Source of the DNA: Novipirellula herctigrandis
GTDB taxonomy: Bacteria > Planctomycetota > Planctomycetia > Pirellulales > Pirellulaceae
Length of the DNA: 64,000 nt
Direction of reading: 5' to 3'
NCBI GenBank assembly: GCA_007859835.1
Contig: SJPJ01000002.1
Coordinates: forward strand, 473,772-537,771
The notes beneath the pieces are model-generated. The model was not told where the DNA came from and searched no databases. It saw only the letters and a program-made list of their open reading frames with translations. This document shows positions 1 through 64,000 of this stretch, in pieces. Made by a program: the position numbers and the translations under genes. Each line of letters starts with the position of its first letter. The stretch's first letter is position 1.

Positions 1-1
1 G

Positions 2-472
2 ACACCTGCTGTGGAAGAACCATCCACCGAATCAGGTGAATCGGAACTGGAGGGAAGCGGCGAGACGACCGGTCAAGGCGAAGCGCAACAAGAAGCAACT
101 GAAGAAGCAACTGAAGAAGCAACTGAAGAAGCAACTGCTATGCAAGAACCTGCCGCGGATGAGCAATTGAGTGAAGAAGAGAAGATGGAGCGATTGCAGT
201 CCGAGCAAGAGAAGATCACCAAAGAGAACCAGCGGAAATTGGACGAGCGAAACGATCAACTCGAAACAGCACGTCGCCGCGTTCGCGAATTGAATGCTCG
301 GTTCGCCGATTGGTACTACGTGATTCCTGAAGACACCTACCGAAAACTGCGAGTCACTCGAGAAGAGTTGATTCAAATGGCAGGTGCAGACAACGCTCAG
401 CAACCACCACAAGGCGGAATGCCCAACATGGGCGGCATGCCTCAGTTTAACTTTGGTGCTCCTGGGCAATAG
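2..472 (+). CDS. C-terminal part of a DUF4340-like protein (5' end outside window)
   Basis: The reading frame is open to the left edge, so this is the 3' end of a longer gene; the GTG at 11 is probably internal. The visible part has a Glu/Thr/Ala-rich low-complexity stretch made by a 12-bp repeat, then a charged helical, probably coiled-coil segment (EEEKMERLQSEQEKITKENQ onward), then a conserved-looking block around FADWYYVIPEDTYRKLR, and a Gly/Met/Pro/Gln-rich tail. The WYYVIPEDTY-type ending resembles the C-terminus of DUF4340 proteins of planctomycetes, which are often encoded with gliding/ABC-2-type transport genes; this assignment is from memory of the family. No catalytic motif is visible, and its upstream partners are off the window. 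Confidence 0.6.
   Translation, partial: TPAVEEPSTESGESELEGSGETTGQGEAQQEATEEATEEATEEATAMQEPAADEQLSEEEKMERLQSEQEKITKENQRKLDERNDQLETARRRVRELNARFADWYYVIPEDTYRKLRVTREELIQMAGADNAQQPPQGGMPNMGGMPQFNFGAPGQ
92..137 (+). repeat. In-frame 12-bp tandem repeat (about 3.8 copies)
   Basis: The unit gaagcaactgaa repeats head to tail and adds EATE tetrapeptides to the protein. Being a multiple of three, copy-number change would keep the frame. Confidence 0.9.
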
Positions 473-933
473 TCAATAACAGGTCATCCTGACAACGGCG
501 GGTTTGCCCCAACGTCTTACTCGCCCAACGTCTTACTCGCCCAACGTCTTACTTGCCCAACGTCTTACTTGCCCAACGCGGATTATTTTGCGAGGCCGGG
601 GCAAAGGCCGCAAACCCATGCCACCGCTAGGCAAACCGATCTGTACTCAAACACAATCTGCGCGCCCAAAAACGCTACGATAGGCGACCGACGTTCCGGC
701 GCAGCAACGGTTTGCTTGATACCGGCTTCAAATGCGAGAATCATCCGGACGAGTATGCCAAACGCACATCGGCGCTGTCCATCTAGCCACCCCTGCTTCG
801 CCGCCGCCCTTAGACTGCTTAAGGCGATCAGAGGGTTGCCCTTGGGTAATTGCTTCGGCGTTCCAAAAGAGCCTCTGAGCACCGTTTTGGGATCCTGAGG
901 CCGCTGAGTAAACAACCGAGTGCCAAAAGAGGG
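473..933. other. Intergenic region between convergent genes, with a repeat array
   Basis: About 460 bp lie between two convergent gene ends. The first part holds a 16-bp tandem repeat. Overlapping open frames on both strands (569-898 plus, 583-915 minus) have unusual composition, no recognisable domain and no convincing ribosome binding site, so I do not call genes. No clear terminator hairpin was found. Confidence 0.6.
508..578. repeat. 16-bp tandem repeat (4 copies plus a partial)
   Basis: The unit cccaacgtcttactcg occurs at 508, 524, 540 and 556 (the last two end in ttg), followed by a partial copy from 572. It is non-coding. Confidence 0.92.
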
Positions 934-1518
934 CTATCGGGATTCCGATTCTACTAGATCCCAAGTTGCCGAATCGGTTTCCGCTTGCCAAAGGTTCACT
1001 AATGGCTCGCCGCTAAGAGCACTGCGAATAATCGACGCCATCGGCTCAGGGGCAACAACGGCGACCATCTCTTCACGGCTTTTTTTTACGACCTTTCGAA
1101 TCGCCTTGACGACGCGAGCACGCGCATCACGGATCGATTCGCCACCTGGAGGACAAAGATCGTCCGGTGATTCTTGCCCCGTTCGGTAAACACGCGGTTG
1201 GTTACGACGCATTTCTTCGAGCAATTTCCCGTGCCACAAACCATGATCAATGTTCTTAAAGGCATCGATCACCTTCACACGCACGTCACGGCCCTTGGCC
1301 AAACGCTCAGCCGTTTCGCGAGCCGACTCACAAGGCGCTGCAAAAATGGTCTTCACGCGGATATCTGCTAGCTCGGCCGCAAGCAAATCAACCTGTGCAC
1401 GCCCCTGATCACTCATCGGCATGTCCAACGAACCCTTGATTCGCTGTTCATCATCAAACTTGGTCGCGCCCGGACGAATGACGAGAACGCGAGACAAAAC
1501 TGGCATCCGTAACATCAT
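934..1518 (-). CDS. Histidine-phosphatase-fold protein with both catalytic histidines replaced
   Basis: This 194-residue protein has the phosphoglycerate-mutase/histidine-phosphatase fold pattern, but the usual RHG motif near the N-terminus reads R15-P16-G17, and the second catalytic His region (normally V-V-S-H-G) reads VVAPEP with Pro157. The phosphate-binding Arg of the P-x-E-S-A-R block (Arg67) is kept. It is therefore probably not a phosphatase in the normal sense and may bind phosphorylated ligands or proteins. The ATG overlaps the stop of the rpe gene by one base (TAATG), so the two are translationally coupled. A pentose-phosphate-linked binding or regulatory role is only inferred from that coupling. 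A second, intact member of the superfamily lies at 50519-51199. Confidence 0.8.
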   Translation of the reverse strand: MMLRMPVLSRVLVIRPGATKFDDEQRIKGSLDMPMSDQGRAQVDLLAAELADIRVKTIFAAPCESARETAERLAKGRDVRVKVIDAFKNIDHGLWHGKLLEEMRRNQPRVYRTGQESPDDLCPPGGESIRDARARVVKAIRKVVKKSREEMVAVVAPEPMASIIRSALSGEPLVNLWQAETDSATWDLVESESR

Positions 1519-2225
1519 TATGCCTTCACCCCTCGTGTTGCGGTCGCCGACTTGATCGCCTGGTCGAGCTCAGCGAATGCTTCCGAATAATCATCGCTGT
1601 GAATGATCGACGAACCGACGACAAACAAGTCGCAGCCCGCGTCACGCGCCAGCACGATCGTCTCGGTGTTCATTCCACCGTCGATCTGCAGCAGCAATTC
1701 GGGATGATTGTCGCGAAGCAACCGAAGTTTTTCGAGCGAGATAGGATTGAACGACTGCCCACCAAAACCCGCCTTTACGCTCATCACCAAGACCATATCC
1801 ACAAAATCGAGGCATGGTTCGAGGTCCGTTAGCTTCGTATCCGAATCAAGTGCAACCCCGACACCGACGCCAAGTTTGCGAAACTCTTTCGCAACAAACG
1901 CGGCATCCTCCACCGCCTCAACATGGAACGTCAACACATCCGCCCCGGCTTGGACCATGGGCTTAGCATAGCGAAGTGGTTCGCTGATCATCAAATGAAC
2001 ATCCAGCGGCAAATCAGTATGCCGCCGAAGCCCAGAAACCATCGGCATTCCGAAAGTCAAATTGGGAACGAAGTGACCATCCATCACATCCAGGTGCAGT
2101 GCCTGGGCACCCGCATCGGTCAGCCGTGTCACTTCGGATTTCATATCACCAAAGTCACACGACAAAATGCTCGGCATGATTGCCGGAGTCAGTTCGCGTA
2201 TCGCATCGAGCGTCGCTCGGGGCAT
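1518..2225 (-). CDS. rpe: Ribulose-phosphate 3-epimerase
   Basis: It interconverts D-ribulose 5-phosphate and D-xylulose 5-phosphate in the cytosolic pentose phosphate pathway. The TIM-barrel signatures are present: IMPSILSCDFGDM near the N-terminus, LHLDVMDGHFVPNLTFG with the metal-binding His and Asp, a VMSVKAGFGGQSF loop, and LLQIDGGMN near the C-terminus. The frame stays open up to 2420, but that extension is basic and unlike the family. The ATG at 2225 gives the usual length of 235 residues and starts just before the first strand, so I chose it. The gene is followed directly by the histidine-phosphatase-like gene, whose start overlaps this stop. Confidence 0.93.
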   Translation of the reverse strand: MPRATLDAIRELTPAIMPSILSCDFGDMKSEVTRLTDAGAQALHLDVMDGHFVPNLTFGMPMVSGLRRHTDLPLDVHLMISEPLRYAKPMVQAGADVLTFHVEAVEDAAFVAKEFRKLGVGVGVALDSDTKLTDLEPCLDFVDMVLVMSVKAGFGGQSFNPISLEKLRLLRDNHPELLLQIDGGMNTETIVLARDAGCDLFVVGSSIIHSDDYSEAFAELDQAIKSATATRGVKA

Positions 2226-2689
2226 CCAAATTCTCACATCGTGTATTGATTCCCAATCTTCAAACCAAATGAAGATTGGTCTTATGCAGCCAACCGATTT
2301 GACAATCGCCTCATGCTGCAGGCCGGTGACGCTTTTGGCAGTCACCTTGGTTGTTCGACCTTCACGTTGCAGACGCCATGCCGATCGAACGCCCAATAGC
2401 CTGATCGCGCCGCAGGTCACCTGTCAATTCGCGACTTTCTGACACAACCACCCACCAGAAGGGTTTTGGCAACATTGATTCGCACAGAACACGTAAATCG
2501 GAGAGTCAAAAACCGAACAAGGGAAATCAAACAACCATAAAAAGTTTGAAAATTTCCGCCACCCAAATCCAATTTTACGCCGGAAATGACCATTTCAGCG
2601 CTAAGCCCACTGGCCCCCCGCAATTTTGCTAGCAACGACATTTTCGCACCGCTTCGTCAGCGGACACGCTCTCTTGCCGAACAGGCTGA
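2226..2689. other. Intergenic region upstream of rpe
   Basis: These 464 bp lie between the end of the SDR gene and the chosen rpe start. They presumably hold the rpe promoter. Open frames here (the rpe N-terminal extension, and 2417-2641 minus) show no family features. An imperfect inverted repeat GAAATG-AC-CATTTC lies near 2582-2595. I see no RNA gene I can name. Confidence 0.5.
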
Positions 2690-3679
2690 TTACGACAGCG
2701 AATGATGTTTTCTGACCCAGGCCACCGCGTCGTCGAGGGTGCGAGATAGATCGCCGATTTTGTAGTCAAGTTCCGCTTCAGCTCGTGATGAGTCGTGCCA
2801 ATGAAATAAGCTGCTCATTCGAACGATGGCACTGTTAATGTCTCCTTCGTTGCCAGTGATACGTGCGCTAAGATCGCCCACTTGGCCGGCAACCCAGAGA
2901 GCGATCGGACCGGTGCGGGCAATGGGCACGCGTGTTCCCATACGGCTTGCAATCTCGCGCCAAAGTTGAAGGTAGGTGATGTTGTGCCCACCCAAGATAA
3001 ACGCTCTGCCGCTATCGCCACCTTTCTCAATCGCGGTGATGGCTGCGGATGCTACGTTCCGCGAATCGCACACACAACATCCGCCTCGAGGTGCAAACGG
3101 TCGCCATGCTTTTCCGACTTCCAGAATCATTCGCCCGCTACTCGGTTTCCAATCCCAAGGCCCAAGCATGAAACCGGGATGCACAATCGCGGCCCGCAAT
3201 CCACGCTGGACGCCGCTGATGACTTCGTCGACCCCCGCTCGTTTGCTAACGACGTAGTTACAGGGGATTTGCGAATTGGTTTCATCGATCGGCGTGGTTT
3301 CGTTTGACGGCGCACTTCGTGATCCGATTGCGACTGCGTCGACGGTTCCCACGTGAACCAACTTGCGATCATGGGCGATGCATGCATCGACGATCGAACG
3401 AGTCCCATCGGCGTTAACTCGCATCGATTCCGCTAGCCGCTTCCAACCAAGATGAATTAGCCCTGCACAATGAATAACGGCATCAGAGTGACGGATCGTA
3501 CGATCGATAGCGTCGACACTCGACAGATCACCAATTACGGGCTCAGTCAAAAGCCCACCGAATACGCGCGACTCGGGTTCTCGTCGCACAAGGGCGACGG
3601 TTTCATGCCCCGCCTGTTCCAATTGTCGCAGGATTGAATTACCAAGAAGTCCTGTACCACCAGTTACAAACACTCGCAT
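2690..3679 (-). CDS. NAD(P)-dependent epimerase/dehydratase (extended SDR)
   Basis: The protein has 329 residues. A Rossmann cofactor motif TGGTGLLG is at residues 6-13, an acidic/Asp region follows (GDLSSVDAI), and the active-site pair Tyr142-x3-Lys146 sits in NYVVSKRAG. These define an extended short-chain dehydrogenase/reductase acting on a nucleotide-sugar, steroid-like or flavonol-like substrate. The sequence most resembles the HpnA/dihydroflavonol-reductase-like group, but the substrate cannot be read from sequence. It ends about 465 bp before rpe and is probably an independent unit. The ATG start places the Rossmann strand immediately at the N-terminus, as usual for the family. Confidence 0.85.
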   Translation of the reverse strand: MRVFVTGGTGLLGNSILRQLEQAGHETVALVRREPESRVFGGLLTEPVIGDLSSVDAIDRTIRHSDAVIHCAGLIHLGWKRLAESMRVNADGTRSIVDACIAHDRKLVHVGTVDAVAIGSRSAPSNETTPIDETNSQIPCNYVVSKRAGVDEVISGVQRGLRAAIVHPGFMLGPWDWKPSSGRMILEVGKAWRPFAPRGGCCVCDSRNVASAAITAIEKGGDSGRAFILGGHNITYLQLWREIASRMGTRVPIARTGPIALWVAGQVGDLSARITGNEGDINSAIVRMSSLFHWHDSSRAEAELDYKIGDLSRTLDDAVAWVRKHHSLS

Positions 3680-3833
3680 CTCTTTGCACTCAAATCCCTA
3701 CAGAGTCATCGGATGGTATCTCGCCCGCGAAACACTTCTAAACGCGCTACCGAATTTCGCAGACAGCCAAAAAGATTCACGCTCAGAGCCTTTTCAACCA
3801 GCCCCTTTCCAACATCCATTCCTGATGTTTGCC

Positions 3834-4271
3834 TTACCCGGAGACCTTCAAAAAACCCGAAATCACGACAACCACCACCGCCAAGACCAACATTCGCGCC
3901 AGCCACTTGGCTCGTTCTTTTCGCATCCACTCCAATTTGCTGCTCTTTCCGACCAAGCCGGATGCGAGAAAGAAGATCACCAGCGCGATGAGTATCTTGG
4001 TGCCCACTAACGCGTGATAGATCCCATCACCTTCATGATTTGGAATCGCTCGGACATAGTTGTAAATTCCACTGAGAATAAACAACAAAATACCAGCATG
4101 TACGAACCGTTTCCAACGTCCGATGACCAATTGCGACAACCGTTGGTGAGACGCATCATCAAGCTGTTTTGCCGATGGCATTAGCACCAGAAGCATGAAC
4201 GTCGATCCGCCAACCAACGTGATGGCCGTGGCTATGTGAATGACGCGTGAGACAACATCGAGTGCGAACAT
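3834..4271 (-). CDS. Small integral membrane protein (CopD-like)
   Basis: This 145-residue protein has four strongly hydrophobic segments, roughly residues 8-32, 55-75, 86-108 and 120-142, with basic stretches between them (RWKRFVH, RKERAKW). The arrangement, including an early VSRVIHIATAITLVGG segment with a His, resembles four-helix CopD/HemJ-like membrane proteins, but similarity is weak and no metal or haem site can be proved. It is encoded on the same strand as the glycosyltransferase that ends at 4307, with its ATG 35 bp after that stop, so the two may be cotranscribed. Confidence 0.6.
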   Translation of the reverse strand: MFALDVVSRVIHIATAITLVGGSTFMLLVLMPSAKQLDDASHQRLSQLVIGRWKRFVHAGILLFILSGIYNYVRAIPNHEGDGIYHALVGTKILIALVIFFLASGLVGKSSKLEWMRKERAKWLARMLVLAVVVVVISGFLKVSG

Positions 4272-4306
4272 GATTGATCCCGTTTTAGATTTGATTGGAC
4301 GACCAT

Positions 4307-5062
4307 CTAGCGCGTCATCCCAAGCCGAAGCATATGTGCGATCGATCGAATCGCTTCACGAAAGGTCAATTTACTCTTCCCACGTTCCCGGTCGGTGAAT
4401 GTGATCGGCACTTCGCCCATCTTGGCACCCTGTTTATTCAATTGAACCAACAATTCCTCAAGCAAAGAATAACCTTGGCTCTGCAATTGATCCAAATCGA
4501 CCTTCTTGAGCGAGGAAACTCGGTAACATCGCATTGACCCGCTACAATCCTTCACTGGCAAACCAAGACACAGCGTCGCAAATCGATTCAAAACCCGACT
4601 CATGACTCGCCGATGCCACGGCCATCCGACCAACTTGCCGCCTTTGACGTATCGCGAGCCAATGACCACCGCCATCGCAGACGAGTCGATCATCTTATGC
4701 AACATGGAGGGCAATTGAGCAGGATCGTGGCTCAGGTCACCATCAAGATTGATAAAGAAATCGTAGTCACCGACAATCGCTTCACCGATCGCACGCCGAA
4801 TCGCACCACCAAGCCCTCGCTCGTTTTCGCGAACAAGGACGCGAATCGATGTATCGTCCTTGTATTCTTCATTGACGATCCGAGCCGTGCCGTCGGGCGA
4901 ATTGTCGTCAACGATCAAGATGTCTGCTTCGGGCAATGCGTCGCTGATCCGATCAATCAGAAGGCGAATATTCGCCGCTTCGTTGTACGTGCAAACGCCA
5001 ACGAGAACACGAATGGACGACGTTTTATCCGGTAAGGCGTGGGGGAGTGTTTGGTTAACCAA
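4307..5062 (-). CDS. Family 2 glycosyltransferase, polyprenol-phosphate mannose synthase-like
   Basis: It is a GT-A glycosyltransferase of 251 residues without membrane helices, like the soluble form of dolichol/polyprenol-phosphate mannosyltransferases. Visible motifs are VCTYNEAANI near the N-terminus, the nucleotide-binding IVDDNSPDGTA, the metal-binding NLDGDLSHDP, and the family-typical SRYVKGG and GSMRCYR segments. It likely moves a sugar from a nucleotide donor to a polyprenyl phosphate at the inner membrane face for glycan or glycoprotein assembly. The only start that keeps the first strand is a TTG at 5062, with no clear ribosome binding site. The downstream gene is the small membrane protein. 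Confidence 0.88.
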   Translation of the reverse strand: MVNQTLPHALPDKTSSIRVLVGVCTYNEAANIRLLIDRISDALPEADILIVDDNSPDGTARIVNEEYKDDTSIRVLVRENERGLGGAIRRAIGEAIVGDYDFFINLDGDLSHDPAQLPSMLHKMIDSSAMAVVIGSRYVKGGKLVGWPWHRRVMSRVLNRFATLCLGLPVKDCSGSMRCYRVSSLKKVDLDQLQSQGYSLLEELLVQLNKQGAKMGEVPITFTDRERGKSKLTFREAIRSIAHMLRLGMTR

Positions 5063-5076
5063 GGGAGTGCGAGGGT

Positions 5077-5571
5077 TCAGTGAGCCAGATCAACAGAAAC
5101 GAGTCTTGATTGTAAAGATGTCTCGGAATTTGGCGACCCCGTTAAGTGAATCGGAGACGTCCACTTGGGCAAATCGGCCAAACCATGACAAATGCCGACA
5201 ACGATTGGTCGAACCGATTGGGCATCGTTTTGATCAGATGATGCGAAATTATCAATTGACGCTGGGCGAGCAATATTTGCCGTCAACGCGAGTTCGACCG
5301 GCAGGCCTTTCGCGTTGCATTGACGGAGCGTGCGATTGATTCGTCGGACATTCCAAGAGGCCAATATATTCCGAGCCGCCTGCAAAAAACCGCCCACGGG
5401 ACTCACCAGATCAAAACGAGTCCCGCAGCCCCCTTCGCTGGCAATATCCTTTGCCAACGCTGCGTAGAAATCCGCGCGCAGCGTGATTTCGACAGGCGTC
5501 ACCAACACCGGAGTGGTTGACTCGTGTCGGCTCATTCGTATCAATTCGACAGCAAGTCGTCGTAGCGACAT
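5077..5571 (-). CDS. Hypothetical protein downstream of the ExeA-like ATPase
   Basis: I do not recognise this 164-residue protein. It begins with ATG nine bases after the stop of the ATPase gene and ends 14 bases before the glycosyltransferase start, which favours a real member of the same transcript. The composition is mixed, with a plausible alpha/beta N-terminal half (LVTPVEITLRADFYAALAKD) and a more irregular C-terminal half. There is no signal peptide, membrane helix, or metal motif. It could also be a fast-evolving or decaying gene. Confidence 0.5.
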   Translation of the reverse strand: MSLRRLAVELIRMSRHESTTPVLVTPVEITLRADFYAALAKDIASEGGCGTRFDLVSPVGGFLQAARNILASWNVRRINRTLRQCNAKGLPVELALTANIARPASIDNFASSDQNDAQSVRPIVVGICHGLADLPKWTSPIHLTGSPNSETSLQSRLVSVDLAH

Positions 5572-5580
5572 AGTGAGTGT

Positions 5581-7350
5581 CTACCCTTCGGTTCCGGTTC
5601 GCATGCGGTGAAGCATGGCTCGAAAGTCGACCGACACTTTCGTCTCTTCGCTTTCGACCGATGCCGAATCCGTCCGATGACAAAGATCCATGTCATCTTC
5701 GATGATTAGTAGATCACTATCGTCGCCGATGAGAATCCCGCCACTTTGAATGCTGGCGTCATCTTCAATCGATTCTTCGATCGCTACATTGTCATGAATG
5801 TGGAGCGACACGACTGGCTCCGGTTCAACATTGGCATTGTCAACCGAATCCGATTCTTGATGCAATTCCTGTTTCGAATCCACTCGTGATTCCGCTTCCA
5901 AATCGGCCTCGCCACCACAGCCACAACTTTGGCAATCCCCTTGGCAATGATCAGCCGCATAAATTTCGGACGCTAAGGCCAAATCGGATATCCCGATGAT
6001 CTCTTGATGCAGCATCGCTTCGATTTCGGCAGGCTGCGTTTCTTGATTTGAAGACGTTCGTTCAGCGGTTTCGTTCGCCACATCGGCCGACGCACCTTCA
6101 ACCGCACCTTCAACCGCACCTTCAACCGCACCTTCAACCGCACAGGGCAATAAAACCGGCATCACTCTGTTGCCGACATAAACGTCTTCCTCATCCTCAA
6201 ATTCGCCAAAGACCTCTTCGGGGTTTACCACGACTTGGGCGGGCGGTGCTTCTTCGGACAGTGCCTGTTCGATCGTCTGCGAGCTATCCAATTCGGTTTC
6301 CAGCACGTCGACCGGCTCATCGGTGATAATATCACCACTGACCATGTTCTCGTTCGCAATCGTTTCACGAGTCATCGGTGCCAACAATTCCATCTCGTTC
6401 TCGATCGCGACTTCTTGAATCGGTTTTTCTTTGTGGTCAGCGTATGAAGCCGAACCAAGTTCATCAAGCTCGCCAAACTCGATGGTCGATTCACTCGACT
6501 GCAGCGTTGGTGGTTCGATCATGGGACTAGGCAATTGTTGCAATTGAGCCCAGGCACGGTCGATCATCAGCTCGGCGATTAATGTCTGATCGGACTCTTC
6601 CGCGATATCAATCGCTTCGGTCATGATTTGATTGATTAACCGTGGCACGCCACAACACGCGTGATGAACCGAGGCAATCGCCGGGTCCGTAATCGTGCTG
6701 CCCGGGTCCGCACCACACGCACGGATCGTTTCATGGATATAGTGCCGCGTTTCTTCGCTGTTCATTGGATGCAAATAGCATCGTGCCGCTATCCGCTGAG
6801 TGAACGCTTCGAGTGCTGGCGAAGTCAAGGCGTCGTCAAGTTTCACGCCACCAACAACCACGGCGAAAACACGCGGCTCTCCTTGACGATGGATGTTTGT
6901 CGACATGCGAATCGCTTCTAGCACTTCGGCATCCAACGCTTGCGCCTCGTCGATGATAATCAACAAGCCTTCATTATTAGAATCACTTCCCGACACGCGG
7001 TCGACAAGCGCCAATTGCAGATCCGAATCGTTCAGCTCGCGATAGTCAGCACCAAGGTGATGGAGTAAATGACGAAGATATCCTGCACGAGTTTCAATCG
7101 GCGTTTCATTCAGGATCACGACATCGTGAGTTTCACGATAACGGTCAACCAACAGAGAGCAAAGAAGCGATTTACCCGTACCCGATGGTCCGACCACCAA
7201 TGAAACGCCCTCACGAGCATCGACGCTTCGGCAAACGCGTGTCATGGCGTCCGCAATCGACCCCAAAGGTACGTAGCGACTCACGCTCGGAAACGCGGGA
7301 AATGGGGGAATAACGTATTGCGATGCAGAGGATTGTTCAGAAGGACACAT
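5581..7350 (-). CDS. ExeA/GspA-like AAA ATPase with long acidic C-terminal tail
   Basis: The N-terminal third is an AAA ATPase of the ExeA type. Counted from the ATG at 7350, Walker A GPSGTGKS is at residues 54-61 and Walker B LLIIIDEAQ around 129-137, followed by the GVKLDDAL sensor-like region and a helical lid (CCGVPRLINQIMTEA). ExeA proteins help type II secretion or type IV pilus machines assemble; no such genes are nearby. Residues beyond about 270 form a long Glu/Asp-rich tail of low complexity, including a VEGA tetrapeptide repeat and a cysteine cluster (CQGDCQSCGCGG). The frame extends to a TTG at 7443, but the ATG at 7350 fits the family better. Confidence 0.82.
   Translation of the reverse strand: MCPSEQSSASQYVIPPFPAFPSVSRYVPLGSIADAMTRVCRSVDAREGVSLVVGPSGTGKSLLCSLLVDRYRETHDVVILNETPIETRAGYLRHLLHHLGADYRELNDSDLQLALVDRVSGSDSNNEGLLIIIDEAQALDAEVLEAIRMSTNIHRQGEPRVFAVVVGGVKLDDALTSPALEAFTQRIAARCYLHPMNSEETRHYIHETIRACGADPGSTITDPAIASVHHACCGVPRLINQIMTEAIDIAEESDQTLIAELMIDRAWAQLQQLPSPMIEPPTLQSSESTIEFGELDELGSASYADHKEKPIQEVAIENEMELLAPMTRETIANENMVSGDIITDEPVDVLETELDSSQTIEQALSEEAPPAQVVVNPEEVFGEFEDEEDVYVGNRVMPVLLPCAVEGAVEGAVEGAVEGASADVANETAERTSSNQETQPAEIEAMLHQEIIGISDLALASEIYAADHCQGDCQSCGCGGEADLEAESRVDSKQELHQESDSVDNANVEPEPVVSLHIHDNVAIEESIEDDASIQSGGILIGDDSDLLIIEDDMDLCHRTDSASVESEETKVSVDFRAMLHRMRTGTEG
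6092..6143 (-). repeat. In-frame 12-bp tandem repeat (about 4.3 copies)
   Basis: The plus-strand unit gcaccttcaacc repeats head to tail and encodes the repeated VEGA tetrapeptide in the tail of the ATPase. Confidence 0.9.
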
Positions 7351-7783
7351 CGTTCTATGAGTCTCTTTTGGAGTGGCGAAATTCAGCGAACCAAGCGGAA
7401 GGTGGTTCCCTATAATCGGTATGATCGGCACAATCGCCACCAATCCTGAGCTGATTCCAAAGCCAACTCGCTATCAATGCCACTTTTTGCATCCATTCGC
7501 GTTTCACGCCAAACGCAATGAAACTCAACCGTCACTCCGCTTAACACCCGATAACGACAAACTCGACATCGTTGCAGTTACGGTGCCCCCAATCACGCAA
7601 AAGCGAGGCGAAATATACGTGCGCGACAAACATACGAATGAGATACGCCGCATCTCGATTGGCGATTGCGTTGAGAGATTCCAAGCAATTACAGATACCT
7701 AGCGAAGCGAAGCACTTGCGTCCTCGCTCCCAATTAGACAACTGTATAACGACGGCTCACCCAACGACGGCTCACCGAGGTAA
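7351..7783. other. Intergenic region between ATPase gene and rhaT-like gene
   Basis: About 430 bp without a convincing gene. The plus-strand frame 7373-7702 and minus-strand 7541-7741 have no domain or ribosome binding site. The right end carries a 15-bp direct duplication just downstream of the rhaT-like stop codon. The promoter of the ATPase gene should lie at the left end. Confidence 0.5.
7748..7777. repeat. 15-bp direct duplication
   Basis: Two adjacent copies of aacgacggctcacc plus one variable base, at 7748 and 7763. A shorter shared string tcaccgaggtaa occurs again at 7791, inside the last codons of the symporter gene. Confidence 0.8.
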
Positions 7784-8860
7784 CTACTGTTCACCGAGGT
7801 AATTGCCATAGGTGATCACCAGCGTTGCGATCACGATGATTGCCATGCCGATGTGCAATACTCGCTTCGGTTTGCGGTCGGCTCCTTCCCATTCGCGAAA
7901 CACGAACCCGAAAATGTTGCTGAACAGAATCAGCATCGACATGTGCAGGGCCCAGCTAGTGAATCCGTACTTGGTGCCCATATTTGCGTGGCCCATTCCG
8001 TAGAAGAAGAACTGAAAATACCAAAACGCACCGCTTACTAGCGCCATCAAGTAATAGAAGCCCAGGTTTCCTCCGCTCTCTTTTGGCAGACGCACCAATT
8101 GGCTGGCGGAGCCATTGCGGCGAATCAAGAAAAGGCAGCCGATAAAGTTGGTGAAAAACGCTCCGCCATTCGAAAACGGATAGATCGCATTCATTTTCAA
8201 TAGCTCATTTGCACCGTTCGCCAAAGCAGCTTTTTCGAGCGGTTCACCCGCCAACAATGCAAAGTTAAACAGAGCCGACAAGACACCCGCCATGATTGCC
8301 AGCGGCACTCCGACGCGAAACGAGAACTGGCTTTTCGATTCACTGCCATCGGCATTGTTGGATTTTTCGCGAAGAGCGCCGGCCCATCCGCAGAACAGAA
8401 TGCCAAGTAGCGAAAGGATGATTCCTGCCAAAACAATCTGTCCCGGCGTCGTCGAAAACTTGTCATCGAGCAACCAAACGAATCCATCATTGGGATTCCA
8501 AATTAGCGGAAAGATTGTCCCAAGTCCTGCGGAAATGCCAATCGCGATGGCATAGTTCAGCGAAAACCCGATGTACCGAATCCCGAGTCCAAACGTCAGT
8601 CCACCAATTCCATAAATGGCACCGAGGACGAACGAACGCAACATCACATCGCCGGGAACACTCGCCAGCACATCGATGTAATTCGGGATAGTCAAAAACG
8701 CACCGATGATCGGAAGAATCAACCAAGCGAACGAGGCTTGAGCAATCCAGTAAATTTCCCACGACCATGCCTTCGTCTTTTTCTGAGGCGTGTAGCAACT
8801 CGAGGAAGACAAAGCGCCGACTGCATGGAGTGCGGCACCGACTATTGGATTGGGAACCAT
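7784..8860 (-). CDS. rhaT: RhaT-type L-rhamnose/proton symporter family transporter
   Basis: This is a 358-residue inner-membrane protein with about ten hydrophobic helices. The N-terminal VPNPIVGAALHAVGALSSSS, the following conserved SWEIYWIAQASFAWLILP region and the glycine-rich helices match the RhaT family, which imports L-rhamnose, and in some members other 6-deoxy or related sugars, with protons. The ATG at 8860 has a good Shine-Dalgarno (GAAGG about eight bases upstream); the longer frame to 8956 is not family-like. It is the last gene of a probable iclR-maoC-rhaT operon, next to a fucosidase cluster, so fucose, rhamnose or their derivatives are likely substrates. Confidence 0.88.
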   Translation of the reverse strand: MVPNPIVGAALHAVGALSSSSCYTPQKKTKAWSWEIYWIAQASFAWLILPIIGAFLTIPNYIDVLASVPGDVMLRSFVLGAIYGIGGLTFGLGIRYIGFSLNYAIAIGISAGLGTIFPLIWNPNDGFVWLLDDKFSTTPGQIVLAGIILSLLGILFCGWAGALREKSNNADGSESKSQFSFRVGVPLAIMAGVLSALFNFALLAGEPLEKAALANGANELLKMNAIYPFSNGGAFFTNFIGCLFLIRRNGSASQLVRLPKESGGNLGFYYLMALVSGAFWYFQFFFYGMGHANMGTKYGFTSWALHMSMLILFSNIFGFVFREWEGADRKPKRVLHIGMAIIVIATLVITYGNYLGEQ

Positions 8861-8919
8861 CAAAAAACCTTCGCCGTGCGAGTGAAAGAAAACAAATATG
8901 TATGTTATGGGAAAAGTTG

Positions 8920-9363
8920 CTACTGTTTCTTGCTGACAAAGAGCAAATGGTCGCATACCAATACCGTATCGCCATGTTGATTGACCACTTCCAAGTGTTC
9001 CGTGACAATCCCCATCTCAGGCCGCTTGTGATGGTCCCGTTTTTCCGAGATCGTGACGACCGTGTGTAACGTGTCGTTAATAAAGACGGGCTTCAAAAAC
9101 CGCAGCCGATCGTAACCGTAACTCATTGCGACCGGGTTAATTTCGTTTGCCGTTAAGCCAACGCCGACAGAAAAAGTCAAAGTACCGTGAACGATGCGTT
9201 GTTTGAAATCCTGAGTCTTGCACCACTCAGCGTCCATATGGTGCGGAAAAAAGTCGCCTGTTTGGCCGGCGTGCAGCACAATATCGGCCTCGGTAATCGT
9301 TCGCCCAAGCGTCGTACGTTGGGAATCGATTTGGTAGTCTTCGTAATAAGTCTCTTGAAACAT
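8920..9363 (-). CDS. MaoC-like hot-dog hydratase, catalytic residues intact
   Basis: The 147-residue protein has the single hot-dog fold of MaoC/R-specific enoyl-CoA hydratases. The hydratase motif reads GDFFPHHMD: Asp, then Pro, with His at the canonical position five residues after Asp, so hydration of a 2-enoyl-CoA or a similar thioester is plausible. A second block, [20 protein letters not shown], matches the family core strand and recurs in the paralogue at 12614. The ATG at 9363 lies one base beyond the iclR stop codon, indicating tight coupling. The enzyme probably works with the class III CoA-transferases encoded across the divergent promoter. Its substrate is unknown. Confidence 0.85.
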
Positions 9364-9364
9364 G

Positions 9365-10129
9365 CTATGCCTTTCTAAAAATCTCGGTGAGTCGGTCAAC
9401 CGCTTGACGCACCGCTGGTAGTAAGACGGAGTTTTGTGTTTTCTGAGTCCACTTCAAAATACAGGGAACACCAAGGACGACGTCTTCGCCAAGCCACACG
9501 CGGGGAATCAAAATATCGACATCCAACACACCGGGTGTCGGAGAACTAGGAGCCACTAGTTCGAATTTGCGTTGCAACGACTTCAACTGTGCGTCAACCT
9601 TTGATCGCTGTGGAGCAGTCATTTCCAAATAGTCCGTGTCGCTTTGAAGCCAAAGGTTGCGTGTTTCGATCGGCAAATGGGCCAGCAACAATTTGCCAGC
9701 GGTGGTTTGCACCGCCGCGTAGGTTGTCTCTTCGCTGATGTTCAGCGAGTGCATATGGGGACTCGGTTGATTGTGGATCACTCGTACCCTACCACCATCA
9801 AGAATCGACAAATGACACGATTCGCCAACCGTATGAGCAAGCTCGCGCATTGGTCCCGATGCGACGTCACGGAAACGTTGATGCGCCGGACATAACTGAG
9901 CCAAACTGTACAATCGCATGGTCGGGCGGTATTCACCCGAACCGGGGTCGCGCTGCACATACCCGCGCTGCTCGAGACAATTCAAAAGACGAAACACGGA
10001 ACTAACTGGCTTGCCAGTCTCTAACGCAATCGCTTTCTGAGAGAGCGATTCGGGCGATGCCAACAACAATTCCATCAGGTCAAGACCGTGGTCGAACGCA
10101 GGAACGCTGTATTTGATCGCTGCGGACAT
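9365..10129 (-). CDS. IclR-family transcriptional regulator
   Basis: The protein has 254 residues. An N-terminal winged helix-turn-helix ([20 protein letters not shown] at about residues 28-47, then [16 protein letters not shown] as wing) is followed by the GAF-like IclR effector domain ([34 protein letters not shown]). IclR proteins bind small acids or sugars and control catabolic operons, often including their own. The ATG at 10129 starts the helix-turn-helix domain at the usual spacing. It is the first gene of a leftward operon and divergent from the large rightward cluster; two palindromes in the shared promoter region are candidate operators. Confidence 0.92.
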
Positions 10130-10212
10130 TAGCCACACCAAAAAGACGAAAGAGACGGAATGGGCGTGTTTCGTGACCCAGCGCGCAATTCACAATGCAA
10201 AAATAAACGACA

Positions 10213-10226
10213 GTATTCTAAAATAC
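10213..10226. promoter_or_regulatory. Candidate operator, inverted repeat GTATT-N4-AATAC
   Basis: Perfect 5-bp arms (10213-10217 and 10222-10226) separated by CTAA, in the 171-bp divergent iclR promoter region. IclR regulators commonly bind AT-rich palindromes near promoters; binding here is inferred. Confidence 0.4.
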
Positions 10227-10252
10227 CGCTTGACCAGTTGCCGCACAAGTGT

Positions 10253-10266
10253 TTTCATATATGAAA
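10253..10266. promoter_or_regulatory. Candidate IclR operator, perfect 14-bp palindrome
   Basis: TTTCATATATGAAA is a perfect palindrome ending 34 bp before the ATG of the first rightward gene. Its TTTCA/TGAAA arms resemble operators of KdgR-type IclR regulators. It is well placed to overlap the rightward promoter. Confidence 0.5.
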
Positions 10267-10300
10267 TCTAATTCTTGTCCGTAAAAACGCGTGACTCTCG

Positions 10301-11482
10301 ATGACTCATCCTCCTGTCCACCTTCGCGGTATCACTTGGGACCACACTCGGGGCTACGTTCCAATGGTCGCGACAGCCCAACGCTTTGGTGAATTGCACC
10401 CCGGCGTGTCGATCTCGTGGGAAAAGCGTTCTCTGCAAGAGTTCGCCGATCAGCCGCTTGAGGAATTGGCCGCCAAATACGACCTGCTTGTGATCGACCA
10501 TCCCTGGGCGGGTTTTGCATCCGAACATGGCGTTTTGAAATCGCTCAATTCACTGTTGCCCTCGGATTACCTTGCGGATCAAGCCGAACAAACGGTGGGT
10601 CCGTCATTCGAAAGCTATTCGTTTGATGACCAGCAATGGGCGTTGGCGATCGATGCGGCAACCCCCGTCGCTTCATGGCGCCCGGATTTGTTGGCGCAAA
10701 ATGATACAACCGTCCCCGCGACATGGGAGGAACTTCTTGCATTGGCCCGCTGTGGCTTGGTACTCGTTCCCGGAATCGCGCAAGACACGTTGATGAATTT
10801 CTACATGCTCGGTTGCCGATTGAGCGACGATGTTAGCGAAGGCGGTTTGTTTACGAGTGAAGAGGAAGTCATTTCAGAGACGCTGGGATTAGAAATACTT
10901 GAACGGCTCCGAGAGTTAGCCAATTGGTTGCCCGTCGAATCATTCGAGTGGAACCCGATTCGCATTTACGAAATGATGACCCAACACGACGAATGGGCGT
11001 ACTGCCCGTTCGCTTACGGCTATTCCAACTACGCTCGAGCCGGCTATGCACGCCGACGATTAAAATACGGTGACGTGGTTCAATACAAAGATGGCCCGCT
11101 GCGAACGACTCTGGGAGGCACGGGGCTAGCCGTTTCAAGTAAATGCAAACATTTGGACACGGCGACCGCGTATGTGAAAATGGTTGCCGGTGCCGAATGC
11201 CAACAAACACAATTCACCGAAAATGGCGGACAACCCGGTTATCGCAAAGCGTGGCTCGACGATGAAATGAATCGCCGAACAGACAATTATTTCTGCGACA
11301 CGTTGCCTTGTTTGGATCGCGCCTACTTGCGACCTCGCTATAGCGGAAGTCTTCAATTCCAAGGTCGCGATGGCGGTGGCGCCCCAATCCGTGCCTACTT
11401 GATGGACGGTGGCGACCCTAAGAAAGTGCTCGAACAATTGAACGCAATGTATCGCGCATCGCAACAAGGAAAATCTCTATGA
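10301..11482 (+). CDS. ABC-type sugar-binding-protein fold, apparently cytosolic
   Basis: The 393-residue sequence matches family 1 extracellular solute-binding proteins (for example an [14 protein letters not shown] opening, a [14 protein letters not shown] segment and the [26 protein letters not shown]-terminal hinge region). However, it starts directly at the first beta strand, has no signal peptide or lipobox, and contains about seven cysteines, as expected for a cytosolic protein. No ABC permease or ATPase is encoded nearby. It is the first gene of the rightward operon, and its stop overlaps the CoA-transferase start as ATGA. It may sense or carry a ligand, or have become an enzyme subunit; the function is unknown. 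A paralogue lies at 15958. Confidence 0.8.
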
Positions 11483-12621
11483 GGCCACTCGAAGGGCTAT
11501 TGGTGCTTGAGTTCTGTCAATATCTCGCCGGCCCTTGGGCGGGATTACGATTGGCGGATCTTGGGGCAACCGTCATCAAAATCGAGCGTCCGGTAAAAGG
11601 CGAAGCTTGTCGGCAATTGGCGACAAAGAACCTGTTCGTCGATGGTGACAGCCTAGTTTTTCATACGATCAATCGAGGGAAACAATCGTTCGCAGCCAAC
11701 CTGAAAGACCCCGAGGACTTGGCAACCGTGAAGAAGCTTGTCGCTCGTGCGGACGTGATGACGCATAACTTTCGCCCGGGTGTGATGGACAAACTCGGCC
11801 TCAACTATGATGTCGTTCGCCAATTAAACCCTGGGATTATCTATGGCGAAGTGTCGGGGTACGGCAAGGAAGGACCATGGCGAAACAAGCCAGGGCAGGA
11901 CCTTTTGGCTCAATCAATGACCGGTTTGATGTTCCTATCGGGTCGTCGCGATTCCCCGCCGGTGCCGTTTGGACTCGCATCTGCTGACGCAATTTGCGGC
12001 GTCCATTTTGCTCAAGGTATCTTGGCGGCGCTAGTGCGTCGCGGAAAAACCAAACAAGGTGCGTTGGTCGAAGTGAGCCTGGTCGAATCGACCATTGATA
12101 TGCAATTCGAGGCTTTGACGACATTTTTGAACGATGGTCACCGATTGCCAAACCGAAGCCCTCGCTTTGCCGCACATCCTTATCAAGGTGCACCCTACGG
12201 CGTTTATCCGACCAGCAACGGACATTTAGCCTTAGCGATGGGACCGCTTGACGTGCTCGGGCAAATGTTAGAATTGGCGCAGATCGCTCAGTACACGGAC
12301 AAACGATCCCGTTTTCAGCACGCGGACGCTATCCGTCAAGAGATCGCTGACAAACTAAAAACAGAATCCACATCGCATTGGTTGCAGCTGTTGGAACCGG
12401 CTGATGTTTGGTGTGCAGAGGTGCTGACCTATGACGAACTTCGCGAGCGAGGCGGATACCAAATTTTAGAGATGGAACAAGAAGTCCGTCGTGCCGATTC
12501 CGTCGTGAAGACTCTGCGCTGCCCTATTCGAATTAATGGCGAGCGATTGTTCTGCACGGATGCTGCACCGCGCGTTGGCAGCGATACCGATCGAGTTCTG
12601 AAAGAGATCTCCGATGCCTGA
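11479..12621 (+). CDS. Class III (CaiB/BaiF) CoA-transferase, first copy
   Basis: It is a 380-residue family III CoA-transferase, a class that moves CoA between carboxylic acids through aspartyl thioester chemistry, or acts in some members as an acyl-CoA racemase. The sequence shows the N-terminal [19 protein letters not shown]-type opening, [32 protein letters not shown] and the catalytic Asp141 in [11 protein letters not shown]. The substrate is not readable. The start overlaps the previous stop by ATGA, and the next gene begins eight bases before this stop, so it is coupled on both sides. It is paralogous to the enzyme at 14701, and the two could form a heteromer like other two-subunit family III transferases; that is inference. 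Confidence 0.92.
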
Positions 12622-13135
12622 ACAAACCCCTCCTGAAAAGCACGCCGAAGTTCCCTCGTTCAATGTCGAAGATTGGATGTACGAGGACTTCGAGATCGGT
12701 CTGAAACGCCGTTCGATTTGCCGGACAATTTCCGAAGGCGAAGCGATGATGTTTAACGCAATGGTGTTGGACATGCATCCCTACGTCGGCGATCAACGTT
12801 TCGCAGAAAACGAAGGTGCGTTCGGAAAACGTCTCGTCGCCGGAGCTCAAGTTTTCAGCTATGGCCTCGGTCTGATGGCAAACAACAACGTCCATACCTT
12901 CAGCTACGGCTACGACAAACTGCGTTTTATCAAACCCGTCTTTATCGGCGATACGATCTACACGATTCGCACGCATTTAAGCAAACGGCCAAAGTACAAA
13001 GAAATGGGCTTGGTTGTCGTTAGCTACGAGATTTTTAAGAACGAAGGTGAGTTGGTGATGTACGCCGAGCACTTACAGACTGTCAAATATCGTGATCCAT
13101 CAAAATGGACCGGCGAATTGGAAAAGAAGGTTTAG
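12614..13135 (+). CDS. MaoC-like hot-dog protein with altered active site
   Basis: The 173-residue protein is a MaoC-domain protein paralogous to that at 8920: the block [20 protein letters not shown] is nearly shared. In the hydratase motif, however, the canonical D-x-N-P-x-H-x-D reads DMHPYVGD, so the catalytic His position is Val and the Asn position is His. It may be inactive, use the shifted His, or act as a structural partner of the active paralogue. It starts within the last codons of the CoA-transferase gene, ends 30 bp before the fucosidase start, and has no signal peptide. Confidence 0.82.
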
Positions 13136-13165
13136 CCCCAAATCACTCCCCTCAGGGAATCCAAC

Positions 13166-14704
13166 ATGAAAAGCTTGCTCCTTACCTCCGTGCTGTCGAT
13201 TGCTTGCTGTATCGCAGGTTATCCGCTCTCAGCAGAGGAACCTTCCGATAGCCCTTCCAGTGCTGCTTTCAAGGCCGATTGGGAATCACTGCAACAGTAC
13301 AAGTGCCCCGATTGGTTCCGCGATGCGAAATTTGGAATCTACGCTCACTGGGGTCTGTACTCTGCTCCGCGAGGCCACAGCAACACCGACTGGTACGGCC
13401 GAAACATGTACAAGGAAGGCCATCCGAACAATGTCGAACACCTGCAGCGTTTCGGCGAACTGGATGAGTTTGGGTACAAAGACTTTGCGCCGCTGTTTAC
13501 TGCGGAAAACTTCAACGCCGACGAATGGGTCGACATCTATGTGAAAGCGGGCGCTCGGTTCGCAGGCCCCGTAGGCGAACACGCCGATGGTTTTTCGATG
13601 TGGGATTCGAAAGTCAATCCCTGGAATGCCGTCGACAAAGGCCCCAAACGTGACGTCGTTGCCGAGATGAAAAAGGCTGTCGAAAAGCGTGGTTTGAAGT
13701 TTCTGGTCAGCATGCACCATTCATGGCTTTGGGGTTGGTATCCGACATGGGACAAAAACACCGACGCAGGGGACCCCAAGTACGCATCCCTCTACGGCGA
13801 ACCGCTTCCATCCATCCGAGCACAAGGCGTCGGTTTGCGGTACGCAGTCCGTTCGAACATGTGGACCGATCCGATGCCTTCGGATGAATTTGAAAAAGTG
13901 TGGCTCGAAAAGATCAACGAAGTCGTAACCGGCTACGCACCGGACTTGCTGTGGTTTGACAACCGCATGCAGATCCTAACTGAAAAAGCCCGCATGCAAA
14001 TGGCCGCTGGCTACTACAACCATGCAATGAAGAATGGCCAAGAACCCGTATTGACCTACAAGCGTCCCGATTTGGCTATTGGAACAGCGACGGTTGACCT
14101 GGAACGCAGTCGCATGCCTGACATCTATCCAGACCCGTGGCTGACCGACACATCGATTTCACCTTCAACGTGGGCCTACGCGGTTGACATGGATGTTTAT
14201 CCGGTGGATCGAGTTGTCCATGACCTCATCGACATCGTCAGCAAGAACGGATGTATGTTGCTGAATGTTGCACCCACCCCCGATGGCTTGATCCCCGAAG
14301 AGCAAAAGAAAATTCTATTGGGGATAGGCGAATGGTTGAAAGTCAATGGGGAAGCGATCTATGGGTCGCGTCCTTGGTTGATGTTTGGCGAAGGTCCCAC
14401 GGTGACTCCCGTAGGGCATCTATCCGACGTTGGCTTCAAGGGATTTTCGGATGATGACATTCGCTACACGACCAACAACGGAAACCTATACGCGATCGCG
14501 CTGGGAATTCCCAAAGATGGAAAAGATGTCCGATGTGGTTGGTTGGGCACAGCGACTTATCGCGGTGAGATCAACGACGTTTCGCTTGTCGGTCACGATG
14601 AAAAAATCAATTGGAAACGCAGCGTCGATGGTTTGATGATCGAAGTACCATCCGACACCGCCCTGAAGCACGCTCTCGTGTTCCGAATCAAGAGAGAACA
14701 ATGA
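13166..14704 (+). CDS. Alpha-L-fucosidase, GH29, secreted
   Basis: This 512-residue protein has an N-terminal signal peptide (about residues 1-23, cleavage likely near PLSA-EE), so it acts in the periplasm-like space or outside. The GH29 signatures are visible: [36 protein letters not shown], and the nucleophile Asp265 in PDLLWFDNR. After the barrel, a C-terminal beta domain follows (from about residue 395). It would release L-fucose from glycans. It sits inside the CoA-transferase operon, overlapping the next gene as ATGA, which ties fucose or a fucose-like sugar to that pathway. A ribosome binding site (AGGGA) precedes the ATG. Confidence 0.92.
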
Positions 14705-15840
14705 AACCGCTCGAAGATATTCTCGTTGTCGATTTAAGCCAATTCTTGTCGGGACCTTCCGCTAGTCTTCGACTGGCGGACCTGGGGGCTCGCGTGATCA
14801 AAATCGAACGCCCCGAAACAGGTGACATTTGTCGCCATTTATACGTTTCGGATGTGGACATCGACGGCGAATCGACGATTTTTCACGCGATCAATCGCAA
14901 CAAGGAAGGCTACCAAGCGGACCTAAAAAATGCCGATGACCTAGCGAAGGTCAGACAATTGATCGACCGAGCCGATGTAGTCATTCACAACTTTCGCCCG
15001 GGCGTGATCGACCGGTTTGGCTTGGACTACAAAAGCGTCAAAGCGACGAACCCAACCGTTGTATATGGCGAGATTAGTGGATACGGCAAAGAGGGTCCTT
15101 GGCGAGAAAAGGCAGGTCAGGATCTTTTGGCACAGTCGTTGTCGGGCATGACTTGGCTCAGTGGCAATGCATCCGACGGGCCAGTACCGGTCGGCGTGGC
15201 GGTAGCCGACATTTGGGCTGGCGCGTTATTAGTAACCGGAATTTTGGCTTGTTTGGTACGCCGATCGGTCCGCGGCGAAGGTGGATTAGTCGAAGTCAAT
15301 ATGCTCGAAGCAATGCTCGATTACCAATTCGAACCAATGACGGTCTACTTACAAGACGGCGAACTTCCCCAGCGAACCAAAACCAATAACGCACACGCAC
15401 TTCTTGGTGCTCCGTATGGAGTCTACGCAACGAGTGACGGCTATCTGTCGCTTGCCATGGGCAGTATCCCCGCGCTCGGTGCGCTATTGGATTGCCCTGC
15501 GTTGACCGAGTACACCGACCCCAATAGTTGGTATGACGAGCGAGACACGATCAAACAGATATTGGTCGACCTGCTGAAAACTCGATCGACAACCGATTGG
15601 TTGGCGATTCTTGAACCAGCAGACATTTGGTGCGCTGAAGTCCTGAATTGGAAAACGATGATGGACCACGAAGGGTTCCAAATCTTGGGGATGACTCAGG
15701 AGGTCATGCGAGGTAACGGAACAACCTACGCAACCACATGTTGCCCGATACGAATCGATGGTAAGCGATTGACTGCGGAACGAGGTTCCTGCGACCTAGG
15801 CGAGCATAATGCCGCGATCGATCAAGAGTTTGCAATTTGA
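14701..15840 (+). CDS. Class III (CaiB/BaiF) CoA-transferase, second copy
   Basis: It is a 379-residue family III CoA-transferase closely similar to the copy at 11479, with matching blocks from [14 protein letters not shown] through [29 protein letters not shown] and catalytic Asp141 in [11 protein letters not shown]. Both copies keep the aspartate, unlike some two-subunit enzymes in which only one does. The ATG overlaps the fucosidase stop (ATGA); the longer frame to 14611 overlaps that gene and is rejected. The pair plus MaoC proteins suggests activation of a hydroxy or unsaturated acid as a CoA thioester followed by hydration or dehydration; the acid is unknown. Confidence 0.92.
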
Positions 15841-15957
15841 TCATCAAGAAGAGCTGCGGTATTTTCTGGCCGCTTTTTAACAGCAAACGAAGGAACTAAA
15901 AGATTGTGGCAGGATGCCAAATGGACCAGACGCGTTTGTAATCAAGAGAGCTTAGAA

Positions 15958-17196
15958 ATGGCATCCAACCGAAAAGATGTTTTGCGAATCGCGGTTCGGG
16001 AATTCGAACCGTTCGAACGATCGATCGCAGAAATGTGGGAAGCGTACTGCAAGCAAACCGGTTGCCAAATGCAATTGGACGCGGTCGCAATGGACTTGCA
16101 CGATCTTCACGAGGCAACCATCGGTAGCGGCGGATTACATGATGGCGATTGGGACATTGCCCATGTCACGACCGACTTCATTGCCGAGGCACACGCGACT
16201 GACTCACTATTGAACTTGCGTTCAAGGCTTAACCTAAAGCCGCCTCATGATTTCCCCGCTGGTTGGTCTGAGTCGATGCTAGGCTTTCAAGACTTTGGCG
16301 ATTCCATTGTCGGTGTCCCCTTTCACGATGGACCGGAGTGCTTGATCTATCGCAAAGACTTATTCGCTGATCCGACGAACCAGCAAGCGTACAAAAGTCA
16401 AAAGGGCAAGGATCTGACGCTACCGGAAACTTGGGATGACTTTCACGAAATCGCACGATTCTTCACCCGTCCTGAGGAAAACCTGTACGGCACCGTTGTC
16501 GCTGGCTTTCCGGATGGTCACAACACGGTGTTTGACTTTGCATTGCATGTTTGGACGCGAGGTGGCGAACTAGTCGATTCCAATGGTCGAGTGGTCGTCG
16601 ATTCACCTGCGGCACACGGAGCCATGCGATACTACCGAAAACTGCTGCAAGATTCGTCTGCTATTCACCCCGAATGTCGCACCTACGATTCGGTGAAATC
16701 AGGCCTTGCGTTCGCGCGCGGCGAAGTGGCGATGATGGTCAATTGGTTCGGTTTCGCTTCGATGAGCGAAGTGGTTGCCGAGAGTGTCGTGAAGGGCAAA
16801 GTCGACCTGGCACCGATTCCACATGCACCGGGCTGCGACTCCGCTTCACTTAACTGTTACTGGATTTACGCAATCGGCTCCGGATCGCCTCATGCTGAAA
16901 TTGCGTACGATTTCATTTGCTACATGATCAATCCTGAAAACGACAAACGATTGACACTCAATGGCGGCACGGGGTGCCGAATAAGCACGTGGCACGACAA
17001 GGATGTGAATCGCGAGGTTCCCTATTACTATCGGTTAGAAGCTTTGCACGAACACGCACGTACCTTGCCACGACTAGCCAATTGGGCTCAGTTGGCAGAA
17101 GCAATCGACGAATTAGTGCTACGAACGATGGATAGCGATACTCCGATCGAAGAAATCACGTCCGACGCACAGAAACGCATCGACTCCATGGTTTAA
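15958..17196 (+). CDS. ABC-type sugar-binding-protein fold, cytosolic, second copy
   Basis: The 412-residue protein has the family 1 solute-binding fold (FEPFERSIAEMWEAYCKQTG opening, GVPFHDGPECLIYRKDLF, ALHVWTRGGELVDSNGRVV, GLAFARGEVAMMVNW). The ATG at 15958, preceded by an AGAGAG ribosome binding site, starts just before the first strand, so there is no signal peptide. About nine cysteines again point to a reducing compartment. No permease gene accompanies it. It follows the second CoA-transferase by 117 bp and precedes the oxidoreductase by 27 bp. Like its paralogue at 10301 it may be an intracellular ligand-binding or converted catalytic protein. Confidence 0.8.
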   Translation: MASNRKDVLRIAVREFEPFERSIAEMWEAYCKQTGCQMQLDAVAMDLHDLHEATIGSGGLHDGDWDIAHVTTDFIAEAHATDSLLNLRSRLNLKPPHDFPAGWSESMLGFQDFGDSIVGVPFHDGPECLIYRKDLFADPTNQQAYKSQKGKDLTLPETWDDFHEIARFFTRPEENLYGTVVAGFPDGHNTVFDFALHVWTRGGELVDSNGRVVVDSPAAHGAMRYYRKLLQDSSAIHPECRTYDSVKSGLAFARGEVAMMVNWFGFASMSEVVAESVVKGKVDLAPIPHAPGCDSASLNCYWIYAIGSGSPHAEIAYDFICYMINPENDKRLTLNGGTGCRISTWHDKDVNREVPYYYRLEALHEHARTLPRLANWAQLAEAIDELVLRTMDSDTPIEEITSDAQKRIDSMV

Positions 17197-17223
17197 TCTT
17201 TCACTTTTCCCGAGGACACACTG

Positions 17224-18297
17224 ATGGACATCCAATACAAACCCGAACTTCCAACGCGTGGCGTTCCCATCATCATTTTGGGTGCCGGTGGAATTGTCAA
17301 AGATGCTCACTTGCCCGCTTACAAACAGGCGGGCCTTACCGTTCACGGAATTTACAATCGAACGATCGAAAAGGCGCGACGATTAGCGGCGCAGTACGAC
17401 ATTCCCAATGTGTACGATTCGATTGAACAAGCGGTCGCCGATGCCCCGTCGGAAGTGGTTTGGGACATCGCGGTGATGCCGCCTCAGTTTGTGGATGTGC
17501 TCGACAAGCTACCGGAAAACTCGCATGTGCTGATCCAAAAACCCATGGGCGATGACTGGGCTCAGACACTTGCGATTCGCGACAAATGCCACGAAAAAGG
17601 CCATCAAGCTGCGATCAATTGCCAATTGCGGTTTGCTCCGTTCGTGATGGCGACGCGGTGGCTATTGGATCAGGGATTGCTTGGCGAGTTGCACCACCTC
17701 GAAGTTCACGTTGAAGTGTACACGCCGTGGCATTTGTTCCCTCATATTCATCCGCTTCCGCGAGTGGAGATTCAACAACACAGCATTCACTACGTCGATT
17801 TGATCCGATCGTTCTTTGGCGATCCGGAAAACATCTATGCGCGGACGGTGAAGCACCCCAAACAAGCGGAACTGGCATCGACACGAAGCACAATCATCAT
17901 GGATTACGGCGACGAGATTCAAGCAACGATTTTGACAAATCACGGTCACGACTTCGGACCGCACAACCAACAAAGCTATATCAAGTGGGAAGGAACCAAG
18001 GGCGCAGTCAAGGCAAAGATGGGATTGCTGATGAATTATCCCGATGGAGTGCCCGATCACTTTGAGTATTGTTTGCTGAACAAAGACGCCCCCCCAAAGT
18101 GGGAAACCGTTCAGCTTGAAGGTTCGTGGTTTCCCGAGGCGTTCGTTGGCACAATGGCGTCCGTCCAGCGACATTTAGAAGGAACCGCCGATTCGATGCC
18201 TACCAATATCGACGATGTGATGCGGACAATGGCATGTGTCGAAGCTGCATACGAATCGAATGCGAACGGTGGCAGCAAAGTCGACTACGGTGTTTAG
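17224..18297 (+). CDS. Gfo/Idh/MocA-family oxidoreductase
   Basis: The 357-residue protein starts with a Rossmann motif, IILGAGGIVKDAHLPAYKQAG, preceded by a GAGGA ribosome binding site. The family EKP motif appears as IQKPMGDDW, and the C-terminal half is the alpha/beta GFO_IDH_MocA domain with the typical GGLL-like IQHHSIHYVDLIRSFFG-type His segment (QQHSIHYVDL). Such enzymes oxidise or reduce sugars or inositols with NAD(P). Glu is replaced by Gln in the cofactor-loop motif (E-K-P to Q-K-P). It is the last gene of the rightward cluster, ahead of a hairpin, and probably oxidises the sugar delivered by the fucosidase and symporter; this is inferred. Confidence 0.88.
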   Translation: MDIQYKPELPTRGVPIIILGAGGIVKDAHLPAYKQAGLTVHGIYNRTIEKARRLAAQYDIPNVYDSIEQAVADAPSEVVWDIAVMPPQFVDVLDKLPENSHVLIQKPMGDDWAQTLAIRDKCHEKGHQAAINCQLRFAPFVMATRWLLDQGLLGELHHLEVHVEVYTPWHLFPHIHPLPRVEIQQHSIHYVDLIRSFFGDPENIYARTVKHPKQAELASTRSTIIMDYGDEIQATILTNHGHDFGPHNQQSYIKWEGTKGAVKAKMGLLMNYPDGVPDHFEYCLLNKDAPPKWETVQLEGSWFPEAFVGTMASVQRHLEGTADSMPTNIDDVMRTMACVEAAYESNANGGSKVDYGV

Positions 18298-18344
18298 AAC
18301 GAGCCCAAATCGATTTGCACCGGGTCCAACTTTGCTTCAAACCG

Positions 18345-18370
18345 TTGTGACGCCTGTGCTCACGTCACAA
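18345..18370. terminator. Hairpin between convergent genes, possible bidirectional terminator
   Basis: Arms TTGTGACG (18345-18352) and CGTCACAA (18363-18370) are perfectly complementary around a 10-nt loop. It sits between the oxidoreductase stop and the GH16 stop. There is no strong T-run, so termination is only likely. Confidence 0.4.
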
Positions 18371-18387
18371 TAATTGGCAACAGGCAC

Positions 18388-19218
18388 TTAGGGTTTCTTG
18401 ACTAACTGATAGACTCGAACCCAGTCGTAATAGCTTGAATTGATCTCATCATTGGAGATCGCCTCGGGTGTTGGCGTTGTCTCCCATTTGTAAGTCTCAG
18501 TAACCATGTTGATTTGCATAGGACGATCAAAGGGTTTAGGGCTAACCTCGGTACTCGGTTGCACCGTCATGCAATGAACATCGTCAAGGTAGTAGTGCAC
18601 GGTATTTGCATCGACCCACCATGCGGCATACGTATGAAACGCCTCTCCCGAAGGCGGGTCGAGAGCGACGCTATCATTTTGGCTGTATCCTTTGCGTTCG
18701 CCATTGACGGTATAAAAGAAGTGTGTGTTGGGTTTCCATTGCCGATTCCAATTAGGAAATCGCTGCGGAGCACCGATCGCTTCAACGATGTCGAGCTCCT
18801 GCGAGGCTTCCCCATCGCCATACGGGGCACTGCGGTTGCTCATCCAAAACGTCGTGGACATGGAAATATTGGATGCTTTCAATCTCGCTTCATAGTAGCC
18901 GTAGTGAGCCTGATTACTCTTTGAAACAACCGCTCCACCCGCGATGGTGTAGTCACCTTCGGGTTCATCGAGCATCCTATTGTGGATCCGAAGCATGCCA
19001 TCGGATACCGATAACGTCGACGGATCAAACTTCGCCGGCGGCCTCCCTTTCCAAAAGGGATGGTGGTCGAGCCATTTGCTGCGATCGAGTTCGCTACCGT
19101 TGAATTCGTCTGAAAACCGTTCGTCAAGTTTCCACTCGAATCCATCGGTTGGCTGAGGGGGTTCCGCGATACAGGGGGTTACGAGCAGAAAGAACAGGAG
19201 TGCGAGTGGTTTTCTCAT
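18388..19218 (-). CDS. Secreted family 16 glycoside hydrolase
   Basis: The 276-residue protein starts at the ATG at 19218 with a signal peptide (MRKPLALLFFLLVTPCIA, residues 1-18). The GH16 active-site motif ELDIVE gives nucleophile Glu141, assisting Asp143 and acid/base Glu146. The fold-typical opening FSDEFNGSELDRSKW and the closing YYDWVRVYQL are present. Sequence around the motif and the WWVDANTVHYYLDD segment resemble bacterial beta-agarase/porphyranase and carrageenase-type enzymes, so an algal galactan is the likely substrate, but I cannot fix the subfamily. It converges with the fucosidase cluster but is transcribed separately. A frame extension to 19272 would put a non-signal stretch before the leader and is rejected. 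Confidence 0.87.
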   Translation of the reverse strand: MRKPLALLFFLLVTPCIAEPPQPTDGFEWKLDERFSDEFNGSELDRSKWLDHHPFWKGRPPAKFDPSTLSVSDGMLRIHNRMLDEPEGDYTIAGGAVVSKSNQAHYGYYEARLKASNISMSTTFWMSNRSAPYGDGEASQELDIVEAIGAPQRFPNWNRQWKPNTHFFYTVNGERKGYSQNDSVALDPPSGEAFHTYAAWWVDANTVHYYLDDVHCMTVQPSTEVSPKPFDRPMQINMVTETYKWETTPTPEAISNDEINSSYYDWVRVYQLVKKP

Positions 19219-19553
19219 TGTTCCGAAATCGTGAGAGGAACGTGAAGGAAAAGGCGACAAGATTCTGGGCATTATATCCGTTTATACGTGGGAAAGCACT
19301 TTTTCAACGGCATTAGAACCATCGTTGCCGTCGCGGACCAATCCGCGACTTTTTTGCGGTTCATCGACTTTTCCGATTGTTCGGGTCATGCGGATTTTCA
19401 TGGTTGCCGATCTTAGACCCATGAGGGTCTGCGCGCTCGAACGAAAAATGTTCCTTGCGTGAAACTCACCATAGAAGAACCACCGTGTCGATCGATCGCC
19501 AACGCGATTGGCCATTCCGATCGATTTCGGGCTGTTGTTTGGGGGAAAAACTA

Positions 19554-20627
19554 ATGAAACGAACGCTATCACGTCGCCGTCTGCTTGGGCTGATTGGGCT
19601 CAGCGCGAGTTGGATTACCGTACTCGGTCCAAACTCGTCCTCGGCTGAATCACCAACTGTGATCACAGCACTGGCTCACGATACGATACCCAGTCGCACG
19701 ATTCGACTCGACCCCATCGGCAACCAAACCGCTCCGGTGGTGGTCACCGCCGTCGCATCGGACCCACGCGGCGAACTGCTAGCTGCCGCCGGGGACGACC
19801 ATGTGATCCGAATCCTCGAAACCGCAACCTTGAAGGTGAAACAAGCGCTCAGGGGCCATCGCGACTTGGTTCGTACCTTAGCGTTTGATTCATCTGGAAA
19901 GTCGCTCGTTTCGGCGGGCAACGACGGTCAATTGATCGTTTGGGATCGCATCCGCAGATTCGAGATCATCCAACGGATGCAGGATACTCCTGCATTGGCA
20001 TGCGTTCGGTTCGCTCCCGGTATCGCCGAAATGGCCGCCGTCGGATTCGACCGAAAAGTCTACATCATCGGCCGCCCCGTCGATCGAACGCCCCAATTCG
20101 CTTGCGACTGCAACGACCTTCGCGCGGTAGCCTATCGAGACGACCGGCGGGTAATCGCAGTGGGTGGGCGAAGCGGTGATTTACACTTGTTCGATCCTGC
20201 CACAGGAACTCTTATTGCTGACAAACATCTGCATGAAGGGCGCATTCGCGATATCACGTTTCACCGCGAGGCCAACTCCGCCGTCACCGTTGGAGAGGAT
20301 GGAAAGGTGGTCGTATTTGATACGGAAAAACAGAAAATACTCCAAAAACTGCAAGTCACCTCAGGGCGATTGTTTGCCGTCACCGTGATCGACAGCCAAC
20401 ACATTGCCGTGGCCGGTTCGGACAATGCAATCCGAATTGTAAACACCGATGACGGCACCGTTAGCCATACGCTCGATGGCCATATCGGATCGATCTCAAC
20501 TCTGACGGCGACCGGTGGAATGCTCTTTTCAGGCGGATTCGATGCGACACTTCGCCGATGGAGCATCAGTGACCTGAACCGCGCTGGACGGCGAATCGCC
20601 GAAAATGAAAACAACCTCGAACGATAA
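19554..20627 (+). CDS. WD40-repeat protein with Tat-like signal
   Basis: This 357-residue protein begins with a twin-arginine-like leader: SRRRLLG at residues 6-12, a hydrophobic stretch, then an Ala/Ser-rich cleavage region near SSSAES. It is probably exported folded. The rest is about seven WD40-type units (for example HRDLVRTLAFDSSGKSLVSA followed by NDGQLIVWD, and HIGSISTLTATGGMLFSGGFD), enough for one beta-propeller. No enzyme domain is visible; propellers of this kind are protein-binding scaffolds. The ATG follows a GGGGGAAAA ribosome binding site. The SdrD-like gene starts 108 bp downstream on the same strand. Confidence 0.85.
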   Translation: MKRTLSRRRLLGLIGLSASWITVLGPNSSSAESPTVITALAHDTIPSRTIRLDPIGNQTAPVVVTAVASDPRGELLAAAGDDHVIRILETATLKVKQALRGHRDLVRTLAFDSSGKSLVSAGNDGQLIVWDRIRRFEIIQRMQDTPALACVRFAPGIAEMAAVGFDRKVYIIGRPVDRTPQFACDCNDLRAVAYRDDRRVIAVGGRSGDLHLFDPATGTLIADKHLHEGRIRDITFHREANSAVTVGEDGKVVVFDTEKQKILQKLQVTSGRLFAVTVIDSQHIAVAGSDNAIRIVNTDDGTVSHTLDGHIGSISTLTATGGMLFSGGFDATLRRWSISDLNRAGRRIAENENNLER

Positions 20628-20735
20628 ACCATCGATTCGACCTGCCGATCGTTTCGCTGGAACGGTGGCTAATGTAAATACCAAAATATACAACGCTAGC
20701 GAAAAGACGACCAAGTGCACACGGAGGTGCCTCGG

Positions 20736-23700
20736 GTGAATTGGAAATTTGGAAAGAAACGAAGAAAATCAAACGCGCGAACCAAAAATGTCAAACGGCG
20801 TGTAATGGTTCCCGAGCGGCTTGAAATGCGGCGTTTGCTTGCTGCGGATCCGATTCACGTCGGCGTTGTCTACATCGAAACCGACTACCTTGAGTCGGAC
20901 CAAGATGTCGGTAGCGATTCCCGCGGTGACCGTTTCATTTTGTCATTCACCGGTGGCGCAGCGAACACCGAACTCACGGAACTGCGCATCCGCACAGACA
21001 AAGACAATGACGGCATGTCCGTCGGCGATCTTATCTTCGACACTCAAATCGGCGGTCGTGGAAAAAATGGGGCTCATGATTTCCAGATCGTCCGTACTCA
21101 ATCGACCGATGGCCATGCGATCAACGCCTCGGCAACAGTCGAAGATGGCGGAACGGAATTGGTGCTCCGCCTATCCGGTTTCCAATCAGGCGACCGTATC
21201 GAGTTCACTCTTGATATGGACGAAGTTCTCCGCAATGTCTCGGATTTGGATTTATTCAACAGCCGGCTCGATGTCATCGCATCAGGCCAAGAGTTCCAAG
21301 ACTCGATTCTGGAAGCGACTTTCAACGCGCCCCATTACGAAACCAGTCACGCCGATGCTATCTTTCTAAATGACTACGGCGATCCCGCCGCTTCGCAAGG
21401 TCTCGACCTGCCGCCCGACGAAGGGCCTGGGACGGACAGTCTGCCGAACCGAACTGCGGCCGCCGTCGCTAGTACGAATCAAATCCCCAAACCAATCTCG
21501 ATCTCCGGTCAAGTTTGGCTCGACAACAATCTCAATCAGACTCGCGACGCCGGTGAGAGCCCGCTAACGGGAGTCGAGATTGCGCTTTGGAAATACGACA
21601 GCGTCACCAATCGCTATGCCGACACGGGAAATCGAGCGATCACCGACAATAACGGTGAGTATCTGTTCGCAAAAACGCTGGGGATTTCCCCCGGACGCTA
21701 CCGCATCGCCGAAACGCAACCGCCCGGTCTGTACAGCGTTGCTGCGATCCCCGGCAATGTCGCAGGCGTGGCCAGCGGCAATATCGAATCAATGGACATC
21801 ATTCGTGATATCGAAATCCCGCTCGGAGATACCGATGCGATCCGCTACGATTTTGCCGAAGCTCAACCTGCGTCGTTGGCCGGTTTCGTTTACCGTGACG
21901 ACAACAACGATGGACGCCGAGATACCGGAGAAGTTGGCATTGCGGGCGTCCGCATCCAATTGGTTCCCGTCAACACGATCTCGCCACAATCGGTCGTCAC
22001 AGCGACAACGGCAGCCGACGGCTCCTACAGTTTCAATGGGCTTGCGCCAGGAACCTATGAAGCGATCGAAGTTGACCAGCCAGCCTATTTGAACGACGGA
22101 ATCGACGCCGCCGGTACGGTGAACGGCCAAGTAGTCGGGATTGCCGATATCCCCGGTGACGCGATCCGCGACATCCAACTCGACGGTGCCGACGCTGGAA
22201 TCGAGTACAACTTTGGCGAGACCCCATTCGGGTCAATCTCGGGTTTCGTCTACCTCGTTGCCCCCGGTCAAGACTGCAATGGCCAACACGATGCGCCCGG
22301 GAACCAGGCGTTGGCGGATGTAAAAGTGGTTTTGCAAAATGAATTCGGAACAACAATTGCACAAACTCGCACCGGAGCTGACGGAAATTATGAATTCAAC
22401 GACATGCCAATTGGCCGATATCGAATCATCGAATTCACGCCCAATGGATTAATGGACGGCCAATCGCACGCAGGTACAATCGATGGCATCCAAACCGGAA
22501 CCGCAATCGACGGCGGATTGATCCGCGAAATATCGATGACCGCAGCGGGTGTCGGCGTCGAATACAATTTTTGTGAAATCGCTCCGGCGGCCATCAGCGG
22601 GTTTGTCTATCACGACCAATCCGATGACGGAAATCGAGACGCGGGTGAAGAAGCGATCCCAGCAACCACTATTTCGCTCGTCGACGCGTCGGGCAATGTC
22701 GTAGCGACGACAACCACCGATACGAACGGTCGTTATGAATTTCGCGACATCGTTCCCGGCAGCTATCGATTAGTTGAGTCGCAACCGAAAAATTTCTACG
22801 ACGGCAAGGACACACCCGGTACGATTCGCGGCAATACCACTGGTCGGGTGGAAAACGACAGTGACTCCATTGTCGATGTGCAACTAAAACAAGGTGACAT
22901 CGGGATCCAATACAACTTTGGCGAGTTGGTCGGCGCGTCGCTTGCAGGCCGCGTTCATGTCGACATGGACAATGACTGCACCTACGATTCCGGCGAACCA
23001 ACGCTTGGGGGCGTCGACATCCGTTTGCTCGACAGCAGTGGGAACCAAGTTGCAAAAACCAAAACCGCGGACGACGGGACCTACCAATTCACTAACATCA
23101 AACCAGGTGAATACACGGTAATCGAAGGAACCGTCGAAGGTTATTTCGAGGGCACTTCCTCAGCAGGATCCGCCGGAGGCATCGCGGACCCACCAAATCG
23201 AATCGGCAATATTGTTTTGGCATCTGCCGAAGTTGCCGTCAATTACGATTTCTGTGAAAAACCACCAGCCGAGATCCGTGGCGTGGTCTTTGCCGACAAT
23301 GACGGTGATTGTCTGCTTGACATTGGCGAAATCGGTATCGAGAACGTCGTTGTCGAACTTTACGATAGCAGCGGAGTTCGGATAGCGTCAACACAAACCG
23401 ATGCAGCGGGGAATTACCACTTCACCCATTTACCCGCCGGCAACTATACCGTCCGGGAAATCCAGCCAACAGGATGGCTACAGGGTGGTCAAACCGCTGG
23501 CAGTCACGGTGGAAAAGCCGATGTCCAAGATGCGATTTCTGAAATTCCAATCGGCTGGGGCGATCGACTAACGCAGTACAACTTTTGTGAAATCGAACCG
23601 GGTTCGATTGCCGGAGTCGTCTATGTCGACGCAGATTCGGATTGCGTCCGAGATCCGGGTGAAGCTCCGTTGGCAGGTGTTGTGATTCAATTGAAAGACG

Positions 23701-26546
23701 CCACGGGCAAAGTGCTTGCACAAACGCAAACCGACTCCCAAGGCCGCTATTTATTTAGCGACCTGGCTCCCGGTGAATACGAAATCGTTGAAACACAACC
23801 GGATGGTTACTTCCAAGGTGGGCAAACCGTTGGCAATGGCGGTGGGCGCGTGATCGGACAAGATCGACTTGGGACCGTATTGCTTGCCGGCGCCGACATT
23901 GCCGAATACAACTTCTGTGAAATTCCACCGGGATCCATTAGCGGCATCGTCTATGTCGACAACGACGGTGATTGTGAACGCGACGTGGACGAACCGCCTC
24001 TTAGCGGCGTGACGATTGAACTGCGCAATAGTACTGGCCAGACTATCGCGACGACACAAACCAATTCGCAGGGCGAATACAAATTCGAAGGTCTCGCGCC
24101 GGACGACTACCAAATCTTCGAGCGACAACCGACCGGTTACTACCAAGGCGGGCAAACGGTCGGCAGCGGTGGCGGGCGTGTGGTCAGTGACGACTTGTTG
24201 GAAATGACGCTACAACCGGGCCACCATGAAACCGAATACAACTTCTGTGAATTGCCTCCTGGGTCGATAACTGGATTCGTTCACGTTGACGAAGACGGCG
24301 ATTGCGAAATTGATCCTGGTGAACGCCCCCTTGCCGGAGTAACGATCGAACTTCGCGACGATAACAGCACGCTGATTAGCTCTACGACGACGAATGACCT
24401 GGGATTGTACTCGTTCACGAATTTGCCACCGGGACGTTACCACATTGTTGAATTGCAACCAACCGGCTACTTCCAAGGCAGTCAGCATATCGGTAGCGGT
24501 GGCGGTGAAGTAGTCGAGCAAGACCACTTGGCATTGAATCTTTCCGCCGGCCATGACGTGATTGATTACAACTTCTGTGAACGCGAGCCTTCGCGAATCA
24601 CCGGTGCGGTGTGGAGTGAAACGGACATCAATTCGAAGTACGATTCCGGCGACGTAAAAATCTCTGGCGTCCGCATGGAACTGCTCGATGCAAAAGGAAA
24701 TATGATCGCCACGACGCGAACGGATTCGCAAGGCAATTACGAATTTGGAAACCTGGCACCCGGTGTCTATTCGGTACGTGAATCACAACCTTCGAGTCTG
24801 TTCCATGGCAGCCAATTGCCTGGGTCCGCAGGTGGAACTGTTGGTGGTGATGACTTGATCGTTGGTATTCTACTATCCGGTGGAACGGACGCGATCAACT
24901 ATGATTTCCCTGAGATCCCACCTGCGACGATATCAGGTTACGTATTCCAAGACGGTGGTGCGATTGCGACGGGCGAGCCGATTTCTGCTGAAGACCTTCG
25001 CAACTATCGTGACGGCAAGCTGACGAACGATGACATTCTTCTTGGCAACGTCACACTTGAACTGCGAAATGTTCTCGGGCAACCGTTTACATCCGACCGA
25101 GCGTTGATGGGCGTCTATGCGGATGGAGCAATCCGCGTGACGACCGACGACACCGGTTACTATGAATTCGAAGGTCTACGGCCTGGTACCTATCACGTGT
25201 ACCAAGTCCAACCGGAAGACTATATCGACGGTTTGGATACGCCGGGAACCACTGGCGGTTTGGCCGTGAATGAAGCCGACGCAATGAATGATGAGGGCCG
25301 AATCATCATCCAGACTCTCGCACTTAGCGAGGCGACGGACCCGAACAACGACGCTATTTTGAACATCTCACTGACAGCGGGTGGTACAAGTCAAGATAAC
25401 AACTTTAGCGAAGTCATCGTGACCGATGTTCAGATTCCGCAACTGATTGATCCACCAGCAGAATTGCCTGATGTCCTCGCTCCGATTGAAACCTTTGAAA
25501 AGTACGATCGTATCATTTCGTTCGGCCAAATTGATTCGATTCGGCCGCCCATGGTCGCCGATGACGAGTGGGCGGTATCGTGGCATCTGAGCGTCATCAA
25601 CGGTGGTTTCCCTCGCGGGGGTGAACAGGGTGATGCGATCATTCGTGCGGTCAGTGCTCAAATGCGGCACGAGAATTGGAGTGAAGGGGAACACACCAAG
25701 GGACGCTGGGTGATTGTCAACTCCGACGGCGAATTGATGGAGATCGCTGATAAAATGACGATTGGTGAAGAGAACGCCATCGCGTTGACAGGTGATTTTG
25801 ACGGAAACGGCGCCGATGAAGCCGTGATCTACGTCGATGGCAATTGGTTCGTCGACTTTAACGGGAACGGCCGGTGGGACCAAGGCGACTTGTGGATCAA
25901 ACTGGGAACGGAACTGGATCGCCCTGTCGTCGGGGATTGGGATGGTGACGGCAAGGATGACATCGGGATCTTCGGACGCCAATGGCATCGCGACCCCCAA
26001 CGAATTAAGAAGGACCCCGGATTACCCGACCCCGAAAATGTCCGTCGTCGTCAATTATCGGCCGACGATTTGGCTCGACATCGCGAAGACCGTGGTGAAG
26101 ACCGCGAACGATTGTTGCGTCGCGGCAGCAAAGGCACCCTACGCGCAGACGCAGTGGACCATGTGTTCCAATATGGCGAGCAAATCGACACGCCCGTTTC
26201 GGGTGACTGGAACGGAGACGGCATAAGTCAAATTGCCATTTTCCGTGGCGGCAAGTGGATCCTAGATAGTGATGGTGACGGCCGTCTAACACGCAAAGAC
26301 GAACGAGCCGAGTTCGGTCGCCCAGGCGATGAGCCGATTGTTGGCGACTTTGATGGTGACGGAATCGACGAAATCGCCGTCATTCGTGATGGTCAATGGA
26401 TCATCGATAGCGATGGCGACGGAAAAATCACGGGGAATGACAAACGCATTGAAGTGCCGCGTCACAGCGATGACAGTCAACCGATCGTCGGCGATTGGGA
26501 CGGTGATGGCAAAGACGAACCGGGCTACTACAACGACGCTGCGTAG
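20736..26546 (+). CDS. Giant secreted SdrD B-like repeat protein with FG-GAP-like C-terminus
   Basis: The GTG at 20736 has a GGAGG ribosome binding site eight bases upstream, giving 1,936 residues. A basic N-terminus leads to VPERLEMRRLLAAD, the N-terminal motif of many large planctomycete surface proteins. After a roughly 200-residue domain come about eleven SdrD B/Cna B-like repeats of about 110 residues, each starting like ISGFVYxDxxxDGxRDxGE and ending like VEYNFCE or YNFGE; their Asp-rich loops look calcium binding. The last 370 residues contain repeated GDWDGDGKD/GDFDGDGID units of the FG-GAP or dockerin-like type. A role in cell-surface structure or adhesion is likely. Its 3' end overlaps the convergent alanine dehydrogenase by 19 bp. 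Confidence 0.9.
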   Translation: MNWKFGKKRRKSNARTKNVKRRVMVPERLEMRRLLAADPIHVGVVYIETDYLESDQDVGSDSRGDRFILSFTGGAANTELTELRIRTDKDNDGMSVGDLIFDTQIGGRGKNGAHDFQIVRTQSTDGHAINASATVEDGGTELVLRLSGFQSGDRIEFTLDMDEVLRNVSDLDLFNSRLDVIASGQEFQDSILEATFNAPHYETSHADAIFLNDYGDPAASQGLDLPPDEGPGTDSLPNRTAAAVASTNQIPKPISISGQVWLDNNLNQTRDAGESPLTGVEIALWKYDSVTNRYADTGNRAITDNNGEYLFAKTLGISPGRYRIAETQPPGLYSVAAIPGNVAGVASGNIESMDIIRDIEIPLGDTDAIRYDFAEAQPASLAGFVYRDDNNDGRRDTGEVGIAGVRIQLVPVNTISPQSVVTATTAADGSYSFNGLAPGTYEAIEVDQPAYLNDGIDAAGTVNGQVVGIADIPGDAIRDIQLDGADAGIEYNFGETPFGSISGFVYLVAPGQDCNGQHDAPGNQALADVKVVLQNEFGTTIAQTRTGADGNYEFNDMPIGRYRIIEFTPNGLMDGQSHAGTIDGIQTGTAIDGGLIREISMTAAGVGVEYNFCEIAPAAISGFVYHDQSDDGNRDAGEEAIPATTISLVDASGNVVATTTTDTNGRYEFRDIVPGSYRLVESQPKNFYDGKDTPGTIRGNTTGRVENDSDSIVDVQLKQGDIGIQYNFGELVGASLAGRVHVDMDNDCTYDSGEPTLGGVDIRLLDSSGNQVAKTKTADDGTYQFTNIKPGEYTVIEGTVEGYFEGTSSAGSAGGIADPPNRIGNIVLASAEVAVNYDFCEKPPAEIRGVVFADNDGDCLLDIGEIGIENVVVELYDSSGVRIASTQTDAAGNYHFTHLPAGNYTVREIQPTGWLQGGQTAGSHGGKADVQDAISEIPIGWGDRLTQYNFCEIEPGSIAGVVYVDADSDCVRDPGEAPLAGVVIQLKDATGKVLAQTQTDSQGRYLFSDLAPGEYEIVETQPDGYFQGGQTVGNGGGRVIGQDRLGTVLLAGADIAEYNFCEIPPGSISGIVYVDNDGDCERDVDEPPLSGVTIELRNSTGQTIATTQTNSQGEYKFEGLAPDDYQIFERQPTGYYQGGQTVGSGGGRVVSDDLLEMTLQPGHHETEYNFCELPPGSITGFVHVDEDGDCEIDPGERPLAGVTIELRDDNSTLISSTTTNDLGLYSFTNLPPGRYHIVELQPTGYFQGSQHIGSGGGEVVEQDHLALNLSAGHDVIDYNFCEREPSRITGAVWSETDINSKYDSGDVKISGVRMELLDAKGNMIATTRTDSQGNYEFGNLAPGVYSVRESQPSSLFHGSQLPGSAGGTVGGDDLIVGILLSGGTDAINYDFPEIPPATISGYVFQDGGAIATGEPISAEDLRNYRDGKLTNDDILLGNVTLELRNVLGQPFTSDRALMGVYADGAIRVTTDDTGYYEFEGLRPGTYHVYQVQPEDYIDGLDTPGTTGGLAVNEADAMNDEGRIIIQTLALSEATDPNNDAILNISLTAGGTSQDNNFSEVIVTDVQIPQLIDPPAELPDVLAPIETFEKYDRIISFGQIDSIRPPMVADDEWAVSWHLSVINGGFPRGGEQGDAIIRAVSAQMRHENWSEGEHTKGRWVIVNSDGELMEIADKMTIGEENAIALTGDFDGNGADEAVIYVDGNWFVDFNGNGRWDQGDLWIKLGTELDRPVVGDWDGDGKDDIGIFGRQWHRDPQRIKKDPGLPDPENVRRRQLSADDLARHREDRGEDRERLLRRGSKGTLRADAVDHVFQYGEQIDTPVSGDWNGDGISQIAIFRGGKWILDSDGDGRLTRKDERAEFGRPGDEPIVGDFDGDGIDEIAVIRDGQWIIDSDGDGKITGNDKRIEVPRHSDDSQPIVGDWDGDGKDEPGYYNDAA

Positions 26547-27631
26547 GGTAACCCAAACACGTCGGCGACCGCCTTGTTGACAACATTGCCTCGATCGATA
26601 TTGACTGCTGCTCGTAGCGGCGTGAATTGCTCAATTGCCTTTTCGAGTCCGTTATCTGCTAACGAGATGACCCAAGGCAACGTCGCATTGCATAGCGCGA
26701 ACGTACTTGTCCGCCCCACCGCGCCGGGCATATTAGCGACACAGTAGTGAACGACATCATCGACAATGAACGTCGGATGGCTGTGGGTCGTCGGATGACT
26801 TGTTTCGATACATCCACCTTGGTCAACGGCAACGTCGATCACCACACTACCGGGGTTCATCAACCGCAAATCTTCGGCTCGAACTAATTGCGGTGCTTTT
26901 GCGCCTGGAATCAATACCGATCCAATCACTAAATCCGCTCGTCGCAATTGTTCGAGGATGGTGTAGCGATCGCTATACAAACAATTGACGTTGGGCGGCA
27001 TCACGTCGTCGAGATAGCGAAGTCGATCAAGATTCGTATCAAGAATCGCAACATCCGCTTGAAAGCCCGCAGCGATCTTTGCTGCGTTGGCTCCGACCAC
27101 GCCGCCACCCAAAATCGTAATGTGAGCCGGCGCAACACCAGGGACGCCGCCGAGCAGAATGCCGCGTCCCATTTGGGGCCGTTCCAAATATTTCGCACCT
27201 TGTTGGATACTCATTCGGCCCGCCACTTCGCTCATGGGCGTCAGTAACGGCAAGCGGCCGTTGTCATCGCGAAGTGTTTCGTAAGCAATACAGGTTCCCC
27301 CGCTTTGAATCATCGCATTGGTCAATTCAAGGCTGGCGGCAAAATGGAAATAGGTAAACACAATTTGACCGGATCGAACTTTGCTACATTCTTCCGGTTG
27401 CGGTTCTTTGACTTTAACAATCATATCCGCACGTTCAAAAATCTCGTCCGCCGATGCACAAAGCTCGGCACCCGCTTTTAAATAATCATGATCCGGAAGC
27501 CCCGAGCCTAAGCCGGCACCGGCTTCCACCAACACGTCATGACCGCGAGAAACCAATTCCTCGACACCGACCGGTAACACTGCGATGCGATACTCGTCGG
27601 TCTTCACTTCCTTGGGCACACCAATGATCAT
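26528..27631 (-). CDS. ald: Alanine dehydrogenase
   Basis: The enzyme reversibly deaminates L-alanine to pyruvate and ammonia with NAD. At 367 residues it has the normal length. Visible signatures are the N-terminal [20 protein letters not shown] with the substrate Arg, [10 protein letters not shown] with the catalytic Lys, TYFHFAA with the catalytic His, the Rossmann motif [15 protein letters not shown], and [20 protein letters not shown]. The start is ATG. The gene overlaps the 3' end of the SdrD-like gene tail to tail, and begins 30 bp after the stop of the acyltransferase gene on the same strand, so it may be cotranscribed with it. Confidence 0.96.
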
Positions 27632-27661
27632 TTCACGTTCCGCTTGTTTGGGCAGTTTCTA

Positions 27662-28906
27662 TCAGGAAAGGGGACGGGCTTCTTTGGACAACCGGCCAAG
27701 CATTTCCCCTAATCGTTCGCGAACCTTAGTCAGCAATGGATCTTCGACGCCGCGTGGAGCCTTTTCGCAAGGCACCGGAATTGCATCGTCGGTTTCGATC
27801 ACAGCGTGCAGCGGCACGCCAACGTCTGCTTTGCCAAAAAAAGACTCTTGCATCCGCTGAATCGTTTCTACGATGCGAGTGTCGGTAACCGATTCACGAT
27901 TGAGATAATCGTTTGGATAGGACAATAATTCTTGTGCCAAGTCAGCCGCGACAACATTGCTTCGTAAAGCCATTCTCTCCTCGTCGTCCGGATTCCCAAC
28001 GAACCATTGCGAGTTCACCGCGCTGCGAATCGTTCTAACACGGGACCGGACATCGATCAGCGCATCTTGCTTTTCGGACGGTTCCTCGTTCGCCGACGTG
28101 ACGAGCCCCAATTGAGTTTCGGTGCTGGACAACAAATGCTCAATCAAGGCATCCCGTCGTTCGGGTAGCGGACCGCTCCGTGACGAGCCCAAATACTCTA
28201 CTTCACGAAGACTTAGCAGAGCCGCTGCGACGCGAAGTGTCCGCTCGAGCAGTGGCAGCTTCGGAGGTCGTCGCCAACCGAGGTGGGTCTCGATTTGTTC
28301 TAGTTGCGCACCTGCCCAAGCGTCTATCGCTTCGGAACATAGATACTTGATTGCGACCGGATGAATCACAACATTGCCACCGTCCCTTTTCGATTTTCGT
28401 CGAGCAGCTTGTCTCGCGATAAAGGTTACTCCGTCCAGTAACGGTTTGAGGATGTCGTTGGTGCGATTGGTAGTTCCTTCGGGAAACAAAATTAGTGGTC
28501 GGTGAGCCTCGACCAAAATCTCGATTGCCAATTCAAGAGATTGTCGATCAGGGCCTTCCCGAAATACGCTAAAACCGCCCATCCGCTGGATCGCAAATGA
28601 GTCAAACCACCCAGTATTGAACAAATGCCAAGACGCCATTGCGTACACATGACGCTTGGATGATCGAGCAAGCCAACCGAGTACGAGAGGATCAGCGTAG
28701 CGACAGTGATTCGGGGCAAGCAAGATACCGTCACCACGATCTACGCTTTCGCGAAGCAATTCAGCGTTCCGACACTCGTACGAAACGACACCTTCTTTTT
28801 TATGAAGGTAGCGATCAAAAATCCGAAACCCATGAATGAACGCTGGCCAAAGATCGTTGCGGTTCGGAGGGATGAATTGGTAAGGCCGGTCAAGAATCAC
28901 AGTCAA
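27662..28906 (-). CDS. PlsC-like acyltransferase with long C-terminal extension
   Basis: The first 220 residues or so are a glycerolphosphate-type acyltransferase domain: block I is NHCRYAD (the NHx4D catalytic pair), block III is FPEGTTNRTND, and the basic loop GVTFIARQAARRKSKRDGG follows. Family members acylate lysophosphatidate or related lipids at the inner membrane. The remaining 190 residues are charged, mainly helical, without a known motif, making this longer than typical PlsC (about 250). The first codon is TTG at 28906, with a GTG two codons later at 28900; neither has a good ribosome binding site, so the start is uncertain by two residues. It lies upstream of ald on the same strand. 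Confidence 0.87.
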   Translation of the reverse strand: MTVILDRPYQFIPPNRNDLWPAFIHGFRIFDRYLHKKEGVVSYECRNAELLRESVDRGDGILLAPNHCRYADPLVLGWLARSSKRHVYAMASWHLFNTGWFDSFAIQRMGGFSVFREGPDRQSLELAIEILVEAHRPLILFPEGTTNRTNDILKPLLDGVTFIARQAARRKSKRDGGNVVIHPVAIKYLCSEAIDAWAGAQLEQIETHLGWRRPPKLPLLERTLRVAAALLSLREVEYLGSSRSGPLPERRDALIEHLLSSTETQLGLVTSANEEPSEKQDALIDVRSRVRTIRSAVNSQWFVGNPDDEERMALRSNVVAADLAQELLSYPNDYLNRESVTDTRIVETIQRMQESFFGKADVGVPLHAVIETDDAIPVPCEKAPRGVEDPLLTKVRERLGEMLGRLSKEARPLS

Positions 28907-28945
28907 GGTTCGGAACTCGTTTCCGCTAGCGATAGAAGTGCGTTC

Positions 28946-30550
28946 TTAGGTCGACGTAATCCGCGCCAGATAAAAACCGATCGCGATCGCAACGACAAAC
29001 AGCGCAAAAGCTAACGCGCCGAGTAGCATTGGGTCAATTCCTTGTTTTTTGCGTCCACGTGAAGAACCGCTCCGGCGTCCGCTGCCCGAACCACTGCGTT
29101 CGTTGGACGCACCGTAAATGTCCGATTCATCACCTAAATGGACACCCGAACGTCCTGAAGGAGTGTGCGAAAGCTTCGACTTGTCCGACTTGGACGAACC
29201 ACTCGACGGTTTCACATCGGTCGGATTTCCGCTTGATCGATAACCCGATTCGATTTGCAGATCGATAAAACTGCCGTCGAGCAAATCGGACCGCGGGCGA
29301 ACATTGACCATCCGCCCGCTATCACTGGCACTGAGCCCGTCTCCTCGCAACAGAGCCAAACGAGCATCCGATATCGTTTCAGCTCCTTGATTGGACAATG
29401 TATCGGATTGGCCACCTGATTTGGAACTCTCATCGAAGCGAATCTCGGATGAACTCCCCGAGTCATCAATCGACGGGTCCACCCCCAGTCCGGCAACGAC
29501 TTTTGCCCCTCGTGGCACGTGAGCGACAAATCTCTCGAGCACTTCGGCCACATCCGATGCATTTTGATATCGGTAGGCGGGGTCTTTTTGGATCATCTTG
29601 ATGCAAATGCCTTCAAGCTCGCCGGGACAATCAGGACGCACCTTGCGAATCGGTGTTGGCATCTCTTTTTGATGCTTCGCGATCCGCTGGGCGAGCGTCC
29701 CATCATTGAACGGTGGTCGACCGGTAAGCAAGAAATAGAACGTGCATCCTAGACCGTAGATGTCGGCCCGATGGTCAACCGTGTGACTGTTCAAAGCTTG
29801 TTCAGGAGCAAGATAATCCGCGGTGCCGAGAACGTTTTCGTTGTTCGCCACCGTTAACGATTCTTCCTCGCCAGCCAACACCAACGCCAACCCCATGTCC
29901 AACAGCCGAACACGTCCGTTAGGGTCTAAGAGCAAATTCGCTGGCTTCACATCGCGATGAATGATGTTCCGTGAATGAGCATGTTGTAGGCCCCGAGCGG
30001 CTTGAGCAACTAAGTCGGCGGCGGTTGAAAAATCGAGCGGACCATCCCTCTTTACAAGCATCAACAAGTCGAGGCCATCAACAAACTCCATCACAATGAA
30101 GTGAACGTCCCCTTCGTTGTCGATGTCGTAAGCGGTAACAATGTTGGGATGATTAAGCGCCGCGATCGCTTGGGCTTCTAGCTTGAAGCGTGCCAGGTAG
30201 GTCGAATCGTTGACCCGTTTTTTGGGAAGCACCTTGAGCGCCCGCTTATCGTGCAGGCCAACATGCTCGCCCAAATATACGCTGCTCATCCCACCGGTGC
30301 CGATATGGCCGAGCAGTTTGTATTTGCCCAGGAAAAAGCCTTTGTACTTTCCGGCCAACAGTTTATCGAGATGCCACTGGGTCAGCAGACCTTGCTTCTT
30401 GAAGACGAGGCCAAATTTCTTAGCATCCTCGGGAAGTTTCCCTTCAAGTTTAGCGCGGACCTTCTCCACCAAGCGATCCAATTTCGCTTTGTTGACCAGG
30501 CCACTTCGCTCGACCATCTCGAGGAATCGTTCCGAAGAAATTTTAGGCAT
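28946..30550 (-). CDS. Membrane-anchored Ser/Thr protein kinase
   Basis: It has 534 residues. About 75 residues of a basic helical N-terminal region precede a Hanks-type kinase domain: glycine loop GHIGTGGMSSVYLG (81-94), ATP-binding Lys106 in RALKVL, catalytic HRDVKPAN (198-205), and the metal-binding motif DMG (218-220) in place of DFG. The activation segment GTADYLAPEQ is intact. A Ser-rich linker follows, then one transmembrane helix close to the C-terminus (PMLLGALAFALFVVAIAIGF), placing the kinase in the cytoplasm with almost nothing outside. It signals by phosphorylating unknown proteins. It is divergent from the gene at 30737. Confidence 0.93.
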   Translation of the reverse strand: MPKISSERFLEMVERSGLVNKAKLDRLVEKVRAKLEGKLPEDAKKFGLVFKKQGLLTQWHLDKLLAGKYKGFFLGKYKLLGHIGTGGMSSVYLGEHVGLHDKRALKVLPKKRVNDSTYLARFKLEAQAIAALNHPNIVTAYDIDNEGDVHFIVMEFVDGLDLLMLVKRDGPLDFSTAADLVAQAARGLQHAHSRNIIHRDVKPANLLLDPNGRVRLLDMGLALVLAGEEESLTVANNENVLGTADYLAPEQALNSHTVDHRADIYGLGCTFYFLLTGRPPFNDGTLAQRIAKHQKEMPTPIRKVRPDCPGELEGICIKMIQKDPAYRYQNASDVAEVLERFVAHVPRGAKVVAGLGVDPSIDDSGSSSEIRFDESSKSGGQSDTLSNQGAETISDARLALLRGDGLSASDSGRMVNVRPRSDLLDGSFIDLQIESGYRSSGNPTDVKPSSGSSKSDKSKLSHTPSGRSGVHLGDESDIYGASNERSGSGSGRRSGSSRGRKKQGIDPMLLGALAFALFVVAIAIGFYLARITST

Positions 30551-30602
30551 AGCTTGCCGGTGCTGTACCTCTCAAGCAAGAAGGATAATAAGACAAGAGC
30601 AT

Positions 30603-30621
30603 AACCATTTCTGTCATGGTT
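30603..30621. promoter_or_regulatory. Inverted repeat in divergent promoter region
   Basis: Arms AACCAT and ATGGTT flank a 7-nt spacer, 53 bp upstream of the kinase start. It is a possible regulatory site; function is not known. Confidence 0.3.
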
Positions 30622-30672
30622 GCGTAACCTTATCGTAGCCAAAAACTCACAATACGCTACTTTTTATGTCAC

Positions 30673-30694
30673 GTCCATGTTTTATACCATGGAC
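30673..30694. promoter_or_regulatory. Inverted repeat GTCCATG-N8-CATGGAC
   Basis: Perfect 7-bp arms at 30673-30679 and 30688-30694 around TTTTATAC. It lies 42 bp before the ATG at 30737 and could be an operator or a leader-RNA stem. A CCCC-TAT-GGGG stem follows at 30716-30726, next to the ribosome binding site. Confidence 0.4.
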
Positions 30695-30736
30695 GCCCAA
30701 ATTTCAAAAACCAAACCCCTATGGGGGAATAGACCC

Positions 30737-31471
30737 ATGAATCGGATCGACTCGAACCGGAAAAATGCACCCGCTCATGTCCAACTTGTAATGTTGACCA
30801 AATACTGGACGCCGGGACGCGTCAAAACGCGACTCGGCAATGCCATCGGCATGCAGGCTGCCGCCAAGCTTCATTGCGAATTCACCCGTTACCTCCACCA
30901 AACATTAGAAACCACTGGCGACGATCGCAGCATCGCCGTCACGCCTGACTCATCGCTTGCCCGCTTCGAAAACGACCTCGATACGTCCTCATGGAACGTC
31001 ACACCCCAGGGGGATGGAGACCTTGGCGAACGGATGGCAAGACAATTCCGGGCCTATTTGAACACGGCTGAACAACCTTCGAGTGTAATTCTTATTGGCA
31101 CCGATTGCCCGTTAATCAGCGAAAAAGAGATCAATTTTGCTGCCCAGTGCCTGCACAATCAGGACATCGTCATCGGCCCAGCACTCGATGGGGGTTATTA
31201 CTTGATTGGATTGCGTTCCCCTTGGAGAGAGGCATTTGATAGTCTTTTTCGAGAGATGCAGTGGGGCACTTGCCACGTCTTCGAAACGACAAAGGCTCGG
31301 GCGTCTGAGGCGTGCCTGTCGGCGGCGGTTCTTCCACTAAAAGAGGATGTGGATACGGTCGACGATCTGATGAGATTCCGTCATCATCTATCTGCCTCCG
31401 GCCCCTCGGATCCGTCTCGTCGTGCCTTTGCCGACCGCATCGAAACGCTCGCCGCGGAATTCGAGATTTAG
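30737..31471 (+). CDS. TIGR04282/DUF2064-type glycosyltransferase-like protein
   Basis: The 244-residue protein has a nucleotide-sugar-transferase-like GT-A fold: LVMLTKYWTPGRVKTRLG at the start (the K-x-P-G-x-x-K-T-R-L motif, with W-T replacing the usual residue before P), GDGDLGERM, LIGTDCPLI with a DxD-like turn, and GPALDGGYYLIGL. This combination defines the TIGR04282 (DUF2064) family, described as putative glycosyltransferases; the substrate is unknown. The ATG at 30737 follows GGGGGAA; an ATG at 30689 is also possible. A ThiO-like oxidase follows 42 bp downstream. Confidence 0.85.
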   Translation: MNRIDSNRKNAPAHVQLVMLTKYWTPGRVKTRLGNAIGMQAAAKLHCEFTRYLHQTLETTGDDRSIAVTPDSSLARFENDLDTSSWNVTPQGDGDLGERMARQFRAYLNTAEQPSSVILIGTDCPLISEKEINFAAQCLHNQDIVIGPALDGGYYLIGLRSPWREAFDSLFREMQWGTCHVFETTKARASEACLSAAVLPLKEDVDTVDDLMRFRHHLSASGPSDPSRRAFADRIETLAAEFEI

Positions 31472-31513
31472 CGAACCCAGGCTGCCCGGCTGACGTTTTC
31501 CCTTTTCCTGAAT

Positions 31514-32686
31514 TTGACAATCAACGTGACGCTCCGCCCCACTCCTTTAAAACCTTTTTCCGTGATCGTGGTCGGGGGCGGTGCAATTGGACTCAATGTG
31601 GCACTCGAACTGGCCTCGCGAGGATGCGAAGTCCAATTGCTCGACCGTGGCACAATCGGCGATTCCGCGTCGCGAGTCGCTGCTGGAATATTGCCACCGG
31701 CAAATCTCCAATCGGCAACGGATCCGATCGACCAGTTGCGTGGCTTAAGCCATGGATTGTTTCCATCTTTGGCCGAGCGGCTTGCCAATTTAAGCAGCAT
31801 CGATATCGGACTCCGCCGGTGCGGTGGCTACTACCTTGGCACGACACCTGGCGAAATAGCAGTGATGACTGGGATGGTTCAGTATTGGGAAAACCTAAAT
31901 ATCCAATGCGAACGTGTTTCCATCGATCATCTGCGCAAACGAGAACCTCGGATTTGCCCTTGGTTCGCTAAACAGTCGGACTCAAACGATACAGCAGCGT
32001 GGTGGGTTCCCGATGAATACCAAATCCGAACTCCGGATTACCTTCGCGCTCTGCAAATCGCTTGTCAAAAAACCGGTGTCGCCATCGGCGAGCATACCGC
32101 GGTGGATCGTTTACGAACGACGAAGACGGGCGCGGCGGTGTCATGCGAAAATCGATGGTTCGAGGCAGATCGCGTGGTGCTTTGTGGTGGTAGCTGGTCG
32201 GGACTCTTGTCGCCCGAATTGCGATTGGAACGCAGCCTGATTCCCATTCGAGGCCAAATCTTGGTCCTCAAAACCGATCATCCGCTCCTTCGTTCAATCG
32301 TCAACGTCGGTAACCGTTACGTTCTCTGCCGCGATGACGGACACACCATCATCGGATCATGTGAAGAAGAAACTGGTTTTGTCTGTGAAACAACCGACGG
32401 GATGATTGACGCACTTCACCGCTTCGCCGTCGGCATGCTGCCCGAACTCGAATCGGCAATGGTCGTAGAGCGGTGCGCGGGGCTGCGTCCATTGACCTTC
32501 GACGGCTTTCCAATGATTGGCAAAGTGCCTGATATCTCTAATGTCTACATTGCCGCGGGGCATTACCGCAGCGGCATCCATTTGTCACCGGCCACCGCAG
32601 TTTGCCTTGCCGATGTCATGATGGGACAAACACCCCAAGTCGACTTGGAACCGTTCCGTGTCGGCAAGCAACAATTTGCATCTTAA
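31514..32686 (+). CDS. FAD-dependent amine oxidase, glycine-oxidase (ThiO)-like
   Basis: The protein has 390 residues with a D-amino-acid-oxidase-type fold. It starts with the FAD-binding VIVVGGGAIGLNVALELASRG and acidic LLDRG, then SRVAAGILPPANLQ, which matches the flavin-contact loop of glycine oxidases and sarcosine-oxidase-like enzymes. The C-terminal CAGLRPLTFDGFPMIGK and VYIAAGHYRSGIHLSPAT blocks are typical of ThiO, which makes iminoglycine for thiamine thiazole. No other thiamine gene is nearby, so the role is provisional. The start is TTG at 31514 or GTG at 31526, neither with a clear ribosome binding site. Confidence 0.85.
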   Translation: MTINVTLRPTPLKPFSVIVVGGGAIGLNVALELASRGCEVQLLDRGTIGDSASRVAAGILPPANLQSATDPIDQLRGLSHGLFPSLAERLANLSSIDIGLRRCGGYYLGTTPGEIAVMTGMVQYWENLNIQCERVSIDHLRKREPRICPWFAKQSDSNDTAAWWVPDEYQIRTPDYLRALQIACQKTGVAIGEHTAVDRLRTTKTGAAVSCENRWFEADRVVLCGGSWSGLLSPELRLERSLIPIRGQILVLKTDHPLLRSIVNVGNRYVLCRDDGHTIIGSCEEETGFVCETTDGMIDALHRFAVGMLPELESAMVVERCAGLRPLTFDGFPMIGKVPDISNVYIAAGHYRSGIHLSPATAVCLADVMMGQTPQVDLEPFRVGKQQFAS

Positions 32687-32702
32687 AAAAAACAAGATCA
32701 CC

Positions 32703-33407
32703 ATGACTGAAACTTCCTATCCGAACGAAGCCACCTTAGACCCTCCCGGAACAATCGCCGTCATCGGTGCAGGCCCACTCGGTATCGAAGCCGCTTTGTA
32801 CGGACGCTTTCTGGGTTACAGCGTCACATTAATTGAAGCAAATGCGATCGGACATTCGATGCGTCCTGTCATCGATGATCCCTTCCCAATGCTACCGCAC
32901 CAAAGCCTGTCTTCGCTTGCGATCGAAGCCATCGAAGCCCAATCGCCCGATAAAATGCCGATGCAACTTCCGATGACCTATCGCGATTGGATTGAACGAG
33001 CACTCGTTGCTTTGGCCGATTGCGATTTGCTATCGGGACGACTTCGAATGCCATGTCGGGTCGCACGCATCGATTTGGCCGAAATCGAGCAGGATAAAAA
33101 CGACGAGCAAAGCACAGTAGATAGCGCTGAGGACGAATCGATTCCGCCCGATTTCCTTTTGACGGTCGACGAAGAAGGCAAGCCGGGAACATCGATTCGC
33201 GTCGAAGCGGTGATCTTGGCGATTGGCGACGAAGCCAGTATCGAACACGGTTTCGATGTGCCGACGGACTACCATTTTCGAATCGGTGAAACCCGCGATG
33301 CGGATCTTGCCAAAAACCTCCAGGCGGGGCGGCGACAGATTACGCAAATCTTCGCGAGCCTGGGAGGCCGACCCGATCTTGATCTCTATCGCCCCCGTCG
33401 CGTTTGA
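32703..33407 (+). CDS. Short FAD/NAD(P)-binding Rossmann protein
   Basis: The 234-residue protein opens after a short arm with a dinucleotide-binding motif, IAVIGAGPLGIEAALYGRFLGY, and the acidic strand end TLIEA, as in thioredoxin-reductase-like or lysine N-hydroxylase-like flavoproteins. The second dinucleotide fold expected for a full reductase is missing, and the C-terminal half contains an acidic insert. A DEEGKPGTSIRVEAVILAIGDE strand resembles the FAD-linked ATG-like motif. It may be a degenerate or specialised family member. It starts 16 bp after the ThiO-like gene and is probably cotranscribed; it ends 30 bp from the convergent rfbA. Confidence 0.7.
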   Translation: MTETSYPNEATLDPPGTIAVIGAGPLGIEAALYGRFLGYSVTLIEANAIGHSMRPVIDDPFPMLPHQSLSSLAIEAIEAQSPDKMPMQLPMTYRDWIERALVALADCDLLSGRLRMPCRVARIDLAEIEQDKNDEQSTVDSAEDESIPPDFLLTVDEEGKPGTSIRVEAVILAIGDEASIEHGFDVPTDYHFRIGETRDADLAKNLQAGRRQITQIFASLGGRPDLDLYRPRRV

Positions 33408-33437
33408 ACCATCAGCCGCTCGGTTTTTTTGCGAAGT

Positions 33438-34310
33438 TTAAACCAGCGCCGTCCTGGCCACCGATTCAAGATAGCTGCCGTAATCACTTTTGTACTCGGT
33501 GGCTAAGCCAAGCAAGTGCGTCTTGTCAATGAAACCGTTAACATAGGCAATCTCTTCAAGACACGCGATCTTCAAGCCTTGCCGCTTCTCGACCGCTGCA
33601 ACGAAATTACACGCATCAAGCAGTGAGTCTTTTGTTCCGGTATCGAGCCAAGCGAAACCTCGCGAGAACACCTCTACCGTCAAATCACCTCGTTCCATGT
33701 AGATCCGATTTACATCGGTGATCTCCAACTCGCCGCGAAGTGATGGTTTGAGGTTAGCAGCAATCTCAATCACGGAGTTGTCGTAAAAATAGAGACCAGG
33801 AATCGCGTATGCCGACTTGGGTTGCTTCGGTTTTTCTTCAATCGACATGACCTTTCCTTGCCCGTCGAACTCGACCACGCCATAGCGTTCGGGATCAGTA
33901 ACTCGGTAACCGAACACAGTAGCGCCGACTTCCTTCTCGGCTGCGTTTGCCAGTGTCGTTCGAAAACCTTGTCCATAAAAAATATTGTCACCAAGCACTA
34001 ACGCCACCCGATCGTCGCCAACAAAATCAGCTCCAATCACAAAAGCTTGTGCCAGCCCTTCGGGTTTCGGTTGGGCCGCGTACGATAGCTCGATCCCCCA
34101 CTGCGAGCCATCGCCAAGAAGTCGCTCAAACGCAGGTAAGTCCTGAGGCGTCGAGATCAGTAAAATGTCCTTGATCCCCGCTAACATTAACGATGACAAC
34201 GGATAGTAAACCATTGGCTTATCGTAAATTGGGATCAATTGTTTGCTGACCGCACGTGTGATCGGATGTAATCGTGTCCCAGATCCGCCTGCGAGAATGA
34301 TACCTTTCAT
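33438..34310 (-). CDS. rfbA: Glucose-1-phosphate thymidylyltransferase
   Basis: It makes dTDP-glucose from dTTP and glucose 1-phosphate, the first step to dTDP-rhamnose. The 290-residue length is normal, and the signatures are complete: [33 protein letters not shown] at the N-terminus, [33 protein letters not shown] and [15 protein letters not shown]. The ATG start is clear. It is the last gene of the leftward exopolysaccharide operon. The dehydratase and epimerase of the rhamnose pathway (rfbB, rfbC) are not in the window, so those steps must be encoded elsewhere. Confidence 0.96.
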
Positions 34311-34392
34311 AAAACAATAAGCCTTTCGAGAGCGTGAGAGAGAATCGCAAACCGTCGCCCCCGAGCAACTTGTGTTCCTTTGATGAGTTCCG

Positions 34393-35262
34393 TTAAGCTC
34401 GACGCCATGTTTTAAGCGAGTTTTCGATCGCTTCGTCGACCGCTGTTAGCTTGATTCCGGTACCGAGCAATTTGCTGCAATCCATCACGCAATTCGATCG
34501 CGGCGTCTTGGCTGCTATTTGCATGAACTGGTCTTCGTCATCAAAGAACCGGAACTCTTTTTCAGGCAACATGTGTTTCTTGATCATCGCGGCAACTTGC
34601 CGAGTGGTTATTTTGCCGGGATTGGTAACATTGTAGATCCCCGGCTCGACGCGTTTGGTCCAACACTGCCACGCCGCGTTAACAAATTCCCCTAAGTGCG
34701 AAATCGAATTCGTCGCTTCGAGCAGCGTGTCGTAACGCATCAATTTGCTCAAGTAGTTACGTTCCGAATTCTGACTATTAAACGGAATCCGCAAACGCCA
34801 AAGGTAGCAATCCTTGGCTCCATGGAGCACTTCTTCGCCAAGGGCCTTCGTACCGCTGTAGAAACTGCAATTGTTTGTTCGGAACGAGAAATTTGGTTCG
34901 TCGATCTCACGAAAACCGCTGCCGTCGGGTCGCGCACCGCTATAAATGCACCCCGACGATACATGTCCCCAAGGAATTTTCGTTTCCTCACATGCCTCGC
35001 GGATCACCCCTGGTAACACGGTGTTTCCATCCAAACACTCCGCTTTGTGAATTTCACAGGCGTCCACATTCGGCTTGCCCGTATAGCCAGCGGCATTGAC
35101 CAAAAACTCAGGTTTGGTCTCACGCAGTAGTCCGATCAATGTATCACGATCGGTATAGTCGACATCTCGTCGCGACACCCCACAGAAGTCGATCCCCTGT
35201 GAATCGAAGAACCGAGCGAATTCGCCTCCGACGTACCCCGTGCGTCCAAGTACAACAATCAT
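34393..35262 (-). CDS. RmlD-like nucleotide-sugar reductase
   Basis: The 289-residue SDR protein opens with [17 protein letters not shown], followed by [25 protein letters not shown] and the active-site YSGTKALGE (Tyr-x3-Lys). This resembles dTDP-4-dehydrorhamnose reductases and related plant/bacterial NRS/ER-type proteins that act on dTDP- or UDP-4-keto-6-deoxysugars. It probably makes a deoxysugar donor for surface glycan. The ATG lies three bases past the UDP-glucose dehydrogenase stop, so the two genes are coupled. The exact sugar is inferred from the neighbouring rfbA. Confidence 0.85.
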
Positions 35263-35265
35263 TAC

Positions 35266-36660
35266 TTAGCTTTTTCCAATGCCAAAAGTCTCGAACCCAA
35301 GCTTGTTGAGCATCGTTCGATCCAATACGTTGCGACCGTCAAAGAGGAAAGCTGGCGCTTTCATGGTGCCAATTATCTTTTTGAAATCGTACTCCTTGAA
35401 CTCGTCCCATTCAGTTAGCACGGCGATGGCATGTGCGTCTTTGGCAGCTTCATATCCATCGCGAACGACGGTCACGTTCGTTTCGACAAGTTTACGATCA
35501 ATGTCACTAACCGTACCGGAAAGATTGCCCATCGATGCGATCAAGTCGGCACGTATTTTTGCTTCGGGCACTTGCGGATCGTAGATCGAAAGTCTCGCTC
35601 GCTCGCGAAGCAGATCGCGGCACACATAAATCGCAGCACTTTCGCGAGTGTCGTTGGTATCTTTCTTAAATGCGAACCCCCAAATTCCGATCTTCTTGTC
35701 ACTAACGGTGCTGAACATGGTTCGGCAAATGCGTTCAGCAAATCGACGTTTTTGGAAGTCATTCATGAGAACGACTTGTTCCCAATACGCAGCGACTTCG
35801 CGAAGCCCAAAATGCTCGCACAAATAGACCAAGTTCAAGATGTCTTTTTGAAAACAACTGCCACCGAAACCAACGGATGCATTCAAAAACTTTGGTCCGA
35901 TACGCGAATCCATTCCGATCGCACGAGCCACTTCGTCGACATCCGCTTCGGTTGCTTCACAGAGCGCCGAGATTGCGTTAATACTCGATACTCGCTGGGC
36001 CAAAAACGCATTCGCGGTCAACTTCGATAGCTCACTGCTCCAAAGGTTGGTTGTAAGGATCTGCTTTCGCGGTACCCACTTCGCATAGACATCGGCCAAA
36101 GCCTTAATCGCCGCTTCGGACTCACCCCCGATCAGCACACGATCGGGGTTCAATAAATCATCAATCGCGGTGCCTTCGGCAAGAAATTCCGGATTACTCA
36201 GAACATCGAATGTCGCACCATTGTCTACGTTTGCTGCGCTCAGAATTCGCTTGACTGCCTCGGCTGTGCGCACCGGAAGCGTCGATTTTTCCACGACAAT
36301 CTTGTGCCCCTGGGCAACCTCCGCGATTCGGCGGGCACACTTTTCCACGAATTCCAAATTGGCTGCACGCCCGGCACCAACGCCAAACGTTTTGGTTGGC
36401 GTGTTGACGGCAATGAAGATCATATCCGCTTTCATAATCGCGGCATCAACGTCAGTCGTAAATTTAAGATTTCGTCCCAAAGCCTCCTCGACGACTTGAG
36501 CCAAGCCTGGTTCATAGATCGGAAGCGAGTCTGAATTCCAGGCGGCAATCCGCTCGCGATTCAAATCGACCACGTGAACTTCGATTTCGGGGCATTGCTT
36601 GGCAATCATCGCCATCGTGGGACCACCCACGTAACCAGCACCGATACAGCAAATCTTCAT
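35266..36660 (-). CDS. ugd: UDP-glucose 6-dehydrogenase, animal-type sequence
   Basis: The 464-residue enzyme oxidises UDP-glucose to UDP-glucuronate with two NAD. It has the N-terminal Rossmann motif [46 protein letters not shown] and catalytic Cys in [14 protein letters not shown]. Length and wording of these blocks are closer to animal and plant UGDH (for example [45 protein letters not shown]) than to the short Ugd of enterobacteria, as judged from memory of the human sequence. It is the middle gene of the exopolysaccharide operon, with a 199-bp gap to gmd. Confidence 0.96.
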
Positions 36661-36706
36661 TAAATTTCTCGTTCGACTAATGGGTTTCTTGGATCAAGGA
36701 CTTGAG

Positions 36707-36743
36707 CACGGAGGATTTGGTCATGGAGGATTTGGTCACGGAG
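36707..36743. repeat. 15-bp tandem repeat (about 2.5 copies)
   Basis: The unit cacggaggatttggt (second copy catggaggatttggt) repeats between gmd and ugd. As three ggagga-like strings are created on the plus strand only, it does not act as a ribosome binding site for the minus-strand genes. Confidence 0.85.
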
Positions 36744-36859
36744 TTAATGTTCGAAGGTCGCACGTCAGACCCTTTCCGACACTGCCCACCCTGAAAACTC
36801 TCGACATTAGTCCACGTATGAAAAATGTAAAGCGGCCGATGGTTCCGCCACGCTGAAAT

Positions 36860-37885
36860 TCAGCTTTTGGTGTCAGGCGGGCCCGAAAGACTGCCAGACT
36901 CAAGCCGCGACTTTAACTTTTTGACGTCGTGGTCGACCATCCGGCGAGCCAACTCCGGTAGCGTCGTACGGGCCTGCCAACCCAAAACACGCTGTGCTTT
37001 TGCGGGATTACCGACCAACCTTTGAACTTCCGATGGACGAACGAACGCTTGGTCCTGACGCACGTAATCCCGCCAATCAAGGTCCATCGATGAAAAAGCG
37101 GCATACAAAAAATCTTCGACGCGGTTGATCGTCCCAGTGGCTAAAACGAAGTCATCCGCAGTGTCGTGTTGAAGCATACGCCACATGCCTTCGACATAGT
37201 CGGGTGCATAGCCCCAATCTCGCTCGGCATCAAGCGACCCAAGCGTCAAATGATCCTCGATTCCAAGCGAAATTGCCGCTACGGCACGAGTGATTTTCCG
37301 GGTGACAAACGATTCGCCACGACGCGGCGATTCGTGGTTGTAACAAATTGCGTTACAGGCAAACAAACCAAACGATTCGCGGTATAGCGATACCATTTGA
37401 GTCGCAAAGGTCTTCGCTATGCCATAAGGTGTAACCGGTCGCATCGGAGTCAACTCGTCTTGCGGCGATTGATCGGGGCGCCCAAACACTTCGCTACTGC
37501 TGATATGGAGCAACCGAGGTCGCTTTTCTAAATCGCGTAAGATTTCCAGTAACTTTAGCGTCCCCATCGCGGTGAATTGGCAAGTTGTCTCGGGAATCTC
37601 GAAACTAGCACCAACATGACTTTGGCCTGCCAAATGGTAGACTTCGTCTGGCAATGCGCTGAGAAAGACGCGGCGGATCGTCGTGGTGTCATCCAAATCG
37701 GCGTAATGCAAAAACAACTGCTTGTTGTAGATCGCCGGATTGTGGAACAAATGATCCAAACGAGTCCGCTGCGTGATACTGGTGCGACGCACCAAACCAT
37801 GAACCGTGCAGCCCTTTTCCAGAAGGAGTTCGGTTAAGTACGAACCATCCTGTCCCGTGATTCCGGTAATCAGTGCTGAAGTCAT
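36860..37885 (-). CDS. gmd: GDP-mannose 4,6-dehydratase
   Basis: It converts GDP-mannose to GDP-4-keto-6-deoxymannose, precursor of GDP-fucose, GDP-rhamnose and perosamine. The 341-residue protein has ALITGITGQDGSYLTELLLEKGC at the N-terminus, LSSSEVFG-like HISSSEVFGRPDQSPQDE, the active-site Tyr-x3-Lys in TPYGIAK, and NHESPRRGESFVTRKIT, all diagnostic of Gmd. The ATG at 37885 overlaps the stop of the upstream NusG-like gene by four bases. A GDP-fucose synthase is not present in the window. Confidence 0.96.
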   Translation of the reverse strand: MTSALITGITGQDGSYLTELLLEKGCTVHGLVRRTSITQRTRLDHLFHNPAIYNKQLFLHYADLDDTTTIRRVFLSALPDEVYHLAGQSHVGASFEIPETTCQFTAMGTLKLLEILRDLEKRPRLLHISSSEVFGRPDQSPQDELTPMRPVTPYGIAKTFATQMVSLYRESFGLFACNAICYNHESPRRGESFVTRKITRAVAAISLGIEDHLTLGSLDAERDWGYAPDYVEGMWRMLQHDTADDFVLATGTINRVEDFLYAAFSSMDLDWRDYVRQDQAFVRPSEVQRLVGNPAKAQRVLGWQARTTLPELARRMVDHDVKKLKSRLESGSLSGPPDTKS

Positions 37886-38442
37886 TTGTCGATCAATTCC
37901 AGTTGGCAATCTTCGAGTTTCACGCTGACACCTTGCTCCATAAAACGAACCGATACTAAAAGCCGCGTCTCTTGCTCTCGACGGACGATCGTTCCTTCGT
38001 ACCCAGCAAAGGGACCGGTACGAATGCGCACTTGCTGCCCTGCTGAAAGACGACTTTCCAAAGTCAATGGGACGCCGAGATTTATCAAACTACGAATTTG
38101 TTTGAGGTCCGAAACGAACTCTTCCACGTCTGTGATCTCGGTGGCCTTCAAAATACAGCCCGTACAGATCGCTTGGTAACGTGATTCATCTTCCGTGCCG
38201 CAAACGAAGACGTAATTACTAAACAGCGGCATGTAGGTTGTGCGAACTCGCCCTGCCGGCGACGGCTTTCGCTGAGGCACCAAAGGCCCGTAGTGCCAAA
38301 CGTTGTGCTGGCGAAGCAGACGCATTAACTGCTTTTCTTGTCGAGACTTCGTGTACATCATCCACCAACGCCCCAGCAGAGCTTCGTCTCGTTCGAGCAA
38401 ATTCTCCGGCAAACAATCAGGTTCGGAGGGGAGAATGGGCAT
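37882..38442 (-). CDS. NusG-like specialised transcription antiterminator (RfaH/UpxY type)
   Basis: The 186-residue protein has an N-terminal NGN domain (RWWMMYTKSRQEKQLMRLLRQ, then the YMPLFSNYVFVCG block typical of NusG paralogues), and a C-terminal KOW domain (LSAGQQVRIRTGPFAGYEGTIVRR). It lacks the strong length and surrounding secE/ribosomal genes of housekeeping NusG. As the first gene of a polysaccharide operon, with its stop overlapping gmd (ATGA), it is very likely an operon-specific elongation factor like RfaH or UpxY. The ATG at 38442 is preceded by no better start; the ORF also runs to a TTG at 38445. Confidence 0.9.
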   Translation of the reverse strand: MPILPSEPDCLPENLLERDEALLGRWWMMYTKSRQEKQLMRLLRQHNVWHYGPLVPQRKPSPAGRVRTTYMPLFSNYVFVCGTEDESRYQAICTGCILKATEITDVEEFVSDLKQIRSLINLGVPLTLESRLSAGQQVRIRTGPFAGYEGTIVRREQETRLLVSVRFMEQGVSVKLEDCQLELIDK

Positions 38443-38613
38443 CAAAGTTGCTTAATAAGAAGAAGGTTCTGGATCGATTTTTTGTAAGTCTGAACGATAC
38501 GTTTGAATCTAAAGCTTCATCATAAAATGGTCTTACCGACACGACCAGACCGCCAATGCATGCTGAGGCTTCACCGGATGCCGTTGTCGATGGCAGTTTG
38601 TCAAACTAGTATC

Positions 38614-38656
38614 AACGGGCCCATACCATCATCGGGCCCGTACTATCATCGGGCTC
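38614..38656. repeat. 17-bp tandem repeat (about 2.5 copies)
   Basis: Copies aacgggcccataccatc (38614), atcgggcccgtactatc (38631) and a partial from 38648. It lies just upstream of yidD and could affect its promoter or leader. Confidence 0.8.
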
Positions 38657-38688
38657 AAATGCTTCCAATATCCAAAGGATTTTTCACC

Positions 38689-38919
38689 ATGCTCAAACGA
38701 ATCCACCAGGCGATTGTCGCTCTCCTGGTGGCGGTGATCCGTTTTTATCAATTGGCAATTAGCCCGTTGCTCGGACCAAATTGCCGATTCACCCCAACTT
38801 GCAGCCAATACGCGATGGAAGCGATCCGACGCTACGGAATTCTTCGCGGCAGCTATCGAGCCGTCCGACGCATCCTGAGATGTCACCCGTGGAACCCCGG
38901 TGGCTACGATCCACCGTAA
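38689..38919 (+). CDS. yidD: Membrane protein insertion efficiency factor YidD
   Basis: The 76-residue protein has the family layout: an amphipathic N-terminal helix and hydrophobic stretch ([20 protein letters not shown]), the signature [18 protein letters not shown] with its cysteines, and a basic C-terminal part ending [13 protein letters not shown]. It helps YidC insert inner-membrane proteins. The ATG at 38689 follows an AAAGGA ribosome binding site about nine bases upstream; the longer frame from 38503 has no such signal. The usual rnpA/yidC neighbours are absent here. Confidence 0.95.
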
Positions 38920-38959
38920 GGGCGCAGCAGGCGTTGGAGTTCACATCTCCACAGGCCGG

Positions 38960-38976
38960 GAATGTTGAACATTCCG
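38960..38976. promoter_or_regulatory. Near-perfect 17-bp palindrome
   Basis: Arms GGAATGTT (38960-38967) and AACATTCC (38969-38976) meet around one G. The centre is too short for an RNA hairpin loop, so a dimeric DNA-binding protein site is more likely. It lies 194 bp before the AAA ATPase start. Confidence 0.4.
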
Positions 38977-39169
38977 ATCGCTCAATCGCAACCTAGGACT
39001 TGGAACGGCCACGACAAACTTTTCCGGTTGTGCCGGTTATTCAGGAAATTCAGTTTTGTCCAAAAAGGGGGTCCATTTGCCCTGCTACGGACTCGCGGAA
39101 TTTGCCGGCCGTGTATGCCGATACTCAGAGAGAGAATTCCATCGCGTTTCCGCCAGACCGACAAAACTC

Positions 39170-40801
39170 ATGAACCGACCCAACACAACGCCACAGACCG
39201 GGGCAAACCGTAATCCTGTGGAAGACCAACTCGATTCATTGATTTCGCGCATTCATTCGCTCAGCAAGGAACCGCGCACAGGCGATGGACAACCCGCTGC
39301 GCCGGAGCCTGAGAGACCTCGCCAAGCTCCCCGGCCCTCTCAACCTGCACCTGCACCACCACCAGCACCGGTACGGGCAAGCCAAACCCCGTCTAGTGCG
39401 ACCGTGCCGACGCCCCCCCCCCTTGCCACACCTAGTTCCGGCGTCAACTCGGTTCCCCTGAAGCAAAAATCTCCAACCACGCCGCGACCGAACGATTCCG
39501 GTCCTCGGTTGGCGAAAGGATTCAAGCCAAGTCGAGACGAGCCATGGCGTCCTGCCGAGCCTGAAGATATTGCCGAATCGAGAATCAATGACTCTCTACT
39601 TGAGGCGATCGTCTACCGCTATTTGCGAAACGTCGGTGAATGCGAAGGACGAAAAATCGCGGACCAAATCAAGCTACCTTTTCGCTTGGTCGAACCATTG
39701 CTGGATCGTTTAAAAATGGAACAGCGTGTTGGCTACAAAAGTTCGACTGCGACCAACGATTACGTCTATGTTCTGACGGAATCGGGCCGCGAAGTGGCTA
39801 GAAACCTCTCATTGGATTGTACCTATTTCGGTGCCTGTCCAGTCGACTTGCGGGAATACGTTGCGAGCGTTCGAAATCAAACCATCGAGGGACAATATCC
39901 CAAAAAACCGGACCTCAAGCGTGCCTTCCAAGACTTGTTGATCAACCCCAAGATGCTTATCCGACTCGGACCCGCAGTCGCTAGCGGACGCGGAATGTTC
40001 TTGTTTGGCTTTCCGGGAAATGGAAAAACGTCGATCGCCGAACGCGTCACCGGCGCATTCGGAAAATACATTTGGATTCCTCGGGCGATCGAAATCGACG
40101 GGAATGTGCTTCGAGTCTTTGACCCCATGAATCACGAAATTGCGATGCCTGACCAAGGCGCAGGTTTGTTGGATATTGGAGGTTTTGATAAACGATGGGT
40201 GCGGATCAAACGACCTACGATCGTCGCCGGGGGTGAACTCACACTCGATATGCTTGAAGTGCAATCCAATACCGACAGCAACATCAGCGAATCGCCACTG
40301 CAATTAAAAAGCAATTGCGGGACCTTAGTCATCGATGACTTTGGGCGTCAGAAGATGAGCATCGACCAGTTGCTCAATCGTTGGATTATTCCGCTTGAAA
40401 AACGGTACGACTTTTTGAATATGGCCAACGGAAAAAAGATCCAAGTCCCGTTTGATCAATTGGTGATTTTTAGCACCAACTTAGAACCGAAGGACTTGGT
40501 CGACGACGCGTTCCTACGCCGAATACCCTACAAAATTGAAGTACCCGATCCGCCGGAAGCGGACTTTCGCAAGTTGTTCGAAATCATGTGCAAGATCACA
40601 AAGATACCCTACCAAGCCGATGCGATCGAATACTTGATCCAAACGCATTACCTGCCGGTCAATCGACCGTTTCGAAACTGCCAACCGCGTGACTTGCTGC
40701 TGCAAGTCAAGAATTTTTGTCTCTACAACGATTTGAAAGTGGAATTGAAGAACGAATATTTCGACTTCGCCTGCGACAACTATTTCTCAGTGATGGACTA
40801 A
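39170..40801 (+). CDS. AAA-family ATPase with Pro-rich N-terminal linker
   Basis: The 543-residue protein starts at the ATG at 39170. Residues about 20-125 are disordered and Pro/Ala-rich, then a winged-helix-like region ([26 protein letters not shown]), then an ATPase core with Walker [14 protein letters not shown] near residues 278-290, Walker [11 protein letters not shown] near 385-394, and sensor [19 protein letters not shown]. The order resembles MoxR/ExeA-like AAA proteins that remodel or assemble machinery; the target is unknown. A run of ten C (39413-39422) lies in the coding sequence of the linker, where slippage would shift the frame. The gene converges with the RegA-like gene, two bases apart. 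Confidence 0.8.
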
Positions 40802-40803
40802 TT

Positions 40804-41454
40804 TCAGACTTCCCCGGAATCGTCATCATCGTCGAAATCTTCCAAATCATCGAATTCCGGTAGCGTCGGATCTTCCGGAGCACGTTTCCGCAGTTTCCGT
40901 TGCAGTGATCGCCGATGGATCCCCAACCGGCGTGCCGCTTCGCTGATGTTGCCACCACATTCCGATAACACACGGTGGATGTGCTCCCACTCGTTGCGAG
41001 CAAGGGAGGGCGCCGGAAACGCCGTCGTCCCTTCGGGCACACTCGGTTCGTCGCCACGGGCAAACGCAGAAAGGATATCGTCGGCATCCGCTGGCTTACT
41101 AAGGAAGTTCACTGCACCGGCACGAACCGCGTCGATTGACGTCGGAATACTGCCGAAACCCGACAATAAAATCACTCGCGTACTCGGTTGCATCTGCAAC
41201 AGTTTCCGAAGCAATTCGAGTCCGCTTTTGCCTGGCATCCGAAGATCGAGCACTGCCAATTCGGTAGGCCGCTGAGAAAACACTTCAACCGCTTCGTCGT
41301 AATTCGCTGCCGTTTCAACACGAAAACCTCGCTGCTGCATCGCAAGCGACAGCCGCTCTCGCAACACCAAGGTGTCGTCAACCAACAGAATACTTTCGGC
41401 GCCCATGGTTGCCGCATTGTATACGGGCGGCATATCGTCGCTCGGTTCAATCAT
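40804..41454 (-). CDS. RegA/ActR/PrrA-like response regulator
   Basis: The 216-residue protein has a receiver domain with Asp26-Asp27, phosphoacceptor Asp70 in LAVLDLRMPGKSG, and Lys120 in LSKP, then a short linker and a Fis-like helix-turn-helix (GGNISEAARRLGIHRRSLQR, about residues 170-190), followed by an acidic tail. The HRRSLQRKLRKRAP end is characteristic of the RegA/ActR group, which control respiration, photosynthesis or redox genes. The ATG at 41454 is chosen; a GTG two codons earlier has a slightly better ribosome binding site. The likely partner kinase is encoded 220 bp upstream on the same strand. Confidence 0.88.
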   Translation of the reverse strand: MIEPSDDMPPVYNAATMGAESILLVDDTLVLRERLSLAMQQRGFRVETAANYDEAVEVFSQRPTELAVLDLRMPGKSGLELLRKLLQMQPSTRVILLSGFGSIPTSIDAVRAGAVNFLSKPADADDILSAFARGDEPSVPEGTTAFPAPSLARNEWEHIHRVLSECGGNISEAARRLGIHRRSLQRKLRKRAPEDPTLPEFDDLEDFDDDDDSGEV

Positions 41455-41673
41455 ATGCACAAAATTTCACTTCTCAAAGAAAGGTCGAAAAGTAGATTTG
41501 GATGGGTTGGCCCAGAAAATGCCGGCAGTAAAAAACGGTCCAGCACCACAGTTCCGAGCCAAACTCTTACTCTAGTCCAATTGGTGTGGCAATTTACCGC
41601 ATAATCGCATTGTATGCAGCCCGGCAAATTCATGGTTTACGCAAGAAAAGCGTTTAAGCATCAAAAAAGCTGG

Positions 41674-43128
41674 TCAACGGTCGTCGCTCTGGACCAACGG
41701 CAGGCGAACAATCGCTTTGGTTCCCACCCCGGGAACCGACTCAAAATTCAATTCTCCACCGAGTTGGGAGATTACGTTGCGAGTCAGGAAAAGCCCCAGT
41801 CCAATCCCCCGGCCTGGCTCTTTGGTCGTGAAAAAGGGGTCTCCGGCTCGCTCAAGAACATCGCTGGTCATCCCTTGCCCTTGATCCTGGACAGTCAACT
41901 CTAGTTTTCCAACTCCTGGCTGACTGCTTGAATCACTGCTCGACCCTTGAATCAATTTGGCGTCCACTCTCACCCGTCCATCTTCATCGCTGGCGTCGAG
42001 CCCATTATGAATCAGATTACGAATCGCTTGGGCAACCGCCTCACAAGGGACCCACAATGGTTGGGCCTCGATTGGATCGATGTCAGCATCGTCGATATCA
42101 ACTCGATGTGGATCACGAATCCCTTCTAGCGTCACGTCAATCAATTCACCAACGGTCGTTTTGTCCCATCGCTGGGCCATGGAATCGCCCGCCGCCGACC
42201 TCATTCGAGCAAGAATTTGGCGACACATTTCCAATTGACCGTCGATCAACCTCAAATCCGTATCGACCGATTCCGGCTTTTCACAATCTTCCAAATGGCG
42301 AGACAATTCACGAACAATCACATCAATGGTTGAAAGGGGCGTCGCCAATTCATGTGCCGCACCCGCTGCAAGTGTCGTCAATCCTTCCAACCGATAGCGT
42401 GCCGCTTGGTCCGCCTGGGCACGCCGCAATTCTTCCTCGCGTCGTTGTAATTCACCTGCGGTTTGCGTGACGTAATAAGTCACCACTGCGGCGCAAGCAG
42501 AAAACGCTAATAACAGCGAACTGATTCGCAAATCGAAACCATTCTCCGGCCGCTCGATCGTGATTCCTTCGACCGCGACCGAGTGGCGAAGTAGGAACGT
42601 GTATCCTGCGATCGCAAACAGCGGCATCAACCAACTTGCTCGCGGACGAATCATCACTCCGCCGACGGCCAAGTTAACGAAAAAGAAAAACGAAAACGGA
42701 TTGTCGGTTCCGCCACTGAAATACAGCATCAACGTTAACGTCACTAAGTCGAGCAACATCAAACCAATCGCAACCGATTGCAGCAAACTTGGTTCGCCGT
42801 CCAAATCGCTCGCGCCGCCCGACGTGGAAGCCTCATTTGATCCAAGCATCGATGGCCCACTCGATCGGTGGTGCCTGCGCAGCCAAATTTGATAAACCAA
42901 ATTCGTGATCGCAGTGAACCCGACAAGCGAAATCAACGGAACGAGCGAAAGATTGATTCCGGAAAGGCTATTGGCGATCAAGATCGTCACGAATTGCCCG
43001 GCCACGGCCATCCAGCGTAAATGCAGCAGCCACTTGGACGAACCAAGACGAGCCGGCGAAATCATCGGCAGAAGTAACGGATCTAATGTTGCAGGCAAAC
43101 TAGTTACTTTCTCTGCGCGTGAGTTCAT
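41674..43128 (-). CDS. RegB/PrrB-like redox sensor histidine kinase
   Basis: The 484-residue protein has about six transmembrane helices in residues 30-225, including the heptad GGTDNPF (139-145), which in RegB binds quinone. After a coiled segment come the phosphoacceptor motif with His259 in GAAHELATPL, a Cys302 in GQLEMCRQIL at the place of the redox-active Cys of RegB (inferred by alignment from memory), and an HATPase domain (NLIHNGLDASDEDG, GIGLGLFLTRNVI). It senses the redox state of the quinone pool and phosphorylates the RegA-like regulator. The ATG at 43128 overlaps the previous gene by 29 bp; a start at 43065 is possible. Confidence 0.88.
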   Translation of the reverse strand: MNSRAEKVTSLPATLDPLLLPMISPARLGSSKWLLHLRWMAVAGQFVTILIANSLSGINLSLVPLISLVGFTAITNLVYQIWLRRHHRSSGPSMLGSNEASTSGGASDLDGEPSLLQSVAIGLMLLDLVTLTLMLYFSGGTDNPFSFFFFVNLAVGGVMIRPRASWLMPLFAIAGYTFLLRHSVAVEGITIERPENGFDLRISSLLLAFSACAAVVTYYVTQTAGELQRREEELRRAQADQAARYRLEGLTTLAAGAAHELATPLSTIDVIVRELSRHLEDCEKPESVDTDLRLIDGQLEMCRQILARMRSAAGDSMAQRWDKTTVGELIDVTLEGIRDPHRVDIDDADIDPIEAQPLWVPCEAVAQAIRNLIHNGLDASDEDGRVRVDAKLIQGSSSDSSSQPGVGKLELTVQDQGQGMTSDVLERAGDPFFTTKEPGRGIGLGLFLTRNVISQLGGELNFESVPGVGTKAIVRLPLVQSDDR

Positions 43129-43834
43129 CGCGAAGCTTGGCCGCCAATTCGTATTGTTCTTTTTCGACCGCAGAACGCAGTTGTTCGTTCAAAGTTGGGC
43201 CGACCGCATACTCGCTGCGAAGCGACTCACGCATTTCCACCAACCGCAAAACTAATTCATCCTCATCAAAATGTTCTTCGGCTTGATGAGCAATAAAGAA
43301 CTGGCGAATCGTTTCGAGCCCATTATTGATCGCCTGAATCGCTTCCTCGGCGGTGTTGTCTTCGAGCTCTCCGAGAGCTTGCGATTGCGTTCGATGAAAC
43401 AAGACAAAGGGACGATACTGTTCGTGCGAACCAGTCCATTCATCGTCCGGGCTCATCTTGCTACTGAGGTCCATCAATCGCAGCGTGTGATCCGCATCCA
43501 TGACCGCCCGATGGTAATATTGCAGCCGCAACCAACAGATACGACGATGATAATACTGCATGAATTCACGTTCGACTTCACCACAATCCGAATCCGACAA
43601 AACGTAATCAGGGTTTTCAAGTGCGATCACTTGCAGATGGTCGAGGTAAGTTTCGCATTCTTTAAAAACCGATCCGTCAGGTCGACCAGTGGTTTCAAGC
43701 TGCAAAATCCCCATGTCGACGCGCATCTGAATCACGTCACGTCCATCTTTGCCTTTGACTAGCCGGACGTTCAGGTTGGACGGGTCAAATTCCCATCGTG
43801 AAAGTAAATCGTCAAGGTGCATCGATCGCTTCAT
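43100..43834 (-). CDS. UvrB/UvrC-motif protein
   Basis: The 244-residue protein ends with a UVR motif (LNEQLRSAVEKEQYELAAKLRDELTRRES), the helical hairpin used by UvrB and UvrC to bind each other and by McsA/ClpC-type proteins. The N-terminal part is of unknown type, with SRWEFDPSNLNVRLVKGKDG and a helical middle. It lacks the helicase or nuclease domains of Uvr proteins, so it is an accessory or regulatory protein. The ATG at 43834 gives the most natural N-terminus; a second Met lies four codons on. It overlaps the histidine kinase start by 29 bp. Confidence 0.75.
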   Translation of the reverse strand: MKRSMHLDDLLSRWEFDPSNLNVRLVKGKDGRDVIQMRVDMGILQLETTGRPDGSVFKECETYLDHLQVIALENPDYVLSDSDCGEVEREFMQYYHRRICWLRLQYYHRAVMDADHTLRLMDLSSKMSPDDEWTGSHEQYRPFVLFHRTQSQALGELEDNTAEEAIQAINNGLETIRQFFIAHQAEEHFDEDELVLRLVEMRESLRSEYAVGPTLNEQLRSAVEKEQYELAAKLRDELTRRESN

Positions 43835-44204
43835 CGAGCCGTTCGCATGAAAAGTCACTGAATTTTGAAAAAGTGTAGCCGATAGACGCGTCTCAAGTAT
43901 CCCTTTTCTCGAAGCATTTTCTCGAGCACAAAGGCGAGGCAAAGGCCCATCGCGAAAGCTAAGTATAACACGCTCGTTTTGAACTTGAAGCACGACGATC
44001 AATGAACTCACGCGGAGTTTGGGATATTCAATGCAACAAAAAAGACGCTGCCCAACACTTGGTTCGATGCTCTAACACAGTGTTGAAGAGACGCCACCGC
44101 CCGACAAAGCAAAATTGGGCTAAGCCTGTAGTGAATCGCCTTGTAGCCGCATTTGAGCGGATCACACTGAGTCGCACTTTTGCGCAGCTGATGACAGCAT
44201 CTCT
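43835..44204. other. Intergenic region, nothing recognised
   Basis: About 370 bp. The upstream extension of the UVR-protein frame and the plus-strand frame 44002-44208 show no family features. The promoter of the UVR gene should lie at its left end. No RNA gene or repeat was recognised. Confidence 0.5.
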
Positions 44205-44633
44205 TTAATCGTCTTGTCGTGGTGATCGGCGATTTTGCTTTTTCTGGGATTGGGCTGATTTCTGATTCAGCCGCCGGACCTGACTTCCGCGGGTTGGCTT
44301 GGTCGCCTTACGAGCCTTTGGCGGCGATTGGCATGCCAGCAACATGTCCACCAACCGCTTGCGGACATCCGCGTGATTGCGCCCCTGGTCCCGGTATTTT
44401 TCGCTGTGCAAAACCAATTCCCCCTCGCGGTTGATTCGATTCCCAAAACGGGTTTCAAAACGTCGTTGCCACGCCGTACTTAATCCAGGGCACTGACTCG
44501 GTGACCAGCGAAGCGTCACCTTGGAATTGACTTTATTCACGTTTTGACCGCCGGGGCCGCCACTTCGCGCAGTGGTGAACGTCAATTCAGATTCGCGAAT
44601 CGTGAGGCGTGGACTGATAAATAAATCGCTCAT
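44205..44633 (-). CDS. arfB: Alternative ribosome-rescue factor ArfB
   Basis: The 142-residue protein is a stop-codon-independent peptidyl-tRNA hydrolase of the YaeJ/ArfB type. It carries the GGQ motif in FTTARSGGPGGQNVNKVNSKV and ends in a basic, Lys/Arg-rich tail (KARKATKPTRGSQVRRLNQKS) that enters the empty mRNA channel of stalled ribosomes. It lacks the codon-recognition domains of RF1/RF2, consistent with its length. The ATG start is unambiguous. The gene stands alone on the minus strand. Confidence 0.94.
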   Translation of the reverse strand: MSDLFISPRLTIRESELTFTTARSGGPGGQNVNKVNSKVTLRWSPSQCPGLSTAWQRRFETRFGNRINREGELVLHSEKYRDQGRNHADVRKRLVDMLLACQSPPKARKATKPTRGSQVRRLNQKSAQSQKKQNRRSPRQDD

Positions 44634-44876
44634 TCAAAAAGTTCACAGCTGGAAAATGACAAAAAACAGAGGGGGGGGTGTTGGAGTCTCGGAGCCATCA
44701 TCGCAACAAAAGGTTCACAAACATGGCAATAAACGCGAAAAAAAAACAAATTTTGACTTTTCAAAAATTTCCCATCCGGTTGTGACCAGACTTGTCCGCG
44801 CCGCTGCGATTCTATGGGTGTCGCCCGGCAGTTCGGTGCGAAGCAAAACGGTGCCCCCTACTAATCTCTTTCACGG

Positions 44877-45275
44877 ATGGATTCTCTCATGCCTAAGTTC
44901 TACGTTCAATGTGGTCCCATCGAAACCATTCTCGACGCTGACTCCCCTCGCTCGGCTGCCATGAATGCACTCGACCAAATGCTGCAAACTCACCTTTGGA
45001 TTTACGATGATTGTGGACTGAGCGAAAACGATTGCCAAACCCACCTGATGCTCGAAGCCCTGATGCACCTAGAACCATCAGTCCAAATCAGCGAAAAAGG
45101 ATTCAATCGTCACGATGCGATCTGCTTGGGAACGCCCGAAACGGTTCACGATTGGCACCGCTTGATGATCGGCATGAAACGACTTTTCGTCGCCGCAGGA
45201 TTGACCACGCGATCGATGGCCTCCGTTGGGTTGACTGACACTGCTCAATTCGTGGCCCCGCAGATGCCAAGATAG
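44877..45275 (+). CDS. Conserved-looking hypothetical protein
   Basis: The function of this 132-residue protein is not recognised. It starts MDSLMPKFYVQCGPIETILDADSPRSAAMNALDQM and looks like a compact alpha/beta protein with a DxxR-type Ala-rich helix; a later ATG at 44889 would remove four residues. There is no signal peptide or membrane segment. Coding potential is supported by the even composition and by its tight convergent spacing (three bases) to the ABC permease gene. Homopolymer runs (eight G around 44672, A tracts around 44740) lie upstream. Confidence 0.6.
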   Translation: MDSLMPKFYVQCGPIETILDADSPRSAAMNALDQMLQTHLWIYDDCGLSENDCQTHLMLEALMHLEPSVQISEKGFNRHDAICLGTPETVHDWHRLMIGMKRLFVAAGLTTRSMASVGLTDTAQFVAPQMPR

Positions 45276-45278
45276 CAA

Positions 45279-47384
45279 TCACACATGGGAGCGATCTCGC
45301 GTACTAAACCAAACCATCGCAACTCCCACCAATGCAATTCCCATTGTTCCAGCCAACCACGCCGCTGGAAGATGGGCTTGGTCATCAAGCTCGCTACCAA
45401 AAAATGAAATTGAATCGTGATAGCGACCGACCAAATTCAAAAGTGCGTTGTGGACGAAATGCATTACCATCCCCGGTATCACACTACCAGTCCGATAGGC
45501 GATCCATCCAAGGATCAACCCCAGCAACGTCGTCGGCACAAAACGCTCGATCAACAGCGCATTGCCAGTCAACACATGGAATACTCCAAACAATACCGCA
45601 GTCACCACGATCACGCGGCCTGGTGTTAACACCGTGGAAAGGGACGAAAACAAGAAACCGCGAAAACACAACTCCTCAATCACCGCCGGTGCAAGGGCAA
45701 AGGTTAGCAACAGCAACCACGTCGGCACTTGTTTCCATGCCTCAAGCGTTTGCAGTGTCTGGGTGACTCGTGATTCGCTTAGACCACCAATCCCCATCGC
45801 TTCGGCGAACACGAACGCTTCATGAGCGAGTGCCCAAGCACCAAGCCCAATCAGAACCGCACCGAACACACTCGCCACCGCCGGCCTCTTCCACCGATAA
45901 GTGGTCCGATATTCATTACGCCCCAAGTAAGCCGCGATCAATGGTACAAGTCCAAAGGTCAACACCAGCGTCAATCCATTAAGCCAAAATTGTGTCGACA
46001 TCGTCATTTGGTCTTGCGCCGCAGCTAAAAAACGCATCAGCCCATTGGATGCCACAAAGTAAATCGGCACCAACAACGCCAACAATAACGCCGACGATTG
46101 AGCACTTGGGACAAGTGTTGATTTCTTAGGACGTTGCAATAGCGAACCGATCGATTGGTCACTCGTTCGCATCACAGCATCGTTGCCAAACAATCGCGAT
46201 GCGATGGCTAGCGCCGCCACCGCATAGGCACATGTGCTGAGCACAGCGGCCAACGCTCCGACCGGGTCAAAGGTTCCTGCCAATATATCTCTTGCCAGAA
46301 TAACGATGCTAATTAGCGGCGCAATCGCCAGCGGTCCCGATAGTTTGACTCCCGGCATCAGCGATAACATCGCCGGTGCAAGCGCCAGCAGCATGACAGG
46401 GATCAAATAAGACTGCGCTTCCTTAAACGACTTGGCGAAACTTGTTAGCGACAAAAGAACCGCTGAGAAAAAACCACTGAATAAAACCAACAGCCCGAGA
46501 ATTTGCAGCACCGCCAACCAAGGAAACACATCCTCGCCTGTCAAAAGCCGCAGCAACCCCGATGCCCAAAGAGTCGTAAACATTGCAAACAAATTGACCA
46601 TCGCCGTCAGCAACGCCACGATCACAACGGCAACGTATTTAGCAAATAAGACATAAAACCGTGGGACGGGCGAAGCCATCAAGGCTTCCATCGTCCCTCG
46701 TTCTCGCTCACCCGCAGTCAGGTCAATCGCAGGATAAACGGCACCGGTAATGGTCATTAGAACTAACACGAGCGGAACGATCGTGGCCAGCAGTGGCATC
46801 GATTGGACATCTCCACAATCTTTGACAACCACTTCGGCGGGTGGCACATAGGATTCACTTGCTTGTTGCGCGACTTGTTGCGCTGTTGCCGACCGAAGCC
46901 ATTGCAATCGTTCAACCAAAATCCTACGTGCCGCTTCGCTGGCACCGTCCCCACGGTACGCGGTAATCGTAAATTCAGGGACCTGACTTTGACCGTAGGG
47001 AATCAAGTCGACGGAAACCGCTACATCGATCTTGTTCTCGCGAAGTGCATCAACCGGGTCTATTTCTTCGGTCAAACGAAGATCGAACTGCGCAAACTCG
47101 CCGCTACTCGCATCTAAAATCGACTTCGGCGGAATACTCCCAACATTATCGAGAGCGTTAGAAAGCATGTTGCCTTCTTCTTCGGAGCCAACCCCGACGT
47201 AGAAGACCTGTGAGACACCAACATTCGAAGTCAGCAAAAAACGATTCAGCGCCATACTCAATAGTGGGTATAGCAGCAGAGGCATGATCAACAACGTCAT
47301 CACGGTACGTCGATCACGAATGGTTTCACGCAATTCCTTTTGGAAAAGCCGGAAAATCCGACTCTGCAACGCATGTCCGTTCAT
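45279..47384 (-). CDS. NatB-like ABC-2 permease fused to CPBP intramembrane protease
   Basis: The 701-residue membrane protein has two parts. The first (about 1-520) is an ABC-2 permease of the NatB/sodium-export type: an N-terminal helix after FRLFQKELRETIRDRRTVMT, a large extracytoplasmic domain, then helices with LTAGERERGTMEALMASPVPR. The second (about 540-690) is a CPBP/CAAX-type protease with the motifs EELCFRG (near residue 570), FGVFH and VMHFVHNALLN. CPBP proteins cleave or bind membrane substrates. The pair with the ATPase gene just upstream, ten bases away, forms an exporter, and the fused domain may process its cargo; this last point is inference. Confidence 0.9.
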   Translation of the reverse strand: MNGHALQSRIFRLFQKELRETIRDRRTVMTLLIMPLLLYPLLSMALNRFLLTSNVGVSQVFYVGVGSEEEGNMLSNALDNVGSIPPKSILDASSGEFAQFDLRLTEEIDPVDALRENKIDVAVSVDLIPYGQSQVPEFTITAYRGDGASEAARRILVERLQWLRSATAQQVAQQASESYVPPAEVVVKDCGDVQSMPLLATIVPLVLVLMTITGAVYPAIDLTAGERERGTMEALMASPVPRFYVLFAKYVAVVIVALLTAMVNLFAMFTTLWASGLLRLLTGEDVFPWLAVLQILGLLVLFSGFFSAVLLSLTSFAKSFKEAQSYLIPVMLLALAPAMLSLMPGVKLSGPLAIAPLISIVILARDILAGTFDPVGALAAVLSTCAYAVAALAIASRLFGNDAVMRTSDQSIGSLLQRPKKSTLVPSAQSSALLLALLVPIYFVASNGLMRFLAAAQDQMTMSTQFWLNGLTLVLTFGLVPLIAAYLGRNEYRTTYRWKRPAVASVFGAVLIGLGAWALAHEAFVFAEAMGIGGLSESRVTQTLQTLEAWKQVPTWLLLLTFALAPAVIEELCFRGFLFSSLSTVLTPGRVIVVTAVLFGVFHVLTGNALLIERFVPTTLLGLILGWIAYRTGSVIPGMVMHFVHNALLNLVGRYHDSISFFGSELDDQAHLPAAWLAGTMGIALVGVAMVWFSTRDRSHV

Positions 47385-47394
47385 GTCGCCCCTT

Positions 47395-48132
47395 TCATGC
47401 GGCTTCCGTTTTCATGAGGTCGACAAACATATCTACCAGATGCTCGCGGTGCGTCTGCTCACGAAGCTCATCCATGCTACCTTCGTTTTGAAGTCGGCCA
47501 TGGTGAAGCAGTCCAAACCGGTCGCATAATCGCTCGGCTTCATCCAGTCGATGGGTACAAACGACGACCGATTTTCCAGCATCACGCAAATGTTCGATGT
47601 ACTCAAAAATTGTTTGAACGCCCACGACATCTAACCCGCGAGTCGGTTCGTCGAGAAGCATCACAGGTGGATCGTGGATCAGACCTCGCACCAATGTCAC
47701 ACGTTGTCGTTGCCCGGTGCTGAGCGAACCTGCTCGGCGTTCAAGTAGTTTTTCGATCCCCATCATCTTCGACAAATGCTCGGCACGTTCAGCTGCGACA
47801 TGCGGATCCACAGCATAGAGGTCCGCAAAGTACAACAACATTTCACGAACACTCAGCCACGGATAGACACCATCGCTCGCCGACACGAACCCCAACCGAG
47901 ATTTGACCGCGATTGGGTCTTCCGCCGTTTGGATTCCATCCACTTCGGCATAACCTGCATCGGCATCCAATAACCCCAAAATCATCCGCAAGGTTGTCGT
48001 CTTACCGGCACCGTTGGGCCCGAGCAATCCGTAGACTTCTTTACACGGCACATCGAACGACAAATCGTCGACTGCGCGCAATTCAGATCCATCCACAGAG
48101 AATGTCTTGACGAGTGAGTGGACCGAAAGCAT
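47395..48132 (-). CDS. ABC transporter ATP-binding protein (NatA-like)
   Basis: The 245-residue ATPase has Walker A GPNGAGKTT (38-46), Q-loop region GFVSASDGVYPWLSVREML, signature LSTGQRQRVTLVRGL, Walker B VMLLDEPTRGLD and the H-loop VVCTHRLDEAERL. It drives the permease encoded ten bases downstream. Its closest type is NatA or other drug/sodium/lipid exporters of the ABC-2 class; the substrate is unknown. The ATG start is at 48132, and the 206-bp gap to the divergent gntP-like gene should contain both promoters. Confidence 0.94.
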   Translation of the reverse strand: MLSVHSLVKTFSVDGSELRAVDDLSFDVPCKEVYGLLGPNGAGKTTTLRMILGLLDADAGYAEVDGIQTAEDPIAVKSRLGFVSASDGVYPWLSVREMLLYFADLYAVDPHVAAERAEHLSKMMGIEKLLERRAGSLSTGQRQRVTLVRGLIHDPPVMLLDEPTRGLDVVGVQTIFEYIEHLRDAGKSVVVCTHRLDEAERLCDRFGLLHHGRLQNEGSMDELREQTHREHLVDMFVDLMKTEAA

Positions 48133-48338
48133 TCGGAGAGATGCGCTTCGTTAGACGTGCTAGATAGAAAGGTGCTCACACCACGAGTTGATCATCATAG
48201 CGGAATCGCCGAGCCTATGTGGAGTGCATCGGGGCATGACACTCGATTTCTCTTACCCCATCGGCCAAGAAAATCGTCTAGAATAACGCGAGCAATTTTC
48301 TTCCCCAAATTCTCTCCTGTTTTTACGGTGAATGCTCG

Positions 48339-50237
48339 ATGCGACACTCCGGGATCTTCATCCGATACTTTGTTCTGATGATTTGCTTTTTAGCCGCCAG
48401 TGCCGCGATTGCCCAAGCTTCCACGCTCTCGATTTATGCTGCAGCCTCTTCTCCTGCAGCCTCGCCAGACCCGATCGACTACCAGCCGATGATCTTGCTC
48501 GCCGTTGGGATTATCTCTGTCCTGGCAATGATCATCGGATTGAAACTCAATGCATTCTTGGCGTTGATCCTCTCGGCACTGTTGGTCAGCCTGCTGATTG
48601 GATTCACGGGCGACCAATCAGCCGGTTCGCGAATGGATGCAGTGACAACGGCATTCGGAGGTTCCGCCAAGAGCATCGGCATTGTGATTGCCATGGCAGC
48701 GATTATCGGCAAGTGCATGCTCGATAGTGGAGCGGCTGACCGAATCGTCCGCAGTGCCATCAATCTGACTGGCGAAAAGAACGCGACGTTCGGATTGTTG
48801 ACCAGCAGCTTTGTTTTGGCGGTGCCTGTCTTTTTCGATACGGTCTTCTATTTGCTCGTCCCCTTGGCCCGCAGTTTGTATCGGCGAACCAACAAAAACT
48901 ATCTACGGTATCTGATGGCGATTGCAACGGGCGGCGCGATCACGCACACGTTGGTCCCCCCGACACCTGGCCCGTTGCTGGTATCCGCGATCCTTGGGGT
49001 CGACATTGGCATGATGATGCTCGTTGGGACACTCGTGGCCATTCCCACAGCCATTGTGGGGATTCTCTTTTCTTTCTGGATCGACAATCGAAATCCTGTC
49101 GTAATGCGGCCACTTGGTACAAATGAAAACAAACACAAACCGTTGAAGCCAGACCAATTGCCATCGCTTTGGATCTCTTTGTTGCCGGTCTTGTTGCCGG
49201 TCGTTCTGATTGGCGCTGGGACGCTCACGACCACCATCGCGGATCGTGAAGACCGCGCGGCTTTGGTTCAATCCGACATCCGCGACTACAACCAATTGGC
49301 GGAAACCCTAGCCACGGCACAACCCAATACTCCGGCCGCCCAGATCCTTGCGAGCGACAAGCTAAACGAGGAAGAACGCGTTCGACTCACCAAAGCACCA
49401 TCGACGGACAACGCGAAAGCCGACATCGTTGAACTGCTCAACCAAGTTCTGCTAGACAAAGACCTCTACAACGAAAAAGCCTTCTTAGGTGTTCCTCTTT
49501 CCAATGTCGCCAAAGACAAAATTTCGGCCAACCAACTTCGGATGAAACCAGTTGACCGCCGCCGGATGAATCGGGCACTTCTCGAAGACGCCTACCCCGA
49601 CGTCATTGCGAAACACACTTGGGCATCATCGGCACGCAACATTGCCAGCGCGTTGTCACTTTGGAGCAACCCGGATTTCGCGCTGATGCTCGCCGCGATT
49701 TGCGCCATGTTAACGCTGAAGTATGTGCGAGATCTCTCTTGGCGAACGTTATCATCCGACGTCGAAGAAGCTCTGATGAGTGGCGGGGTGATTATTTTGA
49801 TCACCGCTGCGGGTGGAGCTTTTGGTGCGATGCTAACGCAAACCAACATCAGCGATGCCATTCAATCGGCCTTCCAAAATCAGGGCGGTTCGGGAATCGC
49901 CTTGATCGTGCTCGGGTGGACCATTTCATCCGTTTTACGCGTCGCCCAAGGAAGCAGTACGGTGGCGATGATTATCGCTGCCGGGATGATGTCAGCGATT
50001 ATTGGCGATCAAAAACCCGACTACAATATGGTTTACCTTGCCACGGCAATCGGCAGTGGATCATTGTTCGGAAGTTGGATGAACGACAGCGGCTTTTGGG
50101 TCTTCACAAAAATGGGCGGATTGACTGAGAGCGAATCGCTTCGAAGTTGGAGCCCACTGCTGACAATTCTGTCACTTGCGGGGCTGATCGTCACGATTGC
50201 ACTTAGCCAGATATTGCCGTTGCGGGGCACAATGTGA
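48339..50237 (+). CDS. GntP-family permease with a long soluble insert
   Basis: The 632-residue protein is a secondary transporter of the gluconate:proton GntP type. Matching segments include MAAIIGKCMLDSGAADRIVR, FVLAVPVFFDTVFYLLVPLARSL, GGAITHTLVPPTPGPLLVSAILGVDIG and, near the end, RVAQGSSTVAMIIAAGMM and GSGSLFGSWMNDSGFW. Usual members have about 440 residues; here a hydrophilic insert of roughly 140 residues (around 300-440) sits between helices. An N-terminal signal-like helix precedes the first family helix. Substrate is likely a sugar acid. The next gene starts with GTGA overlapping this stop. Confidence 0.9.
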   Translation: MRHSGIFIRYFVLMICFLAASAAIAQASTLSIYAAASSPAASPDPIDYQPMILLAVGIISVLAMIIGLKLNAFLALILSALLVSLLIGFTGDQSAGSRMDAVTTAFGGSAKSIGIVIAMAAIIGKCMLDSGAADRIVRSAINLTGEKNATFGLLTSSFVLAVPVFFDTVFYLLVPLARSLYRRTNKNYLRYLMAIATGGAITHTLVPPTPGPLLVSAILGVDIGMMMLVGTLVAIPTAIVGILFSFWIDNRNPVVMRPLGTNENKHKPLKPDQLPSLWISLLPVLLPVVLIGAGTLTTTIADREDRAALVQSDIRDYNQLAETLATAQPNTPAAQILASDKLNEEERVRLTKAPSTDNAKADIVELLNQVLLDKDLYNEKAFLGVPLSNVAKDKISANQLRMKPVDRRRMNRALLEDAYPDVIAKHTWASSARNIASALSLWSNPDFALMLAAICAMLTLKYVRDLSWRTLSSDVEEALMSGGVIILITAAGGAFGAMLTQTNISDAIQSAFQNQGGSGIALIVLGWTISSVLRVAQGSSTVAMIIAAGMMSAIIGDQKPDYNMVYLATAIGSGSLFGSWMNDSGFWVFTKMGGLTESESLRSWSPLLTILSLAGLIVTIALSQILPLRGTM

Positions 50238-50512
50238 GCGGGGAATCACGAAAGCGAGAGAAAACAGACGCCCTATTAGGATGCCTTGCAACGCTCGGCA
50301 GCGTCTCGGTGACGTGCGTACTGCTGTTCTTGAATGCATCGTTTGTGATGGCAGTCATGAAACTGATCGAACCGCAATTCCCTTCTTGGATGGATCGCCC
50401 TGGAACAAACCAGTTTCTGCTTTTTTCAATTCCAGTAGTGCTGGTGGTCGTCGAGTGGATGCTGATCGACTACGCTCGTGGTCGATTTCGCAGGCCCAAT
50501 GACTCCACCTAG
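50234..50512 (+). CDS. Small membrane protein downstream of GntP permease
   Basis: The 92-residue protein has two hydrophobic segments (about residues 13-40 and 60-80) and short charged ends. Its GTG start overlaps the stop of the permease gene (GTGA), which implies coupled translation and perhaps a subunit or assembly role. It ends seven bases before the histidine phosphatase gene. No family was recognised. Confidence 0.7.
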   Translation: MSGESRKREKTDALLGCLATLGSVSVTCVLLFLNASFVMAVMKLIEPQFPSWMDRPGTNQFLLFSIPVVLVVVEWMLIDYARGRFRRPNDST

Positions 50513-50518
50513 TACATC

Positions 50519-51199
50519 ATGCAACTCTATTTAATTCGCCATGCCGAGAGTGCGAACAACGCTAAACCGATATTTGAACGCATCGAGGACCCTCCGATCA
50601 CCGCTCGCGGACGACTTCAATCTCAGCATCTTGCCGATTGGACCAAGTCGCTAAAGATCGATGCATTAATCACCAGCCCGTTTTTACGTTCGCTACAGAC
50701 GACTCGCCATATCGTCGACCGTGTTCCTCAAAAAGTCCATATTTGGCACAACGTCTTCGAACGCGGTGGCTGTTTTCGTGGCTACCGACCGGATCAAACC
50801 GAAGGAGGCATCGGACTTGGGCCTGCCGGGATTCGAAAGGAAGCTTCGAGTAGCGAAGACGATTGCATTGTCGACGAAACGATTTTGGATTCGGGTTGGT
50901 GGGGCGGAAAGGACCGAGAAACCAACGAAGAAGCGATCACCCGAGCGCGGGAAGTGGTTCATCGATTCATCGAGACCTTTCGCGACAGCGGGAAAATCGT
51001 GGTCGCGGTGATTCACGCGGACTTCAAACGTTGCCTGTTGGACCAAATGCTTTCCGAAACAACACACGTCGGCTCGCTCGGCCCGATGGTCAACACCGGC
51101 ATTACCAAAGTCCGCTACAACGGCAATCGGTGGCAATTGCACTCACTTAATTCCATCAGCCACCTGCCTGCTCGATTGATAACGGGTGTCGAAACCTAG
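50519..51199 (+). CDS. Histidine phosphatase family protein, active site intact
   Basis: The 226-residue protein has the catalytic RHG-type motif as LIRHAESANN (Arg7-His8), the SPFLRSLQTTR block with its conserved Arg, and the second catalytic His in AVIHADFK. This is a working-looking phosphoglycerate mutase/phosphatase fold. A 40-residue stretch (GYRPDQTEGGIGLGPAGIRK onward) precedes the second half and resembles metal-independent phosphatase insertions. Contrast the protein at 934-1518, which lacks both histidines. It shares its last bases with the convergent gene: one CTAG at 51196-51199 gives both stop codons. Confidence 0.88.
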   Translation: MQLYLIRHAESANNAKPIFERIEDPPITARGRLQSQHLADWTKSLKIDALITSPFLRSLQTTRHIVDRVPQKVHIWHNVFERGGCFRGYRPDQTEGGIGLGPAGIRKEASSSEDDCIVDETILDSGWWGGKDRETNEEAITRAREVVHRFIETFRDSGKIVVAVIHADFKRCLLDQMLSETTHVGSLGPMVNTGITKVRYNGNRWQLHSLNSISHLPARLITGVET

Positions 51200-51942
51200 C
51201 GAGCAGGTCGCAATTCGGGTTGAGCAAAATCACTGTTCAAGATGCTTGGCCCATAGATCGTCTCTTCGCCAACCGCCTCGTTGATCATTGGCCGATAGCT
51301 TTTTGTCGATTGCGGAACAACCGTTTCAGTATAGGGCTGCGCAATTTGGCCATGACCAACCGGAACGGTTTGCATGACACTGATCACGGTTTCCGAAACA
51401 CCTTGTTCATGCAACGTAATAATGTCGCGAACGCTCAACGGTTGTGTGACGCCATAGCTTTGGACAAAACGGATGATCGTCGAATCGGGAACTCCGTGTC
51501 GCACCATCGACACCACATCCAACGGCGAAACCGGACCAGCGGGATAATTGCGAATCGGTGGCTGGGCCTGCGGCACTGGCTGATCACGCCAAATCGGCTG
51601 AGGTGCCGGATGAGGATGCACATAGTGAGTTTGCGGTGGAGCAGGATCAACGTGGTGCCGCGTCGGAGGTGGGTAGTATTGTTGAGAATGGTACCGTTGG
51701 TGGTGCTCGATCCGATGATCTTTTTCGTTACCAATCGATCCACCAGCAACAGCCCCGACTGCTCCTCCAATCAAAGCACCCGCGACCTCATTGTCGCCCT
51801 TGTCACCGATTGCTGCGCCAATCGCAGCTCCAGCCAATCCGCCCAAAATCGCGCCGCGACGTTGGTGGGTTCGGAATTGCGCATTCGCATCACTGGAAAT
51901 CGCCACGAACGCGACGACTGCAACAAGAATCTTATTGACCAT
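51196..51942 (-). CDS. Secreted glycine-zipper protein
   Basis: The 248-residue protein has a signal peptide (residues 1-21, cleavage near ANA-QF), then a glycine-zipper hydrophobic segment (GAILGGLAGAAIGAAIGDKG and a second GALIGGAVGAVAGG) of the type found in outer-membrane or envelope proteins. A His/Pro/Gln-rich linker follows, and a C-terminal region with VSMVRHGVPDSTIIRFVQ and a ETIYGPSILNSD segment. It may stabilise the envelope. The small secreted protein encoded upstream (start 52236) ends with a similar GPSIL segment, suggesting related function. Confidence 0.82.
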   Translation of the reverse strand: MVNKILVAVVAFVAISSDANAQFRTHQRRGAILGGLAGAAIGAAIGDKGDNEVAGALIGGAVGAVAGGSIGNEKDHRIEHHQRYHSQQYYPPPTRHHVDPAPPQTHYVHPHPAPQPIWRDQPVPQAQPPIRNYPAGPVSPLDVVSMVRHGVPDSTIIRFVQSYGVTQPLSVRDIITLHEQGVSETVISVMQTVPVGHGQIAQPYTETVVPQSTKSYRPMINEAVGEETIYGPSILNSDFAQPELRPAR

Positions 51943-51990
51943 GGGACAACCTTTTTCGGCAAACTCAACGGAAAGACATCGCGGCCTTGC

Positions 51991-52236
51991 TTAGCGACCA
52001 AGCGAGTTGGTTGCTTGCGACGCATCCGCACTGCGAACCAAGATGCTCGGCCCGAAAACTTTTTCCATCTGCTCAGCGCTCATCATCGCCGGGTTCGAAC
52101 GAGCCGGTACCTGCGAACGTGATTTTACGTTCGATCGCGATCGGCTCTCGGAACGAAAAATACCAAACGGACTACCGGCGATAGCGGGAGTGGTGAGCGC
52201 AAAAAGGGCAAACGCAAAAGCGGCAAAGCGTTTCAT
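51991..52236 (-). CDS. Small secreted protein with GPSIL motif
   Basis: The 81-residue protein has a clear signal peptide (MKRFAAFAFALFALTTPAIA, residues 1-20) followed by a Ser/Arg-rich stretch and a short C-terminal region with MEKVFGPSILVRSADA. The GPSIL segment also occurs in the glycine-zipper protein encoded just downstream on the same strand. No known domain. It starts with ATG at 52236, with a good hydrophobic leader, and precedes the zipper gene by 48 bp. Confidence 0.75.
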   Translation of the reverse strand: MKRFAAFAFALFALTTPAIAGSPFGIFRSESRSRSNVKSRSQVPARSNPAMMSAEQMEKVFGPSILVRSADASQATNSLGR

Positions 52237-52475
52237 AACTGATGTCCTAGCAAGGTGGGATTATGGTGTGAGACAAAGCATTGACTTCGAAATCACCACC
52301 ACCGCCCCCGCGCTGGCATCGATGCGGTAGCACCAATCGATACAAAGCCTTCTTCAGGGAAAACTTTGCACATTAGCGAAGAAACGACGAATGATTTTGG
52401 CATTACGATTACGTCGAATGCCCCGATCGGTGCTGAGAATACAGTGTTTGCGGGTTGTACCGAAGCTCGCTAAGG

Positions 52476-53471
52476 CTATCCCTTAATGTCGTCAAAGCCG
52501 CGCAGCGAGTACGGAACCCCGACGTAGTCCAGCACACGACATAAACCTCGCATCGCTACGCCGAATCCATCGGGGCCACTGAATCCACCGAATTGGCCAC
52601 CACCTTTGACGTGCGGTTCCAAGTCCATGAATACGCCGTCAGCTCCGCGTGATGTCATTCGCTCGTGCATTACTGGCAAAAACGACTTCATGTCCCGCAA
52701 AATCGCTTCGTGACCACTGTCGCCACGATCGGCTGGAACAAAGTTGCTCAAGCTCGCTTCGTCCACATGCTCAATCCGCGCCGTCGCGGAGGGATCGTGA
52801 TAGTCCTTGATGTGAACCCAACCAAGACTCGGTTTCATCGCCAAGTATTGGCCGTACGTTTCATCAGGTGTAAACCCTTGCGTTACGATGTTCGCACCAT
52901 CAAAAATGGTTAACATCGCTGGATGGTTCACTTTCGCAGCAATCGCTTCGAGCAATTGCCCCGTTTGGCCCACCAAGTTGGCTTCCACTTCCAACCCGAA
53001 TGTCAATCCTCGCTTGTCGCATGCCTCAGCAATTTGCCCAAGTTGATCACATACTTGGTCGATGTGGTCTTCCGGTTTCGTCCCCTTGGGGTGGTAGAAC
53101 GAAAAACCGCGAATCAGCTTTGAACCGAACGCTTCCGCTCGGTCGCACGCAGTTTGTACATCACATTTTAGGTACTCATCGAACGGAATGAACTTATTGG
53201 ACGTCCCATCATCGACATCCAATAGCTTGACCTTGCCGATTGGCGAACCGATACTGCTGACCTTTAGACCGAAGTCGCCTTGCATTTTGACCAACTTGTT
53301 GATCTCTGCATCGGTCAATGCCATGACGTTCTTGATCCCGTCGCCAACATCGATAAAGCGAATCGAATAGTACTTTAGTCCCAGAGCGGCGAAGGCCGTG
53401 TATTGTTGGATCGCCAATTTTTCAGGGGCCGTTTCGTCAGCGAAACCAGTAAGCAGAATTGGGGTCGTCAT
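52476..53471 (-). CDS. TIM-barrel sugar isomerase/epimerase (AP endonuclease 2 fold)
   Basis: The 331-residue protein has a xylose-isomerase-like TIM barrel: GFADETAPEKLAIQQYTAFAALG near the start, the FGLEVEANLVGQ strand with Glu, WVHIKDYHD with metal-type His and Asp, and a C-terminal LEPHVKGGG strand with Glu/His. Such proteins bind divalent metal and isomerise or epimerise sugars or inosose-like compounds; the exact substrate is unknown. The ATG at 53471 is preferred to the 21-residue extension to 53534. The gene stands apart on the minus strand. Confidence 0.82.
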   Translation of the reverse strand: MTTPILLTGFADETAPEKLAIQQYTAFAALGLKYYSIRFIDVGDGIKNVMALTDAEINKLVKMQGDFGLKVSSIGSPIGKVKLLDVDDGTSNKFIPFDEYLKCDVQTACDRAEAFGSKLIRGFSFYHPKGTKPEDHIDQVCDQLGQIAEACDKRGLTFGLEVEANLVGQTGQLLEAIAAKVNHPAMLTIFDGANIVTQGFTPDETYGQYLAMKPSLGWVHIKDYHDPSATARIEHVDEASLSNFVPADRGDSGHEAILRDMKSFLPVMHERMTSRGADGVFMDLEPHVKGGGQFGGFSGPDGFGVAMRGLCRVLDYVGVPYSLRGFDDIKG

Positions 53472-53552
53472 GGAAAGCACGCTCGTTTGCAGAAAGAACT
53501 TTGGATTATGAGAATCGCGGTGAGAGCCAGCCAATCCGCTCGAGAAGGCTAA

Positions 53553-53918
53553 CTAGGACGGGTCAGGATACTCGACAATGATATTGCTGTTGAGCCCACC
53601 CCGCGGAGTCCAGCGAGTCTCGATTCGAACGCGACGAGGCTTTACGATCGCCAAAAAGTCGTCCATGATTCGGTTCGTCACTGCTTCGTAGAAAATGCCT
53701 TCGTTGCGAAACCGCTGTAAATACATCTTCAAACTCTTCAGCTCGACACACAATTTGTCGGGCACATAAGTAAAAACCACCGTACCGTAGTCGGGCTGTC
53801 CCGTTTTGGGGCAAACCGATGTAAACTCGGGGCAATGATGTTCAATCGTAAAGTTTCGCTCCGGGCTTGGATTGTCAAACACTTCCAAAGTATCCCGAAA
53901 ATTCGTCGAGTCGCTCAA
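53553..53918 (-). CDS. queF: preQ0 reductase QueF
   Basis: The enzyme reduces 7-cyano-7-deazaguanine to preQ1 with NADPH for queuosine in tRNA. At 121 residues it is the short YkvM/type I form. The thioimide nucleophile Cys36 is in [14 protein letters not shown] with the general acid Asp43, and the conserved C-terminal TRWTPRGG strand is present. The start is TTG at 53918, supported by a GGAG site nine bases upstream. It is divergent from queE, whose start is only 33 bp away. Confidence 0.93.
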
Positions 53919-53950
53919 TTTTGATTTCTCCGCTTCGTAATTCTAAATTT

Positions 53951-54706
53951 TTGCATGGTTCACCTCCGTCGACCAGGGGGACCCCAACAGGCGATCCGAC
54001 GGGAACGAGCACGACCACGCTGCGCATTGCCGAAACCTTCGTCAGCCGTCAAGGCGAAGGATCCTTAACGGGGACCGATAGCTTCTTTATTCGCACCAGC
54101 GGCTGTAATTTGCGATGTTGGTTCTGCGATACCCCCTATGCCTCGTGGCGTCCCGAAGGTGCTCCCCAATCAATCGATTCGCTTCAAAAAGCTGCGATCG
54201 ATGCCAAGGTCGAACACGTGGTGCTAACCGGCGGCGAACCCTTACTGCCCCTCGAATCGTCGACGCTTACCGAGGCACTGCGCAGCATTGGCCTTCACGT
54301 GACAATCGAGACCGCTGGGACCGTTGACCGCGATGTCCAATGTGACCTAATGTCCATCAGCCCCAAATTTCGCAGCAGCACTCCCGATCGAACCAAACAT
54401 CCTCGGTGGCACGAACTGCACCAAAAACGTCGAATGCCCATCGACACGATGCGGAGATTGATCGATCGAAGTGACGATTATCAAGTGAAATTCGTCGTCG
54501 ATGCCCCAACGGACTTGGAAGAACTCTTGGAGGTCACATCGGCTCTAGCGGTCCCCAAAGAAAAGGTTTGGGTAATGCCCCAAGGAATCACACCGGAAGA
54601 GCTAGATAAAGCATCGATGTGGCTGAGCGAATGGACCGATTCACAGGGTTTTCGGTACTGCGACCGAATGCACATCCACTGGTACGGCAACCGCCGCGGC
54701 ACCTAG
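53951..54706 (+). CDS. queE: 7-carboxy-7-deazaguanine synthase QueE
   Basis: This radical SAM enzyme makes the 7-deazaguanine ring for queuosine. The FeS motif CNLRCWFCDT (C-x3-C-x2-C) is present, preceded by the substrate motif VSRQGEGSLTGTDSFFIRTSG and followed by LTGGEPLLP. The frame runs upstream to 53867 inside queF; the TTG at 53951 (LHGSPPST) is the last possible common start and gives 251 residues, with no obvious ribosome binding site. The divergent partner queF shares the short 32-bp intergenic region. Confidence 0.9.
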   Translation: MHGSPPSTRGTPTGDPTGTSTTTLRIAETFVSRQGEGSLTGTDSFFIRTSGCNLRCWFCDTPYASWRPEGAPQSIDSLQKAAIDAKVEHVVLTGGEPLLPLESSTLTEALRSIGLHVTIETAGTVDRDVQCDLMSISPKFRSSTPDRTKHPRWHELHQKRRMPIDTMRRLIDRSDDYQVKFVVDAPTDLEELLEVTSALAVPKEKVWVMPQGITPEELDKASMWLSEWTDSQGFRYCDRMHIHWYGNRRGT

Positions 54707-54723
54707 TGCAACGAAAGATCGCC

Positions 54724-56046
54724 TCAGTGAACGACTACCAGCACGCGTGCGATGACGTCGGTCGATTCCGATCTTGACGGACTGGCCATAGCGGACGTTA
54801 CACCAAGCCCGGCCGATTCGCGATCAAGACGAGCGAATTCGCGGTCACGCAAATGGTTGACCAAGGCCTCGATTCCTGGTCCGCCGCTGTCTTGGGCAGA
54901 AGCCAATTGTCCCGTAGCCAATTGCCAAGACGTTTCTTCGTGCTTGACGGTCGTTGGATCAACCGCTGCAAACGAATTGACGATGCCCATTAAAGGCGTA
55001 TCAGTAGCAATGCTCATCCCCACCGATTCAATCCCTTGCTCGTCCGCAATCAAGTTCAAAATGAATTGATCAAGCTTCTTCGCAGGAGCTTCGAGATATA
55101 GCACCGTCGCGGATGTGACGTCGGATTCGTCCGCGCTCGCTTCCTTCCTTGCAAAACGAACGACATTCTCGTCGATCTCTTTACGGCTTGCCAAATCAAT
55201 CTTCCCTTGTTCCATCGCGGTTTCCACCGCGTTGCTGTTTCGTCCGTCCATCGTTTGGCGAACATCCAATACCAAGATCGCTTGAATCGCTACAACTGGC
55301 TGAACGGCTATTTTTCGATTCGGCAAATCAGGAACGTCAACGCGATCGGGGACTTCTGCCGAGGCGATAAGCGGCTTCGATTCGATTTCCATATTCGACG
55401 CGATAGCAGGATCGCGAACAGGTTCGATGGAACTTGGATCGTTAGCCGTCGATGCAACTTGCGGTGATTCACTTGATGGCAATGAACCGCGAGACAAATC
55501 GGGCATCGCTTGTTCTGAAATATTATCGCCGGTTATCCCAACAGGATCGACAGCCGCAAAATCTTCTCGTGGCGTTGGTTCCGTCGTCGGATCCACCAAG
55601 GCGACCGGTTGATTCGCTTCTTCCTGACCTCGCATTGCGACGAATGCAATCGCGACCGACGCCGCTAACGCACCGATCGAAGCGACGACTTTCCAGAAAG
55701 ATCTCTGGCGTAGCAATTGCTCGCGAGATGGTCCCACTGTCACCATTGGGCTTGGCTGTTCAGCCAGCTTCATCACGCAGTGGTCATCGCTAAGCCCCTC
55801 GGTGCGACCGCGAGCAATCGTCGCTTCAATCACCGACTGAGCAAATCGATTAGACAAACGAAATTGACCATTTTGGTGATCGATTTTCTTCAACGTCTGA
55901 CGAACCCGTTTCATTTCGCTGAGTTGTTTTGCCACGACGGGGTCGTCACGCAGCAATTGCTCGACGCGGGTCCGTTCATCAGTACTGAGCGCGTCATCCA
56001 TGTACGCACTTAGCATCGATTCGAGGAGTTCTTGAGGCACAGACAT
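54724..56046 (-). CDS. Anti-sigma-factor-like single-pass membrane protein
   Basis: The 440-residue protein begins like zinc-finger anti-sigma domains (ESMLSAYMDDALSTDERTRVEQLLRDDP), although the His/Cys zinc set is incomplete. One transmembrane helix lies at about residues 120-140 (WKVVASIGALAASVAIAFVA), so most of the protein is extracytoplasmic: an acidic disordered part and a C-terminal domain containing AILVLDVRQTMDGRNSNAV. No sigma factor gene is adjacent; the partner is unknown. It is divergent from the methyltransferase. Confidence 0.75.
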   Translation of the reverse strand: MSVPQELLESMLSAYMDDALSTDERTRVEQLLRDDPVVAKQLSEMKRVRQTLKKIDHQNGQFRLSNRFAQSVIEATIARGRTEGLSDDHCVMKLAEQPSPMVTVGPSREQLLRQRSFWKVVASIGALAASVAIAFVAMRGQEEANQPVALVDPTTEPTPREDFAAVDPVGITGDNISEQAMPDLSRGSLPSSESPQVASTANDPSSIEPVRDPAIASNMEIESKPLIASAEVPDRVDVPDLPNRKIAVQPVVAIQAILVLDVRQTMDGRNSNAVETAMEQGKIDLASRKEIDENVVRFARKEASADESDVTSATVLYLEAPAKKLDQFILNLIADEQGIESVGMSIATDTPLMGIVNSFAAVDPTTVKHEETSWQLATGQLASAQDSGGPGIEALVNHLRDREFARLDRESAGLGVTSAMASPSRSESTDVIARVLVVVH

Positions 56047-56383
56047 GATTCGTTTACCGTTTCGCCTTCAAAGTGGCGCAATTTGGCAATGTTTGAGTAT
56101 TGCAGTTCGGTTCCGCTCCTCACCGCATGTTAACGACCGGGAAGCCCCGCGTGTTGTCACTCCACGCGTGCTATGTCCCATATCCGATCCGATGCATTGG
56201 CCACAAGTAAAGTTCCCTCGGAGTGGTAAGAATGGCAATCGTATCATGCCAATCGAAGCAAACAGCACCACAAAAAGTGCACTTACGTATACCCGAAACT
56301 CCCGTTTTGGGCGGACTGGGCAACCCAAAACAGAACGGTATGGCAGGCAAAAAAAATTTGCCGTGAACAGGAAAAAACAGTCA
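56047..56383. other. Upstream region of methyltransferase gene
   Basis: 337 bp between the divergent anti-sigma gene and the chosen methyltransferase start. The methyltransferase frame stays open throughout (to 56045), but that part is basic and irregular. It must hold both promoters. An A-rich tract lies near 56350-56358. Confidence 0.5.
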
Positions 56384-57247
56384 GTGAACCGAAAAAACGA
56401 CGAAATTCTTCGCACCAACCGACGAGCCTACGACGCGATGGCCGATGCGAAAAACCCACTTTGCCAGCCCGCAACCCAGTCGGAATTGTCCGATCCAATG
56501 GCCACAATCGACTCGACCGGTTGGTTGGGTGAGTCGATCGTCGGGGCTCGAGTGCTCTGCCTTGCTGCGGGTGGCGGCCGCCACAGCGCCCTTTATTCCG
56601 CCGCAGGAGCGGATGTCACCGTGGTCGATTTGAGTCCGGCGATGCTGGAACTCGATCGCCAGGTTGCCGCCGAGCGACGTTTCAAAGTCCGCATCATTGA
56701 AACCTCGATGGAAGATTTGTCGATGTTCCGCCCAGCCGAATTTGACATTGTGGTCCAGCCCGTCAGCACCTGCTATGTGCCCGATATCCGAGTCGTCTAT
56801 GAGCAAGTCGCCCGTGTTCTGCGAGGTGGCGGGGTTTACACGAGTCAGCACAAAAGCCCCGTCAGTTTGCAGGCGAGCCTCGACCCGGCACCCGACAACC
56901 GCTCCCCATCGGGCGTTTCCTATGGACTGCTTCATCCCTATTACCGCGACTCGCCCGTGCCAGCGTCCCCGTCTCCATCAACCGCCGCCGGTCGTTTACG
57001 GGAATCGGGAGCAATCGAGTTTCTGCACCGTTGGGAACAAATGATCGGAGGATTGTGCCGGAGCGGTTTCGCAATTGAAGATTTGGTCGAACCAGTTCAC
57101 GCGAAGCGAGACTCTGAAACCGGGTCCTTCGCCCATCGCGCCCAATTCATCGCCCCCTACGTCCGTATCAAAGCCCGACGCCTAGGCGACCCCCCAAGTC
57201 TAGGCGAAAACGGTGGAAGCACCAAAACCGCGATCCTGATGCCATAA
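56384..57247 (+). CDS. Class I SAM-dependent methyltransferase
   Basis: The 287-residue protein has the class I methyltransferase core: motif I VLCLAAGGGRHSALYSAAG, the acidic VTVVDLSPAML, and motif IV region FDIVVQPVSTCYVPD. The opening NDEILRTNRRAYDAMA with a Tyr/Asn pair is typical of a small-molecule methyltransferase group with an N-terminal helix. The GTG at 56384 is chosen because the family start matches VNRKNDEIL; upstream candidates (56246 ATG, 56363 GTG) are also in frame. The substrate is unknown. Confidence 0.82.
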   Translation: MNRKNDEILRTNRRAYDAMADAKNPLCQPATQSELSDPMATIDSTGWLGESIVGARVLCLAAGGGRHSALYSAAGADVTVVDLSPAMLELDRQVAAERRFKVRIIETSMEDLSMFRPAEFDIVVQPVSTCYVPDIRVVYEQVARVLRGGGVYTSQHKSPVSLQASLDPAPDNRSPSGVSYGLLHPYYRDSPVPASPSPSTAAGRLRESGAIEFLHRWEQMIGGLCRSGFAIEDLVEPVHAKRDSETGSFAHRAQFIAPYVRIKARRLGDPPSLGENGGSTKTAILMP

Positions 57248-57258
57248 ACAGCGACTGC

Positions 57259-57311
57259 CTCGAAAACTGGCACTCGAAAACTGGCACTCGAAAACTGGCA
57301 CTCGAAAACTG
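57259..57311. repeat. 14-bp tandem repeat (about 3.8 copies)
   Basis: The unit ctcgaaaactggca repeats at 57259, 57273, 57287 and, incompletely, 57301, between the methyltransferase stop and leuB. Confidence 0.92.
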
Positions 57312-57414
57312 CAAACGGAAAGCCGTCCCCCTGCCGCCTCCCACCACGCCACACCTTCGACTAAATTAACGCAACTACGAAAATCAACCATTCCTCTTGC
57401 CTTTGTAAAATCCA

Positions 57415-58485
57415 TTGAAAGCTAATCTTGTTTTGCTGCCAGGCGACGGCATCGGTCCCGAAATTACTGCGGAAGCCAAGCGTGTTCTTGAAAACGTAGC
57501 CTCGCGTTTTGGCCACGAATTCACGTTTTCCTCACACCAAATCGGTGGCATCGCGATCGATTCTTGCGGCGACCCGTTGCCAGCGGAAACGATCGATGCG
57601 TGCAAGGCTTCGGATGCGGTCCTGCTTGGTGCCGTGGGAGGCCCCAAATGGGATGACCCGTCGGCAAAAACCCGTCCGGAAGTGGGTCTGCTCAAGATTC
57701 GCAAGGAACTCGGATTGTTCGCCAACCTAAGACCCATTCGATTATTCGATGAACTTGTCGACGCTTCGCCGCTAAAACGTGAAATTATTGAAGGGACCGA
57801 TATTCTCTTCTTCCGCGAATTGACGGGCGGTATCTACTTTGGCGATTCAGGTCGATCCGGCAGCGGCGCAGGCGAAACGGCATTCCAGTCGATGGCCTAT
57901 AGCGTGATGGAAGTCGAACGGATCGTCCGATTGGCGGCCAAAGCGGCACAACAGCGTGACAATCGGTTGACCAGTGTCGACAAAGCGAACGTCCTCGAGC
58001 CGAGTCGACTTTGGCGACAAACGGCAGCCCGCGTGATGGCCGAAGAATTCCCCGATGTGAAGTTCGACGTGGTTCTTGTCGATGCGATGGCGATGCACCT
58101 GATCAACCGCCCGCGCGATTTTGATGTCGTCGTCACGGGGAATTTGTTCGGCGACATTCTGACCGACGAAGCGTCCATGTTGCCGGGATCGCTTGGCATG
58201 CTTCCAAGTGCTTCGCTTGGCGAAGGTGGGCCTGGGCTCTATGAACCGATTCATGGCTCGGCACCTGATATCGCTGGTAAAGGGATTGCCAATCCGCTTG
58301 CGACAATCCTTGCCGCTGCGATGCTGCTGCGACACTCCTTGTCCTTAGCCGACGAAGCCGACGCGATTGAAGCGGCGGTTGGCAAAGTGCTCGCCGATGG
58401 ATTGCGTACAAGCGACTTAGCCCGAGGCGGAAAAGCGATTGGAACCAAAGAAATGAGCGAAGCAGTGCTTGACCGGCTTGCTTGA
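57415..58485 (+). CDS. leuB: 3-isopropylmalate dehydrogenase
   Basis: It catalyses oxidative decarboxylation of 3-isopropylmalate in leucine synthesis. The 356-residue length and all blocks match: [14 protein letters not shown] at the N-terminus, [12 protein letters not shown], the substrate-binding [27 protein letters not shown], the catalytic Lys in [14 protein letters not shown], and metal-binding Asp in [17 protein letters not shown]. The start is TTG at 57415, the only frame start that keeps the first strand. The gene follows the tandem repeat array and the methyltransferase, and is 58 bp from cdsA. Confidence 0.96.
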
Positions 58486-58543
58486 TTTCGCGTGATGATC
58501 GCACGAGCGATTAACGACTCTTTCTATACCACCTGTTTGCCTT

Positions 58544-59578
58544 ATGCCGTTACCCATTAGCCTGCTTGCCGATTCCCAGTGGCTATCGGCTCGCACGTAT
58601 TTGTTGTTGGCGGTCATTTTGGTGACGCTCGGCGTTTCGACGATTGTGGGCGAAGTGTTGTCGCGCCGGGAAAAAATGGGCATCGAATCGGCGCTGATTG
58701 GACGCTTCAACCATAAGGTTCGCGTTTGGTGGATGATGTTGGCCATTTTTGTGTTTGGCTTTGTCCTGCACCGAGTCGGCGTTGTAATCCTATTTGGATT
58801 GGTGTCCTTTTGGGCACTGCGTGAATTCATCACGATGACACCGACGCGGCGAGGCGATCACCGCACGCTGTTCTGGGTTTTCTTTATCTTTACGCCACTG
58901 CAGTACATCCTGATTGGCCTGGGCAGTCATCCGCCGAGCTGGTTAGGGTTCGACGCGAATCGTGATTTCTATGATTTCTACAGCATCATGATTCCGGTCT
59001 ATGGCAGCCTATTCATTCCGGCCCGAGCTGCGATGGCAGGCGACTACAAACGCTTCTTAGAACGCAGTGCCAAAATCCAGTCGGGGCTGTTGATCTGTGT
59101 TTACTCGCTCAGCTACACACCGGCACTACTGGACCTAAGGTTGGTTCAAACTGGCAAAATCCCCTGGGAAGGAAGCAACGTTAGCCTGCTAGTCTTTTTC
59201 GTCCTGATCGCTCAACTCGCCTCGGTCTTCGAACGAATGTGGGGCAAGATCGCTGGCCGAAACGTGATCGCCGAAAAGATCAACGCCTCACGCACCTGGG
59301 AAGGCGTGCTCGGGTCGATGGTGACCACCGGTTTGGTCGCTGCTGCGTTGTCTTGGGCAACACCTTTTCATCCGTGGGAAGCATGGATGCTTGGGGCCGT
59401 GGTGACCGTGATGGCCTGCGCAGGCACCATGACGATGAGTGCGATCAAACGAGACCGGGGCGTCACGGACACCGGAACACTCGTCCAAGGACACGCCGGT
59501 TTACTAGACCAAATCGACACAATCTGCTTCGCCGCTCCGGTGTTCTACCACCTGACTCGGTTCTTTTGGTCTGCATGA
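58544..59578 (+). CDS. cdsA: Phosphatidate cytidylyltransferase
   Basis: The enzyme makes CDP-diacylglycerol from phosphatidate and CTP at the inner membrane. The 344-residue protein has about eight hydrophobic helices, and the C-terminal signature SAIKRDRGVTDTGTLVQGHAGLLDQID matches the CdsA pattern S-x-x-K-R-x-x-x-x-K-D-x-x-x-x-x-P-G-H-G-G, although the usual K-D after the loop reads T-D. The ATG start is good. TatD follows 35 bp downstream, so they may be cotranscribed. Confidence 0.92.
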   Translation: MPLPISLLADSQWLSARTYLLLAVILVTLGVSTIVGEVLSRREKMGIESALIGRFNHKVRVWWMMLAIFVFGFVLHRVGVVILFGLVSFWALREFITMTPTRRGDHRTLFWVFFIFTPLQYILIGLGSHPPSWLGFDANRDFYDFYSIMIPVYGSLFIPARAAMAGDYKRFLERSAKIQSGLLICVYSLSYTPALLDLRLVQTGKIPWEGSNVSLLVFFVLIAQLASVFERMWGKIAGRNVIAEKINASRTWEGVLGSMVTTGLVAAALSWATPFHPWEAWMLGAVVTVMACAGTMTMSAIKRDRGVTDTGTLVQGHAGLLDQIDTICFAAPVFYHLTRFFWSA

Positions 59579-59613
59579 CCCTCGCTTCTTTTTGACGACC
59601 ATGGCTTTTTTTG

Positions 59614-60393
59614 ATGACACTAACACTTTTTGACACGCACGCGCATCTCAATACCGACGCGTTTAAGGAGATCGTCTCCGAAACGATTGAACGAGCGAAA
59701 GCCGCCGGAGTCGTCGGCATCAACGTGATCGGTATCGATGCCGTTACCAGCCACCGAGCATGTGAACTAGCCAGCGAGCACCCAGGATTCCTGTACGCGA
59801 CAATTGGCATCCAACCCAACTCGGCGGCCGAGTCCAAACCCGAGGACTGGGAAACCATTGTTAGCCTGGTCGATTCTCCGGGCGTCTGTGCGATCGGCGA
59901 AACCGGCCTCGACTGCTATTGGGATGACACTCCTATCGAGATGCAGCACGAATTTTTTGACCGGCATCTGCAATTGTGTCGCGAAACGAATTTGCCAATG
60001 GTCATCCACATGCGAGAAAGCGGCGACTTGATTGCCGAACAATTACGCCGCCAATCCACGGTTCCGGCCGGAGTGATGCACTCGTTTACCGGCGATCAAA
60101 AGCTCGCATCCGAATGTCTCGAACTTGGCCTTTACATTAGCTTTGCCGGGATGGTGACATTCAAGAAGAGTGACGATTTGCGGCGTGTCGCAGCGATGGT
60201 CCCCGACGATCGCCTTCTTGTTGAAACCGACTCGCCCTACCTGAGCCCAGAGCCGTTTCGAGGAAAACGACCGAATGAACCGAGTCGCGTGGAGCACACG
60301 CTGCGATGCTTGGCGGACGTTCGAAACGTCTCACCCGAGTCATTGGCAAGGGTCACGACCGAAAACGCCAAGCGACTCTTCAAGTTATCGTAA
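59614..60393 (+). CDS. tatD: TatD family metal-dependent hydrolase
   Basis: The 259-residue TIM-barrel protein has the complete set of metal-ligand motifs: FDTHAHLN, GETGLDCYWD, PMVIHMRES, GVMHSFTG and ETDSPYLSP. TatD proteins are 3'-exonuclease or deoxyribonuclease-like enzymes for DNA repair or RNA turnover. The ATG at 59614 is preferred to the TTG one codon earlier. It lies downstream of cdsA and converges with the TPR/alpha-CTD gene across 111 bp. Confidence 0.93.
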   Translation: MTLTLFDTHAHLNTDAFKEIVSETIERAKAAGVVGINVIGIDAVTSHRACELASEHPGFLYATIGIQPNSAAESKPEDWETIVSLVDSPGVCAIGETGLDCYWDDTPIEMQHEFFDRHLQLCRETNLPMVIHMRESGDLIAEQLRRQSTVPAGVMHSFTGDQKLASECLELGLYISFAGMVTFKKSDDLRRVAAMVPDDRLLVETDSPYLSPEPFRGKRPNEPSRVEHTLRCLADVRNVSPESLARVTTENAKRLFKLS

Positions 60394-60504
60394 TCGCGTC
60401 GCCTTGTCTGGCGACAACGTGTGTCGCCGAACGTGTGTGTCGCCAAACTGGCGTTTCGGTTTCACATCTTCATTCGAAGTCAAAGGCGAAGGACCGTCTA
60501 ACGA

Positions 60505-61836
60505 TCAATCCCCACGAAGCTTCAAGCCCAAGTCGGTCAGCTTTTCGCGGACTTCGTTCAAACTGGTCACGCCAAAGTTTTTGCATTCGAGCATTTCGTC
60601 GCCCGTTTTGCGAAGCAACTCGCCAATCGAGTTCAGTTGCAATCGGGCCATACATTTGCGTGCTCGTACCGACAGATTCAAATCGGAAATCGGCCGTTCC
60701 AAGAACGCTTGCTCATCAGGCGACATGTGACTGGTATCGATCGGCGGATCGCTGCTCTTTTTCTCGTGAGCGAATTGTCCGAGTGCGAGACCTTTGCTGG
60801 TCAGCATTTCGCGAATTTCGTACAAGCTGGTTTCGCCAAAGTTCTTGCTGCTAAGCAGTTCCGCTTCGCTGGTTCGCGTCAAATCGCCAATCGTTTCGAT
60901 GCCCATTTTTTGCAGGCAGTTACGACTACGAACACTCAATTCGAAGTTCGCGACTGGCATGTTGAGCGTTTGAGCCAAACGGTCGTTACGACGTTGAGCT
61001 TCTTCATCGTAAAGCATGTTGCCAGTCGCAGCGGCGTCCTTCAAGTAAAGGTTCGTCTGCGGATGGTCAGGATACGACTCCAAAATTCGACGGTAACACG
61101 TTTGGGCTTTATCGAATTGGTTGTTGTCTTCGTAGATCAAACCGAGGTTGATAAGAGCACCGATTCCGGTCGGAAACGCCTTACCAGCCCGCTCATAAAG
61201 CCGCAGGGCTTCTTCGTCGTTGCCCATACGGTCATTTTCCAACGCCAGCCCGAACAGGGCACCTGCGTGGTTCTCGTCGGTGTTCACGGCACGTTGATAA
61301 AGTGCCAGCGCCTCTTCCAAGCGACCACCAACCAACGCGACGGTCGCAGCTCGTTGGTACATGTATTCGGAAGTCTGCTCGGCAGGTCCGAAAATATTGT
61401 CGAGAATTTCGAGTGCTTTTTCCGTTCGACCGGCGTAGCGATGCGACTCGGCGATGCGGATTTTGCAATCATCATCGTTGTAGCCTGATTTTTGTGCCTG
61501 TTCGTAGGCCCCAATCGCTGATTCGTAATTGCCAAGTTCGAATTCTGCACGACCTTGGTAGTAAAGTGCCATCGCGCTTCCGTCGGCGCTGGTCAACTTT
61601 TCCAATGCGTTTCGGAATTTTCCGAGCAGGAACAAACATACGCCTAGCTTCGTTTTTGCCGCAGGCGTCATCGGATCATGCTCTTCCATTTCGTTCACTG
61701 CGTCACGCAGTTCGCCAAAATGGGCGTAATTCTCGGTAATCGCGGATCGAATGGCGGCGACATCCGAGGGTCCAAACGAGTTATTCGCAAGTACCATCTC
61801 TTTCAAATCGAGCACATCGAGATCGACTTCACTCAT
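60505..61836 (-). CDS. TPR protein ending in two RNA-polymerase alpha-CTD-like domains
   Basis: The 443-residue protein starts at the ATG at 61836. After a short acidic region, six or more TPR-like helix pairs (for example ALYYQGRAEFELGNYESAIG and AGALFGLALENDRMGNDEEA) fill most of it. The C-terminal part has two tandem domains resembling the alpha C-terminal domain of RNA polymerase: VANFELSVRSRNCLQKMGIE with KNFGETSLYEIRE, and ISDLNLSVRARKCMARL with KNFGVTSLNEVRE. Several DNA-contact positions (Arg, Cys, Gly, Ser, Glu) are kept. It may bring a protein-binding module to promoters or polymerase. The longer frame to 61989 is the tRNA read in protein frame and is rejected. Confidence 0.9.
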   Translation of the reverse strand: MSEVDLDVLDLKEMVLANNSFGPSDVAAIRSAITENYAHFGELRDAVNEMEEHDPMTPAAKTKLGVCLFLLGKFRNALEKLTSADGSAMALYYQGRAEFELGNYESAIGAYEQAQKSGYNDDDCKIRIAESHRYAGRTEKALEILDNIFGPAEQTSEYMYQRAATVALVGGRLEEALALYQRAVNTDENHAGALFGLALENDRMGNDEEALRLYERAGKAFPTGIGALINLGLIYEDNNQFDKAQTCYRRILESYPDHPQTNLYLKDAAATGNMLYDEEAQRRNDRLAQTLNMPVANFELSVRSRNCLQKMGIETIGDLTRTSEAELLSSKNFGETSLYEIREMLTSKGLALGQFAHEKKSSDPPIDTSHMSPDEQAFLERPISDLNLSVRARKCMARLQLNSIGELLRKTGDEMLECKNFGVTSLNEVREKLTDLGLKLRGD

Positions 61837-61931
61837 CGAGAATTGTCTCCAGGACAAAAGCAAACGCTGCTCGTAAAGCAGCGAGGGACAGAAAAAACGG
61901 GTGTGATTGAAGAGGGACAACCTGCACAAAA

Positions 61932-62005
61932 AGCCAGCGGTGGGATTTGAACCCACAACCCTCGCATTACGAATGCGATGCTCTGCCAATTGAAGCTACG
62001 CCGGC
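61932..62005 (-). tRNA. tRNA-Thr (CGT)
   Basis: A full cloverleaf is visible on the minus strand: acceptor GCCGGCG paired with CGCTGGC (one G-T wobble), D-arm, anticodon stem TCGCA/TGCGA with loop TTCGTAA giving anticodon CGT (threonine), and T-arm GTGGG-TTCAAAT-CCCAC. The discriminator base is T and CCA is not encoded. Confidence 0.95.
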
Positions 62006-62083
62006 ATATTTCAACACTATTTTGCAATTTTTGTTCCGCGAATCCGCGGTGTCTAAGAAAATACGCGAAAAAAGTGTTTTTCG

Positions 62084-63127
62084 TCAAGAGGCGGACACCA
62101 ATTGTTTCGTCCACTGATAGCCTTGTTCGACATTACGAAATTGAAGAGCCTCTAGTTGCCCGATAAGTTCGGTTTGGCTGCCATCAACGGCCGTTTCCAC
62201 CGTGTAAACCCGCCGATCCGCAAGCCGTTGGATCAAACTGCCAATCAAAAACGTCTCTGCCATATTCAACCGCGCGGGCTCTTTTTGCAGCGATAAATCC
62301 AATATTGCATTGTCGCAATTCATCACCTGAGCCTCGACATCACTCGACCACAGATCAAATTGGGACAAAACTTCGGCGGTTTGGTGATTGGTCGTTTGAT
62401 GCCGTTCGATGTCAAAATGGGACAATGACGACGCCAAACGGGGGTCCGTCGGAATGCGAAGCCGGTGCTCCAACCTCGTCGTTCGTCGCAATTGCAATGC
62501 TTCTCGGCTAACAGGTGGCCGATAGGGACTCGTATTGACTACCATTCGAGCAATCGCGCCACCTCGATTATATCCTTTTCGCGATAACAGAGACGAGGTT
62601 CGCGAATCGGCAGCTGGAACACCAATCCCATGACCGATCGGAGGCAGCCCGGCATAGCCATCCCAGCGATCTCGCACCAAACCGACCGACACTTTCGTCG
62701 CGTCCATCTTCGCCATCGCTCGTTCCGCAGCATCTAATAAGGGGTCGCACACTTGCAGCCCCTCATCAGGCGAAAAACAGATCGCGCGGAGTCGCCCCTC
62801 TAAATTCGTGGCGTCTAAATTCGTGGCGTCTAAATTCGTGGCGTCTAAATTCGCGGCGTCTTCGAATTCAGATTCCGATTCGAAAGGTCTCGGTTGATGT
62901 GACTTAGGAGGCCCGACCGCAAAGTGACACCACGCCTGAACTTGCCCACCAATTTCGGCTACCAGCAAAGTTTGGGGATCGAAAAACGTCCGAGCCAAAA
63001 TGGCTTGCTCGATCGTCGCCATCGAGACCGGAGGCGCAATACCGACGCATGACCAATGCTGAATCCAAACGTCAACTAAACAGGGCAAGTCAACGTTACG
63101 AAACGGCCGAATGATTGACTCAGTCAC
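62084..63127 (-). CDS. GNAT-like acetyltransferase domain protein
   Basis: The 347-residue protein has an N-terminal region (RPFRNVDLPCLVDVWIQHWS, LLVAEIGGQVQAWCHFAVG) like the beginning of GNAT acetyltransferases, with a second candidate GNAT-like half later (KVSVGLVRD..GYNRGGAIARMVV), suggesting two tandem acetyltransferase-type domains. The pyrophosphate loop is poorly preserved, so activity is uncertain. A 15-bp in-frame repeat adds DATNL units at residues 88-110. The gene starts at 63127 with ATG, with a 14-bp repeat array upstream, and ends 78 bp before the tRNA. Confidence 0.55.
   Translation of the reverse strand: MTESIIRPFRNVDLPCLVDVWIQHWSCVGIAPPVSMATIEQAILARTFFDPQTLLVAEIGGQVQAWCHFAVGPPKSHQPRPFESESEFEDAANLDATNLDATNLDATNLEGRLRAICFSPDEGLQVCDPLLDAAERAMAKMDATKVSVGLVRDRWDGYAGLPPIGHGIGVPAADSRTSSLLSRKGYNRGGAIARMVVNTSPYRPPVSREALQLRRTTRLEHRLRIPTDPRLASSLSHFDIERHQTTNHQTAEVLSQFDLWSSDVEAQVMNCDNAILDLSLQKEPARLNMAETFLIGSLIQRLADRRVYTVETAVDGSQTELIGQLEALQFRNVEQGYQWTKQLVSAS
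62801..62860 (-). repeat. In-frame 15-bp tandem repeat (4 copies)
   Basis: The plus-strand unit taaattcgtggcgtc repeats at 62801, 62816, 62831 and 62846 (last copy with one base change), encoding DATNL pentapeptides in the GNAT-like protein. Confidence 0.92.
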
Positions 63128-63266
63128 GGGCTTACCAATCCAAAACTATCGAAGAGAGCAGAACAAGCGTGAAGCAAAAGAATCGCAAGTTATACACAAA
63201 TTGTTCCGCAAAGGTGATCGAGTTGTTGACTCTTTGGTGGATAAGTTTTTGTACGTGAGATTGCAA

Positions 63267-63378
63267 CCCAGTCAAATCAACCCAGTCAAATCAACCCAGT
63301 CAAATCAACCCAGTCAAATCAACCCAGTCAAATCAACCCAGTCAAATCAACACCAGTCAAATCAACACCAGTCAAATC
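63267..63378. repeat. 14-15-bp tandem repeat array (about 8 copies)
   Basis: Six perfect copies of cccagtcaaatcaa (63267-63350) are followed by two 15-mer variants (caccagtcaaatcaa type) to 63378. It lies between the GNAT-like gene start and the stop of the small cysteine-rich gene, which is two bases away. Confidence 0.93.
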
Positions 63379-63380
63379 GC

Positions 63381-63593
63381 TCAGTCAGCCAGTTCGCTGA
63401 GACTCGTCGGTTCAACGATCACTTCGATTGCCTCGTCTTGATGCGTCGCCTCGTATTCCTCCATCAACATCGCTGGACAAACCTCTTGCTCGCCACACTT
63501 CGTGCAGATGATCCGAACCAAATCACTGCCTCCCAATTTCACCTCTTCTTCGGCACACAAGTCGAAAAGCTTTTTCAAATGAACACAACTCAT
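63381..63593 (-). CDS. Small cysteine-rich protein
   Basis: The 70-residue protein begins with ATG at 63593 and a GGGAG site eight bases upstream. It contains MSCVHLKKLFDLCAEEEVKL and a possible zinc-ribbon-like cluster, IICTKCGEQEVCP, with a CxxC pair and one further Cys, then an acidic C-terminal half. A zinc or redox role is possible but not shown. The upstream frame to 63704 lacks family features. No neighbours share its strand within 250 bp except the GNAT-like gene. Confidence 0.65.
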   Translation of the reverse strand: MSCVHLKKLFDLCAEEEVKLGGSDLVRIICTKCGEQEVCPAMLMEEYEATHQDEAIEVIVEPTSLSELAD

Positions 63594-63833
63594 TTCCAAT
63601 CTCCCTAGAAATATTGGCTCGAACTCGAAAGCAGGCTCCTTTGCCCCTAACTGCATTCTAACGGACTCGGTGCCTCCCAAGCAATCAAAAACGGGTACCA
63701 GCAATCCGAAAACGGGTCATTGCCAATTCGGTTGCCCCCACCCAACCGATCGAACAGGCTTTCGTATACAATCGGGCCATTCAACGATCAAATTTGCACA
63801 TCTCGAAATCGAACCAGAAGGAATTACGGATTG

Positions 63834-64000
63834 ATGTCGGACGTTCCTCCACCGCAAGCCCCGCCGCTCGATTCGCATGCCGACTCGATACCAATCAGGC
63901 ACGGGCCCTATCCCGAATTCACTTGGACCGCCGTCATTCTTGGCTGGATTATCGGGGCACTGATTGCGATCTCGATTGGCTACGCAGCCTTGATTCTCGG
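63834..64000 (+). CDS. N-terminus of a membrane protein, possibly an OPT-family transporter (3' end outside window)
   Basis: The frame opens with ATG at 63834, preceded by a GAAGGAA ribosome binding site, and runs off the window. The visible 55 residues start with a Pro-rich cytoplasmic arm (MSDVPPPQAPPLDSHADS), then HGPYPEFTWTAVILGWIIGALIAISIGYAALILG, a hydrophobic helix. The PEFTWTAVILG-type opening of the first helix is like oligopeptide transporter (OPT) family N-termini, but the fragment is too short for certainty. Confidence 0.45.
   Translation, partial: MSDVPPPQAPPLDSHADSIPIRHGPYPEFTWTAVILGWIIGALIAISIGYAALIL

Follow-up and report, generated by a model that had tools for sequence, protein, structure and literature searches.

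An apparently undescribed, conserved gene set of bacteria that may dehydrate L-galacto sugar acids as CoA thioesters

Introduction

In carnitine metabolism of Escherichia coli, CaiB and CaiD place CoA on a hydroxy acid, dehydrate the thioester, and recycle the CoA. To our knowledge, the described sugar-acid dehydratases, of the enolase superfamily or the IlvD type, all act on the free acid; the L-fuconate pathway, for example, employs a fuconate dehydratase, an SDR, and an FAH hydrolase. Class III CoA-transferases have a relative, alpha-methylacyl-CoA racemase (AMACR), that performs an alpha-proton step, and periplasmic-binding folds serve as enzymes inside the cell in MqnA/MqnD and Thi5. The 3,6-anhydro-L-galactose pathway, as outlined in PMC10163077 and PMC5943477, proceeds through an AHG dehydrogenase, a cycloisomerase, a KDGal 5-dehydrogenase, and a KduD-type enzyme, and a fungal L-galactonate dehydratase route is outlined in PMC11219438.

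The island described here would resemble CaiB/CaiD, by analogy, in using a class III CoA-transferase and, in some loci, a crotonase for CoA-dependent dehydration of a hydroxy acid. It differs in having two CoA-transferases, signal-less solute-binding proteins (SBPs), a sugar dehydrogenase, and a sugar transporter, and the larger part of the module loci has a MaoC protein, not a crotonase. With the 3,6-anhydro-L-galactose pathway it would share the conversion of an L-galacto aldonate to KDGal and the same ADH and KduD-like families, whereas the cycloisomerase of that pathway is an enolase-superfamily enzyme working without CoA. The island, L-fuconate, and fungal L-galactonate routes would all lead from a sugar or uronate through an aldonate to a 2-keto-3-deoxy acid, but the latter two use a direct dehydratase, unlike the route proposed here. 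Two different class III subunits also form the heteromeric CoA-transferase BbsE/BbsF (PDB 9fn0); against CoAT1 these reach just 69 and 95 bits, and in the island both sister proteins keep the Asp. As in MqnA/MqnD and Thi5, SBP1 and SBP2 would place an SBP fold inside the cell, although theirs is MalE-like and catalysis by them is only proposed.

Results

The window, the whole stretch of 64,000 nucleotides of Novipirellula herctigrandis DNA that was analysed, carries an island whose ten genes form two divergent operons, RhaT-MaoC1-IclR and SBP1-CoAT1-MaoC2-GH29-CoAT2-SBP2-Gfo (Table 1). The gene inventory of an earlier note on this DNA was recovered at matching coordinates, with Pfam profile scores for each gene. 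PF02515 is matched just twice in the 9.5-Mb genome, both times inside the island, a grouping beyond chance. One ATGA-type 4-bp overlap of the kind that the note described joins SBP1 and CoAT1 (11479-11482), and another joins GH29 and CoAT2 (14701-14704) provided that CoAT2, whose ORF is listed from 14611, starts at Met31 (14701), where we placed it; CoAT1 and MaoC2 overlap by 8 bp. The RhaT ORF opens at 8956, with a likelier start at Met33 (8860), and its product scored 331.8 bits against the NCBIfam RhaT model, under the curated cutoff of 468. The adjoining GH16 gene suggests an agar/porphyran-type context, and GH16 genes of the same cluster (23-44% identity) occur close to the core of 7 further loci. 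No clear operator was seen in the divergent intergenic region aligned from five relatives.

Table 1. Genes of the island and the adjoining glycanase in window coordinates.
Feature	Coordinates	Strand	Basis
RhaT-family sugar:H+ symporter	7784..8956	-	Pfam RhaT 187.7 bits
MaoC1, hotdog hydratase/dehydratase	8920..9399	-	Pfam MaoC 90.8 bits; Asp/His pair (GDFFPHH)
IclR-family regulator	9365..10141	-	Pfam HTH_IclR 50.6 bits + IclR_C
SBP1, signal-less MalE-fold protein, putative CoA-transferase partner	10301..11482	+	Pfam SBP_bac_8
CoAT1, class III CoA-transferase	11479..12621	+	PF02515 320 bits; Asp141
MaoC2, MaoC variant, catalytic His -> Val (D-x-H-P-Y-V)	12614..13135	+	Pfam MaoC 42.5 bits
GH29 exo-glycosidase, signal-like N-terminal stretch	13166..14704	+	Pfam Alpha_L_fucos 333 bits
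CoAT2, class III CoA-transferase	14701..15840	+	PF02515 306 bits
SBP2, signal-less MalE-fold protein	15958..17196	+	Pfam SBP_bac_1; ORF listed from 15904
Gfo/Idh/MocA oxidoreductase	17224..18297	+	Pfam GFO_IDH_MocA 37.6 bits
GH16 glycanase adjoining island	18388..19272	-	Pfam GH16 46.5 bits

Among 199 genomes of the Pirellulaceae, 4 besides this one keep the gene order, apart from MaoC2, which G540 lacks and which carries an internal deletion in G473. The core of signal-less SBP1 and class III CoA-transferases was also found in Bacteroidota, agar-degrading Gammaproteobacteria, Paenibacillales, Chloroflexota, Acidobacteriota (which had no sample of their own), and Rhizobiales, and SBP1-CoAT1-CoAT2 with a hydratase spans phyla. 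Conservation elsewhere, which the earlier note had set as a check on its proposal, thus extends to Planctomycetota, Bacteroidota, Pseudomonadota, Bacillota, Chloroflexota, and Acidobacteriota. Among 92 loci, 54 carry the IclR label and 57 the Gfo label, and FucP adjoins the module in 21. The core is without its hydratase, MaoC1 or crotonase, in only 12 of the 92, several of these being cut by contig ends; 23 loci have crotonase and ALDH in place of MaoC1, Gfo, and SBP2, L061 alone having both. We found no account of the gene set in the open-access literature, part of the search having used the unhyphenated term 'CoA transferase', which may miss hyphenated text; the set is apparently undescribed so far, as the note had proposed.

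CoAT1 and CoAT2 both have the PF02515 fold and catalytic Asp of class III (CaiB/BaiF) enzymes, and both fall outside the carnitine CoA-transferase family (74 and 71 bits, cutoff 413). The note had assigned Asp141 to both; the catalytic residue is present in each, the number 141 being that of CoAT1. It is conserved in 142/142 aligned CoAT sequences, the window's two included (14 of 156 labelled rows were filtered out), and in all 78 aligned CoAT2. In the tree, CoAT1 and CoAT2 are sister groups, CoAT1 forming its own group (SH-aLRT 96), and the two are fused in Algisphaera (L051). CoAT1 is homologous to AMACR. The conserved island supports the idea, put forward in the note, that CoA probably serves to activate an acid derived from a sugar. 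A CoA ligase gene lies next to the module in L047 (by annotation) and L125 (by Pfam).

The Asp and His of MaoC1 are kept in 53/53 aligned sequences (3 of 56 were dropped by length), and MaoC1 would be the likeliest aldonyl-CoA dehydratase of the island. Both MaoC proteins of the note are present, but MaoC2 is without the catalytic His of the Asp/His pair, keeping D and V in 10/10 sequences, the window's included. Two Pirellulaceae have a lost or broken MaoC2; mere degeneration was nevertheless rejected, since the protein is 71-73% identical in 7 loci of Chloroflexota, Bacillota, and Acidobacteriota. The crotonase alignment, from which 4 divergent sequences of 29 were left out, has both Glu in columns with conservation of at least 95% across the other 25. 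The GH2 next to the crotonase version is beta-mannosidase-like and does not identify a substrate.

The signal-less state of the two SBPs was borne out by N-terminal ORF extension and hydropathy. When each ORF is read from its farthest possible start codon, the stretch ahead of the first conserved motif is shorter than 20 residues in 65/91 SBP1 and 38/47 SBP2 (1 SBP1 and 3 SBP2 without the motif pattern were set aside), and among the remaining 26 SBP1 and 9 SBP2 a hydrophobic stretch occurs there only in SBP1 of L102. With starts trimmed, hydropathy over 10 residues within the N-terminal 30 peaked at 1.49 in SBP1 (n = 79) and at 1.12 in SBP2 (n = 40); 13 transporter SBPs (two being a single gene; 45 residues used) gave 1.95-3.03 and the window GH29 gave 2.44. 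Both models have a MalE-like fold: SBP1 (pLDDT 92.6) matched sugar-binding proteins in Foldseek (best TM 0.81), and SBP2 (pLDDT 93.1) matched MalE3 (TM 0.85-0.89). The two operons contain no ABC permease or ATPase gene, and neither protein has an export signal. SBP1 adjoins a CoAT on the same strand in 80/91 loci and has 67 invariant columns in 79 sequences. These are probably transporter-like proteins that moved inside the cell.

Sugar oxidation would fall to Gfo, a proposed L-galactose/L-fucose 1-dehydrogenase, or to an ALDH. Gfo is nearly always accompanied by either SBP2 or an L-fuconolactonase-like lactonase. Of 57 Gfo loci in a first set (L040 and L050 being the same locus), 47 had SBP2 only, 8 lactonase only, 1 both, and 1 neither; the corresponding counts for 21 loci in a second set were 7, 12, 0, and 2. 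Over both sets, the loci with neither are L126, L224, and L225. These count against the proposed reading, as do four SBP2 loci (L044, L084, L115, L116) that also carry a beta-propeller lactonase-family gene. The one lactonase scanned matched L-fucono-1,5-lactonase at 197.7 bits (cutoff 400). From the swaps, SBP2 may replace the L-fucono/galactono lactonase, in function only, its fold being MalE-like and not that of an amidohydrolase.

Because some loci add KDGal-5-dehydrogenase-like and KduD-like enzymes, the missing middle step would be aldonate to 2-keto-3-deoxy-L-galactonate. Inside or beside CoA-module loci, the ADH is 49-56% and the SDR 73-79% identical to the L057 pair, the SDRs scanned score just under the KduD cutoff, and in Tamlana the pair lies beside the cycloisomerase (ADH 76%, KduD 82%). 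Its resemblance to the 3,6-anhydro-L-galactose pathway, which leads to a C6-phosphorylated product, points to L-galactose, a sugar bearing a 6-OH. In 4/16 genomes (G592, G601, G603, G617), no KDGal 5-dehydrogenase reached E<=1e-40, so the product may differ there. One ALDH of the crotonase-type loci was searched and matched PDB 6j75 (457.7 bits), which PMC10163077 calls AHG dehydrogenase; next to its ADH and KduD, L057 encodes another ALDH with 43% identity to that of the module. According to PMC6581685, one of two AHG-dehydrogenase-like proteins of Flammeovirga pacifica had no detected activity, and our guess is that it is the module's ALDH. As sole target, 3,6-anhydro-L-galactose was rejected, cycloisomerase at >=50% identity being present in 21/21 crotonase-type hosts searched.

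The nearest solved relative of GH29 is the porphyran exo-alpha-L-galactosidase BpGH29 (PDB 7snk/7ljj; 387/379 bits, compared with 260 for the next GH29), which suggests exo-alpha-L-galactosidase-like specificity; as described in PMC11189522, BpGH29 clusters with xyloglucan fucosidases. Given this relationship and the 6-OH implied by the ADH/KduD-like pair, the 'deoxysugar' label of the earlier note appears doubtful. Among the hosts are many that degrade agar/porphyran and have 3,6-anhydro-L-galactonate cycloisomerase, an enzyme that several marine MaoC-type hosts share with the crotonase-type hosts. Rhizobiales and some terrestrial clusters suggest L-fucose as a possible substrate.

The window genome has a classical L-fucose isomerase (FucI), the sole match, on another contig (C1) and outside the island, and its best fuconate dehydratase match is partial (E 9e-9), too weak to indicate that pathway. 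FucI was over the cutoff in 15/53 hosts, and in 14/33 both FucI over the cutoff and L-fuconate dehydratase at E<1e-50 were missing. The genome of T. fucoidanivorans, whose name refers to fucoidan, gave no FucI match and, at the same E-value limit, no fuconate dehydratase. L-fuconate dehydratase lies beside CoAT, SBP1, and MaoC in the Martelella and Nitratireductor loci and occurs in the genomes of four lactonase-type hosts, the host of L081, G473, and G462. CoA dehydration would therefore be redundant in those hosts, which counts against the CoA reading, as does the FucI kept by the window genome.

Discussion

From the gene content and its conservation, the conserved residues, the swaps, and the fusion, all read from sequence, we infer a substrate, a CoA chemistry, and roles for SBP1, SBP2, and MaoC2. 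With a nearly even chance of being right, we propose a catabolic module for L-galacto sugars of seaweeds and plant cell walls that dehydrates L-galactonate or L-fuconate as a CoA thioester, by analogy with the CaiB/CaiD cycle. The sugar would be L-galactose from red-algal porphyran or agar here and possibly L-fucose in other hosts. Secreted GH29 would free the sugar, RhaT would import it, and Gfo would oxidise C1 to give a lactone, to be opened to the aldonate by SBP2 or, in other lineages, by a lactonase of the amidohydrolase type. A heteromeric CoAT1/CoAT2, assisted by SBP1, would transfer CoA to the aldonate; MaoC1 (crotonase in agar degraders) would eliminate the C3 hydroxyl, and the enol would give 2-keto-3-deoxy-L-galactonate. 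The CoA would be handed to the next aldonate, as CaiB/CaiD do with carnitine, and KDGal 5-dehydrogenase and KduD would then lead to KDG.

If true, this would be a second chemical solution to sugar-acid dehydration, and would suggest how agar/fucoidan degraders without detected L-fucose isomerase or fuconate dehydratase use L-galactose or L-fucose. A scan of genome contigs alone confirmed at least 542 SBP1 relatives, so the route, if true, would be common among bacteria eating seaweed galactans and plant pectin. We put forward more tentatively that CoA-thioester dehydration of aldonates is widespread and has cytoplasmic SBP folds as parts, SBP2 as a lactonase replacing the amidohydrolase and SBP1 as an obligate CoA-transferase subunit or enzyme. 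The role of unexported SBPs thereby becomes directly testable.

Alternatively, the substrate could be L-fucose, passing through L-fuconolactone, L-fuconate, and fuconyl-CoA to 2-keto-3-deoxy-fuconate and on to pyruvate and a C3 unit. The adjoining FucP genes, the L-fucose genes of Rhizobiales loci, the L-fucono-1,5-lactonase match (under its cutoff), and the gene content of T. fucoidanivorans speak for this, but the nearest relative of GH29, the 6-OH implied by the KDGal-5-DH/KduD-like pair, and the many agar/porphyran-degrading hosts with cycloisomerase make it unlikely. The module has a slim chance of handling a modified L-galacto sugar instead, such as 2-O-methyl-fucose or methylated anhydrogalactose: CoA activation by itself removes no methyl group, and no demethylase is among the recurrent neighbour families identified, although plain-sugar routes (FucI, cycloisomerase) are often kept and some neighbourhoods suggest rhamnogalacturonan II.

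The CoA thioester might also serve C2 epimerisation or another alpha-proton step. An epimerase would need no MaoC1 or crotonase, whereas these accompany the core in most loci, with catalytic residues intact where aligned, and we consider this improbable despite the homology of CoAT1 to AMACR, the presence of two CoA-transferases, and the dehydratase already found in two Rhizobiales loci. It is about as improbable that the SBPs, whose fold is that of ordinary sugar-binding proteins, only buffer or sense sugar as soluble proteins, or stem from transporter genes in decay, with the CoA genes acting on an unrelated acid; the invariant columns of SBP1 and its place beside a CoAT are unlike decay, and SBP2 is complementary to the lactonase. 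CoA-thioester dehydration of an L-galacto aldonate is the reading that we retain.

In Paenibacillus and Croceibacterium, RuBisCO-like and DUF1537 kinase genes (apiose-type) are neighbours of the module, an observation of context only.

Layout of the island and its occurrence in Planctomycetota

An earlier note had proposed a possible CoA-linked deoxysugar-catabolic island around an IclR regulator in the window; gene coordinates and Pfam matches confirmed that the island is real and correctly placed, with two divergent operons arranged back to back. The only 2 PF02515 matches in the whole genome are its class III CoA-transferases, CoAT1 and CoAT2.

Coordinates and composition of features in the window and in compared loci
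Sequence	Feature	Coordinates	Strand	Description
Window	Island	7784-18297		10 genes
Window	Operon		-	RhaT-MaoC1-IclR
Window	Operon		+	SBP1-CoAT1-MaoC2-GH29-CoAT2-SBP2-Gfo
Window	Region between the operons	10142-10300
Window	MaoC2	12614-13135	+
Window	ATPase	5581-7443		XrtA/PEP-CTERM-associated family, 102.9 bits against a cutoff of 324.5; just outside the island
Window	1943-aa protein	20715-26546		Repeated SdrD_B/prealbumin-like domains; likely a surface protein
L043 (Rufibacter)	SBP2 upstream extension	15025-15145		Conserved in-frame sequence; annotated start about 40 codons late
L063	DUF6786 protein	7843-9039		391.8 bits; ahead of the module IclR gene
L125 (Ammoniphilus)	Paralogous module	3824-9848		Divergent CoA-transferase, second signal-less SBP1-like protein, crotonase, AMP-ligase, enolase-like ORF

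CoAT1 matched 17 of 199 genomes of the same family (E ≤ 1e-20), and a CoAT1 of at least 77% identity together with a CoAT2 was found among them only in the window genome and 4 others (G473, G402, G462, and G540). These 4 keep the island gene order apart from MaoC2, which has an internal deletion in G473 and is missing from G540. Among 392 sampled Planctomycetota, SBP1, a signal-less MalE-fold solute-binding-like protein, matched 14 genomes at E ≤ 0.001, and only the window genome and G342 (38% identity) exceeded 36 bits. This patchy distribution suggests that the island moved horizontally. On contig C21 of G342, a distant planctomycete (L017/L018), the SBP1 relative lies next to ORFs resembling the Gfo and RraA families by eye, with a CoA-transferase (39%) and a 29% relative of the Gfo/Idh/MocA oxidoreductase (Gfo) close by.

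Wider distribution

By tblastn, SBP1 matched 145 plasmid records, and SBP2 relatives (37-55% identity) were found on plasmids of Rufibacter, Persicobacter (two), Croceibacterium, and Halostagnicola. One scan of genome contigs with a profile from a 12-sequence SBP1 alignment yielded at least 542 confirmed relatives. Searches using the SBP1 alignment and a threshold of E ≤ 1e-40 gave matches in 3 of 251 Chloroflexota genomes, 33 of 296 from the order of Cohnella, and 6 of 385 from the class of Hirschia.

The first locus set (n = 92) comprised the window, 4 genome loci, 7 plasmid loci, and the best 80 of the at least 542 relatives, one locus being entered twice (L040/L050). Genes were labelled by best BLAST match to window genes or by sequence cluster with one representative scanned; some loci end at contig ends, which makes absences of a label uncertain. 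At least one copy was present for SBP1 in 91 loci, CoAT2 in 84, CoAT1 in 70, Gfo in 57, MaoC1 in 56, IclR in 54, SBP2 (≥34% identity) in 50, crotonase in 29, ALDH and RhaT in 23 each, FucP in 21, GH29 in 12, and lactonase and MaoC2 in 10 each.

SBP1 and the CoA-transferase pair

SBP1 adjoins a CoA-transferase on the same strand with a gap below 300 bp in 80 of 91 first-set loci, 4 others having no CoA-transferase in the stretch and 7 a non-adjacent one; the corresponding numbers in 39 further loci were 27, 5, and 7. In a quick tree (SH-aLRT, no bootstrap), CoAT1 and CoAT2 are sister groups: 64 CoAT1 rows form one group (SH-aLRT 96), and a branch with SH-aLRT 88 sets off 79 CoAT2 rows. These 143 rows plus one more are split from the 12 other class III enzymes of the family with SH-aLRT 100. 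The divergent CoAT1-labelled rows from L046, L047, and L125 do not join the CoAT1 group, and two of the three lie beyond the SH-aLRT 100 branch as well. The Algisphaera locus L051 encodes a fusion, with residues 7-385 64% identical to CoAT1 and 416-799 63% identical to CoAT2, which is evidence that the two assemble into a heteromer in the manner of benzylsuccinate CoA-transferase. All 64 CoAT1 and all 78 CoAT2 sequences aligned keep the catalytic Asp, counted over 142 of 156 labelled rows (≥43% identity, 340-480 aa), leaving out fused and the most divergent rows. SBP1 and SBP2 are both confidently MalE-like (model pLDDT 92.6 and 93.1, with Foldseek matches), and both are unexported.

Two versions of the module

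Version A, the window type, combines the core (SBP1, CoAT1, and CoAT2) with MaoC1 and Gfo, usually together with SBP2. Version B, with the core, a crotonase, and an ALDH, was found in 23 of 92 loci, in agar degraders such as Marinimicrobium, Gilvimarinus, Microbulbifer, and Agaribacter; 14 of the 23 carry a GH2 gene, and just one, that of Lutibacter agarilyticus (L061), has Gfo, SBP2, and MaoC1 in addition. Each version supplies a CoA-transferase, a hydratase, and an enzyme that may oxidize an aldehyde or lactol. The Asp/His pair of MaoC1 is intact in all 53 sequences aligned (3 of 56 were dropped by length), and the two crotonase glutamates that we take to be catalytic are at positions with 95% or higher conservation across 25 of the 29 sequences, the 4 divergent ones being set aside. 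MaoC2 forms a MaoC subfamily in which all 10 sequences retain the Asp but carry Val at the position of the catalytic His, with D-x-H-P-Y-V invariant, and is 71-73% identical between phyla (window, L068, L091, L101, L104, L114, L125, and L127); we suppose that it is a subunit or a variant dehydratase.

SBP2 and the lactonase

Among the 57 first-set loci with Gfo, 47 carry SBP2 without a lactonase, 8 carry an amidohydrolase lactonase without SBP2, one carries both (L081, lactonase on the opposite strand), and one neither (L126). A second set served as a test: 39 + 4 loci from the Chloroflexota, Cohnella-order, and Hirschia-class sampling, the remaining places being already in the first set (L190 and L193 of the further loci repeat first-set loci). 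Its 21 Gfo loci comprised 7 with SBP2 only, 12 with lactonase only (59-79% identical to references), none with both, and 2 with neither (L224 and L225); Fisher's test on the first 19 of the 21 gave p = 0.001, ignoring kinship. In the 22 second-set loci without a Gfo label, SBP2 occurs once (L237) and a lactonase once, as a weak match (L226, 34%). Both states were seen in Paenibacillales, Chloroflexota, and Alphaproteobacteria, and also in Acidobacteriota, but there the SBP2 locus (L091) lacks Gfo. Version B loci, except L061, have neither gene; their ALDH would give the acid directly. The simplest reading of these gene patterns is that SBP2 performs the lactonase step or renders it unnecessary. 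Against it, a beta-propeller lactonase-family gene is present in 4 SBP2 loci (L044, L084, L115, and L116), and no catalytic residue was recognized in SBP2.

Proposed position of the CoA step

A Zn-ADH followed by an SDR lies in or adjoins the module in 10 loci (L044, L051, L062, L070, L079, L081, L084, L092, L115, and L116); L111 ends after the ADH. These ADHs are 49-56% and the SDRs 73-79% identical to those of L057, where the ADH stands by a KduD-like SDR and an ALDH. KduD was the best NCBIfam model for the SDRs of L057 and 4 of the ADH-SDR loci (319-332 bits, just below the cutoff of 338.85). Tamlana fucoidanivorans has the same ADH (76%) and KduD (82%) beside a 3,6-anhydro-L-galactose cycloisomerase (71%) and an ALDH. 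As 2-keto-3-deoxy-L-galactonate (KDGal) precedes these activities in the agar pathways described in PMC10163077 and PMC5943477, we infer that the upstream product of the module would be a sugar acid, and that KDGal would be consumed by the adjoining ADH and SDR. The missing step would then be aldonate dehydration, a gap that CoA activation and MaoC may fill; this rests on gene order as well as family names. The enolase-family cluster had no member in these eleven loci by cluster labels (unlabelled ORFs scanned in part), and the annotated Persicobacter locus names no such gene.

Candidate substrate

The window GH29 scored 387 and 379 bits against the exo-alpha-L-galactosidase BpGH29 (PDB 7snk and 7ljj), which is reported to act on porphyran oligosaccharides once desulfated (PMC12316285), and the next GH29 scored 260. 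KDG is phosphorylated to the 6-phosphate in the agar pathway of PMC5943477, so a 6-deoxy sugar would be unfit for hosts using that pathway here. For both reasons L-galactose is our first choice of substrate. KDGal-5-dehydrogenase matched 12 of 16 genomes tested (E ≤ 1e-40). Counting against a single substrate, no match at this threshold was found in G592 or in the Pontibacter, Hymenobacter, and one Pedobacter genome (G601, G603, and G617), and annotated Rhizobiales loci contain L-fucose genes.

Of 53 hosts, 15, that of the window among them, have a FucI match above cutoff and 3 more a weak one. Fuconate dehydratase (E < 1e-50) was found in 7 of the 33 genomes searched and in both plasmid records, one of which was the source of the query. 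By these cutoffs, 14 of the 33 genomes covered by both searches had neither, among them T. fucoidanivorans, three Lutibacter genomes, Seonamhaeicola, and Flavivirga. Contig C1 of the window genome clusters an ADH relative (53%) with an ALDH (50%), a cycloisomerase-like gene (42%), a weak KduD-like SDR (37%), and an ORF resembling an aldose epimerase by eye.

Proposed pathway and related loci

In the pathway we propose, RhaT would bring the sugar in, Gfo would oxidize it, and the lactone would be opened; CoAT1/CoAT2 would transfer CoA to the acid, MaoC1 would carry out alpha,beta-elimination followed by tautomerization, and the transferase would recycle CoA as KDGal passes onward. Acyl-CoA ligases near the module could prime the cycle in Halostagnicola (L047, by annotation) and Ammoniphilus (L125, by Pfam). 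This proposed working resembles the carnitine CaiB/CaiD cycle, but the island CoA-transferases are not members of that family, scoring 74 and 71 bits with the carnitine model, whose cutoff is 413. None of the nine island proteins scanned (all except Gfo) reached the cutoff of any NCBIfam model. In mostly open-access literature, we found no account of a CoA-transferase taking part in the catabolism of fucose, galactose, or anhydrogalactose; the sole match joining fucose, CoA-transferase, and MaoC (PMC9676036) appears to concern bioplastic producers.

The paralogous CoA-transferase/SBP1-like/crotonase module of L125 also occurs in L210, L213, L214, L216, L221, and L236, from Paenibacillales and relatives, and possibly performs the same chemistry on a different sugar acid. 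An ORF occupies the position of the L063 DUF6786 gene in L054 and L055. Nine loci (L102, L095, L197, L199, L206, L217, L219, L235, and L046) have a RuBisCO-like protein and/or a DUF1537-type kinase near the module, which recall apiose catabolism; large glycosidase-like ORFs, few of them scanned, lie alongside, and our guess is that these are rhamnogalacturonan-II loci.
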